Origin: Stappia stellulata
GTDB taxonomy: Bacteria; Pseudomonadota; Alphaproteobacteria; Rhizobiales; Stappiaceae
Length of the DNA stretch: 64,000 bases
NCBI RefSeq assembly: GCF_020176715.1
Contig: NZ_JAIVMF010000007.1
Location: 1-64,000 of the forward strand
Direction: 5' to 3'
Shown: positions 1-64,000 of the stretch, piece by piece
Position numbering within the stretch: position 1 is the stretch's first letter
Layout of the letters: each line of letters begins with the position of its first letter
The notes under the pieces: generated by a model
The model's database searches: none
What the model was told of the DNA's origin: nothing
Seen by the model: only the letters and a program-made list of their open reading frames with translations
Program-made: the position numbers and the translations under genes

Positions 1-32
1 ACTATAGACGGTAAGGCGGGCACCTTGGTGCG

Positions 33-104
33 GGTTGTTCATCCTTCGGGATCCTCGGCTGGAGTTTGGCGATTGCAGCCTAACCCCGAACCGGGTGAAC
101 AACC
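33..104. repeat. Imperfect inverted repeat (long stem-loop)
   Basis: GGTTGTTCA at 33-41 is the exact reverse complement of 96-104, and an inner pair TTCGGG (45-50) / CCCGAA (85-90) extends the stem with small bulges. It lies just beyond the 3' end of the LacI-type gene. There is no T-tract, so it is not a classical terminator. It could be a read-through hairpin for that gene or part of a gene to the left of the window; function unknown. Confidence 0.35.
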
Positions 105-120
105 TCCTGAGACTTCACAT

Positions 121-1125
121 CTAGAGGCACGGGCGGGTGGTCTTGCGCTGGACGAGTTCACCGATGAATTTCACCTGCCGCGGGCGCGACGCACTCGCGT
201 CGATGTTCTCGAGCAGAATGCGGACCGCTTCCGGAACCATGGCGTCGGGCGGCTGGGTGACCGTGGTCAGCGCATAGGACGGCCAGGCCGCCATGGGGGC
301 GTCGTCATAGCCAACAACTGCGACATCCTGCGGCACGGACAGGCCAAGCTCGTGGCGTAGGACATCGAGCGCCGCGACGGCCATGTGGTCGTTTGCGCAA
401 AAAAGCGCGTCGGGAAACGGTGGCGCGGCGAACAGGCGACGCGTCGCCGCACAGGCTTCCTCGCGGTTGTAGTGGCCGACATCGTCCCGGTAGAGCCCGC
501 GGCCGTTTTCTGACAAAACCCGGGTAAACCCCAGCCGGCGGTCCCGGTCGGTGGAGCTGCCCGGCCAACCGGCGAGATAGGCGATGCGCTCGTGCCCGCA
601 CCGAAGCAGGAAGCGGGCGACTTTCTCGCCTCCGTCGACATTGTCGGAACTCACCGATGACAGCGTTTCGTCGTCGAGGGTCCGGTTGAACAGGATGATT
701 GGAATGCCGCTCGCCGCGCAGCGCGCCGCAAGGTCCGACGACAGTCCGGCCGACACGATAATCAGCCCGTCGACCTGATACTCCAGCAACTCGCCAAGCA
801 CGATATCCATCTTGTCGGACGATTGATGGGTGAAGAACATCAGCGCGTGAAAGCCGTTCTCCTGCAGTTCCCGCGAGAGCTTTTCAAGGACATTTGGATA
901 GTAGAGATTGTCGAGATAGGCGACGACGATCCCGACGATGCCCGAGCGCTGGGTGATCAGCGAGCGGGCGATCTTGTTCGGCCGGTAGCCGAGCGCATCC
1001 GCGGCTTCAAGCACCTTGGCCCGGGTTTCGGCCGAGACGCTGGCGCCGGGCGTGAAGGTGCGGCTGACCGCCGACTGGCTCACGCCGGCACGGCGGGCAA
1101 CATCGAGAGAGGTCGTGCGCCGCAT
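121..1125 (-). CDS. LacI family transcriptional regulator
   Basis: A 334-residue sugar-type repressor, the usual LacI length. Residues 1-55 are the LacI helix-turn-helix (TSLDVARRAGVSQSAVSR) with the hinge YRPNKIARSL. The rest is a periplasmic-binding-protein fold that should bind a small sugar or sugar-acid effector, with typical segments such as VDGLIIVSAG, GHERIAYLAG and FCANDHMAVAALDVLR. The ATG start lies 3 bases past the stop of the SDR gene, so the two form one left-reading operon. A 7-bp palindrome at 1983-2001 upstream of the SDR gene is a candidate operator for autoregulation. The effector cannot be read from sequence; sugar-acid or polyol catabolism is inferred from pairing with an SDR. 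Confidence 0.93.
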   Translation of the reverse strand: MRRTTSLDVARRAGVSQSAVSRTFTPGASVSAETRAKVLEAADALGYRPNKIARSLITQRSGIVGIVVAYLDNLYYPNVLEKLSRELQENGFHALMFFTHQSSDKMDIVLGELLEYQVDGLIIVSAGLSSDLAARCAASGIPIILFNRTLDDETLSSVSSDNVDGGEKVARFLLRCGHERIAYLAGWPGSSTDRDRRLGFTRVLSENGRGLYRDDVGHYNREEACAATRRLFAAPPFPDALFCANDHMAVAALDVLRHELGLSVPQDVAVVGYDDAPMAAWPSYALTTVTQPPDAMVPEAVRILLENIDASASRPRQVKFIGELVQRKTTRPCL

Positions 1126-1128
1126 CGC

Positions 1129-1899
1129 CTAACCCGCAGTCCAGCCGCCGTCGATCATGACGGCGGACCCGGTGATCAGCGCGGCGGCGTCCGATGCCAG
1201 GAAGACAACCGCGCCGGTGATGTCGGTGACCTCCCCGATCCGGCCGAGATGGATCTTGGAACGGACCCGGTCCATGCGCTCCGGGTCCTGCATCGTGGCG
1301 GCCGTCAGCGCGGTGGCGACAAATGTCGGACAGACGGTGTTCACCCGAATGGCATGTTTGCCGAGCTCCATCGCCATCGCCTTGGTCAGGCCTTCCAGCG
1401 CGTGTTTCGAAGCGGCATAGATCGTGCGGTCGATCCCGCCGACATGGCCCATCTGGCTCGATGTCTGGATGATCGATCCGCCGCGCCCCTGTGCGATCAT
1501 GCCGCGCGCGACAGCCTGCGCGATGAAATAGGCGGACCGCACATTCACCGTGAAAACGGCATCGAAATTCTCGGGCGTGGCGTCCAGAAACGGGCCGGGA
1601 CGGTTGATGCCGGCGTTGTTGAACAGGATGTCGAAGGTGCCTGCCTGGTCGATCGCGGCAAGCGCCGCGGGAAGGTCGGCGACATCCAGCGGCAGGATTT
1701 CCGCCTTGCCACCCGCCTTGCGGATCGCCTCTGCGGCATCGGTCAGATCGTCGCGCGAGCGCGCGGCGAGCACCACATGCGCGCCCGCGTCGGCAAGTGC
1801 TGCCGCCGATGCCAGTCCGATCCCCCTGCTGGCGCCGGTGACAAGCGCCCGCTTGCCATCCAGGCGGAACGAGGGCGGATTTGGCAGGGAAACGCTCAT
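1129..1899 (-). CDS. SDR family NAD(P)-dependent oxidoreductase
   Basis: A 256-residue classical short-chain dehydrogenase. The cofactor motif TGASRGIG is near residue 20, NNAG near 90, the catalytic Ser in SIIQTSSQ near 140 and YxxxK as YAASK near 158. The C-terminal GSAVMIDGGWTAG is typical of the glucose/gluconate-dehydrogenase-like subgroup. The start chosen is the ATG at 1897-1899 because GAAAGGACC precedes it; the frame stays open further upstream but with no ribosome site there. It is the first gene of an operon with the LacI regulator, so it is probably an oxidoreductase of sugar or sugar-acid catabolism under that repressor. The substrate is unknown. Confidence 0.9.
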   Translation of the reverse strand: MSVSLPNPPSFRLDGKRALVTGASRGIGLASAAALADAGAHVVLAARSRDDLTDAAEAIRKAGGKAEILPLDVADLPAALAAIDQAGTFDILFNNAGINRPGPFLDATPENFDAVFTVNVRSAYFIAQAVARGMIAQGRGGSIIQTSSQMGHVGGIDRTIYAASKHALEGLTKAMAMELGKHAIRVNTVCPTFVATALTAATMQDPERMDRVRSKIHLGRIGEVTDITGAVVFLASDAAALITGSAVMIDGGWTAG

Positions 1900-2226
1900 G
1901 TCGTGGTGGTCCTTTCCATAAGGGGCGCGCAATCCCCGTGATTGAGGCAATGGCGGCGGACATCGACGCGGATGCCATTGAACCGGATACCGTCTATCCG
2001 GATCCCATTGGTCCGGGTGCCGGCGTGATTCCGGGCGCCGTCGCCGCCGTGCCGCTATCATCATACAAGTGCGATCAAACTACCCCCGGCACCGCCGATC
2101 GCCAAGCTCCCCGCGCCGGATCGGCGCGATTGCCGCTGACAATGCCGCGCGCGACCGCAATCGTCATTGACCGTATCCTCGGCGCGGCTTTAGGATCGCG
2201 CACAAATCCTGGTTGTCGATGCTTGA
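1900..2226. other. Intergenic region between SDR-lacI operon and ialB-like gene
   Basis: A 327-base gap between divergent genes. It contains the palindrome at 1983-2001, two imperfect direct copies of a 21-base element exactly 30 bases apart (1971-1991 and 2001-2021, 16 of 21 identical), and an AT-richer patch at about 2055-2085 that may hold the left-reading promoter. No gene is supported here. Confidence 0.5.
1983..2001. promoter_or_regulatory. Candidate LacI-type operator palindrome
   Basis: CCGGATA-CCGTC-TATCCGG is a perfect 7-bp inverted repeat with a 5-base centre, about 85-100 bases upstream of the SDR start. Position and symmetry suit a repressor site for the LacI regulator in the same operon. 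LacI family operators more often have an even centre with a central CG, so this is an inference only. Confidence 0.4.
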
Positions 2227-2781
2227 ATGGATCCTTTGATGATTGAGTTCGCTTTACGCGCAGCGCGCCGGTTCGGCGCGGGCATCCCCATCGTTGCCGG
2301 CTTTGCCTTTGCGCTGGCGCTGGGAGCAGCAGAACCGGCGCTTGCACAAACGGCCGAGGGCGCGTCCTCCGGCGCACCGGCTCAAAACTGGGTGGTGCAA
2401 TGCGGAGAGGAAACCCCGAAGCGGTGCCGCGTGGTTCAGAACATCGTGATGCAGAAGACCAACCAGCGCCTGCTGACGGTCGTGGTCGAGCCGCGCGAGG
2501 GCGCGCCGAACCACGCGCTCGTGCTGGCATTGCCGCATGGGGTGTTCCTGCCGGCAGGCGCGACCGTCAAGGTCGATGAGGGCAAGCCGGCGCCGATGGT
2601 GATCCAGACCAGCGATGCGAATGGCGCCTATGCGGGCATGGCGATCAGCGACGAATTGCTGGCGTCGCTCAAGAAGGGCACCCAGCTGACGGTCGCGTTC
2701 AAGACCGCGCAGCGCCAGGATATCGCCGTCCCGGTGACGCTGATCGGCTTTACCGCCGCCTACACCCGGCTTGGCAGCTGA
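2227..2781 (+). CDS. Invasion-associated locus B (IalB) family protein
   Basis: A 184-residue secreted protein. Residues about 20-41 form a signal peptide ending PALAQ. The mature part opens NWVVQCGEETPKRCRVVQ, the IalB-family signature with two closely spaced cysteines, followed by beta-rich sequence (VVVEPREGAPNHALVLALPHG, VFLPAGATVKVDEG). Family members are periplasmic or outer-membrane-associated proteins of alphaproteobacteria, first described in Bartonella; molecular function is not established. An internal ATG at 2239 is an equally good start; neither has a strong ribosome site. The gene is monocistronic, with a strong terminator at 2809-2840. Confidence 0.85.
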   Translation: MDPLMIEFALRAARRFGAGIPIVAGFAFALALGAAEPALAQTAEGASSGAPAQNWVVQCGEETPKRCRVVQNIVMQKTNQRLLTVVVEPREGAPNHALVLALPHGVFLPAGATVKVDEGKPAPMVIQTSDANGAYAGMAISDELLASLKKGTQLTVAFKTAQRQDIAVPVTLIGFTAAYTRLGS

Positions 2782-2808
2782 TCCGGCCGACCAAAGAGTG
2801 ATCTCACA

Positions 2809-2840
2809 AAAAACGCCGCCCCATGACGGGCGGCGTTTTT
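2809..2840. terminator. Bidirectional intrinsic terminator
   Basis: AAAAACGCCGCCC at 2809-2821 pairs fully with GGGCGGCGTTTTT at 2828-2840 over a 6-base loop. The A-tract and T-tract flank a GC-rich stem, so it can terminate the right-reading ialB-like gene and the left-reading sapC gene that converge on it. Confidence 0.92.
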
Positions 2841-2874
2841 GCGTTTGTGTCCAGTGATTTGTGACACCTTCCGG

Positions 2875-3645
2875 TCAATCGCCCTGTTCCAGACGCACCA
2901 GTTCGCCCCAGTTGCGCATCGACAGAAGGTGGCAATAGATCGCGATCAGCGCATCGGAGCGTCGCAGGTCGAGAAAGGCCTCGTCCGACAGCGCCGCGAA
3001 CCGCTTTTCGTCCACAACAAGGAAGTCGTTGACCGTCAGGACCTCGCCGGACGCCAGGGTGAAGCGTCCCGAGTTGGGTACCAGCAGGTCATGCTCGACC
3101 AGTTTTGCCAGGATCGTTTCGCTCGCCAGCGCCTCGCGCTGGAAGGCACCGCAGAACTCCAGCGCCTTTTGCGTGATTTCCGCGGGCTTGCCGTCCTCGA
3201 ACAGGGCTGTTCCCTCGCCCTGGCCGATCTTGTCGCTCGCGGCGTCGATGCACAGCACGAACTCGCTGTTGTCGTCGCTGCGCGCCAGCACGAACGGATA
3301 GCGCCGCACATAGGAGGGGATGTAGCAATTGGCTTGCCAGTTTCCCTTGTCGTCGACGAACAGGTTCTTGCCCGCGCGCAGGCCGAGCACCGCGACGGCT
3401 GCCGGCGGATTGGTGCCTGCCGCGAAGACGATGGGATAGTGGCGAGCGGCGGCGGCAAATTCCACCGCGTTCAATGGTGCGGCGTGGCTGCCGCTGGAAA
3501 AGGCGTAGTTCGGGGTGAGATCGACCCGGACGTCCGCGTGGCGTTCGGCCCGAATGGCTTCGGGGCGACCGTAGAACAGGGGCATGCCGGACGAGGCGCC
3601 GTCTGCCGCGCGTGGGAGGGGACTGTCGGCCTCGGTCTTTGTCAT
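2875..3645 (-). CDS. SapC family protein
   Basis: A 256-residue protein with the SapC-like layout: an early MPLFYGRPEAI and DLTPNYAFSSGSHAAPLNAVEFAAAARHYPIVFA, then SYVRRYPFVLARSDD and a C-terminal region with FDL-type segments. The family is named after S-layer/antimicrobial-peptide-resistance loci, but its biochemical role is not known. No signal peptide or membrane helix is visible, so it is probably cytoplasmic. The ATG at 3643-3645 was chosen because GAAGGACG sits 7 bases upstream; the frame is open for 93 further codons without a better site. It is divergent from the small gene at 3851 and ends on the shared terminator. Confidence 0.85.
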   Translation of the reverse strand: MTKTEADSPLPRAADGASSGMPLFYGRPEAIRAERHADVRVDLTPNYAFSSGSHAAPLNAVEFAAAARHYPIVFAAGTNPPAAVAVLGLRAGKNLFVDDKGNWQANCYIPSYVRRYPFVLARSDDNSEFVLCIDAASDKIGQGEGTALFEDGKPAEITQKALEFCGAFQREALASETILAKLVEHDLLVPNSGRFTLASGEVLTVNDFLVVDEKRFAALSDEAFLDLRRSDALIAIYCHLLSMRNWGELVRLEQGD

Positions 3646-3850
3646 GCTGGGTCGTCCTTCGCCGGTTGGAGGAGTGAGATCATCTCGGGCAATTCGTTCG
3701 CTAATCCGATCGAGTTGCGTGTTTTGTACATTTCCTGTCGCAAGTTGCCTAGGCCCGGACCGCCGGTATATGCATACTGCCGGTTGCGAAGTCGGCGCCG
3801 GCTGTCGCGCTTTCGCGAAATCCGTCATCGCGGCGAAACCGGGAACACAG

Positions 3851-4309
3851 ATGATGCCATCAGACGCCGGAGAAACCTGGGTCCGCGGGAGCCATCTTGG
3901 CGTGAGTTTCACGGGCGAGGACATCCTGCTCGACGGCGGCGTGTTCCGTGATTGTCGCTTCGAGGCCTGCCGCCTGCATTACGACGGCGGCGCGCTGCCC
4001 GTTTTGATGGGGTGCCACTTCGCCGATTGCGGATGGCTGTTCGGCGGGCCGGCTGCAAACACGCTGTCGATGCTGTCGGCGCTCAATCAGGGCGGTTTCG
4101 ACCGGATCGTCGGGCACACACTGGAGGCCATTCGCAGCGGCGCGGTTGCGATGCCGGCTCCGACGGACACGGCAAGCGGCAGGCCGCGACGCAGGGTTAT
4201 TGACCTCGGGTTCGGGAGGTTTCCGGTTCCGCGGGTGCTGCGACGGTCACCGGAGCGTCACGGGACGGCGCCGCAGAGTGGCGCACCAGAAACAGGGGAA
4301 CGAAAATAA
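3851..4309 (+). CDS. Hypothetical protein coupled to DUF6916-like gene
   Basis: A 152-residue protein I cannot assign. The front half has short right-handed-helix-like repeats (SFTGEDILLDGGVFRDCRFEACRLHYDGG, shown here only as a pattern of F/L every few residues) that recall pentapeptide-repeat proteins, with several Cys. The last 40 residues are basic and Pro-rich and look disordered. The stop TAA overlaps the ATG of the next gene by one base, so translation is coupled. The start is uncertain: ATG 3851 has only a weak GGGAA 6 bases upstream, and ATG 3854 is possible. Context with tail-collar genes on the opposite strand suggests a role in the same surface module. Confidence 0.6.
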   Translation: MMPSDAGETWVRGSHLGVSFTGEDILLDGGVFRDCRFEACRLHYDGGALPVLMGCHFADCGWLFGGPAANTLSMLSALNQGGFDRIVGHTLEAIRSGAVAMPAPTDTASGRPRRRVIDLGFGRFPVPRVLRRSPERHGTAPQSGAPETGERK

Positions 4310-4611
4310 TGAGCGGATCGATCGATCTTTCGACAGCCACCATGGCGGACTTCGAGGCGTTTCGGGACAAGCCGATCCGGCTCACAGTCAACGGCGAGAG
4401 CATGCCGCTCGCCATCACCGAGGTGACGCCGGTCAGCGGGCCGGACCGCGCGGGTGGCGCGTTCTCTGTCGTCTTCAGGGGTCCGGTGGAGCCGGTTGTC
4501 GAGCAGGCGACCCATCTGATCGAGATCGAAAGCGCCGGCGAGGCCGCACTTTTCATCGTGCCGCTCGGGCCCGACGGGGACGGCATGCTCTATGAGGCCG
4601 TTTTCAACTAG
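4309..4611 (+). CDS. DUF6916-like protein
   Basis: A 100-residue protein that resembles the DUF6916 family by its Phe-rich start, the ITEVTPVSG segment, GGAFSVVFRGP and the ending AALFIVPLGPDGDGMLYEAVFN. Members of this family are commonly found beside stand-alone phage tail-collar/MdpB proteins, which is also the case here (6583-8201). Function is unknown; no signal peptide is seen. It is translationally coupled to the preceding gene, whose stop overlaps its ATG. It converges on the GNAT gene at 4703. Confidence 0.7.
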   Translation: MSGSIDLSTATMADFEAFRDKPIRLTVNGESMPLAITEVTPVSGPDRAGGAFSVVFRGPVEPVVEQATHLIEIESAGEAALFIVPLGPDGDGMLYEAVFN

Positions 4612-4680
4612 CCCGCTCCAGCCTGCCCGCTCCGGCCAGCTTGCCCGACCCGCGCGCCGGTTGGGTCCAGCGCGGCACAT

Positions 4681-4697
4681 GCCGACCTGCGGTCGGC
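4681..4697. terminator. Small hairpin between convergent genes
   Basis: GCCGACC-TGC-GGTCGGC is a 7-bp stem with a 3-base loop between the DUF6916-like gene and the GNAT gene. It has no T-tract, so it would be at most a weak or factor-assisted terminator. Confidence 0.35.
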
Positions 4698-4702
4698 TCT
4701 GA

Positions 4703-5254
4703 TCACACTGGCCCAGGCGGCTCCCACCGCAGGAGGTGATAGACGCCCTTGTCCTCGCGCTTTGCGAAGCCGAGGCGCCTGTAAAGGCTCATCGCCGGGT
4801 TGTTATGCTCGACGTGAATGCCCACCCCGAGGCCGTTTTCGGCCGCGAGCGCCTGCACATCCTCCAGTATCGCCCGGCCGAGGCCGTTTCCGCGCGTTTC
4901 CGGCATCAGGGCGATGTCGATGATGCGGATTTCCGACGGCCATGTCTCTAGGTAAAGCCGCCCGATGGCATTGCCGTCCTGTTCGACGATCAGCCAGTCG
5001 GCATCGGGGTAATGCTGCATGTAGTGGGCATGCTGCGCCTGGAACTGCATCTGGAGAAAGGCGGCCTTTTCGGCGGCGCTCCAGGGAAGCGGGGCGAGTT
5101 CCTCCTGGCGGGTCGAGGCATAGAGCGCCGCGAGGAAGGGCAGGTCGGTGTCCTCGATCCGTCGAAAGCAAAGCCCGCGCCGGGTGGCGCGGGCGAAATC
5201 CGGCAGGTTTCGGCCTGCCGCCTTCGGGATGGCGGCAGTCGGCTTGTCCGTCAT
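4703..5254 (-). CDS. GNAT family N-acetyltransferase
   Basis: A 183-residue acetyl-CoA-dependent acetyltransferase. The GNAT core is clear: FRRIEDTDLPFLAALYAS at the start, IIDIALMPETRGNGLGRAIL as motif A (acetyl-CoA pyrophosphate loop R-G-N-G-L-G) and NPAMSLYRRLGFAKREDKGVYHLLRW as motif B. The start is the ATG at 5252-5254, one base past the stop of the lectin-propeller gene, so it is the last gene of the left-reading tail-collar operon. The acceptor is unknown; modifying a protein or sugar amine of the neighbouring surface proteins is a guess. Confidence 0.88.
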   Translation of the reverse strand: MTDKPTAAIPKAAGRNLPDFARATRRGLCFRRIEDTDLPFLAALYASTRQEELAPLPWSAAEKAAFLQMQFQAQHAHYMQHYPDADWLIVEQDGNAIGRLYLETWPSEIRIIDIALMPETRGNGLGRAILEDVQALAAENGLGVGIHVEHNNPAMSLYRRLGFAKREDKGVYHLLRWEPPGPV

Positions 5255-5255
5255 G

Positions 5256-6539
5256 TCAATCCGTGCTGCCCGGCGGGGTGAGGTCGCGCACGACCTGGAA
5301 GGAGGCGATGCTGCTGCTGGCCAGCGAGGTCCACCCGGCACTCCACGAGGTGGAATCCGGCGTTGCCTGCGAGATAATGGCCAGCCCGTCCGATTTGCTG
5401 AGTCCCTGGAAACACGTCAAGCGGCCATCGGAATTGTAGTCCATAACGATCCTGCCGAAATCCGGGACGATCCCGATCTTCTGCCATCCGGACCATGTCT
5501 GATGCGGGGCGTCGATCTGGTAGTTGGCATGCAGGCCGCGGTTCTCGTCGATCGCGGCAAGCACGATGTGACCGTGACCGTCAAAGGCCGAGGCGACGTT
5601 GAACAAGACCTGGCCGGTCATGCCCGGCCGCACCCACTCGGCCCATGTCGCACTTCCCGGCGGGTCTTGCCGAAGCTGAACCACTTCCGAGGCGTCACCG
5701 ATCATGAAGATGTTGACCGCTCCTTCCGGGTCCAGAACGGCCGACGGAGGGGTGGGCCCGAGCGACGTGCCGCTGGCCGGGGTGTCGATCCGTGTCCAGC
5801 CGCTCCATTGCGCCGGCGTCAGCGTGAGCGGATCCGTTTCCTGGTTGACATAGACGGCCGTGCTGGACGGATCCTGCCCGGTCCCGGCAACCAGAATGCG
5901 CCCGTCGGCGTTGTTGGTGACGGTGATACGCGCGATATGCGCCCCGCTCAGGGGGGACCAGGAACTCCAGGCCCGATCCGGCGGTTCGGCGACCCGGACA
6001 TGAACGATGATCGGTTCCTTTTGTCCGGGAGGCACCACATGTTCGGTCTTGTCGACGATCTTGTCCGGGTTCTGGAAGATCCACCAGACCGTTCCGCTTT
6101 GTCCGTCGACGCCGAAGATCGCGATCCGCCCGTCCGCGTCGCGGGTCATGCCAAGCTGCGTGAGGTCTTCCACCTGGGGCGGAAGTCCCAGATCGACCGG
6201 CGGGTTCCAGTTCTGGATCGACCCGACATTGTCCGCCTGTTCGTCGATATAGTGCACGGCTTTCGGCGCGGTCCGCGTTTGCGCGGCAATGGCAACGCGT
6301 CCGTCGGTTGTCGAACCGGCGGCGAAAACGCCATAATCCGTGTCGCTCACCGGTGTCCAGTCGTCTCCCCAAGGGCCGTTCGGTTCGCTCTGTGCCTTCC
6401 ACACGAGCTTGTCGCTGCTCATGTCGGCTGCAACGACCATCAGCCGCGACAATTCCGCGAAGGGTGTCATGCCCCGATCGGGTCCAGGGAGAAAGGCGCC
6501 TTCTTCAAGTTCGATTTCGGTTCTCGGTGCTTCGGTCAT
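5256..6539 (-). CDS. PLL-like seven-bladed beta-propeller lectin
   Basis: A 427-residue protein with seven W-x(2,3)-W type blade signatures spaced evenly: GPWGDDWTP, IQNWNPPVD, RAWSSWSPL, AQWSGWTRI, ATWAEWVRP, QTWSGWQKI and TSWSAGWTSL. They alternate with DGRI/DGRL strands (TTDGRVAIAA, DADGRIAIFG, NADGRILVAG, NSDGRLTCFQ). This is the layout of the Photorhabdus PLL lectin family and tectonin-like propellers, which bind fucosylated or methylated sugars. No signal peptide is visible, as in PLL. The ATG at 6537-6539 is preceded by AGGAGCG. It sits between three tail-collar genes and a GNAT gene, so it may be the sugar-recognition partner of the collar proteins. Ligand is unknown. Confidence 0.72.
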   Translation of the reverse strand: MTEAPRTEIELEEGAFLPGPDRGMTPFAELSRLMVVAADMSSDKLVWKAQSEPNGPWGDDWTPVSDTDYGVFAAGSTTDGRVAIAAQTRTAPKAVHYIDEQADNVGSIQNWNPPVDLGLPPQVEDLTQLGMTRDADGRIAIFGVDGQSGTVWWIFQNPDKIVDKTEHVVPPGQKEPIIVHVRVAEPPDRAWSSWSPLSGAHIARITVTNNADGRILVAGTGQDPSSTAVYVNQETDPLTLTPAQWSGWTRIDTPASGTSLGPTPPSAVLDPEGAVNIFMIGDASEVVQLRQDPPGSATWAEWVRPGMTGQVLFNVASAFDGHGHIVLAAIDENRGLHANYQIDAPHQTWSGWQKIGIVPDFGRIVMDYNSDGRLTCFQGLSKSDGLAIISQATPDSTSWSAGWTSLASSSIASFQVVRDLTPPGSTD

Positions 6540-6582
6540 GGCCGCGCTCCTGTGAGAAAACATCTGAAATGACGTCGCAACC

Positions 6583-7098
6583 TCAGCTGCGCGACGGGTA
6601 AAGTCCCTGAAGTGCGATGATGAAATTCATCGTCAGGTAAGGCTGCATGTTGTTGTGCGCCTGCGAGCCGCCGGCCGATGGCAGCGCGGTCATGTTCACC
6701 AGGCTTGCCGATGAGTGATAGGCATTGGCGAAACGCGATCGTGCAAGGGATGTGGTGCTTGAGGGCGTCGATACCAGTGCCTGGTTCGGTGCTGCCATCG
6801 GTGTGTGCTTGTGGTTCGGCATCTGTGCCTCGGTAAGCGTCACCATCTCGACACCACCGCGCTGGCCAAGCCTCCGCGAGGTCAGCCCTGGGCCGCGACC
6901 CGGATGCATCGGCGCGCGTCCTTCCAGATTCGGCAAAGCGGTCGTGGACCGACCGTCGCCGCCATAGGTGGTCCCGATCAGCGAGAACAGTGCCGTGTTC
7001 TGCGAGACGGGAAGCAACTGGCCGTTGCAGAAGGCCCAACTGCGGGGTGCGAAGTTGCCGGCAAAAATCCGGATTTCGGCAATGAACGGTTCGGACAT
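6583..7098 (-). CDS. Phage tail collar domain protein (MdpB-like), copy 3
   Basis: A 171-residue protein that is nearly all one phage tail-collar domain: MSEPFIAEIRIFAGNFAPRS, WAFCNGQLLPVSQNTALFSLIGTTYGGDG, LPNLEGRAPMHPGRGPG, TLTEAQMPNHKHT and NMQPYLTMNFIIALQGLYPSRS. This is the layout of the microcystin-dependent protein MdpB family. It is one of three tandem paralogues; the N-terminal 60 residues and the C-terminal ending are almost identical in all three while the middle loop (about residues 100-145) differs. The variable middle is where receptor contacts lie in phage collar/fibre proteins. No phage structural gene is nearby. Confidence 0.9.
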   Translation of the reverse strand: MSEPFIAEIRIFAGNFAPRSWAFCNGQLLPVSQNTALFSLIGTTYGGDGRSTTALPNLEGRAPMHPGRGPGLTSRRLGQRGGVEMVTLTEAQMPNHKHTPMAAPNQALVSTPSSTTSLARSRFANAYHSSASLVNMTALPSAGGSQAHNNMQPYLTMNFIIALQGLYPSRS

Positions 7099-7111
7099 TG
7101 GGACGTCTCCT

Positions 7112-7630
7112 TCAGTGCCGGCTCGGGTAGATGCCGAAGAGCGCGATGATGAAATGCACGCACAAATAGGGCATCAGATTGGTGTGAGAACGGCTGCCAC
7201 CGGTTCCGGTCACCGCACTTGATGACAGGTTCTCCGAAGGGAATGTTTCAAAATAAAGGTTGCCCACGGTCGACTGTGCGGGAATGTTCCCGGCCGGAGA
7301 GGCTTCCGTTCCGAAGTCGGTCGAGGCCTTCAGGGGATGCGTGTGGCTGGGCATCTGGTTGACGGTAAGCGTGACCTGTTCCGCGCCGCCTTTCGCGCCC
7401 AGGCGGCGTTCGGACAGTCCGGGCCCATGGCCGGCGTGGATCGGCAAGCGCCCCCGCATGTCGGGCAGACCGAAGGTCGTTCGACCGTCGCCGCCATAGA
7501 TCGTGCCGAGCAAGGAAAACAGCGCGTCGTTCTGGCTGACCGCGAGCAACTGGCCGTCGCAGAAAGCCCATCCGCGCGGGGCAAAATTGCCCGCGAACAT
7601 GCGGATCTCGCCGACAAAGGGTTCGGACAT
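7112..7630 (-). CDS. Phage tail collar domain protein (MdpB-like), copy 2
   Basis: A 172-residue tail-collar protein and paralogue of its neighbours: MSEPFVGEIRMFAGNFAPRG, WAFCDGQLLAVSQNDALFSLLGTIYGGDG, LPDMRGRLPIHAGHGPG, TLTVNQMPSHTHP and a C-terminal NLMPYLCVHFIIALFGIYPSRH. The start is the ATG at 7628-7630, because GGGAGG lies 8 bases upstream. It is 13 bases from the next copy, in the same left-reading operon. The variable loop is at about residues 105-145. Likely role as in the family: a trimeric collar or fibre-tip protein of a secreted or surface structure; this is inference. Confidence 0.9.
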   Translation of the reverse strand: MSEPFVGEIRMFAGNFAPRGWAFCDGQLLAVSQNDALFSLLGTIYGGDGRTTFGLPDMRGRLPIHAGHGPGLSERRLGAKGGAEQVTLTVNQMPSHTHPLKASTDFGTEASPAGNIPAQSTVGNLYFETFPSENLSSSAVTGTGGSRSHTNLMPYLCVHFIIALFGIYPSRH

Positions 7631-7682
7631 GCACTTGCCTCCCAAGGCGTTTCAAATGAACTCGGAGCGTGAGTGAAAAGCG

Positions 7683-8201
7683 CTAATTGCGAGATGGAAA
7701 GAGCCCTTGCAGGGCGATACAGAAGTTCACCGCGAGGTAGGGCTGCATGTTCTCATGCGCCTGGCTGCCACCGACATTCGTGATTGTTCCCGCCCGCAAC
7801 TGGACTTCGTTCGCCCCCGGACTCCTGTAAAAATTGGCAGGGCTGTCCGCCAGGACATTGCCGACCGGTATGGGCGTATCACCTACTGCGGAGGAGCCTT
7901 CGAACTGGTGATCGTGTTGCGGCATTTCATTGGCGGAGAGCGTGTGCGTTTCTTCGCCGCTCTTTTGGCCTTCGGTATGAAACTGCCCGCCATTCGAGCG
8001 CCCGACATGGATCGGGGTGCGGCCGCGCAGGTCGGGAAGGGCGAAGCTCGTGCGACCGTCGCCTCCGTATGTGGTGCCGAGAAGCGAATACAGCGACTGG
8101 TTCTGGTTGATGGGAAGGATCTGTCCGTCACAAAAGCCCCAACCTCGCGGAGCAAAATTGAAGCCCATCATTCGAATTTCTGCAAGAAACGGCTCAGACA
8201 T
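7683..8201 (-). CDS. Phage tail collar domain protein (MdpB-like), copy 1
   Basis: A 172-residue tail-collar protein, first gene of the operon. Recognisable parts are MSEPFLAEIRMMGFNFAPRG, WGFCDGQILPINQNQSLYSLLGTTYGGDG, LPDLRGRTPIHVGRSNG, TLSANEMPQHDHQ and NMQPYLAVNFCIALQGLFPSRN. The Q-H-D-H-Q element matches the His-containing motif of the family, which in T4 gp12-type collars binds metal. The ATG at 8199-8201 has GGGAGGT 5 bases upstream. A strong sigma-70-like promoter with repeated elements lies at 8225-8259. It is the most divergent of the three copies in the middle loop. Confidence 0.91.
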   Translation of the reverse strand: MSEPFLAEIRMMGFNFAPRGWGFCDGQILPINQNQSLYSLLGTTYGGDGRTSFALPDLRGRTPIHVGRSNGGQFHTEGQKSGEETHTLSANEMPQHDHQFEGSSAVGDTPIPVGNVLADSPANFYRSPGANEVQLRAGTITNVGGSQAHENMQPYLAVNFCIALQGLFPSRN

Positions 8202-8224
8202 AAAGACCTCCCTTAAAACGGGTA

Positions 8225-8253
8225 AATTATCGGTCAATTGTAAAATTTGTCAA
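8225..8253 (-). promoter_or_regulatory. Sigma-70-like promoter of the tail-collar operon
   Basis: Read on the minus strand, TTGACA (8253-8248) is followed after 17 bases by ATAATT (8230-8225); GATAAT with a 16-base spacer overlaps it. It lies 24 bases upstream of the first collar gene. Two direct copies of GTCAAYTGTAA (8233-8243 and 8249-8259) overlap the promoter and could be regulator sites. Confidence 0.7.
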
Positions 8254-8259
8254 CTGTAA
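8233..8259. repeat. Direct repeat GTCAAYTGTAA overlapping the promoter
   Basis: Two 11-base copies, differing at one position, start 16 bases apart (8233 and 8249). They cover the -35 element and spacer of the tail-collar promoter. Spacing of about one and a half helical turns puts them on different faces of the helix. They may be operators of an unidentified regulator, or a duplicated promoter piece. Confidence 0.5.
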
Positions 8260-8393
8260 GTGGTGACCTTTTCCCGGTTTGCTACCACACCTGATCCTTG
8301 GAAAGGCCGGGGTCCTGATTGAGTCCGGCAATTCTCCTCGGGCTGCAGGCACCGCCCGTCGTTGCGGTATCCGCGCGCCGCGGCGCAGTTGGC

Positions 8394-8430
8394 AACGGCG
8401 GCACGCCATCGGATGACGGCCGCCGTTTTT
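8394..8430 (+). terminator. Hairpin with T-tract, oriented rightwards
   Basis: AACGGCGGC at 8394-8402 pairs perfectly with GCCGCCGTT at 8419-8427 and is followed by a run of five T on the plus strand. It lies just past the 3' end of the left-reading adhesin gene. On the minus strand the T-run is only two, so it would be a weak terminator for the adhesin and a better block to antisense transcription into it. Confidence 0.5.
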
Positions 8431-8436
8431 CTAAGG

Positions 8437-11400
8437 TCAGGGCAACGGGACGCTAGCGCCGCCCGTCAGGGTTCCCGTGATCGTGCTGCCGGAGAACACG
8501 AAGACATCCGCAGGTCCAGGATTGACGGTGTTGCCGGCGCCGCCGCCCGTGCTCAGGAATGTGGCGACGCTTGCCGTGTCATTGTCCGAGCCGCCATAGC
8601 CTTGAAGCTCGATCCGGGACGAGCCGAAGGAGAAGGCCTGGATACCCTTGGTGAACGCGCCGGCGGAGCCTGTGGCTGTAACGCCGGCTGCGAAATTCAC
8701 GCGCATGATGCCGGCAGAACCCGCCCCTGTTCCCGCTTCGAATGACAGGCCGTAAAGCGGGAATGCGCCGGCGGGTGCCACGGTGAAGGTGTTTCCGCTC
8801 CCGAAGGTCGCGTTGATCACACCGGTATTGTCGTTCGAGATCAAGACGGCACTGTCCTGATTGATCGCCTGTACGGTGTTGTTGGTCAATCGCGTGGTAT
8901 GGGTGCCGGCACCAAGCGCGGCGATACGCAATCCCACGCCCTGGTTCGAGCCGGACCCGGCAAGCGTATTGTTGCCGATCGTGTTATTTGTCAACTCGCC
9001 GCGCAAGTCGGTCGAAGCACTGGAGGCACCGCCGGTTATGATGTTGATCGCCGTGCTTTCGCCTGCGGCTGTGGCATCTGTGTTGACCTGGTTTCCGCTG
9101 ATATTGTAGGTGACCGTCGCGTTTGACTGATGTGCGATATCGATCGGAACGAAGATATTGTCGTTGAACGTGTTGTTGGAAATCGTGATCGATCCGCCAG
9201 TCGTGCCGCTATTGCTGTAAAACGCCACGCCCCGGGACCGGTTGCGCAGGAAAGTGCTGTTTCGCACCGTCGCGTTGATCTGCGCCGAGGACGTCATATC
9301 GAACAAGAGCCCGATGTTGCCGCCGGCGCCGGCATTGGTATCGCGGATCTCCACGTTGTTCATGTCGATGGTCAGCGTCCCGCTGCTGTTCTCGACCGTG
9401 AAGATATTCTCGTAGGACGAGTGGAAGAGCGAATTGGTGACGGTCGATCCGGCGCCGGTCAGCTCGTCGAAATGGACATTGTGAATATCGGGAGCGGCGA
9501 CGCCGGAATCCGTCGCATTGCTGAAGATCTCGCTATTGATGATCGTTATGTTGGCGACATTCGCGCCGTCGATACCGTGATTTCCGGAAAAACCGGTGAT
9601 CCGGGAGTTGTCCAGCGTGAACCCGCTGGAGTTTGAGATATCAATTCCGTCATTGCCGCTGTTGACGGTGTTGGTGCTGTCCGTCAGCACCATGTTTCTC
9701 AGCGTGACATTGTTGGTGTTGGAGATAAGGACGGCAGCTCCGGTCGTGTTCTGGACGGTGCCGCCGGTGCCCTGGGCGGAGAAACTGCCGCCGCCCGCCT
9801 TGTTCGATGTGCGTCCGCGGGTGCCGACGTTCACCGTTGTATCGCTGCTGCCTTCGCCCGTAACCGCGAACCCGCCCGACCCTGCATTGCTTAGCACGAT
9901 ACCGTTGGTTGCGCCGTCGGCGGACACGCTCTCGAACGTCACCCCGGCGCCGCCGATCGTGGTGTTATGGATATCGACTGCCGTGCCGGTGGTGCTTGTC
10001 ACATTTGCGGAGCCACCGATCACCACCGTTCCGCCGCCGCTGGCGAAAACGCCCTTTCCGGTCGTTGAGTTGATGGTGTTGGTGGTTGTCGAATTGAAAT
10101 TGATGGTGCCACCGTTTGTCACGGTGACCGCATTGCCCGACGTTGTGTCGATATCCGTGTTCGCCCCCGAAAAAGTGACGGTCCCATTGGCGTTGTTCGT
10201 CAGGCTGATCGCCGTCAGGCCACCGGTGCTGATCGTCTTCGTGCCGCCGGAGAAGGTGAATGTCGCGCCGCTGGCGCTGTTTGAGACGGACAGGCCGGTT
10301 CCGGCCGATCCGGTGATCGTCATGTCGCCGGTCAGGTTGACCGTGCCGCCGACAGTGTTGAACACCATTCCGCTGCCGGTGCTGCTCGTCGAACGTGTGG
10401 CCGTCGCATTCAGGTTCACCGTGGTGTTGGTGATATCGAACACCGCACGATTGTCCGACGTAATGCTGCCGGCGGTTGTCGTGCCGATATTGAGCGTCCC
10501 GGTGTTGTTGGCAAGAATGCCGGAGGCGTTGTTCGCGGCAATCTTGGTTACCCCGGTGAAGCTGAAGGTGCCGGTGTTGCTCACCAGCCTGATGCCGCCG
10601 CCGCTTTCTCCCGCATCGTCATAATCGATATCGAGCGAGCCTATGGTGATCCCGCCGGCACCCGTCGTCGTGTTGGAGATATCGACCGCATAGACGTCGT
10701 TGCCAAGTGCGTTGTTGGTGCGAATGGTCCCGTTGCTGATTGTGAGAACGCCCGCGTCGTTCGCCACGATCGCCTGACCGGTTGGCGCCGAACTGCGCTG
10801 GTCGTCGTTGTAGACGAGATTGGCGAAATCGATTGTGGCCGTGCTGTTGCTTGTCAGCACAAAGCCGTCGCCGGCGGATGCGGTGGCGATCGTGTGGTTG
10901 CGAACCTCGATTTGCGCCTGGAAATCGGCGGCAAAGCCCGCACCCGAACTGGTGATCGAGACGCCGCTGGCGGTCGGGTTGTGAATGATCGAACCGCCGG
11001 TCAGCGTGAAGCTGCCCGTGTTGGCGTTCAACCGGATGCCGGTCGCGACATTGTCGGCCGTCGAATTCGATCCGATCGTCACCGCCGCGAAGGTGAAGGC
11101 TCCGGAGGAAGCCGAAATGTCGATGCCGTTCGTTGTGGCGCCGGCGATATTCATTGATCCGCCGGAGAAAGTGCCCGATCCGCCGACATTCGTCATGGTG
11201 ACGGCGCTGCCGGAGATCTTTCCGGAAGACCCGAGACTGTCGAAACTGACACCGCTTGCGCCGATGGCAACCTGATTGAACGAGAGCAGGCCACCGGTGG
11301 CCGAGTTGATCGCCTGCGTGCCCGCGCTTGCGACATTCACGGTCAGCAGCGTGCCGGCGGTGCCATTGGCATCGAAACCGGTGCCGCTGTTGGTATCGAT

Positions 11401-14400
11401 GTCGAGCGCCCCGGTGAAATTCACCGTGGCCGTATCTCCCGCGCCCAGGTCGAGATCGACGCCGCCACCCGTGGACCCGGCATTGTTGATGGTCGTGGCG
11501 CCAAAATTGAACGTGCCGGTCGAATTCGTGATCCGCACGCCTGCGCCGGTCGAGCCGGTCACGTTGAGCGTGCCGATGTTGAGTGCCTGGCTCGCCGCGC
11601 CGCCCGACGCGTCACCCGCATCGACGAGAACACCGGCGCCGGTCGCATTGGTCGAACTCACCGAGGAAAAGCTTAGCCCCATGGTCAGCGGATCAAGAAA
11701 CAGCGCCGTGCCGCTCGTCGTGTCGATCGTGCCGGTGCCGCCACCCGTTAGCGCGAAGGTCGTTCCCGAGCCCTTGGTATTGACCTCAAGGCCGGTGCCG
11801 TTGGTGTTGTAGACGTTGAGCGTGACCAGTCCGAGTGAGCCGGTGGTGTCGATGAACGACACGCCGTCGCCCGAAACGCGGGAGCCTGTGCCCTGGCCAA
11901 CGTTCAGCGTTCCGGCGGCAACCGTGCCGCCGCCATTGATGTTGAAGTCGACGCCGGTAAACAGGATGCCGCCGCCCGTGCCGTTGCCGATTACCGCGTT
12001 GTCGGAGAACGCGCGCACGTTGACGCTGCTCGTCGTGGAACTGACGTTTTGACCGGTGATCTCGACGCTGGGCACGCCGGCCGCGGCACTTTCGAAAGTC
12101 GTGTTTCTGATCGACAGCCGCAGATTGTCCGGCGTGCCCGCGCCGGTCTCGTCGGCGTCGAGCGCCTGACCGGTGGAGCGGATCGTGTTGGTTCCGTTCA
12201 GGGAGACCGTGAGTGCGCCGGTGCCGGATGAATCCACGTCGACGCCGATGCCGCCGACATCGCCGGTATCGCCGTTTCCGCTCGATCCCATGGTGATGTT
12301 TTCCAGGGCCAAGGAGCGGTCGCTTGCGTCGGAGTTCGCGATCTGGATACCGGCCCCGCCGATGGCGGAAGAGGCGCCAAAGGTGATGTTGCTGAAGGAG
12401 CCTGACGCGTTGGTGAGCTGCAGGCCGGCGCCGCTCGCCCCGTCGATGGTGTTGGTGCCGGTCATCGTGCCGCCGAGCGACCCGCCCGCCGATCCGTCGA
12501 GGCGAACACCGCTGGTCAGCGCCAGGTCGGAGAAGGCGTAGGTCGAGGCGCCGGAGGTCGTTGCCAGATCGATGGCGAAGCCGCCGGTGCCGCCGCCGAT
12601 GCTGCTGGAGCGAACGGTCACGCTCTCGGCTGTCGAAAAACTCGCCGAAATGCCGTCGCCGGTGCCCGTGTTGGTGATGGCGACATTCTGGATGCCGGCG
12701 GACCCTGTCAGGTTGACCGTGTTCCCGCTGCTTGAGTTCAGCACCAGACGGTTGCTGTCGAGCGTGACCGTCGAGGTGATCGTCGAACTGCTGCCGAGGC
12801 CGGTCAGCAGCACGCTTGCGGGCGGGCCGCTCGCGGTGATGCCGAGCGTCGACACGTCGATGCTGGTGGTGCCGCTGTCGAGACCGATCAGGACCTGGCC
12901 GTTGTCCAGGGACAACGGGCCGGCCGTCGAAACCGTCTGCGTTCCGGTTCCGGTGTCGGTGTCGATCAGCACGATGACGTCGGCGGTCGCGGCGGCGGCC
13001 TCGGAAATCGAGCCCGGATCGCTGAAGGTACCGGCCCCGGAACTGTTGTTCTGGTCGACAACGAAGACGACGGGACCGGTCAGGTTCGAGACGTTGCTGG
13101 TTCCAAAGCCGATGTCTTCAAAGTCGTATTCGCCGGTCGCCGTGACGCCGGTCGTCACGATGGCGACATTGCCGGCAATGCCCGATGTATCGATAGAACT
13201 TGCGACCGGCGCCGAGCCGTCGCCGTACTGGAACCGCACGCCGTTGGCGATATTGGAGTTGGTGAGGTCAATACCGGTCTGAACGCCCTGGATGGTTCCC
13301 GACCCGGTGGTCACGACATCCTTGGTGTTGTCGTAGTCGGTAAGGTCGATGCCCTTGGAGCCGGTCTGGCTGGTGCCGGTGATATCGAGGGTGGCGAAGG
13401 TCACCTGTCCGTCGAAGGTGCCGCCGGACAGGTTGAGGCCCGTTCCCGTGCCGACATTGGTGATGTCGACATTGCCGAACGTCATGTTGCCGTTGGTTCC
13501 GGTCGCCCGGATGCCGTTGCCGCCGGTTCCCATGGCAATCGTCATGTCGCCGGTCGTCAGGGTGCCGGAGTTCCCGGCAAGCAGCAGGCCGTCGCCGCTG
13601 GTCAGCGTCAGGTTGACCGTGCCGAACTGCATGTTTGACGAGACGTTGGTTGCAGAGACGGCCGACCCGGTGGAACCGGAAATCGAGGTCGTTCCGCTGA
13701 CGTTCAATGCGCCACTCGATACAGTGTTCAGGCCAACGCCTACCCCGCCGACGCCTGTTCCCGTGATTGACGAGAAGTTCACCCCGCCTGCACCGAAGGC
13801 GATGCTGCCGAAATTTATGATCTGGGCATTGTTGACCGCAAGTGAACCGGTTCCGACGGACAGCGTGCCACCGAGCTGCACGACCATGCCGAAACCGCCG
13901 TCTGTTTCGATGTCGATGTCGGCGAAGTTGACGGTGACGTTCTGCCCCGAGTTGTCAATGAAAACGCCGGACCCGCCAACTGCGGTGGTGGTGCCGACGT
14001 CCACGGTTCCGGTGAAGGAAATCGAATGCGCACCCGTCGATGTGACCGAGGTGATGCCGCTTGTCGATCCGCCGTTGGCGACCACCGAACCCGCATGGGT
14101 GAAGCTGCCGCCGCTGCGGTTCTGCATCAGGATCGACGCACCAGTGGTGGTGCTGATCGAGCTGTCCGCGTCGAAGGTGAAGACCGCGTCGCCGCCGTCG
14201 ATCGAAAGCGTGTTGCCGCCCGCGATGTCGACATTCGTTGCCGTGACCGTGCCGGAGGCATTGTTGAACGCGATACCGTTCGCGGCGTTGCTGATGTCGA
14301 TGTTCGAAAGCGTCGTGGTGCCGGTGGCGTTGGTGAGCGTGATCGCGGTTCCGGTGGCGCCGGTCGAGGTGATGTTCGTCAGCGTCGAGCCGGCGGCGTT

Positions 14401-17400
14401 CAGCAGGATGTCGCCGGCGTTTCCGGAGAAGTCGACATCGTTGATCGTTGTGTTGGTCGAGGGCGTGATCTCGATGCCGACAGTGGCGAAATTCGAGACG
14501 CTGGAGCGCTCGATCACCGTGCCGGTCGCGCCGCCGGCATCGTTGATCGCCCGGGCTGCGGTGCCGTTGCCCTCGAAGTCGATGCCGGACACGCGGATGC
14601 CGTCGCCGCCGAGCGTGACCACGTCGTTTCCGGTGAAGGTCGTCAGCGTCGCCGCGCCGCCTCCGGTCGGGTCCGCGATGGTCAGCCCTGCGGAAAACAA
14701 CTGGATCGTCGGCGGGACGGTCAGGCTGACCTGGATCGCCTGACTGTTTCCAGCGCCGTCGCCAAAGGAGAGCAGCTGTTGGTTTGCGGCAAGGTTCAAA
14801 GTGTTGTTGGCGTTCGTGCCGACGGCGGTGATCGCCGATCCGTCGTCGATCAAGACAATAATGTCGCCGGCGCCGGCAGCGGCTTCAGCCGCGGCGAGTG
14901 TCATCGGGTTGGACGCGTCCGAACCGGATCCGTCGCCGCCCCCGGTCGCGTTTCCATCGGAATCGACGAAATAGATCGCACCGATGCCGAAACCCGCACC
15001 CGGACTACCCGCGAAATCCACGTCCTGGAAATTGTAGGTGCCGGCCACGGGCGCATTGGTGGCGTCGATGGCGGTTGTCGCGGAAATCGTCGAGCTCCGA
15101 TCCGTCGCGCCCTCGCCATCGCCATAGACGAAGGTGGCGTTGCTTGTCGCATTGAGAAAGACGCCGGTCTCGACCCCGGCGATGGAGCTCGAGGCGCCGG
15201 CTGCTGCCGGATCGCCGAGCCGCACGGTCTGGCCGCCGGTCAGCCCGCGCAGGTCGACACCGATCGTGCCGCTCGCCGATGTGCTGGTCACGTCGAAATC
15301 ATTCACCGTGACCGCACCGCCGAGCGTGGCGCCATTGAGGTCGAAGGCGACCGTGTTGGCGCCGGTCAACGCAATGTCGAGATCGGTGAAGCTGATCGTT
15401 CCGGTGTTCACGCCGCTGATGTCGACGCCGTTGCCGGTCGTCGAGGCGGTGACCGTGGTTGCGCCGAAGGCGACGTTGGCGGCGTTGCCCGATAGCGCGA
15501 TGCCGGCGTTCGTGGCATTTGTCACCGTCGTTGTTCCGGTCACCGTGAAGGCGTCGCCCGTCACCCCGGTCAGCGCAACGCCCGAGGCGCCGCTTGCCGA
15601 GGAAGACAGGCTGTCGAATGTGATGCCACCGGTGGCAATGGTCACGCCGGCGAGGGACACCGCCTGGCCGGCGCTGGCCGCGACGCTTGTTGCGCCCGCA
15701 TTGGCGATCCCGAGAGTTCCGCCGGTGCCGACCAGACCGGTTCCGCTGGTTGTCGTGATCGCCAGGCCGCCGTTGAAGCTGGCCGCTCCCGATCCGAGGG
15801 TGACACCCCTGCCGGTCGACCCCGTGCTGGTGGTGGTCACCTGGCCTGCAAATGTCACGGTCCCGCTGTTCGCGGCGGCAGTGCCGAGAAGGATATGATC
15901 GCCGTCGAAGCCGGAGTTGTTCTGAGTGGTGACCGCCCCGCCAAAGGCCACGCCGCCGTCTGAGCCTTGAACGGAGATATTCGCGGTCTGGGCGTTTTGC
16001 ACCAGCGCGGGTCCGGTGATGCCCACGGTTCCGGCGTCGACAGTGTTCACCAGGAGGCCGGTCTGCGCCCGGTTCGTGGTCAGGGAGGCGAAATCGGCGG
16101 CGAAGCCGGTTGCCGCGCCGGTGACGTTGCCGATCACCACGCCGGCGGTCGTCACCGTGCCGGCGCCGATCTGGGTCGTGCCGAAGTCGATGTTGACGCC
16201 GGTGGCGGAGATTGTATCGATGACGATGCCGCTTGCGGCCGCCACCGACGCCGTCTGGTTGATCGTGGTTGTTCCGAAGGCGATCGTCTGTCCGGCATTC
16301 GAGAGCCCGGAAATCTCGATGCCGTTCACATCGTAGTTGTCGAGCGTCGTGGTGCCTGTGACGGTGATGCTCGACCCCGCGCCCAGATCGGTCAGGGAGA
16401 TGCCGTCGTCGACGGTGCCGTCGCCGGAGCCGGTGATGCTGTCGAATGTGACGCCGCCCGCGCCGGTTCCGATGCCGGAGAACGACAGGGCCATGGCGCC
16501 CGCCGTGGTGATCGTTTCCGCCCCGCCGGTCGCGGCAACGGCGACGCTGCCGCCGCCTTGCGCGGAAAAGCCGGTCTGGCCCGTGGTCGCGATCTCAAGA
16601 CCGCCGGTAAAGGCGATTGCCGACGCCTGGCCGTTGTTGTCGATGTCGACGCCCGCTCCGCCGCCAAGCGCGGTCGTGGTGCCGAGAGACACCTGGCCGC
16701 CGAAGGTGACATCGCTCGCCGCCGTTGCGCCGGCCACGGAAATGCCACCGGCCGCCGGGCCGTTCGAGGAGATGCCGCCGAAGTGGCTGAAACTGCCGCC
16801 GATCCGGTTGGTGATCGACACGGCCGTTCCGGAGGTGTTGGTCACCGAACTGGTGGCGTTGAAGGACACCGCCGCATCGCCGCCGGAAACGGAAAGCGCA
16901 TTCGCGCCGGTAATGTCGACGTTGTTGCCGGTGACGGTGCCGCTCGCCCCGGTGAGCGACAGGCCTGTGCCGCTTGAATTGGTGATGTCGACATTGGTCA
17001 GCGTCACCGCGCCGGTCGTGTTGGTCAGCGCGATGCCGTTGACGGGCGTATCGGTGCCGGTGCCGATGGTCACGCCCTCGATGGTGAGGCCGGCGATGCC
17101 GGAGCCCGACAGGGCGGTCCCAAGCGTGCTGCCCAGCGTGATGTTGCGGATCGCATTGCCGTTCGCGATCGCGATGGTGCTGACCGCGCCGGACGAATTC
17201 GTCAATGTGGCCGCGCCGCTGCCCGGATCTGTGATCGTCACCGATCCTGTGGGCAGATTTGTGCCGGTGATGTTGGCGGCGATAATCAGCCCGGCGGAGG
17301 TGAAGGTCCGCCCGTCGCCGAAGGTGTCAATGGTCTGATTGTCGGCGAGTGCGAAGGTCGCGCCGGCGGTGTCGATGGCCGATCCGTCGTTGATCAGGAT

Positions 17401-18696
17401 GAAATTGACGGTCCCCAAGCCCGCCGCTGCGCCGATCGCCGTGGCGATGGAGGCGCGGTTGGCTGTGGAGGAGCCATCGCCGGTGCCGGTGGCGCTGGCC
17501 GCGATGAAATAGTTCGGCGTGCCCGATGTCGTGAAATTGAAGGGGCCCGAGAAGCCCGTCGTGCCGAAGGCATAGGAGCCGTTTGCGGCGTTCACGCCGA
17601 TGCCGTCGAGCGCGTAGGTGAGGCCGCCGATGTCGCCGCCGCCCCAGGTGAATACGGCATCGGGCGCGGCAAAGGCGCCGCCATTGGTGCCGAGCACCAG
17701 GCCGACATCCACATTGGTGATCGTGCCGCCATTGGTGATGGTGACCGTGCGACCGTTCTGCGTGCCCGACAGGTCGACACCCTTGCTGCCGGCCGTGCCC
17801 GCGCCCGTGATGTCGAGGCTCTGCATCGTCAGCGTCGCATCCGCGCCGGCCATGTTGAGGCCGGTGCCGCCGCCGAGCCCGGTCACATCCACGTCGCCGA
17901 AGGTCAGCGTGGCATTGTTGGTGTTGCTGAGGTCGATGCCGTCGCTGGTCGCGCCGGCGCCGAGGCCGCTCAGCGTCGTCGTGCCCGTGAAGCCGAATGT
18001 GCCGCCGCCGGTGACCGCGATGGCGTCGTCGCCGGTGTTCGTCGCGGTGAAACCGCTGACGTTGATGATGCCGGTATTGTTGGAGAACGACAGGGCATCT
18101 CCGGAGACGTTGCTGACGTTGATGTTCGAAAGCGTCGTCGTGCCGGTATTGTTCGCGATCGACAGGCCGTTGGTGCCGCCGTTGATCGTGATGTTGCTGA
18201 TCGTCGCCGACTGGTTGTTCAAAAACAGCGACGTGCCGGTGATGCCGGAGAAGGAAATGTTGCTGACGTTGGCATTGACCGCGCCGGTGACGCTGATGCC
18301 GTCGGTGGCGTTCTGGATGTTGAGGTCCGTCAGCGTGAAGTTGGAGACCGCGTTGCCGCCGATCACCGTCGTTCCGCCCTGGATGGTCAGGTCGCGGATC
18401 GTCACGCCGCTGGCGAGCGTCACCGTCGTCACGCCGGGATCGCCGTCGATGGTGCCATTCGTGCCCGACAGCAGGAAGTTCGTCGTCGAGCCGTCGGCGA
18501 GCTGCACCTGGATGCTCTCGCCGCCGCCGATGAGCGTTTGCCCCGACTGGAGGGTGATGCCGGATGTCGTGATCGGTCCGCCACCGCCAAGGGCGATGAC
18601 GATGCCGTCCGTTCCCGCGTTGGCGACAGCCGTGGCGAGCGAGGTCGGATCGGCGAAGCCGCCCGTGCCGCCGCCGGCCTGGTCGGCGTAATAGAC
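8437..18696 (-). repeat. Coding repeats of the adhesin passenger (four beta-helix modules)
   Basis: Four restarts of the same opening element are encoded at about 18695, 17511, 14974 and 13071. Each has an aromatic-x-V/A-D or A-S strand, a Gly/Ser-rich turn, a P-x-S-L-type or A-x-A-x-A helix, a D-x-I-V-L-I-D-x-G strand and L-x-x-x-Q-x-L/I-x-x-F/G-G. Between them run irregular 18-25-residue coils. The DNA is correspondingly rich in GCCGGTG/GGTCAC-like short repeats, which also create long meaningless open frames on the other strand. Confidence 0.7.
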
Positions 18697-19779
18697 ACCG
18701 CCGAACGGATTCCCGGTGGCGGGATTGATGACGGGCACGCCGTTGACGGCCGTCGTGCTACTTTCCGTTCCGACGCGGATGCCCTTGTCGCGGCGCACGC
18801 CCTCGTCCATGCGCTGCTGGATCGCCGACAGCCGGCTTTCGCCGTTGGCATCGCGGCTCTGGGCGCCGGCGAACAGCGGAATGCGCAGCCGGGCGGAGGC
18901 GATGGCGTCGAACTCGTCGTCCTTGTCGTAGACGAGTTCCGCGCCAAGCGTGAAACGCGATCCGGCCAGGCTCAGAACGTCATTGATCTGGTATTCGAGC
19001 CCGAGCCGCCCGCCGGCCTGCGTGTCATAGCCGCCGCGGTCGTAGACATAGCCGCCCGCATAGGCGCGCAGACGCTGGTTGTCGGCGAAGGGCGAATCGA
19101 ACATCGCGCCGATCTCGCCGGTCAGGCCGTAGAGCAGGCCTTCCTTGCGGTCCGTGCGGGTGCGGTTCTCGACCAGCTGGTTGTTGACGATGCTGACGCC
19201 GTCTCCCGTGACGATGGGGGAGAGCGTGGTGCCGCCGCCGATCGGGACATGCGCGTTGACGCGGAGGTCGAAGATCGAGGTGAAGGCCTCCAGACCGAGC
19301 GTCGCGCCGGCGAATGTATTGCCGTTTTCGGTGCGCACGGCGTCAACGAAGACATTCGCGCCCAGAATCAGGTCCGGGCCGACGATCTCGCGGATGCCGA
19401 GACCCAGCGACGTGGAGCCCCGGCTGTTCTCGCCATAGTCGAGGCGCATGTCCAGAAAGACGATACTGTCCGCATCCTGCCCGAGCGGCATGAAGCCTTC
19501 GAGAAAGGCGTTGGTTTCCGCCCCGGCCTGTGCGCCAAGCTCGCCCCAGGCACCCCATAGGCGTGGAGCGTCCTGCGCGGCCGCATGCCCGCCGGTTCCG
19601 GCAAGAAGCGCAGCAGCACAAGAGGAGGACAGCAACTCTCGGCCTTTGAGGCGAAAACGGCGCGCGGCGGGCGGATTGTAAGAAATGACACTCTCCCAAG
19701 TGTTCAAAAAATCGAAAATAAATAGGCTCCCAACTTCCGCAGGTTGCCCTTTGGAAGACATCGCAATTTCATCAACCAT
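8437..19779 (-). CDS. Giant inverse autotransporter adhesin with beta-helix passenger
   Basis: A 3,780-residue surface protein. Residues 1 to about 70 are an extended signal region ending HAAAQDAP. Residues about 72-315 form an inverse-autotransporter (intimin/invasin-type) beta-barrel, shown by WGELGAQAGAETNAFLEG, LDMRLDYGENSRGSTSLGLGIR, GANVFVDAVRTENGNTFAGATLGLEA, GGYVYDRGGYDTQAGGRLGLEYQ and FTLGAELVYDKDDEFDA. After a helical linker comes a passenger of about 3,400 residues rich in Gly, Thr, Asn, Ser and Val, apparently without Cys, made of short strands such as TTTLSNIDISN and GTALSLTN, i.e. a right-handed parallel beta-helix. Module openings of the form YF-V/A-D..G.G....P.SL..A recur near residues 362, 757, 1602 and 2237. 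No LysM or Ig-like domain is seen. The first ATG is used; ATG 19761 and a GTG near residue 31 are alternatives. Role: barrel inserts in the outer membrane and exports the C-terminal passenger for adhesion. Confidence 0.9.
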   Translation of the reverse strand: MVDEIAMSSKGQPAEVGSLFIFDFLNTWESVISYNPPAARRFRLKGRELLSSSCAAALLAGTGGHAAAQDAPRLWGAWGELGAQAGAETNAFLEGFMPLGQDADSIVFLDMRLDYGENSRGSTSLGLGIREIVGPDLILGANVFVDAVRTENGNTFAGATLGLEAFTSIFDLRVNAHVPIGGGTTLSPIVTGDGVSIVNNQLVENRTRTDRKEGLLYGLTGEIGAMFDSPFADNQRLRAYAGGYVYDRGGYDTQAGGRLGLEYQINDVLSLAGSRFTLGAELVYDKDDEFDAIASARLRIPLFAGAQSRDANGESRLSAIQQRMDEGVRRDKGIRVGTESSTTAVNGVPVINPATGNPFGGVYYADQAGGGTGGFADPTSLATAVANAGTDGIVIALGGGGPITTSGITLQSGQTLIGGGESIQVQLADGSTTNFLLSGTNGTIDGDPGVTTVTLASGVTIRDLTIQGGTTVIGGNAVSNFTLTDLNIQNATDGISVTGAVNANVSNISFSGITGTSLFLNNQSATISNITINGGTNGLSIANNTGTTTLSNINVSNVSGDALSFSNNTGIINVSGFTATNTGDDAIAVTGGGTFGFTGTTTLSGLGAGATSDGIDLSNTNNATLTFGDVDVTGLGGGTGLNMAGADATLTMQSLDITGAGTAGSKGVDLSGTQNGRTVTITNGGTITNVDVGLVLGTNGGAFAAPDAVFTWGGGDIGGLTYALDGIGVNAANGSYAFGTTGFSGPFNFTTSGTPNYFIAASATGTGDGSSTANRASIATAIGAAAGLGTVNFILINDGSAIDTAGATFALADNQTIDTFGDGRTFTSAGLIIAANITGTNLPTGSVTITDPGSGAATLTNSSGAVSTIAIANGNAIRNITLGSTLGTALSGSGIAGLTIEGVTIGTGTDTPVNGIALTNTTGAVTLTNVDITNSSGTGLSLTGASGTVTGNNVDITGANALSVSGGDAAVSFNATSSVTNTSGTAVSITNRIGGSFSHFGGISSNGPAAGGISVAGATAASDVTFGGQVSLGTTTALGGGAGVDIDNNGQASAIAFTGGLEIATTGQTGFSAQGGGSVAVAATGGAETITTAGAMALSFSGIGTGAGGVTFDSITGSGDGTVDDGISLTDLGAGSSITVTGTTTLDNYDVNGIEISGLSNAGQTIAFGTTTINQTASVAAASGIVIDTISATGVNIDFGTTQIGAGTVTTAGVVIGNVTGAATGFAADFASLTTNRAQTGLLVNTVDAGTVGITGPALVQNAQTANISVQGSDGGVAFGGAVTTQNNSGFDGDHILLGTAAANSGTVTFAGQVTTTSTGSTGRGVTLGSGAASFNGGLAITTTSGTGLVGTGGTLGIANAGATSVAASAGQAVSLAGVTIATGGITFDSLSSSASGASGVALTGVTGDAFTVTGTTTVTNATNAGIALSGNAANVAFGATTVTASTTGNGVDISGVNTGTISFTDLDIALTGANTVAFDLNGATLGGAVTVNDFDVTSTSASGTIGVDLRGLTGGQTVRLGDPAAAGASSSIAGVETGVFLNATSNATFVYGDGEGATDRSSTISATTAIDATNAPVAGTYNFQDVDFAGSPGAGFGIGAIYFVDSDGNATGGGDGSGSDASNPMTLAAAEAAAGAGDIIVLIDDGSAITAVGTNANNTLNLAANQQLLSFGDGAGNSQAIQVSLTVPPTIQLFSAGLTIADPTGGGAATLTTFTGNDVVTLGGDGIRVSGIDFEGNGTAARAINDAGGATGTVIERSSVSNFATVGIEITPSTNTTINDVDFSGNAGDILLNAAGSTLTNITSTGATGTAITLTNATGTTTLSNIDISNAANGIAFNNASGTVTATNVDIAGGNTLSIDGGDAVFTFDADSSISTTTGASILMQNRSGGSFTHAGSVVANGGSTSGITSVTSTGAHSISFTGTVDVGTTTAVGGSGVFIDNSGQNVTVNFADIDIETDGGFGMVVQLGGTLSVGTGSLAVNNAQIINFGSIAFGAGGVNFSSITGTGVGGVGVGLNTVSSGALNVSGTTSISGSTGSAVSATNVSSNMQFGTVNLTLTSGDGLLLAGNSGTLTTGDMTIAMGTGGNGIRATGTNGNMTFGNVDITNVGTGTGLNLSGGTFDGQVTFATLDITGTSQTGSKGIDLTDYDNTKDVVTTGSGTIQGVQTGIDLTNSNIANGVRFQYGDGSAPVASSIDTSGIAGNVAIVTTGVTATGEYDFEDIGFGTSNVSNLTGPVVFVVDQNNSSGAGTFSDPGSISEAAAATADVIVLIDTDTGTGTQTVSTAGPLSLDNGQVLIGLDSGTTSIDVSTLGITASGPPASVLLTGLGSSSTITSTVTLDSNRLVLNSSSGNTVNLTGSAGIQNVAITNTGTGDGISASFSTAESVTVRSSSIGGGTGGFAIDLATTSGASTYAFSDLALTSGVRLDGSAGGSLGGTMTGTNTIDGASGAGLQLTNASGSFSNITFGASSAIGGAGIQIANSDASDRSLALENITMGSSGNGDTGDVGGIGVDVDSSGTGALTVSLNGTNTIRSTGQALDADETGAGTPDNLRLSIRNTTFESAAAGVPSVEITGQNVSSTTSSVNVRAFSDNAVIGNGTGGGILFTGVDFNINGGGTVAAGTLNVGQGTGSRVSGDGVSFIDTTGSLGLVTLNVYNTNGTGLEVNTKGSGTTFALTGGGTGTIDTTSGTALFLDPLTMGLSFSSVSSTNATGAGVLVDAGDASGGAASQALNIGTLNVTGSTGAGVRITNSTGTFNFGATTINNAGSTGGGVDLDLGAGDTATVNFTGALDIDTNSGTGFDANGTAGTLLTVNVASAGTQAINSATGGLLSFNQVAIGASGVSFDSLGSSGKISGSAVTMTNVGGSGTFSGGSMNIAGATTNGIDISASSGAFTFAAVTIGSNSTADNVATGIRLNANTGSFTLTGGSIIHNPTASGVSITSSGAGFAADFQAQIEVRNHTIATASAGDGFVLTSNSTATIDFANLVYNDDQRSSAPTGQAIVANDAGVLTISNGTIRTNNALGNDVYAVDISNTTTGAGGITIGSLDIDYDDAGESGGGIRLVSNTGTFSFTGVTKIAANNASGILANNTGTLNIGTTTAGSITSDNRAVFDITNTTVNLNATATRSTSSTGSGMVFNTVGGTVNLTGDMTITGSAGTGLSVSNSASGATFTFSGGTKTISTGGLTAISLTNNANGTVTFSGANTDIDTTSGNAVTVTNGGTINFNSTTTNTINSTTGKGVFASGGGTVVIGGSANVTSTTGTAVDIHNTTIGGAGVTFESVSADGATNGIVLSNAGSGGFAVTGEGSSDTTVNVGTRGRTSNKAGGGSFSAQGTGGTVQNTTGAAVLISNTNNVTLRNMVLTDSTNTVNSGNDGIDISNSSGFTLDNSRITGFSGNHGIDGANVANITIINSEIFSNATDSGVAAPDIHNVHFDELTGAGSTVTNSLFHSSYENIFTVENSSGTLTIDMNNVEIRDTNAGAGGNIGLLFDMTSSAQINATVRNSTFLRNRSRGVAFYSNSGTTGGSITISNNTFNDNIFVPIDIAHQSNATVTYNISGNQVNTDATAAGESTAINIITGGASSASTDLRGELTNNTIGNNTLAGSGSNQGVGLRIAALGAGTHTTRLTNNTVQAINQDSAVLISNDNTGVINATFGSGNTFTVAPAGAFPLYGLSFEAGTGAGSAGIMRVNFAAGVTATGSAGAFTKGIQAFSFGSSRIELQGYGGSDNDTASVATFLSTGGGAGNTVNPGPADVFVFSGSTITGTLTGGASVPLP

Positions 19780-20011
19780 CCCGGGTATTTCAACCTATGT
19801 TTCGGCCTCCGGTCTTTTGCGGGTAACAATTTGGTAAGGGTGTTGCCGAGAAGATACAAATCGGCCCTGACGTCCGGCATGGCCGACGTCGCGACGGCAG
19901 TTTGCGCTTGCGTCCCCGTGGGAGGGAATCGCTGCGGTCTGCGACGGCAGCCGGCTCCCGCCCGCCCGCCCCGTTCCTGCGGCCGCACCGTTCTTAAGCC
20001 GCCCCGCCCCT
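19780..20011. other. Intergenic region upstream of the adhesin
   Basis: A 232-base gap between the divergent adhesin and ureidoglycolate lyase genes. The part next to the adhesin (19780-19870) is noticeably less GC-rich than its surroundings, as expected for a promoter and 5' leader. I see no clear -35/-10 pair, operator or small gene in it. Confidence 0.4.
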
Positions 20012-20530
20012 ATGGAGATTTCCGTGACGTTTCCCGCAAGCCTTCCGCCGCTCGTGCCCGTTCCGCTGACCGCGGAGGACTTTGCTCCCTTTGGCGACGT
20101 CATCGAGGCTGATCATGACCGCAGTCATCTGATCAACGAGGGGCGGACGCGGCGGTATCATGCGCTGGCGACAGCCGCGCCGGGCGAGGGCGGTGAGGCA
20201 ATCCTCTCCATCTTCCGGGGAACGCCCTGGCCCGCTCCGGTCACGATCCGCATGCTGGAGCGGCATCCGCTCGGAACACAGGCCTTCGTTCCGATGGAGC
20301 GGCACCCGTGGCTGGTTGTGGTGGCGGAGGCTCCGCGCGCCGAGGCCTGCCGCTGTTTTCTCGCAAGGGGTGATCAGGGAATTCAGATCGCGCGCGGCGT
20401 CTGGCACCATCCATTGCTGGTGCTTCAGCCTTCCCAGGACTTCCTCGTGGTCGACCGCGCGGGCGCGGGCAACAACCTGGAAGAGGTCTGGTTTCCCGAA
20501 GGAGAGACCGTCACGCTCGCCCCGGTGTAA
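20012..20530 (+). CDS. allA: Ureidoglycolate lyase
   Basis: A 172-residue member of the AllA family, which splits (S)-ureidoglycolate to glyoxylate and urea in purine/allantoin breakdown. Family segments are PLTAEDFAPFGDVIEA near the start, INEGRTRRYHAL, MLERHPLGTQAFVPM, RGVWHHPLLVL and the ending LEEVWF. The cupin-like barrel residues (H-P-L-G-T-Q-A-F and G-V-W-H-H-P) are intact. The ATG at 20012 is used, but GGAG inside it lies 6 bases before a GTG at 20024, which may be the real start. It stands alone; no other allantoin gene is in the window. Confidence 0.9.
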   Translation: MEISVTFPASLPPLVPVPLTAEDFAPFGDVIEADHDRSHLINEGRTRRYHALATAAPGEGGEAILSIFRGTPWPAPVTIRMLERHPLGTQAFVPMERHPWLVVVAEAPRAEACRCFLARGDQGIQIARGVWHHPLLVLQPSQDFLVVDRAGAGNNLEEVWFPEGETVTLAPV

Positions 20531-20590
20531 TCGGCGGCAGCGTGACGGATAACGCGATTTGAAACCTGACTCTGGCGACTGTCGGCGAAG

Positions 20591-22144
20591 CTAGAAGACC
20601 AGCTTCGGCAGCAGCGTCGCGATCGAGGGCAACAGCCAGATCAGGGCGATACCGCCGATCTGCAGCGCGATGAAGGGCAGCACGCCCTGATAGATCTGTC
20701 CCGTCGTGATTTCCTTGGGGGCCGCGCCGCGCAGGTAGAACAGCGAGAACCCGAAAGGCGGCGTCAGGAAGGACGTCTGCAGGTTGATCGCGATCAGCAC
20801 CGAGAGCCAGACCGGGTCGTGGCCCATGATGATCAGCACGGGCGCGACCAGCGGCAGCAGGATCACCGAGATCTCGACGAAGTCGAGGAAGAAGCCGAGC
20901 ACGAAGATCAGCGCCATCACGAAGAACAGGGCGCCCTGCGGCCCGCCGGGCATGTTGGCGAGGAATTCCTCGACGCGCAGGTCGCCACCGAGGCCACGGA
21001 AGACCAGCGAGAACACGCTCGCTGTCAGGATGGTGGCGAAGATCATCGCGGTGACCGAGAGAGTCGAGGTCATCACCGGCTTGAGCACGCCGCCGCGGAA
21101 GGTGCGCACAAGCGCCTGAATGACCGCCGCTGCGGCGACAAGCACGAGAAGACTGGCCGCACCGCCGACGATCCAGTCGAACAGGGTCGCGTCCGTGCGC
21201 TGCAGGCGGACGGGATGAACCCCGGCAAGCACCGCAAGCAGGCCGAGGGCGACGGCGCCGCCGATTACCAGCTTGATCGATCCCGCACCAAGGCGCGCGC
21301 TGGCCATCAGCAGCGCGCCCATCGCGCCGACCGACGCGGCCTCGCCGGGTGTGGCGATGCCGCCGAGGATCGATCCGAGCACCGCGATGATCAGCAGCAC
21401 CGGCGGCAGGATGGCGGTTGCGACCTCCATCCGGCTCGGCTTGGTCGCCAGCGACTTCATCGCCGGTGCGGCGTCGGGCGACAGCCAGGCCTTGATGAGC
21501 AGATAGACGATATAGATGCCGACAAGCGTCAGGCCGGGCAGCAGCGCTGCGGCGAAGACCTGTCCGACCGAAATCGTCTCGATGGTGAACTTGCCCTCGC
21601 GAAACTGCGCCTGCTGATAGGCGTTGGACATCACGTCGGAGAGGATGATCAGCAGCGTCGATGGCGGGATGATCTGTCCGAGCGTGCCGGAGGTGCAGAC
21701 GATGCCGCTGGCGAGCTTCGGGTCGTAGCCGTTTCTCAGCATGGCGGGCAGGGCGATAAGGCCCATGGCCACCACGGTGGCGCCGACGATGCCGGTGGAG
21801 GCGGCGAGCAGCGCGCCGACCAGCACCACCGAGATGCCCAGTCCGCCGCGCAGGCTGCCGAACAGCCGGCCGGCCGTTTCCAAGAGGTCCTCGGCGATGC
21901 GGCTTTTTTCCAGAACCACGCCCATGAAGACGAAGAGCGGAATGGCGATCAGCACCTGGTTGGTCATCAGCCCGAACACGCGCTGCGCCAGCGCGCCGAG
22001 AAGGCCCATGTCGAACTGGCCGGTGAAATAGCCGAGGAAGGCGAACAGCGTGGCGATGCCGGCGAGCGTGAAGGACACCGGGTAGCCGATCAGGATCGCG
22101 CCGATCAGCGCGGCGAACATCAGGAGGTCGAGCGGCAGGCTCAT
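20591..22144 (-). CDS. TRAP transporter large permease (DctM subunit)
   Basis: A 517-residue membrane protein with about a dozen hydrophobic helices, the DctM ion-coupled translocation subunit of a TRAP transporter. Marks are LDLLMFAALIGAILIGYPVSFTL at the N-terminus, LIAIPLFVFMG, LVGALLAASTGIVGATVVAMG, TSGTLGQIIPPSTLLII and SFLTPPFGFSLFYLRG near the end. The segment between about residues 285 and 370 is longer than in minimal DctM proteins. The start is the ATG at 22142-22144, which overlaps the stop of the small subunit gene as ATGA; the open frame upstream of it is the small subunit gene in another frame. It ends the hut-TRAP gene run. Confidence 0.93.
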   Translation of the reverse strand: MSLPLDLLMFAALIGAILIGYPVSFTLAGIATLFAFLGYFTGQFDMGLLGALAQRVFGLMTNQVLIAIPLFVFMGVVLEKSRIAEDLLETAGRLFGSLRGGLGISVVLVGALLAASTGIVGATVVAMGLIALPAMLRNGYDPKLASGIVCTSGTLGQIIPPSTLLIILSDVMSNAYQQAQFREGKFTIETISVGQVFAAALLPGLTLVGIYIVYLLIKAWLSPDAAPAMKSLATKPSRMEVATAILPPVLLIIAVLGSILGGIATPGEAASVGAMGALLMASARLGAGSIKLVIGGAVALGLLAVLAGVHPVRLQRTDATLFDWIVGGAASLLVLVAAAAVIQALVRTFRGGVLKPVMTSTLSVTAMIFATILTASVFSLVFRGLGGDLRVEEFLANMPGGPQGALFFVMALIFVLGFFLDFVEISVILLPLVAPVLIIMGHDPVWLSVLIAINLQTSFLTPPFGFSLFYLRGAAPKEITTGQIYQGVLPFIALQIGGIALIWLLPSIATLLPKLVF

Positions 22145-22734
22145 GCGCGTGTCTCGTCTTCGTCGGCGGTGTCGGGAGCGGCCAGCCGCGCGAGGTCGCG
22201 CAACAGGCAGGCCAGCCCCTGCACGATCAGCAGGACGCAAAAGGCCGGAATGAGGGATTTCAGCAGGAAGGAGGCGGGAATGCCGCCGACCGAGATCGCG
22301 CCTTCCATCACTGACCAGGAATTGCGCACCGACGGCCAGGAGTACCAGGCGAGAACCGCCATGGAGGGCAGCAGCAGGATCAGCGCGCCCGCGGCATCGA
22401 TCCCGGCGCGGCCGCGTCGCGTGGCCCTTGCATAGAAGATATCGACCCGCACATGGCCGTCGACCAGCAGGGTGAAGCCGGCGCCCAGCATGAACAGGAA
22501 GGCATGCAGGTAGAGGACCCCCTCGTTCAGCGACACGAAGCTGATGCCATAGACATAGCGCAGCACCACGATCGCGAATTGCAGAAGCACCATCGCAAGG
22601 GCAAACCATCGAACGCCAGACCCGACGAGGCGGTTGAGGCGGTCGAGCCGGTCGGCAAGACGTTCGAGCACGGGCTGATCCCTTTTCGGCAGGCGGACGG
22701 CGGGAGGGTGAATGGCGCTGCGGGCCATGGTCAT
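22141..22734 (-). CDS. TRAP transporter small permease (DctQ subunit)
   Basis: A 197-residue four-helix membrane protein, the DctQ scaffold subunit. Typical elements are RWFALAMVLLQFAIVVLRYVYG, FVSLNEGVLYLHAFLFMLGAGFTLLVDGHVRVD and the last helix pair SLIPAFCVLLIVQGLACLLRDL. It is longer at the N-terminus (about 40 polar residues) than the shortest family members. Gene order dctP-dctQ-dctM is the standard one, with an ATGA overlap to dctM. ATG at 22728 is an alternative start. Confidence 0.93.
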   Translation of the reverse strand: MTMARSAIHPPAVRLPKRDQPVLERLADRLDRLNRLVGSGVRWFALAMVLLQFAIVVLRYVYGISFVSLNEGVLYLHAFLFMLGAGFTLLVDGHVRVDIFYARATRRGRAGIDAAGALILLLPSMAVLAWYSWPSVRNSWSVMEGAISVGGIPASFLLKSLIPAFCVLLIVQGLACLLRDLARLAAPDTADEDETRA

Positions 22735-22780
22735 GGCCCGCAGCAGGTCATTGGACGGTAGCGCGCGAAGGCGCAGTACC

Positions 22781-23878
22781 TCAGTACTTGTAGTCCATCG
22801 CGCGGGCGTTCATCTGCCCGTTGTCGGCATAGGGCATATAGCCCGCGATGCTCTTGCGATAGGTGAGGAAGCTCTCGGTGATGCGGCGAACGAGTTCGTC
22901 CTCGTCCTCGCGCAGGTCCGCGATCACTTCGCCGGCGGCATTGCCCATGGCGACGATCACGTCGTCGGGGAGCTTCTTGACCTGAACGCCCTGTTCCGCG
23001 ACGAGCTTCTCGAGCGCCAGCGCGTGTTTGGTCGTGTACTCCGTCCACACCGGGTTGTAGAGCGACTCGCAGGCGAAGGCGACGGCCTGCTGCAGATCGG
23101 CCGGAAGGGCGTTATAGGCCTCCTGGTTCACCGCGCATTCCTCGGCGGAGGACGGCTCGCCGACACCCGGCCAGTAGTAGTTCTTGGCGACCTGGTAGAA
23201 GCCGAGCGCGCTGTCGGTCCACGGACCGATGAACTCGCCCGCGTCGAGCGCGCCGGACTGCAGCGCCTGGAACATGTCGCGCCCGCCCATGGCCTGCACG
23301 GCCATGCCGAGCTTGGCGCACATCTCCGAAGCGAGACCGGTCGTGCGGAAGCGCATGCCCTTGAGGTCTTCCGCCGAGGTGATCTCGTTGCGGAACCAGC
23401 CGGCCCACTGCGGACCGGAGTTGCCGCACAGGAACGGCTTCAGGCCGAAGCGGCCGTACATTTCGTCGTAGAGCGCCTGGCCGCCACCATGGGCGAGCCA
23501 GCCGAATTGCTCGTCCGCGCGCAGGCCGAAGGGCTGCGAGCCGAACAGCAGGATGCCCTTGGACTTGGACCCCCAATAGGCCGGAACCGCGTGATAGAGC
23601 TCGGCCGTGCCTTCGGACACGGCATCGAAGACGCCGCGGCCGGGAACGAGCTCGCCGGCGGCGAAGAGCTGGACTTCGAGCCGGCCGCCCGACAGCGCGG
23701 TGATGCGATCGGCAAGGTTCTGGGCGGCAACGCCGGGGCCAGGCAGGTTCTTCGGCCAGGCGGTGACCATCTTCCAGCGCAGCGTGCCCTGGGCGATGGC
23801 GGGAGCGGCGAGGGCGGTGCCGGCTGCTGTGGCCACGGCGCCGGTGGCGGCGGTTTTCAGGAAATCGCGTCTTTTCAT
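22781..23878 (-). CDS. TRAP transporter substrate-binding protein (DctP), Tat-exported
   Basis: A 365-residue periplasmic binding protein. The N-terminus MKRRDFLKTAATGAVATAAG is a twin-arginine signal (RRDFLK), cleaved after PAIAQ. The mature protein has the DctP fold, with FFAAGELVPG-like start segments, GLRADEQFGWLAHGGG, AEDLKGMRFRTTGLASEMCAKLG with the conserved Arg that clamps a carboxylate, and GGRDMFQALQSGALDAGEFIGPW. This form, with G-P-W and Y-Y-W-P-G, belongs to the 2-oxo/monocarboxylate-type DctP subgroup. It lies directly downstream of hutU and upstream of dctQM. Its place suggests it takes up histidine, urocanate or a related carboxylate; that substrate is inferred from position only. 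Confidence 0.92.
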   Translation of the reverse strand: MKRRDFLKTAATGAVATAAGTALAAPAIAQGTLRWKMVTAWPKNLPGPGVAAQNLADRITALSGGRLEVQLFAAGELVPGRGVFDAVSEGTAELYHAVPAYWGSKSKGILLFGSQPFGLRADEQFGWLAHGGGQALYDEMYGRFGLKPFLCGNSGPQWAGWFRNEITSAEDLKGMRFRTTGLASEMCAKLGMAVQAMGGRDMFQALQSGALDAGEFIGPWTDSALGFYQVAKNYYWPGVGEPSSAEECAVNQEAYNALPADLQQAVAFACESLYNPVWTEYTTKHALALEKLVAEQGVQVKKLPDDVIVAMGNAAGEVIADLREDEDELVRRITESFLTYRKSIAGYMPYADNGQMNARAMDYKY

Positions 23879-23981
23879 GACAGGGTCTGTCCTCTGGTTG
23901 CGATGAAAACTCGTCTTCTTGTTATCGGGGCGGCACAGCCTCAGGCGATGCCGTCCCGCAACGGGTCTGCAACGGCTCTGG

Positions 23982-25655
23982 TCAGTTGCCCAGGATGCCG
24001 GGAAGCCGCAGACCGTTTTCTTTCGCGCAGTCCTGCGCGATCTCGTAGCCGGCATCGGCGTGACGCATCACGCCGGTGGCCGGGTCGTTCCACAAAACCC
24101 GCTCGATGCGACGGTCGGCATCCTCAGTGCCATCGCAGCAGATCACCATGCCGGAATGCTGCGAGAAGCCCATGCCGACGCCGCCGCCGTGATGCAGGCT
24201 GACCCAGGTCGCGCCGGAGGCGCAGTTCAGCAGCGCATTCAGGAGCGGCCAGTCGGACACCGCATCGGAGCCGTCCTTCATCGCCTCGGTCTCGCGGTTG
24301 GGCGAGGCGACCGAGCCGCTGTCGAGATGGTCGCGGCCGATGACGATCGGGGCCTTGAGCTCGCCCTTGCGGACCATTTCGTTGAAGGCGAGGCCGAGCC
24401 GGTGACGATCGCCGAGGCCGACCCAGCAGATGCGCGCCGGCAGGCCCTGGAAGGAAATCCGTTCGCGCGCCATGTCGAGCCAGCGGTGCAGGTGATGGTC
24501 GTCCGGCATCAGCTCGCGCACCTTCTCGTCGGTGCGGTAGATGTCTTCCGGATCGCCGGAGAGGGCCGCCCAGCGGAACGGGCCGACGCCGCGGCAAAAC
24601 AGCGGACGGATATAGGCCGGCACGAAGCCCGGGAAGGCGAAGGCGTTTTCCAGGCCTTCCTCGAGCGCCACCTGACGGATGTTGTTGCCGTAGTCGAGGG
24701 TCGGCACACCGGCGTTCCAGAAGGCGACCATGGCTTCGACGTGGTCGCGCATCGAGGCGCGAGCGGCCTTTTCCACCGCCTTGGGATCGCTCTCGCGCTT
24801 GGCTTCCCATTCCGCCATCGTCCAGCCCTTCGGCAGGTAGCCGTTGATCGGATCGTGCGCCGAGGTCTGGTCGGTGACGATATCCGGATGGATCCCGCGC
24901 GCCACGAGTTCGGGGAAGATCTCGGCCGCGTTGCCCAGAAGGCCGACGGATTTGGCCTCGCCGGCCGCCGTCCAGCGGTTGATCATCTCCAGCGCCTCGT
25001 CGAGGGTCTCCGCCTTCTCGTCAAGATAACGGGTGCGCAGGCGGAAATCGATGGAGTCGGGGTTGCACTCCACTGCAAGACAGCAGGCGCCGGCCATCAC
25101 GGCCGCCAGCGGCTGGGCGCCGCCCATGCCGCCCAGGCCACCGGTCAGGATCCATTTGCCCTTCAGGTTGCCGCCGAAGTGCTGGCGACCGGCCTCCACG
25201 AAGGTTTCGTAGGTGCCCTGAACGATGCCCTGCGAACCGATGTAGATCCAGGAGCCGGCCGTCATCTGGCCGTACATCATCAACCCGGCCTTATCGAGCT
25301 TGTTGAAGTGGTCCCAGTTGGCCCAATGCGGCACGATGTTGGAGTTGGCGATGAGAACGCGCGGCGCGTCCTTGTGGGTCTTGAACACGCCGACCGGCTT
25401 GCCCGACTGCACCATCAGCGTCTCGTCGGCTTCCAGGTCGCGCAGGGTGGCGACGATCTTGTCGAAATCGTCCCAGGTGCGCGCGGCGCGGCCGATGCCG
25501 CCATAGACGACGAGTTCGTTCGGCTTTTCGGCAACGTCCGGATCGAGGTTGTTCATCAGCATCCGCAAGGGCGCCTCGGTCAGCCAGGACTTGGCCGAAA
25601 GCTCGGTCCCCGTGGCCGCCCGGATGGTGCGGATGTTGTGGCGCGGATTGGTCAT
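23982..25655 (-). CDS. hutU: Urocanate hydratase
   Basis: A 557-residue urocanase (urocanate to 4-imidazolone-5-propanoate), the second step of histidine degradation. It carries the tightly bound NAD+ site [16 protein letters not shown], the start [32 protein letters not shown]-like [37 protein letters not shown] and the ending [24 protein letters not shown]. Full family length and uninterrupted. Its ATG overlaps the hutG stop as ATGA; it is the fourth gene of the left-reading hut arm, and the TRAP binding protein follows about 100 bases downstream. Confidence 0.98.
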
Positions 25656-26470
25656 TGGGCATCTCCTTTGGGAAGTCGGCCATCGAGCGCCAGGCGCTCA
25701 AGACGGGTCAGAAGCGTTGCAAGATGCGGGCGCAGGCGCGCCGCCTTGGTCTCGTCATAGGCAAAGGGCGCGGTTTCCTGCGCCAGGTGGGTCGATTGCG
25801 CCAGTTCCATCTGGATGGCGTGGACGCCGGTCTCCGGCCGCCCGTAGTGGCGTGTCGTCCAGCCGCCCTTGAACCGGCCGTTCAGCACCGAGCTGTAGCC
25901 TTGTGCCGCGCTGCAGACCTCGACGGCCGTCGCCTCGATGGCGAGCGCGCAGGTGGTTCCGGAATTCGTGCCGATGTTGAAGTCCGGCAGCTTGCCTTCG
26001 AACAGGAACGGGATCAGCGAGCGGATGGAATGGCAGTCGTAGAGGATGGCGATGCCGTGGAGCGCCTTCACGCGCGCGATCTGTGCGGCTAGCGCCTCGT
26101 GATAGGGCGTATGAAAGTGCGCGCGCCGGTCGGCGATTTCCGCCGCGTCGGGTTCCTCGCCCTCGCGCCAGATCGGCGTTCCGTCGAAATCCGTCGTCGG
26201 AACCAGTCCGGTGGTGTTCTGCCCCGGATAGAGGCTTGCGTCGTCCGGGCCGCGGTTGGCGTCGATCACATAGCGGTGGAAGGTCGCGCGCACCGTGGTC
26301 GCATCGGCCAGAAGCCCGTCGTAGAGCGTGTGGATGTGCCAGTCGGTATCCGCCAGTTCCTGTCCGCGGACGTTGAGCCGGGCGTGGATCTCGGCCGGAA
26401 CATGGGTGCCGGTGTGCGGCAGCCCGAGAATGACCGGTGAGGTGCCTTCGTGGATTTCAACGGGTGTCAT
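25652..26470 (-). CDS. hutG: N-formylglutamate deformylase
   Basis: A 272-residue zinc-dependent hydrolase (N-formylglutamate to glutamate and formate), the last step of the five-step histidine pathway. Visible parts are the N-terminal [67 protein letters not shown] and the [21 protein letters not shown] segment. It is this enzyme, not formiminoglutamase, which agrees with hutF being present. The start is the ATG at 26468-26470. It overlaps hutU by four bases and follows hutH by 25 bases. Confidence 0.95.
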
Positions 26471-26495
26471 ATGGGGTGTTGTCTCCAGATGGATC

Positions 26496-28034
26496 TCAAA
26501 GGTGCGGAAGGACGGCGTCAGGCGTTGCGGCCTCGACCGCGCGGACCAGCCGGTCTTCGGCAACAAGCGTCTCCGCCAGAGCCAGGTCGCCGGCCATATA
26601 GCGGTCGTCTGTCAGGCGCGGCACGACGTTGCGGATTTCCTGGATGGCGCCGGCGAGCGCGGGACTGGTTGCAAGCGGGGCGCGGAACTCCACGCCCTGG
26701 GCCGTCGTCAGGGCCTCGATGCCGATGATCCGGGCGAGATTGTCGGTCATGTCGAGAAGCCGGCGCGCGCCGTGGCAGGCCATCGACACATGGTCTTCCT
26801 GGTTGGCGGAGGTCGGCGTGGAATCGACGCTTGCCGGCATTGCCCGCTGCTTGTTTTCCGACATGAGTGCGGCCGCAGTGACTTCCGCGATCATCAGCCC
26901 GGAGTTCAGCCCCGGCGTCGGCGTCAGGAAGGCCGGCAGGCCGAAGGAAAGCGCCGGGTCGACCAGAAGCGCGATGCGGCGCTGGGCGATCGCCCCGATC
27001 TCGCAAATGGCAATGGCGATCTGGTCGGCGGCGAAGGCGACCGGTTCGGCGTGGAAATTGCCGCCGGAAATCACGTCGCCGTCGGACAGGACCAGTGGAT
27101 TGTCGGTCACCGCATTGGCTTCCCGGCGCAGGGTCTCGCCGGCCTGCCGCAGCAGGTCGAGACAGGCGCCGGCGACCTGCGGCTGGCAGCGGATGCAATA
27201 GGGATCCTGAACGCGCTCGTCGCCGTCGCGGTGGCTTTCGCGGATCTCCGAGCCGTCCATCAGCGCGCGCAGCGCGGTCGCCGCCTCGATCTGACCGGGC
27301 TGGCCGCGCAACTGGTGGATCTCGTCGCGAAACGGTGCGGCCGAGCCCATGGCCGCATCGGTGGAGAGGGCGCCGGTGACGAGGCTCGCCGTTGCCGCGC
27401 GCCAGGCCTTGAAGAGACCGGCAAGCGCCAGCGCGGTCGAGACCTGGGTGCCGTTGATCAGGCCGAGGCCTTCCTTGGGGCCGAGCACGACCGGTGCAAG
27501 GCCCGCCTTCGCCAGCGCGTCTCCGCCCGGCAGGCGTTCGCCACCGACGAAGGCCTCGCCCTCGCCGATCATCACGGCGGCGAGATGCGCAAGCGGCGCC
27601 AGATCGCCGGATGCGCCGACCGACCCCTGTCCGGGAATGACCGGAATGACGTCGTTCTGCAGCATGGTGTCGAGCAGCGACAGCGTTTCCCAGCGTACGC
27701 CCGAGGCGCCCGCGCCGAGCGACAAGAGCTTGGTCGCCATTACCAGACGCACGACATCGGGGGAGAGCTCCGCGCCGACGCCGCAGCAATGCGACAGGAT
27801 CAGATTGCGCTGGAGGGTGGCGACATCGCCCGGCGCGATGCGCACGCTGGCGAGTTTGCCGAAACCGGTGTTGACGCCATAGACCGGCACGTCACCGGCC
27901 GCGACCTCGGCAATCCGGGCAGCACTTTTCTCAACGGCATCGCGAACGCTGGGGTCGAGCTTCGCCGGCGCGCCGCGATAGATCGCCTCGAGTTCGGCGA
28001 GCGTCGCCTTGCCGGGCGTGAGAACATGCGTCAT
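26496..28034 (-). CDS. hutH: Histidine ammonia-lyase
   Basis: A 512-residue enzyme (histidine to urocanate and ammonia), the first step of the pathway. The MIO cofactor triad Ala-Ser-Gly lies in [14 protein letters not shown] near residue 140, formed by self-cyclisation. [11 protein letters not shown] near residue 53, [13 protein letters not shown] and the C-terminal [17 protein letters not shown] are diagnostic. The ATG at 28032-28034 overlaps the hutI stop as ATGA. The frame is open upstream of it, but that stretch is the hutI gene in another frame. Full length and intact. Confidence 0.98.
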
Positions 28035-29254
28035 GCGGCACCTGTCTGCCCCGTGGGGCGAATGCGGGAATGGAGGGGGTTGAAGCCGATCCGGTAGGTC
28101 AGCTCCGCCGGGGTTTCGACGTCCCAGACCGCGAGGTCTGCGATCTTGCCGGCTTCCAGCGTGCCGAGATCGTCGGCGATGCCAAGCGCGCGTGCCGCCT
28201 CGCGGGTCACGCCGGCAAGCGCTTCTTCCGGGGTGAGGCGAAAGAGCGTCGCGCCCATGTTGAGCGTCAGAAGCAAGGACGTGAGGGGCGAGGAGCCGGG
28301 GTTGCAGTCGGTGGCAAGCGCGATCGGAACGCCGGCTTCGCGCAGGGCGCCGACTGGGGGCATCTGCGTTTCGCGCAAGGTGTAGAACGCGCCCGGCAGC
28401 AGCACGGCGACCGTGCCGGACTTGGCCATGGCGTCGATACTCTCCTGCGAGAGATACTCCAGATGGTCTGCGGAGATCGCGCCGTAGTCGGCGGCGAGCC
28501 TCGCGCCGCCGAGGTCGGAAAGCTGTTCCGCGTGCAGCTTGACCGGCAGGCCGAGCGCCCTGGCGCGGTCGAAGACGCGGGCCATCTGCGCGGGCGAGAA
28601 GGCGATGCCCTCGCAAAAGCCGTCGACCGCGTCGACAAGACCTTCCGCGTGGGCGGCGTCGAGACCGGGAAGCACCACCTCGTCGATATAGGCGTCGGCG
28701 CGGTCCTTGTATTCCGCCGGTACGGCATGGGCGGCGAGATAGGAGGTGACGACGCGCACGTCGCGCTCCGCAGCCAGACGCCGTGCGGCGCGCAGCATCT
28801 TGATCTCGGCCGCGACCGAAAGGCCGTAGCCCGACTTCACTTCAATCGTGGTGACGCCTTCGGCAATCAGCGTGTCGAGGCGGCGCAAGGCGTCGGTGAC
28901 GAGGGCGTCTTCGCTGGCCGCCCGCGTTGCCGTCACCGTGGAGACGATGCCGCCGCCGGCGCGCGCGATCTCCTCGTAGCTTGCGCCTTCGAGACGCAGC
29001 TCGAATTCGCGGGCGCGGTTGCCGCCGTGAACGATGTGGGTGTGGCAGTCGATCAGGCCCGGCGTCACAAGCCGTCCGTCGACGGAGCTCTGCGGCCAAG
29101 CGGAAAATGCGTCAGGGAGGTTTGTCCCCGGACCGGAATAGGCGATCCGCCCGTCCTCCGCGATCGCCAGCGCGCCGTCCTCGATCAGGCCATAGGGCGT
29201 GTCGCCCGCCACCATCGTTGCCAGACGTGCCTGCGTGAGAACTGTCCCGGACAT
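28031..29254 (-). CDS. hutI: Imidazolonepropionase
   Basis: A 407-residue metal-dependent amidohydrolase (4-imidazolone-5-propanoate to N-formimidoylglutamate), the third step. It has [25 protein letters not shown] with the metal-binding H-x-[42 protein letters not shown] and [12 protein letters not shown]. It is the first gene of the left-reading hut arm (hutI-H-G-U then dctP-Q-M). The upstream region shared with hutF holds a HutC-type operator. Confidence 0.98.
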
Positions 29255-29304
29255 GCGCCCTCCCTTGTGCGATCCGTTGGAATATGTATTAGATTAATTA
29301 CGAT

Positions 29305-29316
29305 ATGTATGTACAT
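29305..29316. promoter_or_regulatory. HutC-type operator in the hutI-hutF divergent promoter
   Basis: ATGTATGTACAT at 29305-29316 is an inverted repeat ATGTA-TG-TACAT and contains TGTATGTACA, the TGTA-N2-TACA form known for HutC sites in Pseudomonas. It is 32 bases before the hutF ATG and 51 before the hutI start, in an AT-rich gap of 93 bases. A half-like ATGTATT occurs at 29284-29290. The HutC repressor gene is two genes away, so both arms are probably derepressed by urocanate. Confidence 0.8.
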
Positions 29317-29347
29317 AATTGTCAATCGCAAAAATGAGGCGGATCGG

Positions 29348-30721
29348 ATGCGGATTTGGGCGGCGGCGGCTTTGCTGGAAAACGGATGGCAGCGCGATGT
29401 CTGCGTCGAGGTGTCGGCCGATGGCCGGATCGCGGATGTAAAAAGCGGGATTTCCCGACAGGATGCCTCCGCCGATCATGCGCTGCAGATCCTCCTGCCG
29501 GCCGTCGGAAACCTGCATTCGCATGCCTTCCAGCGCGCCATGGCCGGCCTCAGCGAGCGGCGCGGCGCGGGGGCTCACGACACCTTCTGGACCTGGCGGG
29601 ACATCATGTACCGCTTCCTCTCCGGCTTCACGCCGGAGGAGGTCGAGGCGGTCGCCGCCTTCGTGCAGATGGAGATGCTGGAAGCCGGCTATGCCGCCTC
29701 GGCCGAGTTCCACTATGTGCACAATCAGGCGGACGGCACCCCCTACGATGACCCGGCCGAACTGTCGCGGCGGATCGCCAATGCCGCGGAGATTTCCGGC
29801 ATCGGGCTGACGCTGCTTCCCGTCTATTACGCCGTGGGCGGTCTCGACGGACGCGACCTGGCCGGCGGTCAGCGCCGATTCCATTCCGATCTCGACAGTT
29901 TCGCGCGCATTCTCGAGGGTGCGGAGGAGGCTGTCGCGCGGATGCCGGCGGACGCGCGCACCGGCGTTGCGCCGCATTCGCTGCGCGCCGTCCCGCGCGA
30001 TGCGCTTGCCCGGCTCGTGACGCTTCGTCCCGATGCGCCGCTGCACATGCATATCGCCGAGCAGACCGGCGAGATCGAGGAGGTCGAGGCGGCCTACGGT
30101 CGTCGTCCGGTCGACTGGCTTTTCGCCGAGCATTCCGTGGACGAGCGCTGGTGCCTGATCCATTGCACCCATCTGACGGAGGACGAGCGCCGCCAGATCG
30201 CCACCAGCGGCGCGGTGGCCGGCCTGTGCCCGATCACCGAATCGAGCCTCGGCGACGGCATCTTCGACGGCGCGCGTTTTATCGACGATGGCGGAACGCT
30301 CGGCATCGGTTCCGATTCCAACATCCGCATCGCGCTTTCCGAAGAGCTGCGCACGCTGGAATACTCCCAGCGCCTGCGCGACCGTCATCGCGCAATCCTC
30401 GCGACGCCGGAGGCCTCCTGCGGCCGGCGGTTGTTCGACGCCGCCCGCGCCGGCGGGGCCCGTGCGCTTGGTCGCGAGGCCGGGGCCATCAAGGCCGGAA
30501 ACTGGGCGGATATGCTTGCGCTTGACGCTGCGTCGGTGCATCTGGAAGGCCTTGAGGGCGACACGCTTCTCGACGCCTGGATCTTTGCCGGCGACGACCG
30601 TCTCGTCACCGACGTCTGGGCGGCGGGCCGGCATGTTGTGAAGGCGGGCCGTCACGTGCGCCGCGACGAGATCGAGGCCCGCTATCGCCGGGCGATGACT
30701 GTCCTGAGGGAGTGCCTTTGA
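29348..30721 (+). CDS. hutF: Formimidoylglutamate deiminase
   Basis: A 457-residue amidohydrolase (N-formimidoylglutamate to N-formylglutamate and ammonia), the fourth step of the five-step route. Signature parts are LLPAVGNLHSHAFQRAMAGLSERRG, FWTWRDIMYRFL, YVHNQADGTPY, RTGVAPHSLRAVP, LHMHIAEQTGEIEE, CLIHCTHLTEDE and LGIGSDSNIRI, which carry the metal-binding His and Asp residues. The ATG at 29348 has GAGGCGG upstream and lies 32 bases past the operator; the long open frame before it is antisense to hutI. The stop overlaps the TTG start of hutC. Confidence 0.96.
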   Translation: MRIWAAAALLENGWQRDVCVEVSADGRIADVKSGISRQDASADHALQILLPAVGNLHSHAFQRAMAGLSERRGAGAHDTFWTWRDIMYRFLSGFTPEEVEAVAAFVQMEMLEAGYAASAEFHYVHNQADGTPYDDPAELSRRIANAAEISGIGLTLLPVYYAVGGLDGRDLAGGQRRFHSDLDSFARILEGAEEAVARMPADARTGVAPHSLRAVPRDALARLVTLRPDAPLHMHIAEQTGEIEEVEAAYGRRPVDWLFAEHSVDERWCLIHCTHLTEDERRQIATSGAVAGLCPITESSLGDGIFDGARFIDDGGTLGIGSDSNIRIALSEELRTLEYSQRLRDRHRAILATPEASCGRRLFDAARAGGARALGREAGAIKAGNWADMLALDAASVHLEGLEGDTLLDAWIFAGDDRLVTDVWAAGRHVVKAGRHVRRDEIEARYRRAMTVLRECL

Positions 30722-31452
30722 CCGCAACCGCGCCCAGACCGCCCGAGGCCTCCGGTCCCCGCGCGCAAACCTCCTTCCGCACGATCAAGACCGAGATCCT
30801 GCGCCGGATCCGTGACCGGATCTGGCAGCCGGGCGAACTGATCCCGGGCGAGGAGGAGCTTGCGCGCGAGTTCGGCTGTGCGCGGGTCACGGTCAACCGG
30901 GCGCTGCGCGAACTGGCCCAGATCGGCATCGTGGAGCGCAAGCGGCGCGCCGGAACGCGGATTGCCGAGCATCCCTTGCGCGAGGCGCGGCTGGAAATCC
31001 CGGTCGTGCGCGTCGAGGTCGAGGCGCTGGGCGCGCAGTATCGCTTTGCGGTGTTGAGCCGCGAGACGCTGGCCGCGCCCGAGGCGATGCGCGCGCGGCT
31101 CGATCTTTCCGGCGACGTGCGCATGCTGCATCTGCGCTGCCTGCATTTCGCCGACAACCGGCCCTGGCAGTTCGAGGATCGCTGGATCAATCTCGCGGCT
31201 GTTCCCGATATCGAGCCGGAAACCTTCGAGACGATCAGTCCGAACGAGTGGCTGGTGAAGAACGCGCCGTTCTCGGAGATGGAAATCGCGCTCAGCGCCA
31301 CGGCAGCAACGACGGAGGAGGCGGAACTTCTCGGGATCGCCAAGGGCGACCCGCTGTTCGTCTTCGAGCGCACCACCTGGCTGCTCGACCAGCCGCTCAC
31401 CCACGTGCGCATGCTGCACCGGCCCGACTACCGCATGGTCTCGCGGTTCTGA
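30718..31452 (+). CDS. hutC: Histidine utilization repressor (GntR family)
   Basis: A 244-residue GntR/HutC regulator. The winged helix-turn-helix (ILRRIRDRIWQPGELIPGEEELAREFGCARVTVNRALRELA) covers about residues 20-70, and the C-terminal UTRA effector domain contains RCLHFADNRPWQFEDRWINL and WLLDQPLTHVRMLHRPDYR. The family binds urocanate and then leaves its operator. The TTG at 30718 was chosen because GAGGGAG ends 5 bases before it and it overlaps the hutF stop; a GTG at 30712 in the same frame is the alternative. It is cotranscribed with hutF. Confidence 0.93.
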   Translation: MTATAPRPPEASGPRAQTSFRTIKTEILRRIRDRIWQPGELIPGEEELAREFGCARVTVNRALRELAQIGIVERKRRAGTRIAEHPLREARLEIPVVRVEVEALGAQYRFAVLSRETLAAPEAMRARLDLSGDVRMLHLRCLHFADNRPWQFEDRWINLAAVPDIEPETFETISPNEWLVKNAPFSEMEIALSATAATTEEAELLGIAKGDPLFVFERTTWLLDQPLTHVRMLHRPDYRMVSRF

Positions 31453-31533
31453 GGCGCACGGTGACGCCGCGTGCATAGCGCTGCGGCGAAAGCCGCCCGG
31501 CGGCTTGATCCCGGCGCCGGCCGGCGGCATACT

Positions 31534-31550
31534 CGTTTACATCATAAACG
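31534..31550. promoter_or_regulatory. Candidate operator palindrome before the orphan dctP operon
   Basis: CGTTTA-CATCA-TAAACG is a perfect 6-bp inverted repeat with a 5-base centre, 99 bases before the dctP ATG. The operon ends with a MarR-type regulator gene, whose family binds palindromes of this kind, so autoregulation is plausible. Not tested against any known motif. Confidence 0.5.
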
Positions 31551-31603
31551 ATCAGCCCTCGGCTTGACCTTCCGGTCGGTTCGTGCGGCTGTAGCGACGC
31601 GAG

Positions 31604-31620
31604 CCGGGAATCGAACCCGG
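31604..31620 (-). other. tRNA T-arm-like remnant
   Basis: On the minus strand this reads CCGGG-TTCGATT-CCCGG, a perfect 5-bp stem with the TTCGATT loop of a tRNA T-arm and B-box. A possible 3' acceptor strand would be CTCGCGT, but no matching 5' acceptor strand and no anticodon arm are present upstream, and there is no CCA. So it is not a working tRNA. It may be the 3' end of a tRNA left by integration, or a regulator palindrome that happens to look like one. Confidence 0.45.
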
Positions 31621-31648
31621 TCGAAACGCCTTCCGGGAGGATCCGCGC

Positions 31649-32683
31649 ATGAATCGCTTGAAATCCGCAGCCCTTGCCGCCGTCGCCCTGTGCGTCGGCA
31701 TTGCACCCGCGCTTGCCCAGGAGGTGACGCTGCGCGTCCACCACTTCCTGCCGGCGCCCGCGCCCGTGCCGAAGAACTTCATCACGCCTTGGGCGGAAAA
31801 GGTGATGAAGGAGTCCGACGGGCGCATCAAGGTCGAGGTCTATCCCTCGATGCAGCTTGGCGGCGGCCCACCGGCGCTGTTCGATCAGGCGCGCGACGGC
31901 GTGGTCGACATCGTCTGGACGCTTCCCGGCTACACGCCGGGCCGTTTCCCCGGAACCGAGACTTTCGAGCTTCCCTTCATGCCTGCCAAGGCGGAAGCCA
32001 CCAGCCAGGCGTTTTGGGATTTCTACGAGAAGTATCTGACCGAGGAATTCAAGGACGTGCACCCGATCGCGCTGCATGTGCACGGGCCGGGCCTGCTGCA
32101 CGTCAAGGGCGAGGGCGTCTCCAGCCTTGAGGACATGAAGGGCCTGAAGCTGCGCGGTCCCACGCGCCAGACCAATGCGCTGTTGAGCGCGCTGGGCGCG
32201 ACGCCGGTCGGCATGCCGGTTCCGGCCATGCCCGAGGCGCTGTCCAAGGGCGTGATCGACGGCACCGTCGTGCCGTGGGAAGTCACCACCCCGCTCAAGG
32301 TCGCGGAGCTCGTTGGCAGCCACACCGACTTCGAGGGCCCGCGCGGGCTTTACACCGCGACCTTCGTCTTCGCCATGAACAAGGCGAAATACGACAGCCT
32401 TCCGGCGGATCTCAAGGCGGTGATCGACGCCAACAGCGGCCGCGAGATGTCCAAATGGGTCGGTCGTGTGATGGATGAGGGAGACGCGCCGGGAATCGTT
32501 GCGGCGGAAAAGGCCGGCAACGTCATCCGCAAGCTGCCCGAGGACGAGGTCGCGCGCTGGAAGGCAGCAGCCGAGCCGGTCGTCGAAGCCTGGGTCGCCG
32601 AAGTGACGGGCAAGGGCTACGACGGCGCGGCAATGGTCGAAGACGCCAAGTCGATGATCTCCAAATACGCCGACGCCAACTGA
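31649..32683 (+). CDS. TRAP transporter substrate-binding protein (DctP), orphan
   Basis: A 344-residue periplasmic binding protein. A Sec signal peptide of 23 residues ends APALAQ. DctP segments follow: LRVHHFLPAPAPVPKNFITPWAEKV, DGRIKVEVYPSMQLGG, SSLEDMKGLKLRGPTRQTNALLSALGATPVGMPVPAMPEALSKGVIDG with the substrate-clamping Arg in LKLRGP. No dctQ or dctM follows; instead a flavin monooxygenase and a MarR regulator gene come next. It may use permeases encoded elsewhere, or act as a sensor-type binding protein. An aromatic or hydroxylated acid is a fair guess for substrate, from the monooxygenase. Confidence 0.92.
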   Translation: MNRLKSAALAAVALCVGIAPALAQEVTLRVHHFLPAPAPVPKNFITPWAEKVMKESDGRIKVEVYPSMQLGGGPPALFDQARDGVVDIVWTLPGYTPGRFPGTETFELPFMPAKAEATSQAFWDFYEKYLTEEFKDVHPIALHVHGPGLLHVKGEGVSSLEDMKGLKLRGPTRQTNALLSALGATPVGMPVPAMPEALSKGVIDGTVVPWEVTTPLKVAELVGSHTDFEGPRGLYTATFVFAMNKAKYDSLPADLKAVIDANSGREMSKWVGRVMDEGDAPGIVAAEKAGNVIRKLPEDEVARWKAAAEPVVEAWVAEVTGKGYDGAAMVEDAKSMISKYADAN

Positions 32684-32705
32684 GGCGGACGGACCCGCGT
32701 CATGC

Positions 32706-32732
32706 CACACGGGCGGTCCATCCGCCCGTGTG
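32706..32732. other. Perfect 11-bp hairpin between dctP and monooxygenase genes
   Basis: CACACGGGCGG (32706-32716) pairs fully with CCGCCCGTGTG (32722-32732) over a 5-base loop. There is no T-tract. It may be a partial terminator or mRNA-processing/stability hairpin, which would let the binding protein be made in excess over the downstream genes. Confidence 0.6.
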
Positions 32733-32769
32733 CGCCACTGGCGGACCTTGAGACAAGAGTTTCACGACA

Positions 32770-34041
32770 ATGACGGTTTTGATCGCAGGTGCCGGGGTCG
32801 CCGGCCTGACGCTCGCCCTGTCTCTCCATCAGGTCGGCATTCCCGTTCGCGTGTTCGAAAGCGTGCGCGAGATCCGCCCGCTCGGCGTCGGCATCAATCT
32901 CCAGCCGCATGCGGTGCGCGAGCTTGATGAGCTGGGTCTCCTCGACCGGCTCGACGCCATCGGCTTGCGCACCCGCGAGGTCGCTTACTTTTCCACCCAC
33001 GGCCAGTCGGTCTGGTCGGAGCCGCGCGGAAAAACCGCCGGCTATGCCTGGCCGCAATTTTCCATCCATCGCGGCAAGCTGCAGATGATGCTGCTTGATG
33101 CGGTGCGCGAACGGCTCGGCCCGGATGCCGTGCGCTGCGGTGCGGCCGTGGCCGCCTGGCGCGATGCGGGCGAGGGGGTCGAGATCGATCTCGTCGACCG
33201 CACCAGCGGCGCGGGGCTTGGCAGCGTGCCAGGATCCGTGTTCATCGCGGCCGACGGCATTCATTCCTCCGCCCGCGCGACGCTTTATCCCGACGAGGGG
33301 CTGCCTGTATGGGGCGGCATCGTCATGTGGCGCGGCATCACCCGCGGCCCGAGGTTTCTCGGCGGGCGGACCATGGCGATGGCCGGCTGCAAGCCGCGCA
33401 AGTTCGTTTGCTATCCGATCGAGGACATCACGCTCGACGACGGCTCGGAAGGCTCGCTGATCAACTGGATCGCCGACCTGCGGCTGCCGGAGGACTACCT
33501 GTGGCGGCGCGAGGACTGGAACCGTCCGGGCGACAGGGCGGATTTCCTGCCGAAGTTCAAGAGCTGGCGTTTCGACTGGCTCGACGTGCCGGCGGTCATC
33601 CGCGACGCCTCCGAGATCTTCGAGTACCCGATGGTCGACCGCGATCCGCTGCCGCGCTGGACCCATGGCGCGATGACGCTGATGGGCGATGCCGCCCATC
33701 CGATGTATCCGATCGGGTCCAACGGTGCGAGCCAGGCGATCCTGGATGCCCGCGTCCTGACCCGCGAGCTGCTGGTCCATGGTACCGGTGCCGCCGCGCT
33801 CGCCGCCTATGAGGACGAGCGCCGGGAGGCCACGGCGAAGATCGTTCTCGCCAACCGCGCCGACGGACCGGACCGCATTCTCGATATCGTCGAGGAGCGC
33901 GCGCCCGACGGGTTCGCAAGCATCGACGATGTGCTGACCCGTGAGGAGCGGATCGAGGCCGCTGCCGGTTACAAGCAGCTTGCCGGCTTCAGCGTCGAGG
34001 CGCTCAACGCACGGCCCCCGATCGTCCCGGTCGCGGGATGA
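32770..34041 (+). CDS. FAD-dependent monooxygenase (PhzS-like flavin-dependent oxidoreductase)
   Basis: A 423-residue class A flavin monooxygenase. The FAD ADP-binding motif GAGVAGLTLALSL is at the N-terminus, the DG motif occurs as IAADGIHSSAR near residue 165, and the second flavin motif as MGDAAHPMYPIGSNGASQAI near residue 300. GVGINLQPHAVRELDELGL is characteristic of the group containing PhzS and salicylate-hydroxylase-like enzymes. It would hydroxylate an aromatic substrate with NAD(P)H and O2; the substrate is not identifiable. The stop overlaps the ATG of the MarR gene as ATGA, so both are in one operon with dctP. Confidence 0.88.
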   Translation: MTVLIAGAGVAGLTLALSLHQVGIPVRVFESVREIRPLGVGINLQPHAVRELDELGLLDRLDAIGLRTREVAYFSTHGQSVWSEPRGKTAGYAWPQFSIHRGKLQMMLLDAVRERLGPDAVRCGAAVAAWRDAGEGVEIDLVDRTSGAGLGSVPGSVFIAADGIHSSARATLYPDEGLPVWGGIVMWRGITRGPRFLGGRTMAMAGCKPRKFVCYPIEDITLDDGSEGSLINWIADLRLPEDYLWRREDWNRPGDRADFLPKFKSWRFDWLDVPAVIRDASEIFEYPMVDRDPLPRWTHGAMTLMGDAAHPMYPIGSNGASQAILDARVLTRELLVHGTGAAALAAYEDERREATAKIVLANRADGPDRILDIVEERAPDGFASIDDVLTREERIEAAAGYKQLAGFSVEALNARPPIVPVAG

Positions 34042-34520
34042 ACCGGCCCGGGCTCGAGACCGGCACGGCGCCGGACGACGGCGGCGCCGCGTCGCTCGAT
34101 CGCGGCTGTCTCGACGAACTCGTCGGCCATCTGCTGCGCCATGCCTTCCTGCGCGGACATCAGGTCTTCGCCGGCGTTTTCGACGGCGACGGGATCACGC
34201 CGCTGCAATTCATGGTGCTTGAACTGGTCGACAAGAACCCCGGCGTCACCCATCGCGAAGTTGCCGGGGCCATGTCCTGCGCCCCGTCGGTGCTGACCAC
34301 GGCGCTCAAGCCGCTGGTCGCGTCGGGCGCGCTGTCGCGCGAGGCCGTTGCCGGCGACGGACGGCGCGCGGCCTATCGGCTGTCGGACGCGGGGCGGTCC
34401 TGGTTCCACGGCTTGCGGCCGAAGATCTCCCGTGCGGAACGCGAACTGCTCGCGGGCCTGGAAGATGCGGATCGTGCAAGCTTGCGGGTCATGCTCCGCC
34501 GTATCGCCGGCCGTAGCTGA
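34038..34520 (+). CDS. MarR family transcriptional regulator
   Basis: A 160-residue winged-helix regulator. Recognisable MarR parts are GITPLQFMVLELVDKNPGVTHREVAGAMSCAPSVLTTALKPLVASGALSREAVAGDGRRAAYRLSDAG in outline: helix-turn-helix followed by the D-x-R-R wing. It overlaps the monooxygenase stop by four bases and closes the operon. It most likely represses this operon, binding the palindrome at 31534-31550, with an aromatic acid as inducer; that is inference. Confidence 0.88.
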   Translation: MNRPGLETGTAPDDGGAASLDRGCLDELVGHLLRHAFLRGHQVFAGVFDGDGITPLQFMVLELVDKNPGVTHREVAGAMSCAPSVLTTALKPLVASGALSREAVAGDGRRAAYRLSDAGRSWFHGLRPKISRAERELLAGLEDADRASLRVMLRRIAGRS

Positions 34521-34677
34521 AGCCGGCCCCGGTTAACGCTTGATTCAGCACAGGCCGGACGGATGTGCTGCGTTAACCTGTCGCACAGGTCGCTCTTCTA
34601 CTGTCGGCGCAAGAATCCAAAACCAGACGCATGTTCGCTGCTTCATCGGCGAACATGACAGTTCGGATCACCTGTGC

Positions 34678-36732
34678 ATGTCGTATGTCCTCTCTTGTAT
34701 CGCGACCGAACACAATCCGTTCCTGGTCGCGCTCGCCGCGCTCATGTGCGTCGTTGGGGCCTGGATCAGTTTCAGCCTGTTTCGGCGGGCCCGGGATACG
34801 CGCGGCTCGACGCGGCTGGGGTGGCTGTTTCTCAACGGCATGGCGTCGGGGGCCGCCGTCTGGTGCACGCATTTCATTGCGATCCTTGCCTATGAAACGC
34901 CGCTCGGTCTGAAAATCGATCCTTTCCTGACGGTGCTCTCGCTCGTCCTGGCCATTGTCGGCACCGGCATCGGCTTCGGGATGGCAAGCAGTGGCTGGGG
35001 CCGGTTTGCCCCGGAAGCCGGCGGGGCGCTTGTCGGCGCGGCAATCGCGGGGATGCACTATCTCGGCATGGCCGCCCTGCATGTCGAAGGCTTTGTCGAG
35101 TGGAACCCCTCCATGGTCGCCGCGTCCGTTGCGCTTGCCGTCGGGCTTGGCGCGCTGTCGTTGAACCGGGCGATGCGTCCCCTGACCCGCTGGTGCCACC
35201 ACGGTGCGGCGGGCGTGTTCTTTCTCGCCGTTGTATCGCTGCATTTCACCGGTGTCGCGGCGCTGACCATCACACCGCTTGCGCCGGCCAATCCGGGAAG
35301 CCAGCCCGCTCTCTGGGCGCTTGCCTTTGCGGTTGCCGGCGTTGGAACGCTGGTCATTGGCATGGGGGTGGTGACCGCGCTGATCGACCTGCGCACGCGT
35401 TCTCTCGCCGATGCCGACCGGGTCCGCCTTTCGACCAGCGATCCCCTTACCGGACTGGGCAACCGGGCCCAGTTCAACCGCGCGCTGGAAGACGGCTGCA
35501 GCTGGGCGGATGCATCCAACGGCCAGTTCTGCGTCGTGCTCGTCGATTTCGATGACTTCAAGTCGATCAACCAGTTGCGCGGCTACAGCGCGGGCGATGC
35601 GTTCCTGTCGGCAATCGGGTCGCGGGTCCTTGAGGGTCTGCAATTTGGCGAGGTCGCGATGCGGCTCGGCGGCGACGAGTTCGTCGTCGTCAAGCGTCTC
35701 AGCGATGGCAGCTCCCTTCAGGGCTTTCTGGAGCGGCTGCGCGGCCTCTTCACCGATCCTGTCCGTGCCTCGGGGACCGCGCTTTCCTGTCCGGCGTGCA
35801 TGGGCGTGGCCATCTATCCCGATCATGGTCTGTCGTCCTCGGATCTTCTGGCCAACGTTGGCCTCGCTCTGGCGCGGGCCAAGCACGACAAGCTGTCACC
35901 GGTACAATTCTGTGACACGGTGATGGATGCTGCGGAAAAGACGCGGCGAATGCTTGGCGTGCTCCTGCGCGGTGTCGTGGAGCGGGGGGAACTGGTCGTT
36001 CAATTCCAACCGCAATTCGATCTTCGAACAGGCGCGATCTCGGGCGCTGAAGCCCTGCTTCGCTGGACCCATCCGGTCCTCGGACCGGTGTCTCCGGCCG
36101 ACTTCATCCCGGTTGCGGAAGAAAGCGGCCAGATTGCCGCGATCGGCGAATGGGTGCTGCGCGAGGCGTGCCGACATGCCGCGGCATGGCCGCGGCCGCT
36201 CAAGGTTGCCGTCAATCTCTCCGCTGTCCAGTTGCGTCAGGCGGACCTTCCGGAGCGGGTGGCCGCGATCCTCACGGAGACCGGATTGCCGGCCGGACGC
36301 CTCGAGCTCGAGGTGACCGAAACCTCCCTGATGGCGGACCCAGAGCGCAGCGTCGCCGTTTTGCGGCGCCTTCGCGAAAAGGGCGTATCCATTGCCCTCG
36401 ACGACTTTGGCACCGGCTATTCGGCCCTGGCCAGCCTCCAGGTGTTTTCCTTCGACCGCCTGAAGCTCGACAAGAGCTTCGCCGGGGATCTCGTACAGTC
36501 GAAAGAGGCCCGCGCGATCCTGAAGACGGTGCTGCTGCTGGGCCAGTCGCTGTCGATCCCTGTCCTCGCCGAAGGGGTTGAAACCGAACCGCAGGCCGCG
36601 TTCCTGCGTGCGGCCGGATGCCCCACCGTGCAAGGCTTCCTCTATTCGCGCCCGCTCTCCGACGAGGCGCTTTGCGCCATGATCGTGGAGCAGGACGAGG
36701 CCGGATTCCACGCTGCGGTCGGCCACGGCTGA
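34678..36732 (+). CDS. MHYT-GGDEF-EAL cyclic-di-GMP signalling protein
   Basis: A 684-residue inner-membrane protein. Residues about 1-240 hold seven hydrophobic helices with the MHYT motifs (WCTHFIAIL, GMHYLGMAAL, SLHFTGVAAL), which may bind copper and sense O2, CO or NO. A GGDEF domain (about 255-415) keeps an intact RLGGDEF active site. An EAL domain (about 430-680) keeps EALLRW, the N of VAVNLSAVQL, E of VTETSL, DDFGTGYSAL, KLDKSF and AEGVET. Both catalytic sites are thus intact, so it may make and break cyclic di-GMP, switched by the sensor. The ATG at 34678 fits the start of the first helix; the upstream open frame adds 46 residues without membrane character. It stands alone. Confidence 0.93.
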   Translation: MSYVLSCIATEHNPFLVALAALMCVVGAWISFSLFRRARDTRGSTRLGWLFLNGMASGAAVWCTHFIAILAYETPLGLKIDPFLTVLSLVLAIVGTGIGFGMASSGWGRFAPEAGGALVGAAIAGMHYLGMAALHVEGFVEWNPSMVAASVALAVGLGALSLNRAMRPLTRWCHHGAAGVFFLAVVSLHFTGVAALTITPLAPANPGSQPALWALAFAVAGVGTLVIGMGVVTALIDLRTRSLADADRVRLSTSDPLTGLGNRAQFNRALEDGCSWADASNGQFCVVLVDFDDFKSINQLRGYSAGDAFLSAIGSRVLEGLQFGEVAMRLGGDEFVVVKRLSDGSSLQGFLERLRGLFTDPVRASGTALSCPACMGVAIYPDHGLSSSDLLANVGLALARAKHDKLSPVQFCDTVMDAAEKTRRMLGVLLRGVVERGELVVQFQPQFDLRTGAISGAEALLRWTHPVLGPVSPADFIPVAEESGQIAAIGEWVLREACRHAAAWPRPLKVAVNLSAVQLRQADLPERVAAILTETGLPAGRLELEVTETSLMADPERSVAVLRRLREKGVSIALDDFGTGYSALASLQVFSFDRLKLDKSFAGDLVQSKEARAILKTVLLLGQSLSIPVLAEGVETEPQAAFLRAAGCPTVQGFLYSRPLSDEALCAMIVEQDEAGFHAAVGHG

Positions 36733-36810
36733 GGGCCGGGCGTCCCCGCGATATCGATAAATCGTCGCGTCCTGACCCTTCATCTTGAAAACATGAAAGT
36801 ATGGGTGAAG

Positions 36811-36827
36811 TTTAGAATAATTCTAAA
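36811..36827. promoter_or_regulatory. Irr box (iron control element)
   Basis: TTTAGAA-TAA-TTCTAAA is a perfect 7-bp palindrome and matches the alphaproteobacterial Irr/ICE consensus TTTAGAA-N3-TTCTAAA exactly. It lies 123 bases before the first gene of the imelysin operon, in an AT-rich patch. Irr acts under iron limitation, repressing iron-consuming genes or activating uptake genes, so this operon is probably iron-regulated. Confidence 0.85.
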
Positions 36828-36949
36828 TCATTGATTTTGCTTGTTTTTAAACTTGACTCCGAATGTCATGTAATTGTATTTCCGGGATATGGCCAATGAG
36901 GGCCACCCTTTGATGACGGGACCTTGACCCCCGTTGATTGGAGGCCGGA

Positions 36950-37459
36950 ATGACTGACATGAGCTTTCGTCCCGCAGGCCTTGCCTGCGCGGGCGGCGAA
37001 ACGGAACGCCTCGTCGTCGAGGGTTTGCGCCGCTGGATCGCGGGCTATCAGACCGGCAGCATCGCCTGCTGGGAACTCGCCTGGAATCTCTACGCCGCAA
37101 AGCTTGGCGTGGCGCGTGCAAGGCCGGTGATGACCGGGCTTGGCTGCTATGCGCGCGCGCTCAACGGCTATGCCAAATGCGGCTTTTGCCTGCTCCCCTA
37201 CGATTGCGGGCGCCGCTGCCCGCATGAGGCTTTGGCCGTCGGTGTCGTGGCCGCCTGGCAATGCGGCGACCGCGACGCGGCCAGCGGCCTCGTCGAGGAA
37301 CTCGTGGTGTCGCCCGGCCTGCCCGCCACCCTCGAGGCGGCGGCGCATTTCGCCGACACTCTGCGCCGGGTCGATCTGACCCTGCCCAACGCTCTGCTGC
37401 GCCCCTCTGTCTCGACGCTTCCGGCGCGAACCCATTCGCCGGCGGAAACCCGTCATTGA
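36950..37459 (+). CDS. Cys-rich hypothetical protein, first gene of iron operon
   Basis: A 169-residue soluble protein of unknown function. It has no signal peptide or membrane segment. The centre carries a Cys/His cluster, GYAKCGFCLLPYDCGRRCPHEA (described here: C-x2-C-x5-C-x3-C-P-H), plus Cys in SIACWELAW, GLGCYARAL and AWQCGD, which suggests binding of iron, zinc or haem. The ATG at 36950 is preceded by GGAGG. It sits between the Irr box and the imelysin gene, 55 bases upstream of the latter, so it is likely cotranscribed with the iron-uptake genes. I do not recognise a family. Confidence 0.75.
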   Translation: MTDMSFRPAGLACAGGETERLVVEGLRRWIAGYQTGSIACWELAWNLYAAKLGVARARPVMTGLGCYARALNGYAKCGFCLLPYDCGRRCPHEALAVGVVAAWQCGDRDAASGLVEELVVSPGLPATLEAAAHFADTLRRVDLTLPNALLRPSVSTLPARTHSPAETRH

Positions 37460-37514
37460 TCGCTTCCCTTCGCCCGGCCGGTGCTGTCGGGTGTCCAACC
37501 AAAGGACTTCTTTC

Positions 37515-38777
37515 ATGAAGACGACTGTTTTGATGGCGGCACTTGCCGGCTTTGCGCTGGCAGGTTCTGCCCGCGCGCAGGCGCCGGAGCCGGTGCTTGA
37601 GACCTATGCCGACATTGCCGCCGCCGCCTATGCGGATGCGCTGGCGACCGCCAGGACCCTTTCCGGCAAGATCGACGCGCTTGTCGCCGCGCCGTCCGAG
37701 GAAACCCTTGCGGAGGCGCGCGCGGCCTGGATTGCGGCGCGCCGGCCCTATCAGCAGACCGAGGTCTACCGGTTTGGCAATGCGCTGGTCGACGAATGGG
37801 AAGGCAAGGTCAATGCCTGGCCGCTGGACGAGGGGCTGATCGATTATGTCGATGCCGGCTATGGCAATGACTCACCGGAAAACGCCTTCTATACCGCCAA
37901 TGTAATCGCCAATCCCACGCTTGAGCTCGGCGGGCGCACCATCGACGCCACGCAGATCACGCCGGCGCTCCTTGCAGAGGAACTGCAGGAGGCCGGTGGC
38001 ATCGAGGCCAATGTCGCCACCGGCTATCACGCCATCGAGTTTCTGCTGTGGGGTCAGGACGTCAACGGAACCGGCCCCGGCGCCGGCGACCGCCCGGCGA
38101 CCGATTTTGATCCGGACAATTGCACTGGCGGCAATTGCGAACGTCGCGCCGCCTATCTCAAGGCCGCGACCGATCTGCTGATTTCCGATCTCGCCGAGAT
38201 GGCCGAGGCTTGGACGGCGGGAGGGGCAGCGCGTGCCGATCTTGCCGCCAAGGGGCCCGAAGGCGGGCTTGCCACCATCCTCACCGGCATGGGCTCGCTC
38301 AGCTACGGCGAACTCGCCGGCGAGCGCATCAAGCTCGGGCTGATGCTGCATGATCCGGAGGAGGAGCACGATTGCTTCTCCGACAACACGCATATGTCCC
38401 ATCTCGACGATGTCATCGGCATGCGCAATGTCTGGCTCGGCACCTACGAGGGCTTTGCCACCGGGTCTGTCGAGGGCACGTCGCTTCGTGACTATGTCGC
38501 CGCAAGCGATCCTGCGCTTGCCGACGAGATGACGGCGAAGCTCGACGCAACGCTTGCCGCCTTCGAGGCGATGCGTGCCCGGGCCGAGACCGTCGAGGCT
38601 TATGACCAGATGATCGGCGAGGGCAATGACGAGGGCAATGCCGTCGTTCAGGCCGGCGTTGATGCGCTGGTCGCCCAGACCCGCACCATCGAAAAGGTCG
38701 TGACGGCCCTCGATCTCGGCGCCGTCGCCTTCGAGGGCTCCGACAGCCTCGATAATCCGGGCGCGGTCTTCCAGTAA
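37515..38777 (+). CDS. Imelysin family iron-uptake protein (IrpA-like)
   Basis: A 420-residue periplasmic protein. A signal peptide ends GSARAQ at about residue 22. The imelysin core shows ARAAWIAARRPYQQTEVYRFGNALVD, the GxHxxE motif as GYHAIEFLLWGQD near residue 170 and DDVIGMRNVWLGTYEG near the C-terminus. Imelysin-like proteins (IrpA, ICMP) are iron-regulated periplasmic or surface proteins thought to bind iron. ATG 37515 is preceded by AAAGGAC. It is the second gene of the Irr-box operon; a strong hairpin follows it. Confidence 0.93.
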   Translation: MKTTVLMAALAGFALAGSARAQAPEPVLETYADIAAAAYADALATARTLSGKIDALVAAPSEETLAEARAAWIAARRPYQQTEVYRFGNALVDEWEGKVNAWPLDEGLIDYVDAGYGNDSPENAFYTANVIANPTLELGGRTIDATQITPALLAEELQEAGGIEANVATGYHAIEFLLWGQDVNGTGPGAGDRPATDFDPDNCTGGNCERRAAYLKAATDLLISDLAEMAEAWTAGGAARADLAAKGPEGGLATILTGMGSLSYGELAGERIKLGLMLHDPEEEHDCFSDNTHMSHLDDVIGMRNVWLGTYEGFATGSVEGTSLRDYVAASDPALADEMTAKLDATLAAFEAMRARAETVEAYDQMIGEGNDEGNAVVQAGVDALVAQTRTIEKVVTALDLGAVAFEGSDSLDNPGAVFQ

Positions 38778-38787
38778 ATCTCACCCC

Positions 38788-38821
38788 GTGCCGCGGGCGC
38801 TGGACGGAGCGCCCGCGGCAC
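38788..38821. other. Perfect 14-bp hairpin after the imelysin gene
   Basis: GTGCCGCGGGCGCT (38788-38801) pairs fully with AGCGCCCGCGGCAC (38808-38821) over a 6-base loop. There is no T-tract. Its strength and place between two operon genes suggest partial termination or protection of the upstream mRNA, giving more imelysin than downstream products. Confidence 0.65.
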
Positions 38822-38870
38822 GCCTGTCCCGGTCGCGCGCTCGGGGAGGGGGCGGCCTCAAGGTGTCTTG

Positions 38871-40397
38871 ATGATGATCCGATCTAGAGTTCGGGCTGCG
38901 ACCGGTGTGATGCTGGTTGCCGCCCTGCCGGCGTTTGCGGGCGATGCAGACCCTCTGCCGCATCGCGACGATCTGTCGATGAAGGACCGCGCCCGCGTGG
39001 CCCGTGTGCTTGCGCCGCCCGCCGACCCGGGCGCGCTGGAACCCTATGAGGAAATGCCGGGCGGAGCGGCGACCTCGCGGAAGCGATTGAACGCCAACGC
39101 CTTCTCCTTCCCTTCCGCCAATCTCTCGTTCTCCGGCGAGCGCGACTTCGCGCTGGGAAACGGGCTGTTTGAAAAATTCTGGGTGTCGTCACCGGCCTCC
39201 ACCCGGGCCTCCGACGGTCTGGGACCGCTCTACAACGCGCGCTCCTGTCAGGGTTGCCATCTGAAGGACGGGCGCGGATTTCCGCCGGACGCGGGCGAGG
39301 ACGCGGTCGCGTTGTTCTTGCGCTTGTCCGTTCCGCCGGCAACGGAAGCGGACCGCGCAAGGCTGGAGAGCGGGGCAGATCTCGTCCTGCCGGAGCCGAC
39401 CTATGGCACCCAATTTCAAACCTTCGCCGTGCCCGGCCTTTCGGCGGAAGGGCGGCTTTCGGTCCGATACACGCCGAAGCCGGTGCGTCTCGATGACGGC
39501 ACCGAGGTCGTGCTCCGCGAGCCGGCCTATGAGATGACGGATTTGGCCTATGGGCCGATGCACTCCGAGGTGATGATCTCGCCGCGCGTTGCCCCGCCGA
39601 TGATCGGGCTCGGTCTGCTGGAGGCGATCCACCCCGGAGACATTCTGGCACTGGCCGATCCGCACGACAGGGACGGCGACGGCATTTCGGGCCGCCCGAG
39701 CTGGCTCGGCGAGACCGGCACGGGCACGGCAGTGCTCGGCCGCTTCGGCTGGAAGGCATCGGCGCCGAGCGTGCGCGCGCAATCCGCCGGTGCCTTCGCC
39801 GGAGACATCGGCATTTCGACCCCCGATGTGCCGCATCCCTATGGAGACTGCACGGCGCGCCAGACGGCCTGTCTCGACATGCCGACCGGCGAGCAGGCGG
39901 ACCTTGGCGAAAGCGAGGCGCCCGACCCGGTGCTGGAACTGGTCGATTTCTACGCCAGAAATCTCGCCGTGCCGGCAAGGCGGCAGGCCCGCGATCCCGA
40001 GGTTCTCGCCGGAAAGGCGCTGTTCTCGTCGCTGGGCTGTAACGCATGTCATAATCCGAAATTCGTTACTTCCCGACAGGCCGCGCAGCCGGAACACAGG
40101 TTCCAGCTGATCTGGCCCTATTCGGACCTCTTGCTGCACGACATGGGTGAGGGGCTGGCCGACAACCGCCCCGCCGGAACCGCCACGGGACGCGAGTGGC
40201 GCACGCCGCCGCTCTGGGGGATCGGCCTCACCCGGCTTGTCGGCGGTCGCGAGGCCTATCTTCACGACGGACGCGCCCGCACGCTCGAAGAGGCGATCCT
40301 CTGGCACGGCGGCGAGGGGCAGGCGGCCCGCGATAGCTATGCGGCTCTGGTCAAGGAAGACAGGGAGCGGCTGTTGCGCTTCCTGGGATCGCTGTAA
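38871..40397 (+). CDS. DUF1111 di-haem oxidoreductase-like protein
   Basis: A 508-residue periplasmic c-type cytochrome-like protein. A signal peptide ends LPAFAG. Two haem-binding CxxCH motifs are present, CQGCH near residue 126 and CNACH near residue 390, and the region resembles di-haem peroxidases (FSFPSANLSFSGERDFALGNGLFEKFW, LYNARSCQGCHLKDGRG, VGGREAYLHDGRARTLEEAILWHGGE). Such proteins accompany imelysin genes in iron-regulated operons and may oxidise or reduce iron or its ligand. ATG 38871 is used; ATG 38874 and TTG 38868 are near equivalents. Confidence 0.9.
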   Translation: MMIRSRVRAATGVMLVAALPAFAGDADPLPHRDDLSMKDRARVARVLAPPADPGALEPYEEMPGGAATSRKRLNANAFSFPSANLSFSGERDFALGNGLFEKFWVSSPASTRASDGLGPLYNARSCQGCHLKDGRGFPPDAGEDAVALFLRLSVPPATEADRARLESGADLVLPEPTYGTQFQTFAVPGLSAEGRLSVRYTPKPVRLDDGTEVVLREPAYEMTDLAYGPMHSEVMISPRVAPPMIGLGLLEAIHPGDILALADPHDRDGDGISGRPSWLGETGTGTAVLGRFGWKASAPSVRAQSAGAFAGDIGISTPDVPHPYGDCTARQTACLDMPTGEQADLGESEAPDPVLELVDFYARNLAVPARRQARDPEVLAGKALFSSLGCNACHNPKFVTSRQAAQPEHRFQLIWPYSDLLLHDMGEGLADNRPAGTATGREWRTPPLWGIGLTRLVGGREAYLHDGRARTLEEAILWHGGEGQAARDSYAALVKEDRERLLRFLGSL

Positions 40398-40450
40398 GCG
40401 TGCGGCCGGGGTCCGCCCCGCCGTCTGGACGAACAGGAAAGGGTCCGATC

Positions 40451-41587
40451 ATGAGATCCCTGCGAAAGATTGGCCTTGCCGGCTTGATCGCCTTCGTCGC
40501 GATGGGGGCGGCGATCCGCGGCACGGTTGCCGAGGGGGCGCAAGACGGTGCGGGCGCTGCGGACTATTCCGCGCTGGTGCCGAGGCTTGTCGGCGACTAC
40601 GCCGTGCCGGCCGCGCGCGATCTGGAGGCGCGGCTTGGTGTCTTGCGCGACCGCATTGCCGATCTGTGCAAGGAGGCGGGCACCGGCACGGCCGCCGACG
40701 CTGCGGCGCGCGCGTTCGATGCGGCCTTCGCCGAAACGGTTGCCGCCCATGGCCGGCTCTTCGTGCTGCGTTTTGGGGCGCTCGCGGAGGACACCCGGCT
40801 GGAACGGCTGGCCTTCGTGCCCGACCGGCGCGGCGTCGTCCGTCGTCAAGTGACCCGGCTTCTTGCCGATCCCGATTCTGTCGCCACCGATGCCGCGTCG
40901 CTTCGGGACAAGAGCGTCGCACTCCAGGGCCTCTCCGCGCTGGAATGGATCGCCTATGACGCCGATGGCTCCGTTGTGCTTGGAGTCAACGACGCGGGAC
41001 GGGCGTTTCGCTGCGCCTATGCCGGTGCCATCGCCGCGCGGATGGTCATACTCGCGGGCGAAGTCGCCGAGGCCTATCGCGCGCCGGCAGGACAGACCGC
41101 GATGTTGCTGGCGCCGGGACCCGGCAACGCGCTGGCGCAGGATCCGCATGCGGCGGCCGGGTTTGTGTTCCAGCAGATCGTGACCAGCATCTCCTTGTTG
41201 TCCGATCAGGTCCTCGCACCCGTTCTGGAGGAGGGGCCGCCAGCCGCACGCGCGGCGAGGGCGCCGTTTGCGCGTTCGCATCATGCGCTCCTGCATCTGC
41301 GCGCCTCTCTTCGCGGGATCGGGACGGCCTTGCGCACGGCGGGCTTTGCAAAGATGGACGCGGATGCAGCCTGGATCGGCGACACGCTGGCCTTCGAGAC
41401 GAACAATGCGGTCGCCGCGCTTGAGGTCCTTCCGTCCGATCTGGCGAGCGTGCTTGCCGACCCCGAGCAGCGGGCGAGCCTCGCCTATGTCGCGCTCGTT
41501 CTGGACGGACTGGAACGAACGGTTGGCGGCGAACTGGCCGGCCACCTCGGATTTCAGGGAGGCTTCAATGCGCTTGACGGAGATTGA
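40451..41587 (+). CDS. Imelysin family protein, second copy
   Basis: A 378-residue periplasmic protein. A signal segment occupies about residues 1-27. Imelysin-like features are VPRLVGDYAVPAARDLEARLGVLRDRIADLC, FAETVAAHGRLFVLRFGAL, a GLSALEWIAYD segment in place of the GxHxxE motif, and SHHALLHLRASLRGIG. The classic motif is therefore replaced by A-L-E-W, which is common in the second imelysin of these operons. AGGAAAGGG precedes the ATG at 40451. It overlaps the next gene by 20 bases. Confidence 0.88.
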   Translation: MRSLRKIGLAGLIAFVAMGAAIRGTVAEGAQDGAGAADYSALVPRLVGDYAVPAARDLEARLGVLRDRIADLCKEAGTGTAADAAARAFDAAFAETVAAHGRLFVLRFGALAEDTRLERLAFVPDRRGVVRRQVTRLLADPDSVATDAASLRDKSVALQGLSALEWIAYDADGSVVLGVNDAGRAFRCAYAGAIAARMVILAGEVAEAYRAPAGQTAMLLAPGPGNALAQDPHAAAGFVFQQIVTSISLLSDQVLAPVLEEGPPAARAARAPFARSHHALLHLRASLRGIGTALRTAGFAKMDADAAWIGDTLAFETNNAVAALEVLPSDLASVLADPEQRASLAYVALVLDGLERTVGGELAGHLGFQGGFNALDGD

Positions 41588-42719
41588 CCGCCGGCATCTG
41601 CTTCGCCACCTGTTGTCCGGGATCGGCGCCGCGGGTCTTGCCGGCACGGTGTTCGGCGCAGCCGACGCGGCCGGGCAGTACGACGACGATCCGCTCTATG
41701 TCGCCGCAAGGCGCGAGGCGGACGGGTCGCATGCCGTGGCCGTCGTCGGGCTCGACGGGCTGGACCGGCTGGTCATTCCCCTGCCCGGACGGGGCCACGA
41801 TGTGACCGTCTGCCGGACAACCGGCCGCTGCCTCGCCTTCGCGCGGCGGCCTGGAACCTTCGCGGTCATCTTCGACCCCCTGGGCAAAAACCCGCCGTCC
41901 GCCTTTGCCGCCGTGCCCGGCCGGCACTTCTACGGTCACGGCGCCTTTTCCGCCGACGGACGGCTCGCCTATGCCACCGAAAACGACTATGCGGCACGAC
42001 GCGGCGTCATCGGCGTCTACGACGTGTCGGGCGACAGGCCGCGCCGGATCGGCGAATTCGACAGCGGCGGCATCGGGCCGCACGACATTCTGCCGATGCC
42101 GGACGGACGCACGCTGGTGGTGGCCAACGGCGGCATCGCCACCCATCCGGACACCGGGCGCAAGAAGCTCAATCTCGACGACATGCATCCGAACATCGCG
42201 CTGATCGACAGTGCGACCGGGGATCTTCTGGGACGGGTGGACGGAGAGGCCGGCCTGAGCCGGCTCTCGTTGCGTCATATGGATGTCGGGGCGGATTCGC
42301 GCGTCTGGATCGGCGGTCAATATCAGGGTTCAACGAGCGAGCACCCGCCGCTGATGGCCTCGCTCGATCCGGGCGAGGGACGCCTGCGACTGCATGACGT
42401 GCCAGACCAACTGAAGCCGGAGCTTGCAAACTACATCGGTTCGGTGACGCTCAACCGCGACGGCAGCGTGGTTGCCGCCTCCTGTCCGCGCGGCGGTCGT
42501 GTGCTTTACTTCTCCGCGCGCGACGGCGCGTTTCTGGCAAGCCAGGTTCGCAGGGACGCCTGCGGTCTTGCTCCGCTCGACGCCCGTTCGTTTCTGGTCT
42601 CCGATGGCGAGGGCGCGCTTCTGGAAAGCGCCAGCCCGAACGGGGCGCCGCTGCTTGTGGCCGCGCGGGCCGGCCTTGCTTGGGACAATCATCTGGTCGC
42701 CGTGCCGGCGACACGCTGA
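41568..42719 (+). CDS. DUF1513 domain protein
   Basis: A 383-residue exported protein. The N-terminus has RRHLLRHLLSGIGAAGLAGTVFGA, a Tat-like signal with one pair of Arg. The rest is a beta-propeller-like DUF1513 domain: YFYGHGAFSADGRLAYATENDYAARRGVIGVYD in outline, GPHDILPMPDGRTLVVANGGI, LRHMDVGADSRVWIGGQYQG and a C-terminal AWDNHLV. DUF1513 genes are regular last members of imelysin/DUF1111 iron operons; function unknown. The ATG at 41568 has AGGGAGG just upstream, inside the preceding gene, so translation is coupled. Confidence 0.9.
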   Translation: MRLTEIDRRHLLRHLLSGIGAAGLAGTVFGAADAAGQYDDDPLYVAARREADGSHAVAVVGLDGLDRLVIPLPGRGHDVTVCRTTGRCLAFARRPGTFAVIFDPLGKNPPSAFAAVPGRHFYGHGAFSADGRLAYATENDYAARRGVIGVYDVSGDRPRRIGEFDSGGIGPHDILPMPDGRTLVVANGGIATHPDTGRKKLNLDDMHPNIALIDSATGDLLGRVDGEAGLSRLSLRHMDVGADSRVWIGGQYQGSTSEHPPLMASLDPGEGRLRLHDVPDQLKPELANYIGSVTLNRDGSVVAASCPRGGRVLYFSARDGAFLASQVRRDACGLAPLDARSFLVSDGEGALLESASPNGAPLLVAARAGLAWDNHLVAVPATR

Positions 42720-42724
42720 CCGGC

Positions 42725-43249
42725 TCAGCCGATATCGGTGAAGTCGATCTCCGCCATGAGGTCGCCGGCGAGATCCTCCAGCGCCTGCGACAGCGCGCCG
42801 GTCTCAAGGTCGACGGGAAGCACCACGTCGACCTCGGCGCGGAACATCCGCTCGCCGCTCATTGATCCGGCATAGACCTCGGTCGACAGGTTGGTAATGC
42901 TGACCGAGTGGTCGGCGAGCGCCGCCGACAGGGCCTGGACGATGCCGGAATGGTCCTGGCACATCACGCTGATGCGGGCGGCCTGTCCGTGCGATTCGTG
43001 ATCCGTCTCGCCACGCTTCACGGTGATGGTCAGGCCGTCTCCGGCAAGCGCTGCCAGTCCGCTTTCGAGAGCGGCGATCCGGGTGTCGGGCGCTTCCACC
43101 CGCACGATGCCGGCAAATTCGCCCGCCAGGCGCGCCATGGAACTCTCGATCCAGTTTCCGTCATGGCTGGCGACAACGTCGGCGATCCGGCGCACGAGGC
43201 CGGGCCTGTCGTCGGCGATCACGGTCAGGACGAGTGAAACTGTCGACAT
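42725..43249 (-). CDS. ACT domain protein, GcvR-like
   Basis: A 174-residue cytoplasmic protein of two ACT domains: VLTVIADDRPGLVRRIADVVASHDGNWIESSMARLAGEFAGIVRV (domain 1) and ISVMCQDHSGIVQALSAALADHSVSITNLSTEV (domain 2). This is the layout of the glycine-cleavage regulator GcvR. In E. coli GcvR acts by binding GcvA; whether it does so here is unknown. The start ATG 43249 is preceded by GGAGACG. It converges on the DUF1513 gene with a 5-base gap. Confidence 0.85.
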   Translation of the reverse strand: MSTVSLVLTVIADDRPGLVRRIADVVASHDGNWIESSMARLAGEFAGIVRVEAPDTRIAALESGLAALAGDGLTITVKRGETDHESHGQAARISVMCQDHSGIVQALSAALADHSVSITNLSTEVYAGSMSGERMFRAEVDVVLPVDLETGALSQALEDLAGDLMAEIDFTDIG

Positions 43250-43355
43250 GGTGCGTCTCCCCTTGTGTTTTGCGGGCAGACTAGAACATCGGGCGCAAAA
43301 GTGGGACCGGTTTTCGGGTCCGAGGGCGGTGCAGCACCGAGAGGGGCGTGCGGTG

Positions 43356-43874
43356 TTACGAAGCCTTGCGCCGGGCCGGGACGTTCCGCGTTCCGAAGGC
43401 AACGGTGTAAAGTTGCTCGGCGATCGAGGACAGCTTGTTCAAGACCTTGAGCGGCAAGCGGGCATAGGTCGGCACCACCGTATGGCAGAAGGCGACCTTT
43501 CGGACATAGCTCGGCACATGCCATTCGAACCATGTGAAGGCCGGAAAATAGGCCGTATCGCCTGCGGTCAGTTCGCGGACCTCGCCGTCGGGACCCGTCA
43601 CGGTGACGCCGCCCTCCAGAATGAACACCGCTTCCTCGCAGCCGAAATACCAGTTGAACCGGCCGGCCGTGCAGTCCCACACGGCCATGGTCGCGCCTGC
43701 GTCAGACCCTTCCGCGATCTGCGCGACCCGGGCCTCGGGCGCGCCTTCCAGGATCCAGTCGGGATCGATCGGGGCGGGGGCAAGCTCCAGCCCGTCGAGG
43801 CGCGCGTGGGTGAGACCGGCCGCGGTGCGTGCGGAGCTTGGCAGGAGTGACGATTGTCCTTTGCCGGTGAGCAT
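43356..43874 (-). CDS. Cupin domain-containing protein
   Basis: A 172-residue protein with one cupin barrel of the DUF861/(S)-ureidoglycine-like type: GATMAVWDCTAGRFNWYFGCEEAVFILEGGVTVTGPDGEV and LTAGDTAYFPAFTWFEWHV in outline. Here the usual first-motif His is not obvious; E and F/C positions stand in its place. No signal peptide is seen. The start ATG 43874 has AGGGAA upstream. It lies 106 bases from the ACT gene, same strand. Function unknown. Confidence 0.82.
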   Translation of the reverse strand: MLTGKGQSSLLPSSARTAAGLTHARLDGLELAPAPIDPDWILEGAPEARVAQIAEGSDAGATMAVWDCTAGRFNWYFGCEEAVFILEGGVTVTGPDGEVRELTAGDTAYFPAFTWFEWHVPSYVRKVAFCHTVVPTYARLPLKVLNKLSSIAEQLYTVAFGTRNVPARRKAS

Positions 43875-44281
43875 ATGCGGCGCATTCCCTGTTCGATGGA
43901 TCAGCCCATGCACGCTAGACGGGAAATGGTGAAGATCCGGTTTCGCGCTTTGCGACAATTGTTCCTTTTCGACGGGCGGTGCCAGGGGGCGTCGCGATTC
44001 GGGCTTGATGGCCGCGCGCCCCTCAACTAGCGTGCGCGGCCTGGGAACACTTCCCTTCGACGGCGTCCCGAAAGGGGCTGAAAACGAGTCCGGTGGCGAC
44101 CGACCCAATTCGGGGGTCCAGTCCGGAGCTGTCCGACCGGTGACCTGGCTTGCGCGCAAGACGCGGGGTCGGGATGTGCGGCCGGTCGACCGGTTTCCAG
44201 TCTCCCGGATCAGCATCGTTGCAGGGGCATGCCACAGTTCACCCGTGCGTTTCGCAAGGGTCGATGAGGGAGCCTATTGAG
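43875..44281. other. Intergenic region carrying a cobalamin leader
   Basis: A 407-base gap between the left-reading cupin gene and the right-reading cobalamin operon. The right half is the riboswitch-like leader (44030-44235). The left half (43875-44029) probably holds both promoters; I see no clear -35/-10 pair and no gene. Confidence 0.5.
44030..44235 (+). promoter_or_regulatory. Cobalamin riboswitch-like leader
   Basis: The stretch contains GAAAACGAGTCCGGTGGC at 44080-44097 and AGTCCGGAGCTGTCCG at 44120-44135 followed by ACCGGTGA. These align with the conserved core GGGAAN..CGGTG..AATCC(GG)AGCTG(N)CCCGCAACGGTGA of adenosylcobalamin riboswitches. A purine-rich GGGAACACTT lies before and CCAGTCTCCCGGATCAGC after, the place of the AGCC..GGAGACC..GCC box, though that box is degenerate. 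It directly precedes a cobalamin operon. Probably turns the operon off when cobalamin is present. Confidence 0.6.
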
Positions 44282-44527
44282 ATGAAACGCATATTTGCCT
44301 CGTCTGCCGGTCTGGCGCAGCTTGCTGCGAGTGCGACCGCCGCGCAGGCTCATGGCGGGCATGTCGGCGAACTGGCCGGTCACGCGCATTGGGTCGGCAT
44401 CGCCGCCGTCGCCGCAGCAGCCGCGCTCGCCGCCGGTGTGGCGCTGGCAGGACGCGCCCGGCGCGGCGCATCGCAAGACGACAACACGGATACGGCGGAC
44501 GCGAAGCCGGAAGAGAGTGCAGCATGA
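44282..44527 (+). CDS. Small membrane protein (DUF6732-like)
   Basis: An 81-residue protein: a signal-like N-terminus (MKRIFASSAGLAQLAASATAAQA) followed by HGGHVGELAGHAHWVG, one transmembrane helix IAAVAAAAALAAGVALAG and a short charged tail. Small His-containing proteins of this kind commonly open alphaproteobacterial cobalamin operons; a role in metal (cobalt) handling is a guess from the His residues. The stop overlaps the cbiX ATG as ATGA. An ATG at 44264 would add six residues. Confidence 0.72.
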   Translation: MKRIFASSAGLAQLAASATAAQAHGGHVGELAGHAHWVGIAAVAAAAALAAGVALAGRARRGASQDDNTDTADAKPEESAA

Positions 44528-45642
44528 TGGCGGATGCATTGATGGACCCGGCGCAAAACGGTGAAAAACTCGGCCTGATGATCTGCGGCCACGGCAGCCG
44601 CAATCGCGGCGCGGTGCAGGAGTTCGCACAGCTCGCCGAAGGCCTGCGCAGCCGCTTTCCCGGCTGGCCGGTGGAATACGGCTACCTCGAGTTTGCCAAT
44701 CCGGTGATCAAGGACGGTCTGGACAAGCTGCGCGATCAGGGCTGCACGCGCATCCTCGCGGTGCCGGGCATGCTGTTTGCCGCCGGTCACGCCAAGAACG
44801 ACATCCCGTCCGTTCTCAACACCTATCAGGCCCAGCACCCGGGCGTGACCATCGACTACGGCCGCGAACTGGCCGTCGACCCGCGGATGATCCGCGCCGC
44901 CGGCGCGCGTATCCAGGAAGCGCTCGACGCCAGCGACAGCGACGTTCCGCTGCATGAGACGCTGCTGATGGTGGTGGGTCGCGGCGCCTCCGACCCGGAT
45001 GCGAATTCCAACGTCGCCAAGATCACCCGCATGCTGTGGGAGGGCTTCGGCTTCGGCTGGGCGGAGACCTGCTATTCCGGCGTCACCTTCCCGCTGGTGG
45101 AGCCGGGGCTGGAACATGCCGCCAAGCTCGGCTATCGCCGGATCGTCGTCTTTCCGTATTTCCTGTTTTCCGGCGTGCTGGTGTCGCGCATCTACAACCG
45201 CACCGACGACGTCGCGGCACGTCATCCGGAGATCGAGTTTCTCAAGGCGGGCTATCTGAACGACCATCCGCAGGTGATCGACACGATGGCGGACCGGGTG
45301 CGCGAGATCCTTCAGGGCTCGAACCTGATGAACTGCCAGATGTGCAAATACCGCGAGCAGGTGCTCGGCTTCGAAGAGGACATCGGCCGGGCGCAGGAAA
45401 GCCACCACCATCACGTCGAGGGACTTGGTGCGGAAGCCGAATGCCAGCTCTGCGACGTGACCTGCACCGGCGCCTGCGAGGCCCAGCCGCGGGAGCATCA
45501 TCATCACCACCATGGCGATGGCCATGACCATCACCACCACGATCATGGCGACGGTCATCACCACCATCATGACCATCACCATCCGGTCTATCCGCATGCG
45601 GATCATCCCCTGGGGCCGAAGTCGATGAGGCGCGACGGGTGA
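44524..45642 (+). CDS. cbiX: Sirohydrochlorin cobaltochelatase with His-rich tail
   Basis: A 372-residue long-form CbiX that inserts Co2+ into sirohydrochlorin, the committing step of the cobalt-early pathway. LMICGHGSRNRGA at residue about 17 holds the metal-binding His, MLFAAGHAKNDIP the second, and both half-domains of the chelatase are present (residues about 15-290). MNCQMC is the MxCxxC motif, with more Cys in CQLCDVTCTGAC, for a 4Fe-4S cluster as in CbiX(L). The last 50 residues are a His-rich, Asp/Gly-spaced segment, probably a cobalt reservoir. ATG 44524 overlaps the previous stop. Confidence 0.95.
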   Translation: MMADALMDPAQNGEKLGLMICGHGSRNRGAVQEFAQLAEGLRSRFPGWPVEYGYLEFANPVIKDGLDKLRDQGCTRILAVPGMLFAAGHAKNDIPSVLNTYQAQHPGVTIDYGRELAVDPRMIRAAGARIQEALDASDSDVPLHETLLMVVGRGASDPDANSNVAKITRMLWEGFGFGWAETCYSGVTFPLVEPGLEHAAKLGYRRIVVFPYFLFSGVLVSRIYNRTDDVAARHPEIEFLKAGYLNDHPQVIDTMADRVREILQGSNLMNCQMCKYREQVLGFEEDIGRAQESHHHHVEGLGAEAECQLCDVTCTGACEAQPREHHHHHHGDGHDHHHHDHGDGHHHHHDHHHPVYPHADHPLGPKSMRRDG

Positions 45643-46301
45643 GCATGACGCCTGCCGGCAGCTACGACTACGAACGCGATCCGGCGGCGATCTATCGCCA
45701 GTCCTTTGCCATCGTGCGCGCCGAAGCCGATCTCGAGGCCGTGCCGTCGGAGCTTCATCCGGCGGCGATCCGCATCATCCACGCCTGCGGCATGCCCGAT
45801 GTGGTCGCCGATCTCGCGTGGAGCGCGGGCGTCGCGCAGGCGGTTGCGGGCGCGCTGGCAAAGGGCGCGCCGGTTCTTGCCGATGTGCGCATGGTGACGG
45901 AAGGCATCATCGCGAGCCGCCTGCCCGCCGCCAACGAGGTGATCTGCACGCTGAACGACGCGCGCGTGCCGGACTTTGCCAAATCGCTTGCGACGACCCG
46001 GTCCGCTGCCGCGGTCGAGCTCTGGCGCGAGCGGCTCGACGGCGCGGTCGTCGTCATCGGCAACGCGCCGACGGCGCTGTTTCACCTGCTGGAACGGCTC
46101 GCCGACTGGGACGTCCGCCCGGCGGCGGTCCTTGGCTTTCCGGTCGGGTTCGTCGGCGCGGCGGAATCGAAGGACGCGCTCGCCGACAATCCCTTCGGCC
46201 TTCCCTATCTGGTGCTGCGCGGCCGGCGCGGCGGATCGGCGATTGCTGCAGCCGCGCTCAACGCGCTCGCCGGTGGCGTACCGGAGGAGGCCGCACCGTG
46301 A
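45639..46301 (+). CDS. cobH: Precorrin-8X methylmutase
   Basis: A 220-residue CobH/CbiC that moves the methyl group from C-11 to C-12 to make hydrogenobyrinic/cobyrinic acid. The catalytic His lies in AIRIIHACGMPDVVADLAWS; other family segments are ADVRMVTEGI and PVGFVGAAESKDAL, ending GRRGGSAIAAAALNAL. The GTG at 45639 overlaps the cbiX stop and has GAGG 8 bases upstream; ATG 45645 is the alternative. Strand and tight spacing put it in the cobalamin operon. Confidence 0.96.
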   Translation: MSMTPAGSYDYERDPAAIYRQSFAIVRAEADLEAVPSELHPAAIRIIHACGMPDVVADLAWSAGVAQAVAGALAKGAPVLADVRMVTEGIIASRLPAANEVICTLNDARVPDFAKSLATTRSAAAVELWRERLDGAVVVIGNAPTALFHLLERLADWDVRPAAVLGFPVGFVGAAESKDALADNPFGLPYLVLRGRRGGSAIAAAALNALAGGVPEEAAP

Positions 46302-47536
46302 GCGAGGAGGCTTCGACTGACGCGGGCGCGATGTCAGCCCCCTGGCTGACGCTGATCGGTCTCGGCGAGGACGGCTGGGACGGCCTGTCGCAAGTCGCAC
46401 GCGCCACCCTGCGCGATGCGACGAGGGTTTACGGCGGGGCGCGTCACGCGAAACTCCTCGTCGTCAACGGCATCGACGTCACGCCCTGGCCCTCGCCCTT
46501 TCACGAAGGCCTGGAGACGCTGCTTTCGGCGCGCGGCACGCCGACGGTGGTGCTTGCCAGCGGCGATCCCATGTGGTTCGGCGTCGGGGCAACGCTTGCC
46601 CGCCGTCTGTCGCCCTCCGAGATGATCATCCTGCCGGGGCAGTCCTCACTGTCGCTTGCCGCGTCCCGTCTTGGCTGGCCGCTGCAGGACGTCGAGATCG
46701 TGTCGCTGCATGGCCGGGCCATCGACAGTTTGCGCGCGCATCTCTGTCCCGGCGCCCGTTTGCTGTGCCTGACCTCCAACGGCGCGGCTGTCGATGCGAT
46801 TGCCGACCTTCTGGCCGACGAGGGCTATGGCGCAAGCCGGCTGACGGTTCTGGAACATCTGGGCGGCCCGCGCGAGCGCATCGTCACCGGCACGGCGGAA
46901 AGCTGGGACGATGCGGTTGCCGATCTCAACGTGCTGGCGATCGAGGCAAGGGCCGTGCGCGACACGCCGTTGCGCGCCCGCGTGCCGGGACTTCCGGACA
47001 ACGCCTTTCGCCACGACGGCAAGATCACCAAGCGCGAGGTGCGCGCCGTCACGCTTGCTCGCCTCGCGCCGGTTCCCGGAGCGCGTCTGTGGGACATCGG
47101 CGCCGGCTCGGGCGCGGTCTCCATCGAATGGCTGCGCGCCGCGCGCGGCACCTCGGCCATCGCGCTGGAACCCAACGACGAGCGTCGGGCCGTGGCACTT
47201 GCCAATGCGGCCGCCCTCGGCACGCCGCAGCTTGACCTGCGCAGCGCTGCGGCGCCGGAGGGGCTGGATGGGCTCGAGCCGCCGGACGCGGTGTTTCTGG
47301 GCGGTGGCCTCACGGCACCGGGCATCGTCGATGCCGTCTACGGGGCGCTTGTTTCCGGCGGCCGGCTGGTTGCCAATGCGGTCACGCTGGAAAGCGAGGC
47401 GGTGCTTTTGGCGGCCCACGCGCGGCTTGGCGGGGACCTCACCCGCATTGCCATTTCCCGGGCAAGCCCCGTCGGCGGCCTCACCGGCTGGCGGCCCCTG
47501 ATGCCCGTCAGCCAATGGAGCCTGGTGAAACCGTGA
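46298..47536 (+). CDS. cobL: Precorrin-6Y C5,15-methyltransferase (decarboxylating), CbiE-CbiT fusion
   Basis: A 412-residue two-domain enzyme. The N-terminal CbiE-type tetrapyrrole methyltransferase (about 10-205) begins TLIGLGEDGWDGLS and the C-terminal CbiT-type domain (about 225-410) carries the SAM motif LWDIGAGSGAVSIEWLRA. It methylates C-5 and C-15 and removes the C-12 acetate carboxyl. The GTG at 46298 overlaps the cobH stop, as elsewhere in this operon; the frame open upstream lies inside cobH in another phase. Confidence 0.95.
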   Translation: MSEEASTDAGAMSAPWLTLIGLGEDGWDGLSQVARATLRDATRVYGGARHAKLLVVNGIDVTPWPSPFHEGLETLLSARGTPTVVLASGDPMWFGVGATLARRLSPSEMIILPGQSSLSLAASRLGWPLQDVEIVSLHGRAIDSLRAHLCPGARLLCLTSNGAAVDAIADLLADEGYGASRLTVLEHLGGPRERIVTGTAESWDDAVADLNVLAIEARAVRDTPLRARVPGLPDNAFRHDGKITKREVRAVTLARLAPVPGARLWDIGAGSGAVSIEWLRAARGTSAIALEPNDERRAVALANAAALGTPQLDLRSAAAPEGLDGLEPPDAVFLGGGLTAPGIVDAVYGALVSGGRLVANAVTLESEAVLLAAHARLGGDLTRIAISRASPVGGLTGWRPLMPVSQWSLVKP

Positions 47537-48291
47537 GCGATGCTTCCAAATCCGCGGTGCAGCCTGCCGCCGGCACGCTCTATGGTGTCGGTCTCGGTCC
47601 GGGCGACCCGGAGCTGATGACGCTGAAGGCGCATCGGCTGATTTCCAACGCGCGCATCATTGCCTATCCCGCGCCCGACGATGGCGAGAGCTTCGCCCGC
47701 TCCATTGCGGCGGACGCAATCCGTGCCGATGCGCGCGAGATCCCCATTGTCGTGCCGATGCGCGTCGAGCGCTTTCCCGCGCAGGCCGTCTACGACAAGG
47801 CGGCCGAGGAGATCGGCGCGGCACTCGCCGCCGGCCACGATGTGGTGACCCTGTGTGAGGGCGACCCGTTCTTCTACGGCTCCTTCATGTATCTGTTCGA
47901 GCGCCTGTCGCCGCGTTTTGCCTGCGAGATCGTGCCGGGTGTCACCTCGCTGACCGCCTGTGCCGCGCGGCTCCAGCGCCCGCTGACCGCCCGCAACGAC
48001 GTCCTCACCGTGATCCCGGGCCCGCTTTCGGATGACGAAATCCGGCCGCGGATCGAGGCGGCCGGCGCCGTGGCGATCATGAAGGTCGGCCGCCATCTGG
48101 ACCGCCTCGCCCGGCTGCTCGACGACATGGGACTTCTTGCCCATGCCGGCTATGTGGAGCGGGCGACACTGGCGAGCGAGAAAGTGATGCCGCTTGCCGA
48201 CATTCGCTCCGACGCCGCACCGTATTTTTCCATGATCCTGATCTACAAGGGAGATGAAGCGTGGATGCTTCCGCCGCAATCCTCGTCCTGA
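47533..48291 (+). CDS. cobI: Precorrin-2/cobalt-factor II C20-methyltransferase
   Basis: A 252-residue SAM-dependent methyltransferase. GVGLGPGDPELMTLKA is the tetrapyrrole methylase N-terminal motif, with VVTLCEGDPFFYGSFMYLFERL and EIVPGVTSLTACAARL characteristic of CobI/CbiL. The GTG at 47533 overlaps the cobL stop (47534-47536); an ATG at 47515 in the same frame would add six residues. The last 31 bases overlap the start of the cbiG-cobJ gene. Confidence 0.95.
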   Translation: MSDASKSAVQPAAGTLYGVGLGPGDPELMTLKAHRLISNARIIAYPAPDDGESFARSIAADAIRADAREIPIVVPMRVERFPAQAVYDKAAEEIGAALAAGHDVVTLCEGDPFFYGSFMYLFERLSPRFACEIVPGVTSLTACAARLQRPLTARNDVLTVIPGPLSDDEIRPRIEAAGAVAIMKVGRHLDRLARLLDDMGLLAHAGYVERATLASEKVMPLADIRSDAAPYFSMILIYKGDEAWMLPPQSSS

Positions 48292-50081
48292 CGCCGGCTG
48301 CCGAGGCGACCGCTCGCCGGGTGGCGGCCGCGTTGCCTGGCGCGACGCTGCACGGCCTTGCCCATCGGGTGCCGGGCCTCGATGCGTCCTTTGCCGAAAC
48401 GCTCAATCATATCCGCACGCTCTATCAGGCGGGCACGCCGATCATCGGCATCTGCGCCTCCGGGATCCTTATTCGCGCGCTGGCCGCAGTGATCTCCGAC
48501 AAGCGGCTCGAGCCGCCGGTGCTTGCGGTCTCGGAGGACGGTGCAAGCGTGATCCCGCTGCTTGGCGGGCACCGCGGCGCCAATTCGCTGGCGCGACAGG
48601 TCGCAGAGGCGCTGGACGGTCACGCGGCGATCACCACCGCCGGCGACACGGCACTCGGGATCGCGCTGGATTCCCCGCCGGCCGGCTGGTGGCTCGCCAA
48701 TCCCGAGCACGCCAAGGGCTTCATGGCGGAGCTTCTGGCAGGCAGCGCGGTCAGGATCGAGGGCAATGCGGACTGGATCGCGCGCTCGCGGCTCGCGATC
48801 TCCGACAAGGCCGATCTGACGATTTGCCTGACCGAAAAACGCCGCGTGCCCGATGACAGGACGCTCGTCTATCACCCGCGCCGTCTGGTGGTCGGGGTCG
48901 GCTGCGCGCGCGGCTGCGACGCGGAAGAACTTGTCACGCTCGTGCGCGAGACGCTGCTCGACGCAGGCCTGGCGGAAGGCGCCGTGGCGCTTGTCGCAAC
49001 GCTCGATCTGAAGGCCGACGAGCCGGCGATGAACGCGCTGGCTGACGCGCTCAAGGTGCCGCTGCGGGTGTTCGACGCCGCGACGCTGGAGGCCGAGACG
49101 CCCCGACTGCAAACGCCGTCGGAGGTCGTTTTCGCCGAGGTCGGCTGCCACGGGGTGAGCGAGGGGGCGGCCCTTGCCGCCGTCGGCGCGCAAGGGCGCT
49201 TGCGCGTTGCCAAGCGCAAGACGGCGAATGCCACCGTCGCCGTGGCCGAGGCGCCGGCGCCGCTGAAACCCGCCGAGATCGGCCGCGCGCGCGGCCGGCT
49301 GTCGGTGATCGGCATCGGTCCGGGGCGCGACGACTGGCGCACGCCGCAATCCTCCCGCCTTCTGGCGGAAGCCGATGAGATCGTCGGCTATTCGCTTTAT
49401 CTCGATCTCGTCGCGCCGCTCATTCAGGGCAAGCCGCGTCACGCCTTTCCGCTTGGCGCGGAGGAGGAGCGCGTGCGCTTCGCGCTGGAGCGCGCCGGCG
49501 AGGGGCGGTCGGTCGCGCTGGTCTCGTCGGGAGATGCCGGCATCTACGCCATGGGCGCGCTGGTCTTCGAACTGCTCGACAGGCCGGTGACCGACGGTGG
49601 CGTCTCGGATGCGGCGCGGCGGATCGAGGTGATCAACGCGCCCGGCATTTCCGCGCTTCAGGCGGTCTCCGCGCTGATCGGCGCGCCGCTCGGCCATGAC
49701 TTCTGCACGATCTCGCTTTCCGATCTTCTGACCCCCTGGGAGGCCATCGAGCAGCGCCTCAAGGCGGCCGCCGAAGGCGATTTCGTCATCGCCTTCTACA
49801 ATCCCGTCTCCAAGCGCCGCCGCACCCAGCTTGCCGCCGCCCGCGAGATCTTGCTGGCGCACAGGCCTGCCGATACGCCCGTGGTGCTCGGCGTCAACCT
49901 GGGCCGCGAGGGCGAGACGGTCCGCGTCACTACGCTGGAAGCGCTCACCGTCGACGAGGTCGACATGCTGACCACCGTGCTTGTCGGCTCATCGGCGTCG
50001 AGGGCGGTGATGACAGGCAGCGGCAAACCCTTCGTCTACACGCCGCGCGGCTACGCCAAGCGCATCGAGGAAAAGCTATGA
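48261..50081 (+). CDS. cobJ: CbiG-CobJ fusion: cobalt-precorrin-5A hydrolase / precorrin-3B C17-methyltransferase
   Basis: A 606-residue fusion. Residues 1 to about 325 are CbiG: GICASGILIRAL, SVIPLLGGHRGANSLARQVA, a PPAGWWLANPE segment and VVGVGCARGCDAEELV. Residues about 345-606 are CobJ/CbiH: LSVIGIGPGRDDWRTPQ, VALVSSGDAGIYAMGALVFELLD, VINAPGISALQAVSALIGAPLGHDFCTISLSDLLTPW. CbiG opens the lactone in cobalt-precorrin-5A, a step needed only in the cobalt-early route, while CobJ methylates C-17 and contracts the ring. The GTG at 48261 has GGGAGATG upstream inside cobI. Its stop overlaps cobM as ATGA. Confidence 0.95.
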   Translation: MDASAAILVLTPAAEATARRVAAALPGATLHGLAHRVPGLDASFAETLNHIRTLYQAGTPIIGICASGILIRALAAVISDKRLEPPVLAVSEDGASVIPLLGGHRGANSLARQVAEALDGHAAITTAGDTALGIALDSPPAGWWLANPEHAKGFMAELLAGSAVRIEGNADWIARSRLAISDKADLTICLTEKRRVPDDRTLVYHPRRLVVGVGCARGCDAEELVTLVRETLLDAGLAEGAVALVATLDLKADEPAMNALADALKVPLRVFDAATLEAETPRLQTPSEVVFAEVGCHGVSEGAALAAVGAQGRLRVAKRKTANATVAVAEAPAPLKPAEIGRARGRLSVIGIGPGRDDWRTPQSSRLLAEADEIVGYSLYLDLVAPLIQGKPRHAFPLGAEEERVRFALERAGEGRSVALVSSGDAGIYAMGALVFELLDRPVTDGGVSDAARRIEVINAPGISALQAVSALIGAPLGHDFCTISLSDLLTPWEAIEQRLKAAAEGDFVIAFYNPVSKRRRTQLAAAREILLAHRPADTPVVLGVNLGREGETVRVTTLEALTVDEVDMLTTVLVGSSASRAVMTGSGKPFVYTPRGYAKRIEEKL

Positions 50082-50851
50082 CCGTTCATTTCATCGGCGC
50101 GGGGCCGGGCGATCCGGATCTCATCACCGTGCGCGGGTTGAAGCTCATCCAGAGCTGCCCGGTCTGTCTCTATGCCGGCTCGCTGGTGCCTGAAGCGATT
50201 GTCGAGGCGGCCCCTGAGGGCGCACGCGTGATCGACACGGCGCCGATGACGCTCGACGAGATCATGGCCGAGATCGAGGCGGCGCATGCGCGCGGCGAGG
50301 ATGTCGCCCGCGTTCATTCCGGCGACCCCTCGCTCTACGGCGCGATCGCCGAACAGATCCGCCGCCTCAAGGCCAAGGACATCCCCTTCGACGTCACGCC
50401 GGGCGTGCCGGCCTTCGCGGCCGCCGCCGCCGCATTGGGCCAGGAACTCACCGTTCCCGAAATTGCCCAGACCGTGATCCTGACCCGCACGGCGATGAAA
50501 TCCTCCGCCATGCCCGAGGGCGAGGATCTGGTAACGCTCGGCCGGTCGGGCGCGACGCTTGCGATCCATCTGTCGATCCGCAATCTGCGCGAGATCGAGC
50601 GCCAGCTCAGCCCCCTCTACGGGGCCGATTGCCCGGTGGTGGTCGCCTATCGCGTCGGCTGGCCGGACCAGGCCTTCATCCACGGCACGCTCACCGACAT
50701 TCGCGACAAGGTGCGCGAGGCCAAGCTCACCCGCACCGCGCTGATCTTCGTCGGCCGTGCGCTGGAGCCTGCAGCCGACTTCCGCGACAGCGCGCTCTAT
50801 CACGCCGACCATGTCCATGTGCTGCGCCCCAAGCGCAAGGCAAAGAGCTGA
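50078..50851 (+). CDS. cobM: Precorrin-4 C11-methyltransferase
   Basis: A 257-residue SAM-dependent methyltransferase that methylates C-11 (CobM/CbiF). VHFIGAGPGDPDLITVRG begins the domain, followed by CLYAGSLVPEAIV, ARVHSGDPSLYGAIAEQIRRL, PGVPAFAAAAAALGQELTVPE and LTRTAMKSSAMP. Full length. Its ATG overlaps the cbiG-cobJ stop. Last gene of the first cobalamin run; a new promoter lies just after it. Confidence 0.97.
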   Translation: MTVHFIGAGPGDPDLITVRGLKLIQSCPVCLYAGSLVPEAIVEAAPEGARVIDTAPMTLDEIMAEIEAAHARGEDVARVHSGDPSLYGAIAEQIRRLKAKDIPFDVTPGVPAFAAAAAALGQELTVPEIAQTVILTRTAMKSSAMPEGEDLVTLGRSGATLAIHLSIRNLREIERQLSPLYGADCPVVVAYRVGWPDQAFIHGTLTDIRDKVREAKLTRTALIFVGRALEPAADFRDSALYHADHVHVLRPKRKAKS

Positions 50852-50865
50852 TTTTCCAGCCGAAT

Positions 50866-50895
50866 TTGCACAAGCCACCAGTCTTCCCCTAGGAT
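50866..50895 (+). promoter_or_regulatory. Promoter-like element before methyltransferase gene 1
   Basis: TTGCAC (50866-50871) and TAGGAT (50890-50895) are separated by 18 bases and lie 29 bases before the ATG. The same TAGG-type -10 occurs before the paralogous gene downstream. Confidence 0.5.
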
Positions 50896-50923
50896 CGGCC
50901 AAGTCGAACAGGGGAGGACTGCC

Positions 50924-51550
50924 ATGTCGCCGGAAAATCCGTTGCTTGTGCGCGCCATCTCGCTCGGGGGCGACAAGCGGAAGATCACCGAGTTTTACGA
51001 CGAGTGGGCGAAGGCCTACGATCACGACATGATCGACACCATCGGCTATGTCGGCCACGTGGTCACGGTCGAGGCGTTGGCGCCGCTCGTCTCCGGCGAC
51101 GCGGAAATTCTCGATGCCGGCTGCGGCACCGGTCTCGTTGCCATCGAGCTGAAGAAGCGCAACCCGGACCTGCGGATCGACGGCATCGATCTGACGCAGG
51201 GCATGCTCGACGAGGCCGCGAAAACGGGCGCCTACCGCCGGCTGGTGCCCGGCGATCTGACGAAGACGCTTCCCTTTCCCGACAACAGCTATGACGGCAT
51301 CATCAGCGCCGGCGTCTATACCAACGGCCATGTCGGGCCGGAGGGGATCGAGGAACTCGTGCGCGTCGCGAAGCCCGGTGCGCCCATCGTGCTGACCGTG
51401 CGCGATACGGCCTGGGAGGCGGACGGCTTTGACGTTCATATCGCCGATCTGGAAAAGGCCGGACGCATTCGGGTGCGCGAGATCACGCACAGCCCCTATC
51501 ACGCCAACGAGGGGATCTTCTGCCATTTGTGCACGCTGGAAGCGGTGTGA
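50924..51550 (+). CDS. Class I SAM-dependent methyltransferase, paralogue A
   Basis: A 208-residue soluble methyltransferase. After an N-terminal NPLLVRAISLGGDKRKITEFYDEWAKAYD-type region comes the SAM site ILDAGCGTGLVAIEL and acidic IDGIDLTQGMLDEA, then the motif DNSYDGIISAGVYTNGHVG. The closest relative is the neighbour at 51636; they share gene start, the YDAD/YDHD segment and GLVRVR/RIRVRE end. GGGGAGG precedes the ATG. Substrate unknown. It is read in the same direction as the cobalamin genes but behind its own promoter. Confidence 0.88.
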   Translation: MSPENPLLVRAISLGGDKRKITEFYDEWAKAYDHDMIDTIGYVGHVVTVEALAPLVSGDAEILDAGCGTGLVAIELKKRNPDLRIDGIDLTQGMLDEAAKTGAYRRLVPGDLTKTLPFPDNSYDGIISAGVYTNGHVGPEGIEELVRVAKPGAPIVLTVRDTAWEADGFDVHIADLEKAGRIRVREITHSPYHANEGIFCHLCTLEAV

Positions 51551-51575
51551 CGGCGGGGCGCATCCGCTCGCCGAT

Positions 51576-51604
51576 TTGTAATTTCGTTCAATATTTCCTA
51601 GGCT
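51576..51604 (+). promoter_or_regulatory. Promoter-like element before methyltransferase gene 2
   Basis: TTGTAA (51576-51581) and TAGGCT (51599-51604) with a 17-base spacer, 31 bases before the ATG. The CCTAGG core around the -10 is shared with the promoter-like element of paralogue A, so the gene was probably duplicated together with its promoter. Confidence 0.5.
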
Positions 51605-51635
51605 TGTCGAATATCAGCCAAAGGAGAGACACGCC

Positions 51636-52265
51636 ATGGAGCCGGACAATCCGCTCTTGAAACGCGCCTATGCCCTTAATGGCAACGCCCGCGAGATCCG
51701 CGCGCTCTACCGCGACTGGGCCGAGAGCTACGATGCCGACACGGTCGAGGGCATGGGCTATGTGGCGCCGGACGAGGCTGCCGCAGTCCTTGCCGGCGAA
51801 CTCGACGGGACCGCGCTGGTGCTCGATGCCGGCTGCGGGACGGGCCTGGTCGGCGAGGCGCTGAGCCGGCAGGAGGTCTCCGGTCTGCTGATCGACGGCA
51901 TCGACCTCAGCGCGGGCATGCTGGAACAGGCGGCGGAAAAGAATGTCTACCGCAAGCTGTCGGAAGCCGATCTCACCAAGCCGCTCGACATGCCCGCAAA
52001 CAGTTACGACGGTGTCGTCAGCGTCGGCGTCTTCACCAGTGGCCATGTCGGGCCGCAGGCGATGGAGGAGCTTGCGCGCGTTGCGCGACCCGGCGCGCCG
52101 GTGGTCGTCACCGTTCACGAAAAGGTCTGGGAGCCGGACCGCTATGCCGACCATCTGAAGGCGATGGAGAAAAGGGGGCTGGTGCGCGTGCGCGCCATTC
52201 GCGATGCCGCCTATCATGAAAAGGAAGGCTATTCCTGCAAGCTATGCGTTCTGGAAGCTGCGTGA
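51636..52265 (+). CDS. Class I SAM-dependent methyltransferase, paralogue B
   Basis: A 209-residue methyltransferase and tandem paralogue of the preceding gene. It has NPLLKRAYALNGNAREIRALYRDWAESYD in outline, VLDAGCGTGLVGEAL for SAM binding, IDGIDLSAGMLEQA and SYDGVVSVGVFTSGHVGPQAMEEL. It ends SCKLCVLEA, with Cys spacing like HLCTLEA in paralogue A, which may mark a metal site at the C-terminus. AAGGAGAGA precedes the ATG. Converges on cobB with a 7-base gap. Substrate unknown. Confidence 0.88.
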   Translation: MEPDNPLLKRAYALNGNAREIRALYRDWAESYDADTVEGMGYVAPDEAAAVLAGELDGTALVLDAGCGTGLVGEALSRQEVSGLLIDGIDLSAGMLEQAAEKNVYRKLSEADLTKPLDMPANSYDGVVSVGVFTSGHVGPQAMEELARVARPGAPVVVTVHEKVWEPDRYADHLKAMEKRGLVRVRAIRDAAYHEKEGYSCKLCVLEAA

Positions 52266-52272
52266 GGCGCGC

Positions 52273-53568
52273 TTAGCGCCCGCAAATGACATGGGCGAAG
52301 GAGCCCATGACGGTTCCCACCCGCAACCCCATGTCGGCAAGCGCTGCGCCGGTGGCGTCTTGGGCCGAAAACAGCCGCTCCGCCGCGCCCTCCTGCGTGG
52401 TCGAGGCATAGTGGAACTCATGCGCCGCGAGCGGGCCGGCAAAGGGTGTGGGCCCGAGCGGTGTCAAAACCCGGTAGCCGAGGTGCAGCTTGCGCTTGGC
52501 GAAGCTCGTCTCCAGCGGCAGGAGCCCGGCCATGGCGTGGCGGGTTCCCTCCGCGTCGGTCAGGCCTTGCCCCAGCGTCATGTAGCCGCCGCACTCGCCA
52601 TAGACCAGCGCGCCGCGCGCTGCAGCGGCCCGCAGGCCCTCCAGAAAGCTCGTGGCGGCGGCAAGCTTGCCGGTGTGCAGCTCCGGATAGCCGCCCGGCA
52701 GATAGACGGCATCGGCGGTCGCATCCGGGGCCTCGTCGGCAAGCGGAGAGAACACCGTCAGTTCCGCGCCCGCCGCGCGCCAGCCCTCAAGCAGATGCGG
52801 ATAGCAAAAGGCGAAGGCGATGTCGCTGGCAATGGCGATCCGTTGGCCGGGCGGCGGCAGCAGCGAGGGGGCCGGTGCCGCCGCAACAGGGGCTGAGAGC
52901 GCGCGCAGCGCGTAGAGGTCGATATGTTGCGTGCAGATCGCGGAGGCTGTCTCCAGGAACGCCCCGAGATCGGCGTGTTCCTCCGCCTGCACCAGACCCA
53001 GATGCCGTTCCGGGAGCGAAAGGGCGCCATCGCGCGGCAGCGCGCCCAGAACCGGAATCCCGAGCGGGGCGAGGGCTGTGCGCAGCATCGCCTCGTGGCG
53101 CGGACTGCCGATGCGGTTCAGGATCAGCCCGGCGATGGTGATATCCGCGCGGTGGTCGCGAAAGCCGCGCACGAGGGCTGCGACCGATTGCGCCTGTTTC
53201 GCGCAGTCGATGACGAGCACGACCGGAAGGCTCAGGATCGCCGCAAGATCCGCCGCCGATCCGCTCCCGTCCGCCGCCCCGTCGAACAGCCCCATCGCGC
53301 CCTCGACGAGCAGGAACTCCGCGTCCTGGCCGAAGCGCGACGCCAGTCCCCGGATCGCGCCGGGCTGCATGGCCCAGGCATCGAGGTTGACGCAAGGGCG
53401 TCCGCTGGCGGCTTCATGAAATCTCGGGTCGATGTAGTCCGGGCCGGATTTGGCGGAGGCGACACGCACCCCGGCGCTCTTCAGCGCGCGCAGCAACGCA
53501 AGCGTCAGCGTCGTTTTGCCCGCGCCGGAGCCCGGTGCCGCGATCAGCAGGCCGCCCGGCGCGCTCAT
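52273..53568 (-). CDS. cobB: Cobyrinate a,c-diamide synthase
   Basis: A 431-residue glutamine amidotransferase (CobB/CbiA) that amidates the a and c side chains using ATP and glutamine. The N-terminal P-loop is APGSGAGKTTLTLAL; the C-terminal glutaminase-like domain carries the nucleophile in VYGECGGYMTLGQGL and the His of AHEFHYAS. GPDYIDPRFHEAASGRPCVNLD near residue 45 is characteristic. It is on the opposite strand to the main operon and its ATG overlaps the cobA stop as ATGA. Confidence 0.96.
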   Translation of the reverse strand: MSAPGGLLIAAPGSGAGKTTLTLALLRALKSAGVRVASAKSGPDYIDPRFHEAASGRPCVNLDAWAMQPGAIRGLASRFGQDAEFLLVEGAMGLFDGAADGSGSAADLAAILSLPVVLVIDCAKQAQSVAALVRGFRDHRADITIAGLILNRIGSPRHEAMLRTALAPLGIPVLGALPRDGALSLPERHLGLVQAEEHADLGAFLETASAICTQHIDLYALRALSAPVAAAPAPSLLPPPGQRIAIASDIAFAFCYPHLLEGWRAAGAELTVFSPLADEAPDATADAVYLPGGYPELHTGKLAAATSFLEGLRAAAARGALVYGECGGYMTLGQGLTDAEGTRHAMAGLLPLETSFAKRKLHLGYRVLTPLGPTPFAGPLAAHEFHYASTTQEGAAERLFSAQDATGAALADMGLRVGTVMGSFAHVICGR

Positions 53569-54437
53569 CCGGTTTCTGAAGCTTGCCTGAGATCGAGCGG
53601 GTCGGGATCGAGACTGCGCCCGGCAATGGCGCCCAGCCAGTCGAGTCCGGCGCGCAGGCGCACGACCTCGCCGACGCAGACGATGGCCGGCGGTTCCAGC
53701 GTGGCCGCGGCGGCGTCCTCGGCGGCCCGCGAAAGCGTGGTCTCCAGCACCTGCTGATTGGCGAGCGTGCCGTTGCAGACGATGGCCACCGGCTCGTCGG
53801 CGCCGCGTCCGGCGTCGAGCAGGTTCTGCGTGATCTGCGCCAGATGCTTCATCGCCATATACATGACGATCACCGGAGAGCCCTTGGCGATGGCCTCCCA
53901 GTTGATCGCCGAGGGGGCGAGGCCCGTCTGGTCATGGCCGGTCAGGAAGGTGACCGCCTGGTTGGTGTCGCGGTGGGTCGCCGGGATGCCGGCATAGGCA
54001 AGCCCGCCGATCCCGGCGGTCACGCCTGGAATGATGCGAAACGGCACGCCGGCGCCAACCAGCGTCAGCGCTTCCTCGCCGCCGCGTCCGAAGACGAAGG
54101 GGTCGCCCCCCTTCAGCCGCAGCACCCGGTGGCCGGCGCGGGCGTAGTCGATCAGCTTGAGGGAGATGTCGCGCTGCTTGGGGCTCGGCTTGCCGCCGCG
54201 TTTGCCGGCGTAATCGATGATCGCGCCGGGTTTGGCGAGGTCGAGAATGCTGGTGTCGACCAGCGCGTCATAGACGATGACGTCGGCGTGGCGCAGGCCG
54301 TTGAGGACATGCAGCGTCAACAGGCCGGGATCCCCGGGACCCGCGCCGGCCAGCCACACCCAGCCCGCCTCGAAATCGGGGAGGCGCAGCCGGGACGGGT
54401 CGAGGCCGTCTGTGAGATCGTTGGGCGTCGTTGTCAT
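53565..54437 (-). CDS. cobA: Uroporphyrinogen-III C-methyltransferase
   Basis: A 290-residue SUMT that methylates uroporphyrinogen III at C-2 and C-7 to give precorrin-2. GWVWLAGAGPGDPGLLTLHVLNGLRHADVIVYDALVD in outline, the KRGGKPSPKQ segment and RVLRLKGGDPFVFGRGGEEA are diagnostic, with the GVTAGIGGLAYAGIPATHRD region behind. There is no precorrin-2 dehydrogenase/ferrochelatase domain. It is the first gene of the two-gene cobA-cobB unit, divergent from cbiD. Confidence 0.95.
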   Translation of the reverse strand: MTTTPNDLTDGLDPSRLRLPDFEAGWVWLAGAGPGDPGLLTLHVLNGLRHADVIVYDALVDTSILDLAKPGAIIDYAGKRGGKPSPKQRDISLKLIDYARAGHRVLRLKGGDPFVFGRGGEEALTLVGAGVPFRIIPGVTAGIGGLAYAGIPATHRDTNQAVTFLTGHDQTGLAPSAINWEAIAKGSPVIVMYMAMKHLAQITQNLLDAGRGADEPVAIVCNGTLANQQVLETTLSRAAEDAAAATLEPPAIVCVGEVVRLRAGLDWLGAIAGRSLDPDPLDLRQASETG

Positions 54438-54562
54438 GTCTCTCCGGTTTTACGACGCACAGGCGCCCGCGCCAAGGTCAACTTGCGTCGCCTGTTATTG
54501 AAATCGCGACCTTGGTGCCCTTTGCCGTGACGCTCGTCGCGGCCCGCCCTATAGTCCCGCGC

Positions 54563-55696
54563 ATGAACGCGAAGGCCACCACAGAGCTGCGCCGGGGATG
54601 GACGACGGGCGCCTGCGCCACGGCGGCGGCCAAGGCCGCCTATCAGGCGTTGCTGACCGGCGCCTTTCCCGATCCGGTCGAGATCGTCCTGCCCAAAGGC
54701 GAGCGTCCGGCCTTTGCGCTTGCCCGCGAGGAACTCGCGGAAGACGCGGCGCTGGCGGCCATCGTGAAGGACGCGGGCGACGACCCCGATGTCACCCATG
54801 GCGCGCTGGTGATCGCGCGGGTGCGCCTTGCCCCGGCCGGCAGCGGCGTGGTGTTTCGCGCCGGCGAGGGGGTGGGAACGGTCACCCGCGAGGGCCTGCC
54901 GATCCCGCCCGGCGAGCCGGCGATCAATCCGGTGCCCCGCCAGATGATATCGGCGGCCATCGCGGAGATAGCCGAAGCCTTTGGCGGCAGCGGCGATGTC
55001 GAGGTGGAGATCTCCATTCCCGGCGGCGAGGCGCTGGCACAAAAGACGATGAACCCGCGGCTCGGGATCGTCGGCGGATTGTCGATCCTAGGCACCACCG
55101 GCATCGTGCGGCCGTTTTCCTGCGCCGCCTGGATCGCCTCCATTCATCGCGGCGTCGACGTGGCGCGGGCCGCCGGGATCACCCATGTCATCGGCGCCAC
55201 GGGGGCGACCTCGGAGACGGCCGCGCAGGCGCGCCATCCCGAGCTTCCCGAGATGGCCCTGATGGACATGGGCGACTTCGCCGGCGGCCTGCTCAAGTAT
55301 CTGCGTGCACACCCCGTGCCGCGCCTCACGCTGGCCGGCGGCTTCGCCAAGCTGGTGAAGCTCGCCCAGGGCGCGCTGGATCTCCACTCCGCGCGCAGCC
55401 AGGTCGATTTCGAGGCCCTGGCCGAGGTGTTGCGCGGCGCGGGCGCCCGGCCCGAACTGGTCGAGGCGGCGCGCACGGCCAACACCGCCAAGGAAGTGCT
55501 CGACCGCGCCGAACGCGACGGCGTGGATGTCGCCGGCGCGGTGGCGCGCGCGGCGCACGCCTCGGTGCGCAAGGTGCTGCGCGACGCGCCGGTCGATCTG
55601 GAGGTCCTGGTGGTCGACCGCGCCGGCCGCATCGTCGCCGAAGTGCCCTTCGAATCCGCGCCGCCGGCATCGGAGGACGCGGGATGCGCCTGCTGA
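54563..55696 (+). CDS. cbiD: Cobalt-precorrin-5B C1-methyltransferase
   Basis: A 377-residue CbiD that methylates C-1 of cobalt-precorrin-5B in the cobalt-early pathway. Diagnostic are LRRGWTTGACATAAAKAA at the start, GVGTVTREGLPIPPGEPAINPVPRQMI in outline and LSILGTTGIVRPFSCAAWIASI, with GATGATSE after it. The ATG at 54563 matches family length; the open frame upstream is unrelated to the family. The stop lies 13 bases inside cobK, so the two are coupled. Its presence argues for the cobalt-early route. Confidence 0.95.
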   Translation: MNAKATTELRRGWTTGACATAAAKAAYQALLTGAFPDPVEIVLPKGERPAFALAREELAEDAALAAIVKDAGDDPDVTHGALVIARVRLAPAGSGVVFRAGEGVGTVTREGLPIPPGEPAINPVPRQMISAAIAEIAEAFGGSGDVEVEISIPGGEALAQKTMNPRLGIVGGLSILGTTGIVRPFSCAAWIASIHRGVDVARAAGITHVIGATGATSETAAQARHPELPEMALMDMGDFAGGLLKYLRAHPVPRLTLAGGFAKLVKLAQGALDLHSARSQVDFEALAEVLRGAGARPELVEAARTANTAKEVLDRAERDGVDVAGAVARAAHASVRKVLRDAPVDLEVLVVDRAGRIVAEVPFESAPPASEDAGCAC

Positions 55697-56427
55697 TTCT
55701 CGGCGGAACCGGGGACGCGCGCGCGCTTGCAGCCCGGCTTGGCGAGGAGGAACGGCACTCGGTCATCGTCTCGCTCGCCGGTGCCGTGGCGCGTCCCGAG
55801 GTCTATGGCGCGCACACCAGAATCGGCGGCTTCGGCGGCGTCGAGGGCCTTGTGGCTTACCTGCGCGAAAATTCAATCGACGCGGTCGTCGACGCCACAC
55901 ATCCTTTCGCACGGACCATGTCCGCCAATGCGGTCGCGGCCTGCGACCGCGCGGGCGTTGCACTTTTGCGGCTCGACCGGCCCGAGTGGCGACCTGAGGC
56001 CGGCGACGACTGGAGGGAGGTCACCGATCTGGGCGAGGCGGTGGCGGCGCTTCCCCATGGCGCGCGTCCCTTCCTTGCCATCGGTCGCAAGGAAATCGGC
56101 GTCTTCGCGCCGCGCGGCGATCTTTTCTGCCTGATTCGGATGATCGACCCGCCGGCGCCCGACCAGCCGTTGCCGGCGGGACGGCTGGTGCTTGGCCGTC
56201 CGCCAGAGGACGCGCACGTCGAGGTCGCGGCGTTTCGCGATCACGGCGTGACCCATGTGGTCACCAAGAACAGCGGCGGCCCCTGGGGCTACGCCAAGAT
56301 CGAGGCGGCGCGCCGCCTCGGGCTTCCGGTGGTCATGGTGCGGCGTCCGCCCTGTGCCGGCGCGCAGGCGGTTGCCGACACGCAGGCGGTTCTGGCGTGG
56401 ATTGCACGCCTGTCGGAGCGATGCTGA
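55684..56427 (+). CDS. cobK: Precorrin-6A / cobalt-precorrin-6A reductase
   Basis: A 247-residue NAD(P)H-dependent reductase of the CobK/CbiJ family. It begins LLILGGTGDARALAARL, then DAVVDATHPFARTMSANAVAACDRAGV, FLAIGRKEIGVFA, and ends VTKNSGGPWGYAKIEAARRLGLPVVMVRRP. It reduces the C-18/C-19 double bond. The ATG at 55684 overlaps cbiD. It is the last right-reading cobalamin gene here. Confidence 0.95.
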   Translation: MRLLILGGTGDARALAARLGEEERHSVIVSLAGAVARPEVYGAHTRIGGFGGVEGLVAYLRENSIDAVVDATHPFARTMSANAVAACDRAGVALLRLDRPEWRPEAGDDWREVTDLGEAVAALPHGARPFLAIGRKEIGVFAPRGDLFCLIRMIDPPAPDQPLPAGRLVLGRPPEDAHVEVAAFRDHGVTHVVTKNSGGPWGYAKIEAARRLGLPVVMVRRPPCAGAQAVADTQAVLAWIARLSERC

Positions 56428-56434
56428 GGGTCTT

Positions 56435-56457
56435 CAGGGTCAGGGTCAGGGTCAGGG
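56435..56457. repeat. Short tandem repeat (CAGGGT)n
   Basis: CAGGGT occurs three times and then CAGGG in direct tandem in the 31-base gap between the convergent cobK and WecG-type genes. It codes for nothing. It could vary by slippage but is too short to be informative. Confidence 0.6.
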
Positions 56458-56458
56458 A

Positions 56459-57244
56459 CTAGCTGCGGGCGAAGCGGGACGAAATCCACAGGCCGCCGAT
56501 CTTCCACAGATAGCGCACGACGCCCAGCGTGTATCGTCCTCCGAGGCGTTTTGGCTCCTGCAGGAAACGGAAGACCCATTCCAGCCCGTATTTGCGCATG
56601 GCGCTGGGCGCGCGCGCGACCTCGCCGGCGGTGAAGTCGAACAATGCGCCGACACCCAGCATGAGCGGGACGTCGAGGGAGGGGGCCAGCGCCTCGATGA
56701 GATGTTCCTGTTTCGGGTTTCCCATGGCGACCAGCAGGATGTCGGGGGCGGCCGAATTGATTCCGGCGACAATTTCCGCGTGGGAGTCGGGACCGAAATA
56801 GCCGTCGCGATGGCCGCAGATTACAATTCCGGGGTATGCGGCAGCGAATTCTTCGGCCGCGCGCGCGACGATTTCCGGCTTTGCGCCAAGCAGATAGACG
56901 CGCGTTCCCGACGGGGCCGCGGCGAGCAGGGCGGGCACGAAGTCGGTGCCGTTGAGATTGTCTGGAAAGCCTTCGCCGGTGAGGAGCCTGGCGCCGATTT
57001 CCGCGCCGATCCCGTCGTTGAGAACGAGAAAGCCGTCGAGCGTTTGCGCGAATTTCGGGTCGTCCATCGCCAGCAGCAGACCATGCGCATTGGCGAAGGC
57101 GACGCGCAGCGCCGGACCGTCCGGCACATGCGCCAAGAGCTCTTGAATGGCTTGCGCCTGTGTCAGTCTGGCCACGGCAACCGGGCCGATGCGAACCTGC
57201 GCCAGCGGCCTGGGTGCGTGTTCGGTTTGACGCTCGTTGCTCAT
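56459..57244 (-). CDS. WecG/TagA/CpsF family glycosyltransferase
   Basis: A 261-residue glycosyltransferase family 26 protein. Characteristic parts are FLVLNDGIGAEIGARLLTGEGFPDNLNGTDFVPALL in outline, YLLGAKPEIVARAAEEF, DILLVAMGNPKQEHLI and LGVGALFDFTAGEVARAP, ending WVFRFLQEPKRL. Such enzymes add a sugar (ManNAc/ManNAcA or a hexose) to a lipid-linked intermediate of exopolysaccharide synthesis at the inner membrane. It is divergent from the Wzz-like gene and opens the polysaccharide locus. Confidence 0.93.
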   Translation of the reverse strand: MSNERQTEHAPRPLAQVRIGPVAVARLTQAQAIQELLAHVPDGPALRVAFANAHGLLLAMDDPKFAQTLDGFLVLNDGIGAEIGARLLTGEGFPDNLNGTDFVPALLAAAPSGTRVYLLGAKPEIVARAAEEFAAAYPGIVICGHRDGYFGPDSHAEIVAGINSAAPDILLVAMGNPKQEHLIEALAPSLDVPLMLGVGALFDFTAGEVARAPSAMRKYGLEWVFRFLQEPKRLGGRYTLGVVRYLWKIGGLWISSRFARS

Positions 57245-57467
57245 GACCCTCGCTCTCGTGATGCGCGTCGCAGCATAGGCACCAAGTGCGAACCAGATGC
57301 TAATCTGCAGAACAATCGTGCTACAGTGTGAAAGGTTGGTTGGCGTTCAGACGCTTGCGCGGACTTGCGAATTGTTAACCATGTTCGGGCATTGCTGGGG
57401 GCATGTTACTTTTCGTCCGGGGCTGACCGAGTGGTGGCCCGCGGGATTGTCCAGGCGGCGCGCGACC
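57245..57467. other. Divergent promoter region of the polysaccharide locus
   Basis: A 223-base gap between the WecG-type and Wzz-like genes. It is less GC-rich than its surroundings and contains TTGCGAATTGTTAACC at 57366-57381. I do not see a -35/-10 pair with confidence and find no gene. Confidence 0.4.
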
Positions 57468-59534
57468 ATGATCGACATCTACCAGATTCCCGGCATCTTG
57501 CGGAAACGGATCGGATGGCTGTTTGTCCTGCCGGCCGTGATGACGACGCTGGCGCTCGGATTTCTCGCGCTCAAGACGCCGCAGTACAGCGCCAGCGCGG
57601 AGCTGTTGATCGAGCCGCGCGGTCTGCAGATCGTCGGCAACGACATTCTCGCCCGCGACAATGGCGATGCCCTGCAGCGTCTCGCCGTCGACAGTCAGAC
57701 CTATGTGATTCTCTCCCAGGCGGTTCTGGAGGACGTCGTCGAGCGCCTCGACCTGACGGACGACCCCGCAATCACCAAGCTGCCCGGCGGCGGATTGCTG
57801 TCGCGGTTGCTTGGCCGGGGCGCGCCGACGCCGACCGAAGAAGACATTCGCGCCGCCGCGATCGCCGGCCTGAAGGACCGCCTGCAGGCGGTCCGCGTGG
57901 AGAAGGCTTTCGTCATCAACATCATCATGCGTCACCCCGATCGCTTCGCGGCGGCCGCGATCGCCAATGAGGCGGCGCGCGCCTATCTCGACGAGGCGCG
58001 GCGGTCGCGGGCGGATGCCACCTTGCGCGCCAGCGTCGCGCTGCAGGAACAGGCGGCCGACCTGAAGACTCGCGTCGAGGCGGCCGAGGCGGCCGTCGAG
58101 ACGTTTCGGGCCGAGAACGGGCTGATCAGCACCGGCCAGCGCGGTCTCGTGGTCGATCAGCAGCTTCAGGACATCAACACCCAACTGACCCAGGCGCGGG
58201 TGGATCTGGAGCGGGCGAAATCGAACGCGGATCTGCTCAAGACACTGACCGTGACGGACATTGAGGCCGGCGGTCTGCCCGCCAATCTCCAGACCACGAC
58301 CCTTGGATCCTTGCGGGTGCAGTTTGCCCGGATCGCCGAGCGCGAGGCGCAGGCGGCAACCACGCTTGGCGCCAACCATCCGCAACTGCGCGAATTGCGC
58401 TCGCAGCTCGACAACACCCGCCGCCTGATTGCCGATGAAATGTCGCGGGTGCGCCGGTCGGTCGACAGTGACCTGCAGCGCGCGCTGGCGAATGTCACGG
58501 CGCTGAAAGGCGAGGCGGACCGGCTCGCCTCGACCAACGTCGACCAGAGCCGCTCGCAGATCCGCCTCCGCCAGCTTGAGAACGAGGCCTCGTCGCTCGG
58601 AGCGGTGTATAATTCGTTCCTGAGCAGGGCCAATGAACTTCAGGAACAGCAGGAAATCGACACCAGCAATTCGCGGATTATCTCGCGTGCGGTGGCGCCG
58701 CTGAAGTCGAACGGACCGTCGGGCCTGATCGTCCTGGCCGCCGCCGCCGTCTTCGGCTTCGCGCTCGCCGCTGCGGGCAGCGTTGGCTGGGAGATGATCA
58801 ACGGCAAGCTCGGGTCGGACCGGGAACTGGTGGAACGCACCGGCGTTCCGCTGATCGCCAGGCTGAGTGCGCCCGGAAGCGGCAAGGGGACCGCGCGCCT
58901 GGCGCGCTTCATGCCGGGCGAGAGCTCCGCGACCCGCACGTCCGAGCGCCAGCTTGCCGTTGCGCGCGTTGCCTATGCCTTGCGCCATGCCTTCGCGGAG
59001 GAACGTCCGGCCAATATCCTTGTGGTCTCCGCCGGCGAGGAGGCGGCGCTGTCGCCGCTGGTGCGGGCAATCGCCAGCGGTCTTTACGACATGGGCGAAG
59101 AGGTGTTGCTTGCGCGCACCGATGCGAATGCGGCCTTGAGTGCGCCGCGGCGCGAGATGCTGACCACGCGGGAGCCGAAGCGCACACGCCTGTCCAGCCG
59201 GCGGCGGGCCGGGCCCGCGCTTCAGGAGGATGGCTTCGCGCCGGCGGCACTGCGTGCGGGCGCGGCAGCGTCGCCCTTCACGGTGGAGCGTCTGGATGGA
59301 CATGCCCATGTTCCCGGAGACGACCAGATCGGCGCCGGCGAGGATGAGTTCCTATTGATCGACGGCGGTTCCGCCTTGTCCAATCCCTATCTGCCGGTCC
59401 TGCTCGGGCAGAGTGACGCGATCCTGCTCGTCACCCACCTCGGGCAGACCTCGCGTCAGGATCTCGACAGGACATTGACGCTGCTGCAGCCGTGGCAGGA
59501 CAGGATGATCGGCAATGTGGCGCTCGCAGCCTGA
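57468..59534 (+). CDS. Wzz/GumC-type polysaccharide co-polymerase with degenerate BY-kinase-like domain
   Basis: A 688-residue inner-membrane protein for exopolysaccharide chain length and export. Helix 1 is at about residues 15-37 (IGWLFVLPAVMTTLALGFLAL) with the Wzz start motif IYQIPGILRKR before it. The periplasmic part (about 40-415) contains Wzz segments and long coiled coils. Helix 2 is about 418-440. The cytoplasmic tail (about 514-688) resembles a bacterial tyrosine kinase: NILVVSAGEEAALSPLVRAIASGLYDMGEEVLLARTD and FLLIDGGSAL. But where a Walker A G-x-G-K-S/T should be, it reads SAGEEAALSP, and there is no Tyr cluster at the end. It is thus likely a non-catalytic form. ATG 57468 was chosen by the membrane topology. 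Confidence 0.88.
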   Translation: MIDIYQIPGILRKRIGWLFVLPAVMTTLALGFLALKTPQYSASAELLIEPRGLQIVGNDILARDNGDALQRLAVDSQTYVILSQAVLEDVVERLDLTDDPAITKLPGGGLLSRLLGRGAPTPTEEDIRAAAIAGLKDRLQAVRVEKAFVINIIMRHPDRFAAAAIANEAARAYLDEARRSRADATLRASVALQEQAADLKTRVEAAEAAVETFRAENGLISTGQRGLVVDQQLQDINTQLTQARVDLERAKSNADLLKTLTVTDIEAGGLPANLQTTTLGSLRVQFARIAEREAQAATTLGANHPQLRELRSQLDNTRRLIADEMSRVRRSVDSDLQRALANVTALKGEADRLASTNVDQSRSQIRLRQLENEASSLGAVYNSFLSRANELQEQQEIDTSNSRIISRAVAPLKSNGPSGLIVLAAAAVFGFALAAAGSVGWEMINGKLGSDRELVERTGVPLIARLSAPGSGKGTARLARFMPGESSATRTSERQLAVARVAYALRHAFAEERPANILVVSAGEEAALSPLVRAIASGLYDMGEEVLLARTDANAALSAPRREMLTTREPKRTRLSSRRRAGPALQEDGFAPAALRAGAAASPFTVERLDGHAHVPGDDQIGAGEDEFLLIDGGSALSNPYLPVLLGQSDAILLVTHLGQTSRQDLDRTLTLLQPWQDRMIGNVALAA

Positions 59535-60861
59535 TCACCCGCCGGCGTCCGCGCCTGTGTCGCGCGCGGCGTCGCTTCCGCCAGGCTTCTCGCCCTTCGT
59601 CGTGCGTGCGGACACCTATGACCTGTGGCTGCGGTCGGTCTTTGCCATCGTGATCGCGGCGCTGGTGTTCAACTGCTTCCTGGCGTTCGTCAACACGCGG
59701 GTGACCGGGATCTCGGCAAGCCATGTGATGCTCGTGGAAGTGCTCTTGATCGGCGTCGGCTTCCTGCTGGCGCTCGACCGGCGGGTCGATCTCTACGTCG
59801 TGCTGACGATCTATCTGACCTATATGGCGCTGATCCTGGCGATGCGGCCGGAGCTCGACCTGAAGGGGATCCGCGACGGGCTGATTCCGATCTGCTTCTA
59901 TTTTCTCGGCCGCGGGGTGCGTGACATCCGCTCGGTCGACAAGCTGGTGCTTGCCTGCGCGGGGATTGTCATCGCCGTCGGCCTGTTCGAGTATTTCCTG
60001 CTCGACATCTTCCTCGCCAACATCAACATCAACGACTATTACATCGCCCGCGGCACCATCAACGCCGGCGACAATTTCACCGAAGGCTCGGACCTCTTCA
60101 TCAGCGGAATTCGCCCCGAAGGACGAAACTTCTTCCCCTTCCTCGGCATCCACCGCGTGTCGTCGGTGTTCCTGGAGCCGGTGTCGATGGGCAACTTCGG
60201 CGCGTTTCTGGGCATGTGGGCGCTGTTTCGCAAGGACATGGCCCGTCGCAAGCTGCTGTTTGCCGCCTCCGCCACGGTGATCATCCTGGGCGACGCCCGC
60301 TTCGGCCTCTTCGTGTGCATTGCCTTTTTCGCGGCCTTCCTGGTCTATCGCTTCGTGCCGCGCGTCGTCTGGTGGCTGGTTCCGGCGATGTTCGCGCTGC
60401 TGCTGGTGCTCTACGGTCTGTCGACCACCCAGGTTAGCTGGCAGGACAACCTCGGCGGACGCTGGTTCCATTCCGCGCGTCTCTTTCTCAAGCTCGATCT
60501 CGCCGGCCTGTTCGGCATTTCCGGGGTGGAGACGTTTCTCGACGACAGCGGCTATGCCTATACGCTGCACCAGTTCGGCCTGATCGGCGTGGTCGCCATG
60601 TGGACCGCCTTCGTCTTCGTGCCGGTGCGCTCAAGCGATGCCTGGCGCTTTCGCGCGCTGGTGGTGACCTACATCAGCCTGCTGATGGTGGTGTCGAACT
60701 CGCTCTATTCGATCAAGACGGCGGCTCTGCTGTGGCTGTGCGTCGGCGCGACCGATGTCTGGAGGGGGTTTGCGGCGGACACGTCGGCCGCCTCACCGGA
60801 GCCGAAGGCGCCTTCACGGCCGCTTCAGCGCCCCAGAACCTCCCGGTACAGCGCCTCGTAG
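59515..60861 (+). CDS. Exopolysaccharide polymerase (O-antigen ligase/Wzy-like)
   Basis: A 448-residue multi-spanning membrane protein with about ten hydrophobic helices (for example VFAIVIAALVFNCFLAFV, VMLVEVLLIGVGFLLAL, LVLACAGIVIAVGLFEYFLL, LLFAASATVIILGDARFGLFV, LVPAMFALLLVLYGL). The large periplasmic loop (about 165-225) with RVSSVFLEPVSMGNFGAFLG is the type seen in Wzy/O-antigen polymerases. It would join repeat units at the periplasmic face. It overlaps the Wzz-like gene by 20 bases, so the two are coupled. Its 3' end overlaps the convergent GT4 gene by 37 bases. Confidence 0.85.
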   Translation: MWRSQPDHPPASAPVSRAASLPPGFSPFVVRADTYDLWLRSVFAIVIAALVFNCFLAFVNTRVTGISASHVMLVEVLLIGVGFLLALDRRVDLYVVLTIYLTYMALILAMRPELDLKGIRDGLIPICFYFLGRGVRDIRSVDKLVLACAGIVIAVGLFEYFLLDIFLANININDYYIARGTINAGDNFTEGSDLFISGIRPEGRNFFPFLGIHRVSSVFLEPVSMGNFGAFLGMWALFRKDMARRKLLFAASATVIILGDARFGLFVCIAFFAAFLVYRFVPRVVWWLVPAMFALLLVLYGLSTTQVSWQDNLGGRWFHSARLFLKLDLAGLFGISGVETFLDDSGYAYTLHQFGLIGVVAMWTAFVFVPVRSSDAWRFRALVVTYISLLMVVSNSLYSIKTAALLWLCVGATDVWRGFAADTSAASPEPKAPSRPLQRPRTSRYSAS

Positions 60862-62018
60862 CGCAGGGCCGTTGCAGCCCAGGAATAGGCTTGCGCCTGC
60901 GCGATGGCGGTGTCGCGCGCTGCTTGCGGATCGGTTTCGATGACCGCGAAAGCGGCACGGATCGCCTCCGCCGTGCTGTCCGGATCGCCGTAATCGCAGA
61001 GCGTGATGCCGCTGTGCTTCTGTGCGAAGGCGGCGAAGGCGTCATTGCCCTCCACCACGCTCGACAGGCCCGCGCTCATCGCCTCGATCAGCGCGATGCC
61101 GAAGCCTTCATGGCGCGAGGCGCTGACGAACAGGCTGGCCTTGCCGAGCAGGTCGCGCATTTCCGCATCGCTCGGACCGACGTGCAGATCGACGTTGCCG
61201 GCAAGGCCGCGGTCCGCGACCATCGCCGCGATGTCGTCCCGGCTCCAGTCGAACGGCGTGCCGACGATGGACAGTCGCCAGTCCGGGTCGCTGGCGACGA
61301 GCCGCGCCATCGTGTCGAGCAGCAGGTCGACGCGCTTGTTGTGGGCCAGGCGGCCGATGGTGATCAGCGACTTCGCCGGTGCCGGCGACCCGGCGCCGGC
61401 GAACTTCTCGATGTCGACGCCGTTTTCGATCAGCCGCACCTTGTCGGGCGCAATGCGGGCGAAGCGCGCGTAGTCGCTTTCGCTGCAGCAGGCGAGCGCA
61501 CCGTAGCGTCGGGCCGCCGCCTTGGTGATCGAGCGGAACCAGATCCGCTTGAGCAGCCGATAGTCGGGGCTGTGGAAGAAACCGCCATGGGTCGTTGCGA
61601 CCAGCGGTTTGCGGTGCAGCCGGCGGGTGAAGGCCAGCGCATCGAAGAAGAAGTCGATGGCATGCACATGCACCAGATCGGCATCCGCAAGCTCCGACAG
61701 GACGCCCGTGCAAATGGGGTAACGCGTCGAGCCGATGTACGGCAGCCGCACCACTTCCGCGCCGTCGATGATTTCGCGTTTGGCAAGCTTGCTGCCGTCG
61801 CCGCGAAACAGCCGGTCGCAGGTGATGATGCGGATGCGCCGGAACCGGCCGCGCTGGCGCGCCACGAGACTTGCGACGAAATCCTCCAGGCCGCCGACGC
61901 TCGGCTTGTATTGCCGCACCACATGAACGAGCACCGCGTCGCGAAACGGCGACGCGTCGGCGGCGCGGGTCGGGTCGGCATCCGTCGGGGCAGGAGGAGC
62001 GATGTCCGCCGGTTTCAT
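60825..62018 (-). CDS. GT4 family glycosyltransferase
   Basis: A 397-residue retaining glycosyltransferase of the GT-B fold. The N-terminal half has VHVVRQYKPSVGGLEDFVASLV and ADLVHVHAIDFFFD, and the C-terminal half has the donor site LITIGRLAHNKRVDLLLDTMARL and ASRHEGFGIALIEAMSAGLSSVV with the E-x7-E pattern. The start ATG 62018 fits the family; the open frame further upstream lies in the deacetylase gene. Its ATG overlaps the deacetylase stop as ATGA. It probably adds a sugar to the repeat unit on the cytoplasmic side. Donor sugar unknown. Confidence 0.93.
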   Translation of the reverse strand: MKPADIAPPAPTDADPTRAADASPFRDAVLVHVVRQYKPSVGGLEDFVASLVARQRGRFRRIRIITCDRLFRGDGSKLAKREIIDGAEVVRLPYIGSTRYPICTGVLSELADADLVHVHAIDFFFDALAFTRRLHRKPLVATTHGGFFHSPDYRLLKRIWFRSITKAAARRYGALACCSESDYARFARIAPDKVRLIENGVDIEKFAGAGSPAPAKSLITIGRLAHNKRVDLLLDTMARLVASDPDWRLSIVGTPFDWSRDDIAAMVADRGLAGNVDLHVGPSDAEMRDLLGKASLFVSASRHEGFGIALIEAMSAGLSSVVEGNDAFAAFAQKHSGITLCDYGDPDSTAEAIRAAFAVIETDPQAARDTAIAQAQAYSWAATALRYEALYREVLGR

Positions 62019-63124
62019 CCGCGTGCTCCCGTCGCCGCGAAGCGGCAGGCCCCGGGGCCGACCGCGACCGGGTCTCCGCCCCGCGTCGCGATGGCGCGGA
62101 AAAGCCCGTTCACGCCGCAGGCGGTATAGGCCGCACTGTCGTCGGTATATTCGCCGTTTTGCCGGGGCAGGAGGAAGCGCTCGTCGAGGTGGGAGGGAAA
62201 CAGGCAGCCGGCCGTCGTCGTCACGGCACTGCGGAAACCGGCGGTCCGCACGATCTCCGCTTCGCGCCGGCCGCTGATCGACGGCGCGCCATAGGGATAG
62301 GCGAAATGGCCCACGTCCCGGCCCAGGCGGTCTTCCAGATAGGTCTTGTTGTCGAGGATGTCGCGGCGCACGCTCTCTCCATCGAGCAGCGCGAGCGCGC
62401 GGTGGGTGGTGGTGTGGGCGCCGATCTCGATAAGCGGGTGACGGTCGATCTCCACCATCTCGGCTTCGTCGAAGGCACGTGCCTCGACAATGTCCGGCAG
62501 CGACACGCCATGTTTTGCAAAGGTCGGTGCGAGCACGTCCGCTCTGTGAAAATCCTCCCAGACCCAGGCGGTTGCGCGGCGCAACGCGGCGGTCTTGGTC
62601 GCGCGGTCGGGGCAGGAAAACCGGACGCCCATCGGCTCGATCTCGACGCGGTCGTTGTCGAGGAACAAATGTTTCAGGCCCAGCCACCAGGCGTTGATCG
62701 TGCGCGTCACCATTTCCGTCGGCACGAAGATCGTCGCCGGCGCGTGGTGGCGTTCAAGCATCGGCAGCGCGATGTCGATGTTGGAGCGATAGCCGTCGTC
62801 GAAGGTCAGAACGGCAAAGGGGCGCGTTTGCGGGTCGTCCAGCCGCTTAAGCGCCTCGTCCATCGTGACGATGTCGCGGCCGCTGCCGCGCAGGTCCTTG
62901 AGAATCCGCTCGAAGTCGGCGCTCTTGCAGCCCTGGTCGAGATCGGCCTTCGGGTCCTGCGTGAAATCGTGGAACATCAGGATCACGCCGCGCCCGCCGT
63001 AGATGCGCCCGACCACTCCCGGCAGTCCGCTGGCCCGCAACAGGCGCAGGCCGGCCGTCTTGATGCCGCGCCTTGCGCGTTCGGCAAGGCTCAGATGGGG
63101 AGTGACAGTCGCAAGCGGGGCCAT
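62015..63124 (-). CDS. Polysaccharide deacetylase (NodB domain)
   Basis: A 369-residue carbohydrate esterase family 4 protein. LMFHDFTQDPK near the start, the catalytic/metal motif AVLTFDDGYRSNIDIAL near residue 115, IEIGAHTTTHRALALL with the metal-binding His residues and VGHFAYPYGAPSISGRREAE are the NodB motifs. There is no signal peptide, so it may act on the cytoplasmic side. It would remove N- or O-acetyl groups from the polysaccharide. ATG 63124 is used, with AAGGACG 13 bases upstream; a GTG at 63166 adds 14 residues. Confidence 0.93.
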   Translation of the reverse strand: MAPLATVTPHLSLAERARRGIKTAGLRLLRASGLPGVVGRIYGGRGVILMFHDFTQDPKADLDQGCKSADFERILKDLRGSGRDIVTMDEALKRLDDPQTRPFAVLTFDDGYRSNIDIALPMLERHHAPATIFVPTEMVTRTINAWWLGLKHLFLDNDRVEIEPMGVRFSCPDRATKTAALRRATAWVWEDFHRADVLAPTFAKHGVSLPDIVEARAFDEAEMVEIDRHPLIEIGAHTTTHRALALLDGESVRRDILDNKTYLEDRLGRDVGHFAYPYGAPSISGRREAEIVRTAGFRSAVTTTAGCLFPSHLDERFLLPRQNGEYTDDSAAYTACGVNGLFRAIATRGGDPVAVGPGACRFAATGARG

Positions 63125-63494
63125 GAGGTTCGGCTTTCGTCCTTCGATTTGAACCGGTATCGCCACACGTCCAGCGTCTTTGAGGCACGGTCGGGTTCGA
63201 TCCTAGGTCCGCCGGCATGAACATCCGGTTGAAATGCCTATGGTCCGTTCGGATCCTGCGCGTATGGTAAACCAAGTTTCAACGCGTGAATGCGCCAATT
63301 GGTGCGGAGCGGCGACGCTCGGGTGCGTTTGCCTGCGGTTCACGCGTTAACCGTCCGTTTAGACCGATCTCGCAATGCGGCGCGCCGGGTGGCGGTGTCG
63401 ACGGTCTGGAACACGGCAGGTTAAGGAATGCCCGATACGGTTCAGGGCGGTCGTACCCGAATGGCCCAAATCCACAAGAAAGCTCCATAGTCAC
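63125..63494. other. Intergenic region between divergent polysaccharide genes
   Basis: A 370-base gap. It holds TTAA-CCGTCCG-TTTA at 63347-63361, close to the CtrA full-site pattern TTAA-N7-TTAA, and another TTAA at 63421-63424. ACGCGT occurs twice in opposing contexts. No gene is supported. Confidence 0.4.
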
Positions 63495-64000
63495 ATGCGC
63501 GTCCTGATGGCCTGTGCCGCATTCCCGCCCTTCGTCGATGGCGGCGGCCCGATTTCCGCTCTGCTGCTGGCAAAGATGCTGCAGGAAGAGGGACATGATC
63601 TGCGCGTGATCAACACGGCCGATGCCGCGGAGCATGATACGCTCGAGGGCATCGAGGTGCACCGGATCCGACCGACGAATGTCTACTGGAATTATCGGCG
63701 TCCGCGCCCGGCCTGGAAGAAACTCGCCTGGCATGCGCTGGAAAACGGCAATCCGCGCGCCTATGCCGCCATGCGTCGCGAGATCCGCGCATTCGCCCCG
63801 GACATCCTGCTGACCGACAGCATCGAAAACATCAATGTTGCCTCCTGGGCCGCTGCCCGCTCGCTCGGCGTCCCGGTCGCCCATACGCTCAGAAGCGCCT
63901 TTCTGATGTGCTGGCGCGGCGTGATGCAGAAGAACGGGCGCAATTGCGACGGCCAGTGCACGACCTGCTGGATGGCGTCTCTCGGCAAGAAGTATTTCAC
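63495..64000 (+). CDS. GT4-like glycosyltransferase, partial (runs off window)
   Basis: Open to the window end, 168 residues seen. The start ATG 63495 leads to RVLMACAAFPPFVDGGGPISALLLAKMLQEEGHDLRVIN in outline, the N-terminal Rossmann part of a GT-B glycosyltransferase with the Gly-rich acceptor loop. APDILLTDSIENINVASWAAARSLGVPVAHTLRSAF follows, and then NCDGQCTTCW, a C-x3-C-x2-C cluster found in a subset of such enzymes. The weak ribosome site AAGAAAG is upstream. The nucleotide-sugar half lies outside the window. It belongs to the polysaccharide locus. Confidence 0.85.
   Translation, partial: MRVLMACAAFPPFVDGGGPISALLLAKMLQEEGHDLRVINTADAAEHDTLEGIEVHRIRPTNVYWNYRRPRPAWKKLAWHALENGNPRAYAAMRREIRAFAPDILLTDSIENINVASWAAARSLGVPVAHTLRSAFLMCWRGVMQKNGRNCDGQCTTCWMASLGKKYF

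What the first reader, a model, noticed from the sequence alone, without database searches (positions are those of the whole stretch)
3851..8201. Stand-alone cassette of three tail-collar proteins, a seven-bladed lectin propeller and DUF6916/unknown pair
Three tandem MdpB-type collar proteins have near-identical ends and different middle loops, followed in the same operon by a PLL-like propeller and a GNAT enzyme, with a DUF6916-like pair opposite. No tail tube, sheath, baseplate, spike, ATPase or lysis gene is nearby. This looks like a receptor-binding repertoire used outside a phage, possibly surface or secreted fibres with sugar recognition. I know of no described function for the whole set.
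Basis: partly seen in the sequence, partly recalled or inferred. Interest (0 to 1): 0.75.

Follow-up and report, generated by a model that had tools for sequence, protein, structure and literature searches.

The report
Phage-tip trio beside giant surface protein
Many unrelated bacteria carry the same set of three phage-tail-tip-like genes next to a gene for a giant exported protein, which suggests a widespread and so far undescribed kind of bacterial surface attachment device.

Summary
In detail: three collar genes, a PLL-family propeller and a GNAT on the minus strand; a small protein and DUF6916 opposite. The set is widespread. In 398 genomes of the phylum, 49 of 52 DUF6916 matches lie within 5 kb of a listed collar match. 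A collar search kept 80 named loci from ten phyla: 71 have three tandem collars; of 51 with 3 kb on both sides, 37 also have GNAT, DUF6916 and a giant ORF. The collars are three ancient paralogues in fixed order (65 of 77 triplets). Three genomes carry three collars in one circularly permuted chain with RTX repeats or a PEP-CTERM signal. Many giants end in a shared beta-helix cap, usually with a cysteine pair; besides the window, a cap model found it in 4 of 397 genomes, each beside a collar triplet. Most likely: a heterotrimeric, T4-gp12-like tip working with a giant stalk. Export of the collars, docking and ligand are not shown. It is neither a phage remnant nor a set of alternative binders.

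The parts
8437..19779 (-). giant protein, 3780 aa: N-terminal inverse-autotransporter barrel, parallel beta-helix passenger, C-terminal cap
   Evidence: IAT_beta PF11924 37 bits (cut-off 22.3) on its N-terminal part; Beta_helix PF13229, 4 stretches; shared C-terminal cap
18769..19629 (-). stretch holding the inverse-autotransporter beta-barrel of the giant
   Evidence: this row and 5 of 6 rows of A8 in all match IAT_beta; only Invasin 4e1t, E 0.93 (not significant); not listed at E 0.01 when the whole giant was scanned
8440..8862 (-). C-terminal cap of the giant, ends in ...GGASVPLP
   Evidence: alignment A4, which includes it; the A4 model finds 4 other genomes, all beside collar triplets; AF2 model of the last 220 aa of the L098 giant, pLDDT 88.7
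7683..8201 (-). collar protein c1, 172 aa
   Evidence: PF07484, E 1.9e-28; first position of the triplet
7112..7630 (-). collar protein c2, 172 aa
   Evidence: PF07484, E 4.8e-30; the c2 profile A3 matches T4 gp12 (1ocy, E 2e-6)
6583..7098 (-). collar protein c3, 171 aa
   Evidence: PF07484, E 1.9e-26; third position of the triplet
5256..6563 (-). PLL-family seven-bladed propeller lectin homologue, 435 aa (an inner ATG near 6539 is possible)
   Evidence: profile A6 against PDB: PLL2, PLL, PLL3, PHL, E 1e-38 to 4e-29
4703..5254 (-). GNAT N-acetyltransferase, 183 aa
   Evidence: PF00583; RimI model 45.7 bits, below its cut-off of 86.4; a GNAT is fused to two collars in L022
4309..4611 (+). DUF6916 protein, 100 aa, predicted all-beta small barrel-like fold
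   Evidence: PF21880; AF2 model pLDDT 91.9; no fold match at E 0.001
3851..4309 (+). small protein of unknown function (ORF open from 3584)
   Evidence: phrog_26297, E 3.7e-14; its profile matches 6 ORFs in the loci, each beside DUF6916
2875..3924 (-). SapC-family protein; neighbour, membership in the module uncertain
   Evidence: PF07277 226 bits; beside DUF6916 also in L015, L036, L041, L042, L055, L091, L107 and L112, and in L020 and L024 without a collar in the stretch

Best explanation
It is a bacterial surface-recognition module, not a phage part. The giant is the stalk: here its N-terminal barrel sits in the outer membrane and its long beta-helix with the C-terminal cap points outwards (barrel, helix and cap shown by sequence; orientation inferred from the inverse-autotransporter class). 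The three collar proteins have diverged into three fixed roles and form one heterotrimeric knob like the trimeric tip of T4 gp12 (three paralogues in fixed order and 3:3 single-chain fusions shown; the heterotrimer inferred). The knob works outside the cell as the recognition tip, most likely on or near the cap of the giant (inferred from gene order and co-distribution). In this lineage a PLL-type lectin adds sugar binding (homology shown, ligand not). The GNAT probably acetylates the collars' N-termini, which mostly begin Met-Ser or Met-Ala (inferred), and DUF6916, a small beta fold, is an adaptor or assembly helper (inferred). How the leaderless collars leave the cell is not known.
For: Co-occurrence: 43 of 44 DUF6916 genomes carry collars against 57 of the 354 others, and 49 of 52 DUF6916 matches lie within 5 kb of a listed collar match. 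In 150 genomes of the order, 9 of 10 DUF6916 genomes have collars, 8 within 5 kb. Named loci: 71 of 80 have an exact triplet; of 51 with 3 kb on both sides, 40 have a giant ORF, 45 DUF6916, 49 GNAT, 37 all three. Ancient triplet: order A-B-C in 65 of 77; 18 label changes on the tree against a mean of 113.4 (minimum 96) in 500 within-locus shuffles. Single chains with three collars in L134 (PEPxxWA-CTERM), L135 and L026 (RTX repeats), each C-segment then core, three times. Two collars and a GNAT in one chain in L022. Giant: IAT_beta. Cap: cysteine pair present together in 25 and absent together in 5 of 31 giants; the cap model hits 5 of 398 genomes, all five beside collar triplets, one of them its own row. 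Expression: in Acaryochloris marina three collar genes, an acetyltransferase and two neighbours change together (PMC11633204, table passages). Location: a PF07484 protein is in the Ruegeria pomeroyi exoproteome (PMC4949626, passage). Ser, Ala or Thr at position 2 in 225 of 237 collars.
Against: I see no signal peptide on the window's collars, propeller, GNAT or DUF6916 (by eye; no predictor was run), and no secretion gene recurs among the neighbours clustered, so the way out is unexplained. The cap is not universal: several Rhodobacterales and Rhizobiales loci have an opposite-strand giant that seems to end in a C-terminal barrel, the cap model misses 95 of the 100 collar genomes, and 11 of 51 well-flanked loci have no giant by my composition rule. 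That rule also fires in 25 of 80 viral collar loci. G069 and G136 have DUF6916 beside SapC and away from collars. 12 of 77 triplets break the A-B-C order, and c1 is not a clean clade (F1 0.73). The position-2 count is biased, since my start-picking pattern allowed only eleven residues there. Whether the exoproteome protein belongs to such a cassette was not tested. No contact between collar and giant was modelled.
Confidence: 0.5

Rival explanations
1. The collars form three separate homotrimers that stack or act side by side, like gp10, gp11 and gp12 of T4, rather than one A-B-C heterotrimer.
For: The Gp10_C model is matched besides Collar (27.6 bits for c1, just over its cut-off of 27; 19.1 and 21.8 for c2 and c3, below it); known collar tips such as T4 gp12 are homotrimers (established knowledge, recalled).
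Against: Three paralogues in fixed order, and single chains with three cores and three C-segments, circularly permuted, fit one closed trimer better.
Confidence: 0.25
2. The collars, GNAT and DUF6916 act inside the cell or at the inner membrane as assembly factors or quality control for the giant, and are not displayed.
For: No signal peptide seen on them; no recurring export gene nearby; a GNAT needs acetyl-CoA, so at least that protein is cytoplasmic (established knowledge).
Against: Single-chain versions carry RTX repeats or a PEP-CTERM signal; a collar protein is in an exoproteome; the lectin propeller would have no obvious ligand inside; the stretches around the three single-chain genes show no other giant by the composition rule.
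Confidence: 0.2
3. Remnant of a prophage or tailocin, or a phage receptor-binding cassette.
For: Collar relatives occur in 249 of 50,697 phage records at E 1e-10; a sheath gene lies 138 kb away on the same contig; 8 of 80 viral collar loci have three or more tandem collars, two of these (L146, L148) with a GNAT and a large ORF.
Against: 79 listed features around five plasmid loci show no phage structural gene other than the 15 tail fibre genes of the triplets, although that gene table is incomplete. DUF6916 was found neither in the phage collection nor in a single-sequence scan of IMG/VR nor in the 80 viral collar loci. 71 of those 80 have a single collar. The gene set recurs over ten phyla.
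Confidence: 0.04
4. A defence or competition device: released collar-lectin complexes bind phage or rival cells.
For: Tail-tip fold and lectin; DUF6916 on 23 plasmid records; positive selection reported among collar paralogues of Solibacter (PMC3174227, passages).
Against: No killing or enzymatic domain was found in the window's proteins besides the GNAT; PADLOC was not searched; nothing tested directly.
Confidence: 0.1

Closest known systems
T4 gp12 short tail fibre, collar domain (PDB 1ocy)
   Same: The c2 profile matches its collar region (E 2e-6); a trimeric knob is expected
   Different: Here three separate minimal paralogues without shaft or baseplate partners, beside a bacterial surface protein
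Inverse autotransporters (intimin/invasin type)
   Same: The giant has the IAT_beta domain over the curated cut-off
   Different: Beta-helix passenger with its own cap, and a linked collar triplet; other lineages have other kinds of giant next to the triplet
PLL/PHL lectins of Photorhabdus
   Same: The propeller is homologous in two to four stretches
   Different: Encoded inside a collar operon; sugar-site residues were not checked
rhiABCD of Rhizobium (RhiB, COG4675 'microcystin-dependent protein')
   Same: RhiB is reported to have a collar domain, and rhi genes are linked to plant interaction (PMC13133039 and PMC6969944, passages)
   Different: The passages describe one collar gene (rhiB) among rhiA-D with rhiI and rhiR, not three collars with GNAT and DUF6916
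Large fibrillar adhesins with stalk and tip on one chain (recalled)
   Same: Long repeat stalk and a recognition tip, if the model is right
   Different: The tip would be separately encoded, phage-like and made of three different chains

Membership tests
Phage tail, tailocin or extracellular contractile injection system | Tube, sheath, baseplate or spike genes beside the fibre genes | tested here: not met
   Sheath model PF04984: one match in the genome, 138 kb away; 79 listed features around five plasmid loci show none (incomplete gene table). Tube, baseplate and spike models were not run on the window or the genome
Pfam Collar PF07484 | Domain score over the curated cut-off | tested here: met
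   92.2-103.7 bits against 24 for the three genes
Inverse autotransporter (the giant) | N-terminal IAT_beta barrel | tested here: met
   PF11924 37 bits against 22.3 on the N-terminal stretch; 5 of 6 rows of A8 match. A scan of the whole giant did not list it at E 0.01
Inverse autotransporter (the giant) | Passenger displayed at the surface with its C-terminus outermost | not testable with these tools
   Needs surface labelling
PLL seven-bladed lectins | Sequence homology to PLL lectins | tested here: met
   E 1.3e-38 with profile A6
PLL seven-bladed lectins | Conserved sugar-binding sites | not tested
   -
Fibrillar adhesin with tip on the same chain | Recognition domain on the stalk polypeptide | tested here: not met
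   Collars are separate genes; Pfam lists only Beta_helix in the giant at E 0.01, later also IAT_beta. An unknown recognition domain cannot be excluded
RimI-type N-terminal acetyltransferase | Score over the RimI equivalog cut-off | tested here: not met
   45.7 bits against 86.4; in PDB a GNAT-family N-terminal acetyltransferase is among six weak hits, E 9.5e-4
Heterotrimer of three collars | Three distinct paralogues found together in fixed order | tested here: met
   65 of 77 triplets in order A-B-C; 80 of 90 collar runs have exactly three
Heterotrimer of three collars | Physical 1:1:1 complex | not testable with these tools
   No complex prediction is offered

The most novel reading that the evidence does not exclude
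A widespread bacterial appendage in which a phage-like A-B-C heterotrimeric knob, made by three ancient paralogues and possibly N-terminally acetylated, docks on the disulfide-locked cap of a giant exported stalk and gives it exchangeable recognition, in both diderm and monoderm bacteria and independently of any phage.
Probability: 0.35. Interest if true: 0.92.

Novelty: categorically new. Interest (0 to 1): 0.8.

Why it matters
Genes annotated only as 'tail fiber protein', 'GNAT' and 'hypothetical' turn out to be one recurring module in ten phyla, beside very large genes. If the reading is right, bacteria have taken the trimeric tip of a phage fibre, split it into three chains and use it with giant surface proteins. 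This gives DUF6916 and COG4675 a testable context and raises a clear question: how do leaderless fibre tips reach the surface? 'Categorically new' is meant for the module as a whole; its single parts are known families, and if it proves to be an adhesin it would be a new type within surface adhesins.

Tried and rejected
Phage remnant: rejected (no structural genes listed beside five annotated plasmid loci; no DUF6916 in phages or viral loci). Alternative-binder repertoire: rejected by the fixed A-B-C order. A recurring secretion system in the neighbourhood: not found; clustering of unassigned neighbours gave the giant as the one common partner (44 loci; the next family is in 8). DUF6916 fold: good model, no match at E 0.001 in PDB or BFVD; the 50 rows shown of each include tail and head-tail barrels, with query TM-scores of at most 0.46 (PDB rows) and 0.53 (BFVD rows), suggestive only. 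C-terminal cap against PDB: best E 0.04, among the 50 rows shown mostly proteins that I know as right-handed beta-helices. Barrel profile against PDB: only Invasin at E 0.93; Pfam settled it. Distances in the predicted cap could not be measured because model coordinates are not in the Python box, so the disulfide rests on the cysteine pattern alone. A strict search for the cap in the first loci gave only 9 ORFs, each with the cap within 7 residues of its end. Papers: DUF6916 in no paper; 'inverse autotransporter' with 'tail fiber protein' none; 'tail collar' with 'autotransporter' one E. coli genome paper, seen in the listing only; 'tail collar' with adhesin, secreted and gene cluster none; other listings (40 of 53 shown). 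The Pseudomonas chlororaphis passage (PMC4727817) shows a collar inside a tail gene cluster, not our module. My claim that the set is not in print rests on these searches of one open-access library.

Rows dropped or limits: in the cysteine count, of 42 upstream ORFs, those under 800 aa and L016, L061, L063, L103 (wrong frame chosen) and L104 were left out, leaving 31. In the tree, three odd-length collars were left out, leaving 237, from the named loci, six plasmid loci and the window. The DUF6916, GNAT and collar profiles were iterated on the same loci they annotate, and the scan used a query made from cassette members, so it leans towards cassettes; 575 relatives were found and the best 80 kept. 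One search listed only part of the collar matches and one search used part of those rows, so its 5-kb count is a lower bound; three of the 52 DUF6916 matches are below the family's cut-off. The order and phylum surveys share a few genomes.
Full report
What is there. On the minus strand, in transcription order, lie a 3780-aa giant gene (19779-8437), three collar genes (8201-7683, 7630-7112, 7098-6583), a propeller gene (6563-5256) and a GNAT gene (5254-4703). On the plus strand lie a small protein (3851-4309) and DUF6916 (4309-4611), and next to them a SapC gene (3924-2875, minus). Collar scores are 92.2-103.7 bits against a cut-off of 24 and DUF6916 81.9 against 27. The propeller has no Pfam match, but a profile of it with eight relatives (A6) matches the PLL, PLL2, PLL3 and PHL lectins of Photorhabdus at E 1e-38 to 4e-29. 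Collars 2 and 3 are 51-52% identical to collar 1, so their ends are conserved rather than near-identical.

The part that was missed. The ORF that ends 235 bp upstream of the first collar encodes a giant whose N-terminal part matches the inverse-autotransporter barrel (PF11924, 37 bits against 22.3; 5 of 6 aligned rows) and whose body matches the right-handed beta-helix family. A scan of the whole giant did not list IAT_beta at E 0.01; the shorter stretch did.

Conserved neighbourhood, DUF6916 as anchor. In 150 genomes of the order, DUF6916 occurs in 10 and collars in 24; 9 of the 10 have collars, 8 of them within 5 kb. In 398 genomes of the phylum, DUF6916 occurs in 44 and collars in 100; 43 of the 44 have collars against 57 of the other 354 (Fisher p 1e-28), and 49 of 52 DUF6916 matches lie within 5 kb of a listed collar match. 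The exceptions are G069 (45 kb away on the same contig), G136 (no collar found) and one of two matches of G319. Of 14 control genomes DUF6916 rings in one, which is among the four with collars. On plasmids, DUF6916 relatives occur in 23 of 72,556 records. In the five annotated records that I opened (Ruegeria, Aminobacter, Comamonas, Pontibrevibacter, Sinorhizobium) the order is DUF6916, GNAT, in two of them a large hypothetical gene that matches the propeller profile, three 'tail fiber protein' genes and then a large gene that I count as the giant; Comamonas has one more small gene before the GNAT. Their 79 listed features hold no phage structural gene besides the 15 tail fibre genes; the tool says that this gene table is incomplete. 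A sixth record had no annotation.

Conserved neighbourhood, collar as anchor. One scan of the named species genomes with the c2 alignment kept the best 80 of 575 relatives, from Pseudomonadota, Acidobacteriota, Chloroflexota, Bacteroidota, Planctomycetota, Actinomycetota, Verrucomicrobiota, Kiritimatiellota, Myxococcota and Cyanobacteriota, some loci without a phylum. The query was made from cassette members, so the set leans towards cassettes. Of the 80, 71 have exactly three tandem collars. Of the 51 triplets with more than 3 kb on both sides, 49 have a GNAT, 45 DUF6916, 40 a giant ORF and 37 all three within 3 kb. Giants with their nearest end within 3 kb of the collars number 48; further away there are 12 in 714 kb. 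The giant is defined by length and composition, and this rule also fires in 25 of 80 viral collar loci, so the cap evidence below is the stronger one. No other neighbour family is common: one family of giants is found in 44 loci, the next family in 8.

Three fixed paralogues. On a tree of 237 collars, the gene's position in the operon (c1, c2 or c3) needs 18 changes; shuffling the positions within each locus needs 113.4 on average and never under 96 in 500 trials. 65 of 77 complete triplets carry clade A, B, C in that order, over nine named phyla. The best clades for c2 and c3 are clean (F1 0.92 each); c1 is less so (0.73), and A was defined as what is neither B nor C. Twelve triplets deviate. 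This is not recent duplication or a pool of alternatives; it is what a fixed three-part complex would leave.

Single-chain versions. In three genomes the three collars are one protein, each with three Pfam Collar stretches: L134 (499 aa, with PEP-CTERM and PEPxxWA-CTERM sorting signals over their cut-offs), L135 (730 aa) and L026 (902 aa), the last two with RTX calcium-binding repeats, typical of type I secretion (the secretion link is established knowledge). In all three the order is C-segment, core, C-segment, core, C-segment, core. In the separate genes the core comes first (mean relative position 0.26, found in 204 of 237) and the C-segment last (0.96, found in 202 of 237). The chain is thus circularly permuted and keeps three of each, as expected for a closed threefold ring. 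By the composition rule no other giant lies in the 16-20 kb around these three genes. In L022 two collars and a GNAT are one protein. These fusions argue that three collars make one unit, that at least some of them are exported, and that the GNAT is functionally tied to collars.

The cap of the giant. Many giants directly upstream on the same strand end alike across phyla: a stretch around RLRQR, LPGYxG, a short helix and a tail such as CPLP or CPTP. In 31 giants, a cysteine within 14 residues of the end and one or more upstream (50 to 113 residues from the end) are both present in 25 and both absent in 5; in one only upstream cysteines occur. The window's giant lacks both. In L015, L041, L042 and L112 these two are the only cysteines in the roughly 3040-3090 residues seen. 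This is the pattern of a disulfide, hence of an oxidising, extracytoplasmic place (inference). A model built on 12 caps, one of them the window's, hits 5 of 398 genomes: the window itself and G069, G331, G289 and G258, each hit next to its collar triplet and none elsewhere. The model is not sensitive: 95 of the 100 collar genomes have no match. AF2 predicts the last 220 residues of the L098 giant as a parallel beta-helix with a helix and final strands (pLDDT 88.7, last block 95; the beta-helix reading is mine from the strand pattern and the weak hits). Not every locus has this cap: some Roseobacter-type and rhizobial loci have an opposite-strand giant that ends in what looks like a C-terminal barrel (by eye), and Comamonas has a YDG-domain giant.

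Helpers. DUF6916 is predicted with high confidence as a small mostly-beta fold (pLDDT 91.9); the listed fold matches include phage tail and head-tail barrels but none is significant. The GNAT matches RimI below its cut-off and six acetyltransferases weakly in PDB, among them an N-terminal acetyltransferase at E 9.5e-4. Collars have Ser, Ala or Thr after the first Met in 225 of 237, which suits N-terminal acetylation, but such residues are common there in bacterial proteins and my start-picking pattern favoured them.

Outside evidence. In Acaryochloris marina AM1_3684, 3686 (acetyltransferase), 3687 and 3688-3690 (three 'phage tail collar') are lower under high white light than under low far-red light (PMC11633204, table passages); that this is the same module is my reading of the gene numbers. 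A PF07484 protein is in the exoproteome of Ruegeria pomeroyi (PMC4949626: passage, abstract and reference list seen). COG4675 proteins are listed in a soil metaproteome (PMC5579227, passages). RhiB of Rhizobium has a collar domain (PMC13133039 and PMC6969944, passages). Collar paralogues of Solibacter show positive selection (PMC3174227, passages).

Reading. The best account is a stalk-and-tip surface device: giant stalk, heterotrimeric collar knob, in this lineage with a PLL lectin, and a GNAT and DUF6916 as helpers. Shown: the recurring module, three paralogues in fixed order, the barrel and beta-helix class of the window's giant, the shared cap, the lectin homology and the fusions. Inferred: heterotrimer, extracellular place of the separate collars, docking on the giant, acetylation and sugar ligand. 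The weakest step is export of leaderless collars, for which I found no machinery. A second weak point is that the kind of giant differs between lineages.

Novelty. No paper in the library holds DUF6916, and the combined searches found no description of the set. Each part is known; the module is not, as far as these searches show.

Noticed in passing
L048:13610-15280 (minus): A second ORF, open at the locus end, with the same C-terminal cap lies about 2.5 kb from the collar triplet in this Planctomycete locus.
   Followed up: no
L020 and L024: DUF6916 sits next to SapC without a collar in the stretch, so DUF6916 may have a second context.
   Followed up: partly
L098, L103, L095, L054, L044 (first 250 aa of the giants): After what looks like a signal peptide these giants share a domain around DNNxATGCTV, then an IPTL-like hydrophobic segment (below the IPTL-CTERM cut-off in L098), basic residues and a second hydrophobic segment before the repeats.
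   Followed up: partly
L022:5194-6873 (minus): One ORF fuses two collars and a GNAT; the third collar is separate.
   Followed up: yes
L146 and L148 (IMG/VR contigs): Two contigs classed as viral hold a collar triplet, a GNAT and a large ORF; they may be host or mobile-element DNA.
   Followed up: no
G000:C7:146497-146964, outside the window: A phage sheath match lies 138 kb from the cassette on the same contig.
   Followed up: no
L077, L079, L081, L092: In some gamma- and betaproteobacterial loci further genes recur near the collars, among them one that reads like a sulfotransferase (by eye) in L077, L079 and L092.
   Followed up: no
window 2227-2781 (plus): An IalB-family gene (PF06776) lies on the far side of the SapC gene.
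   Followed up: no
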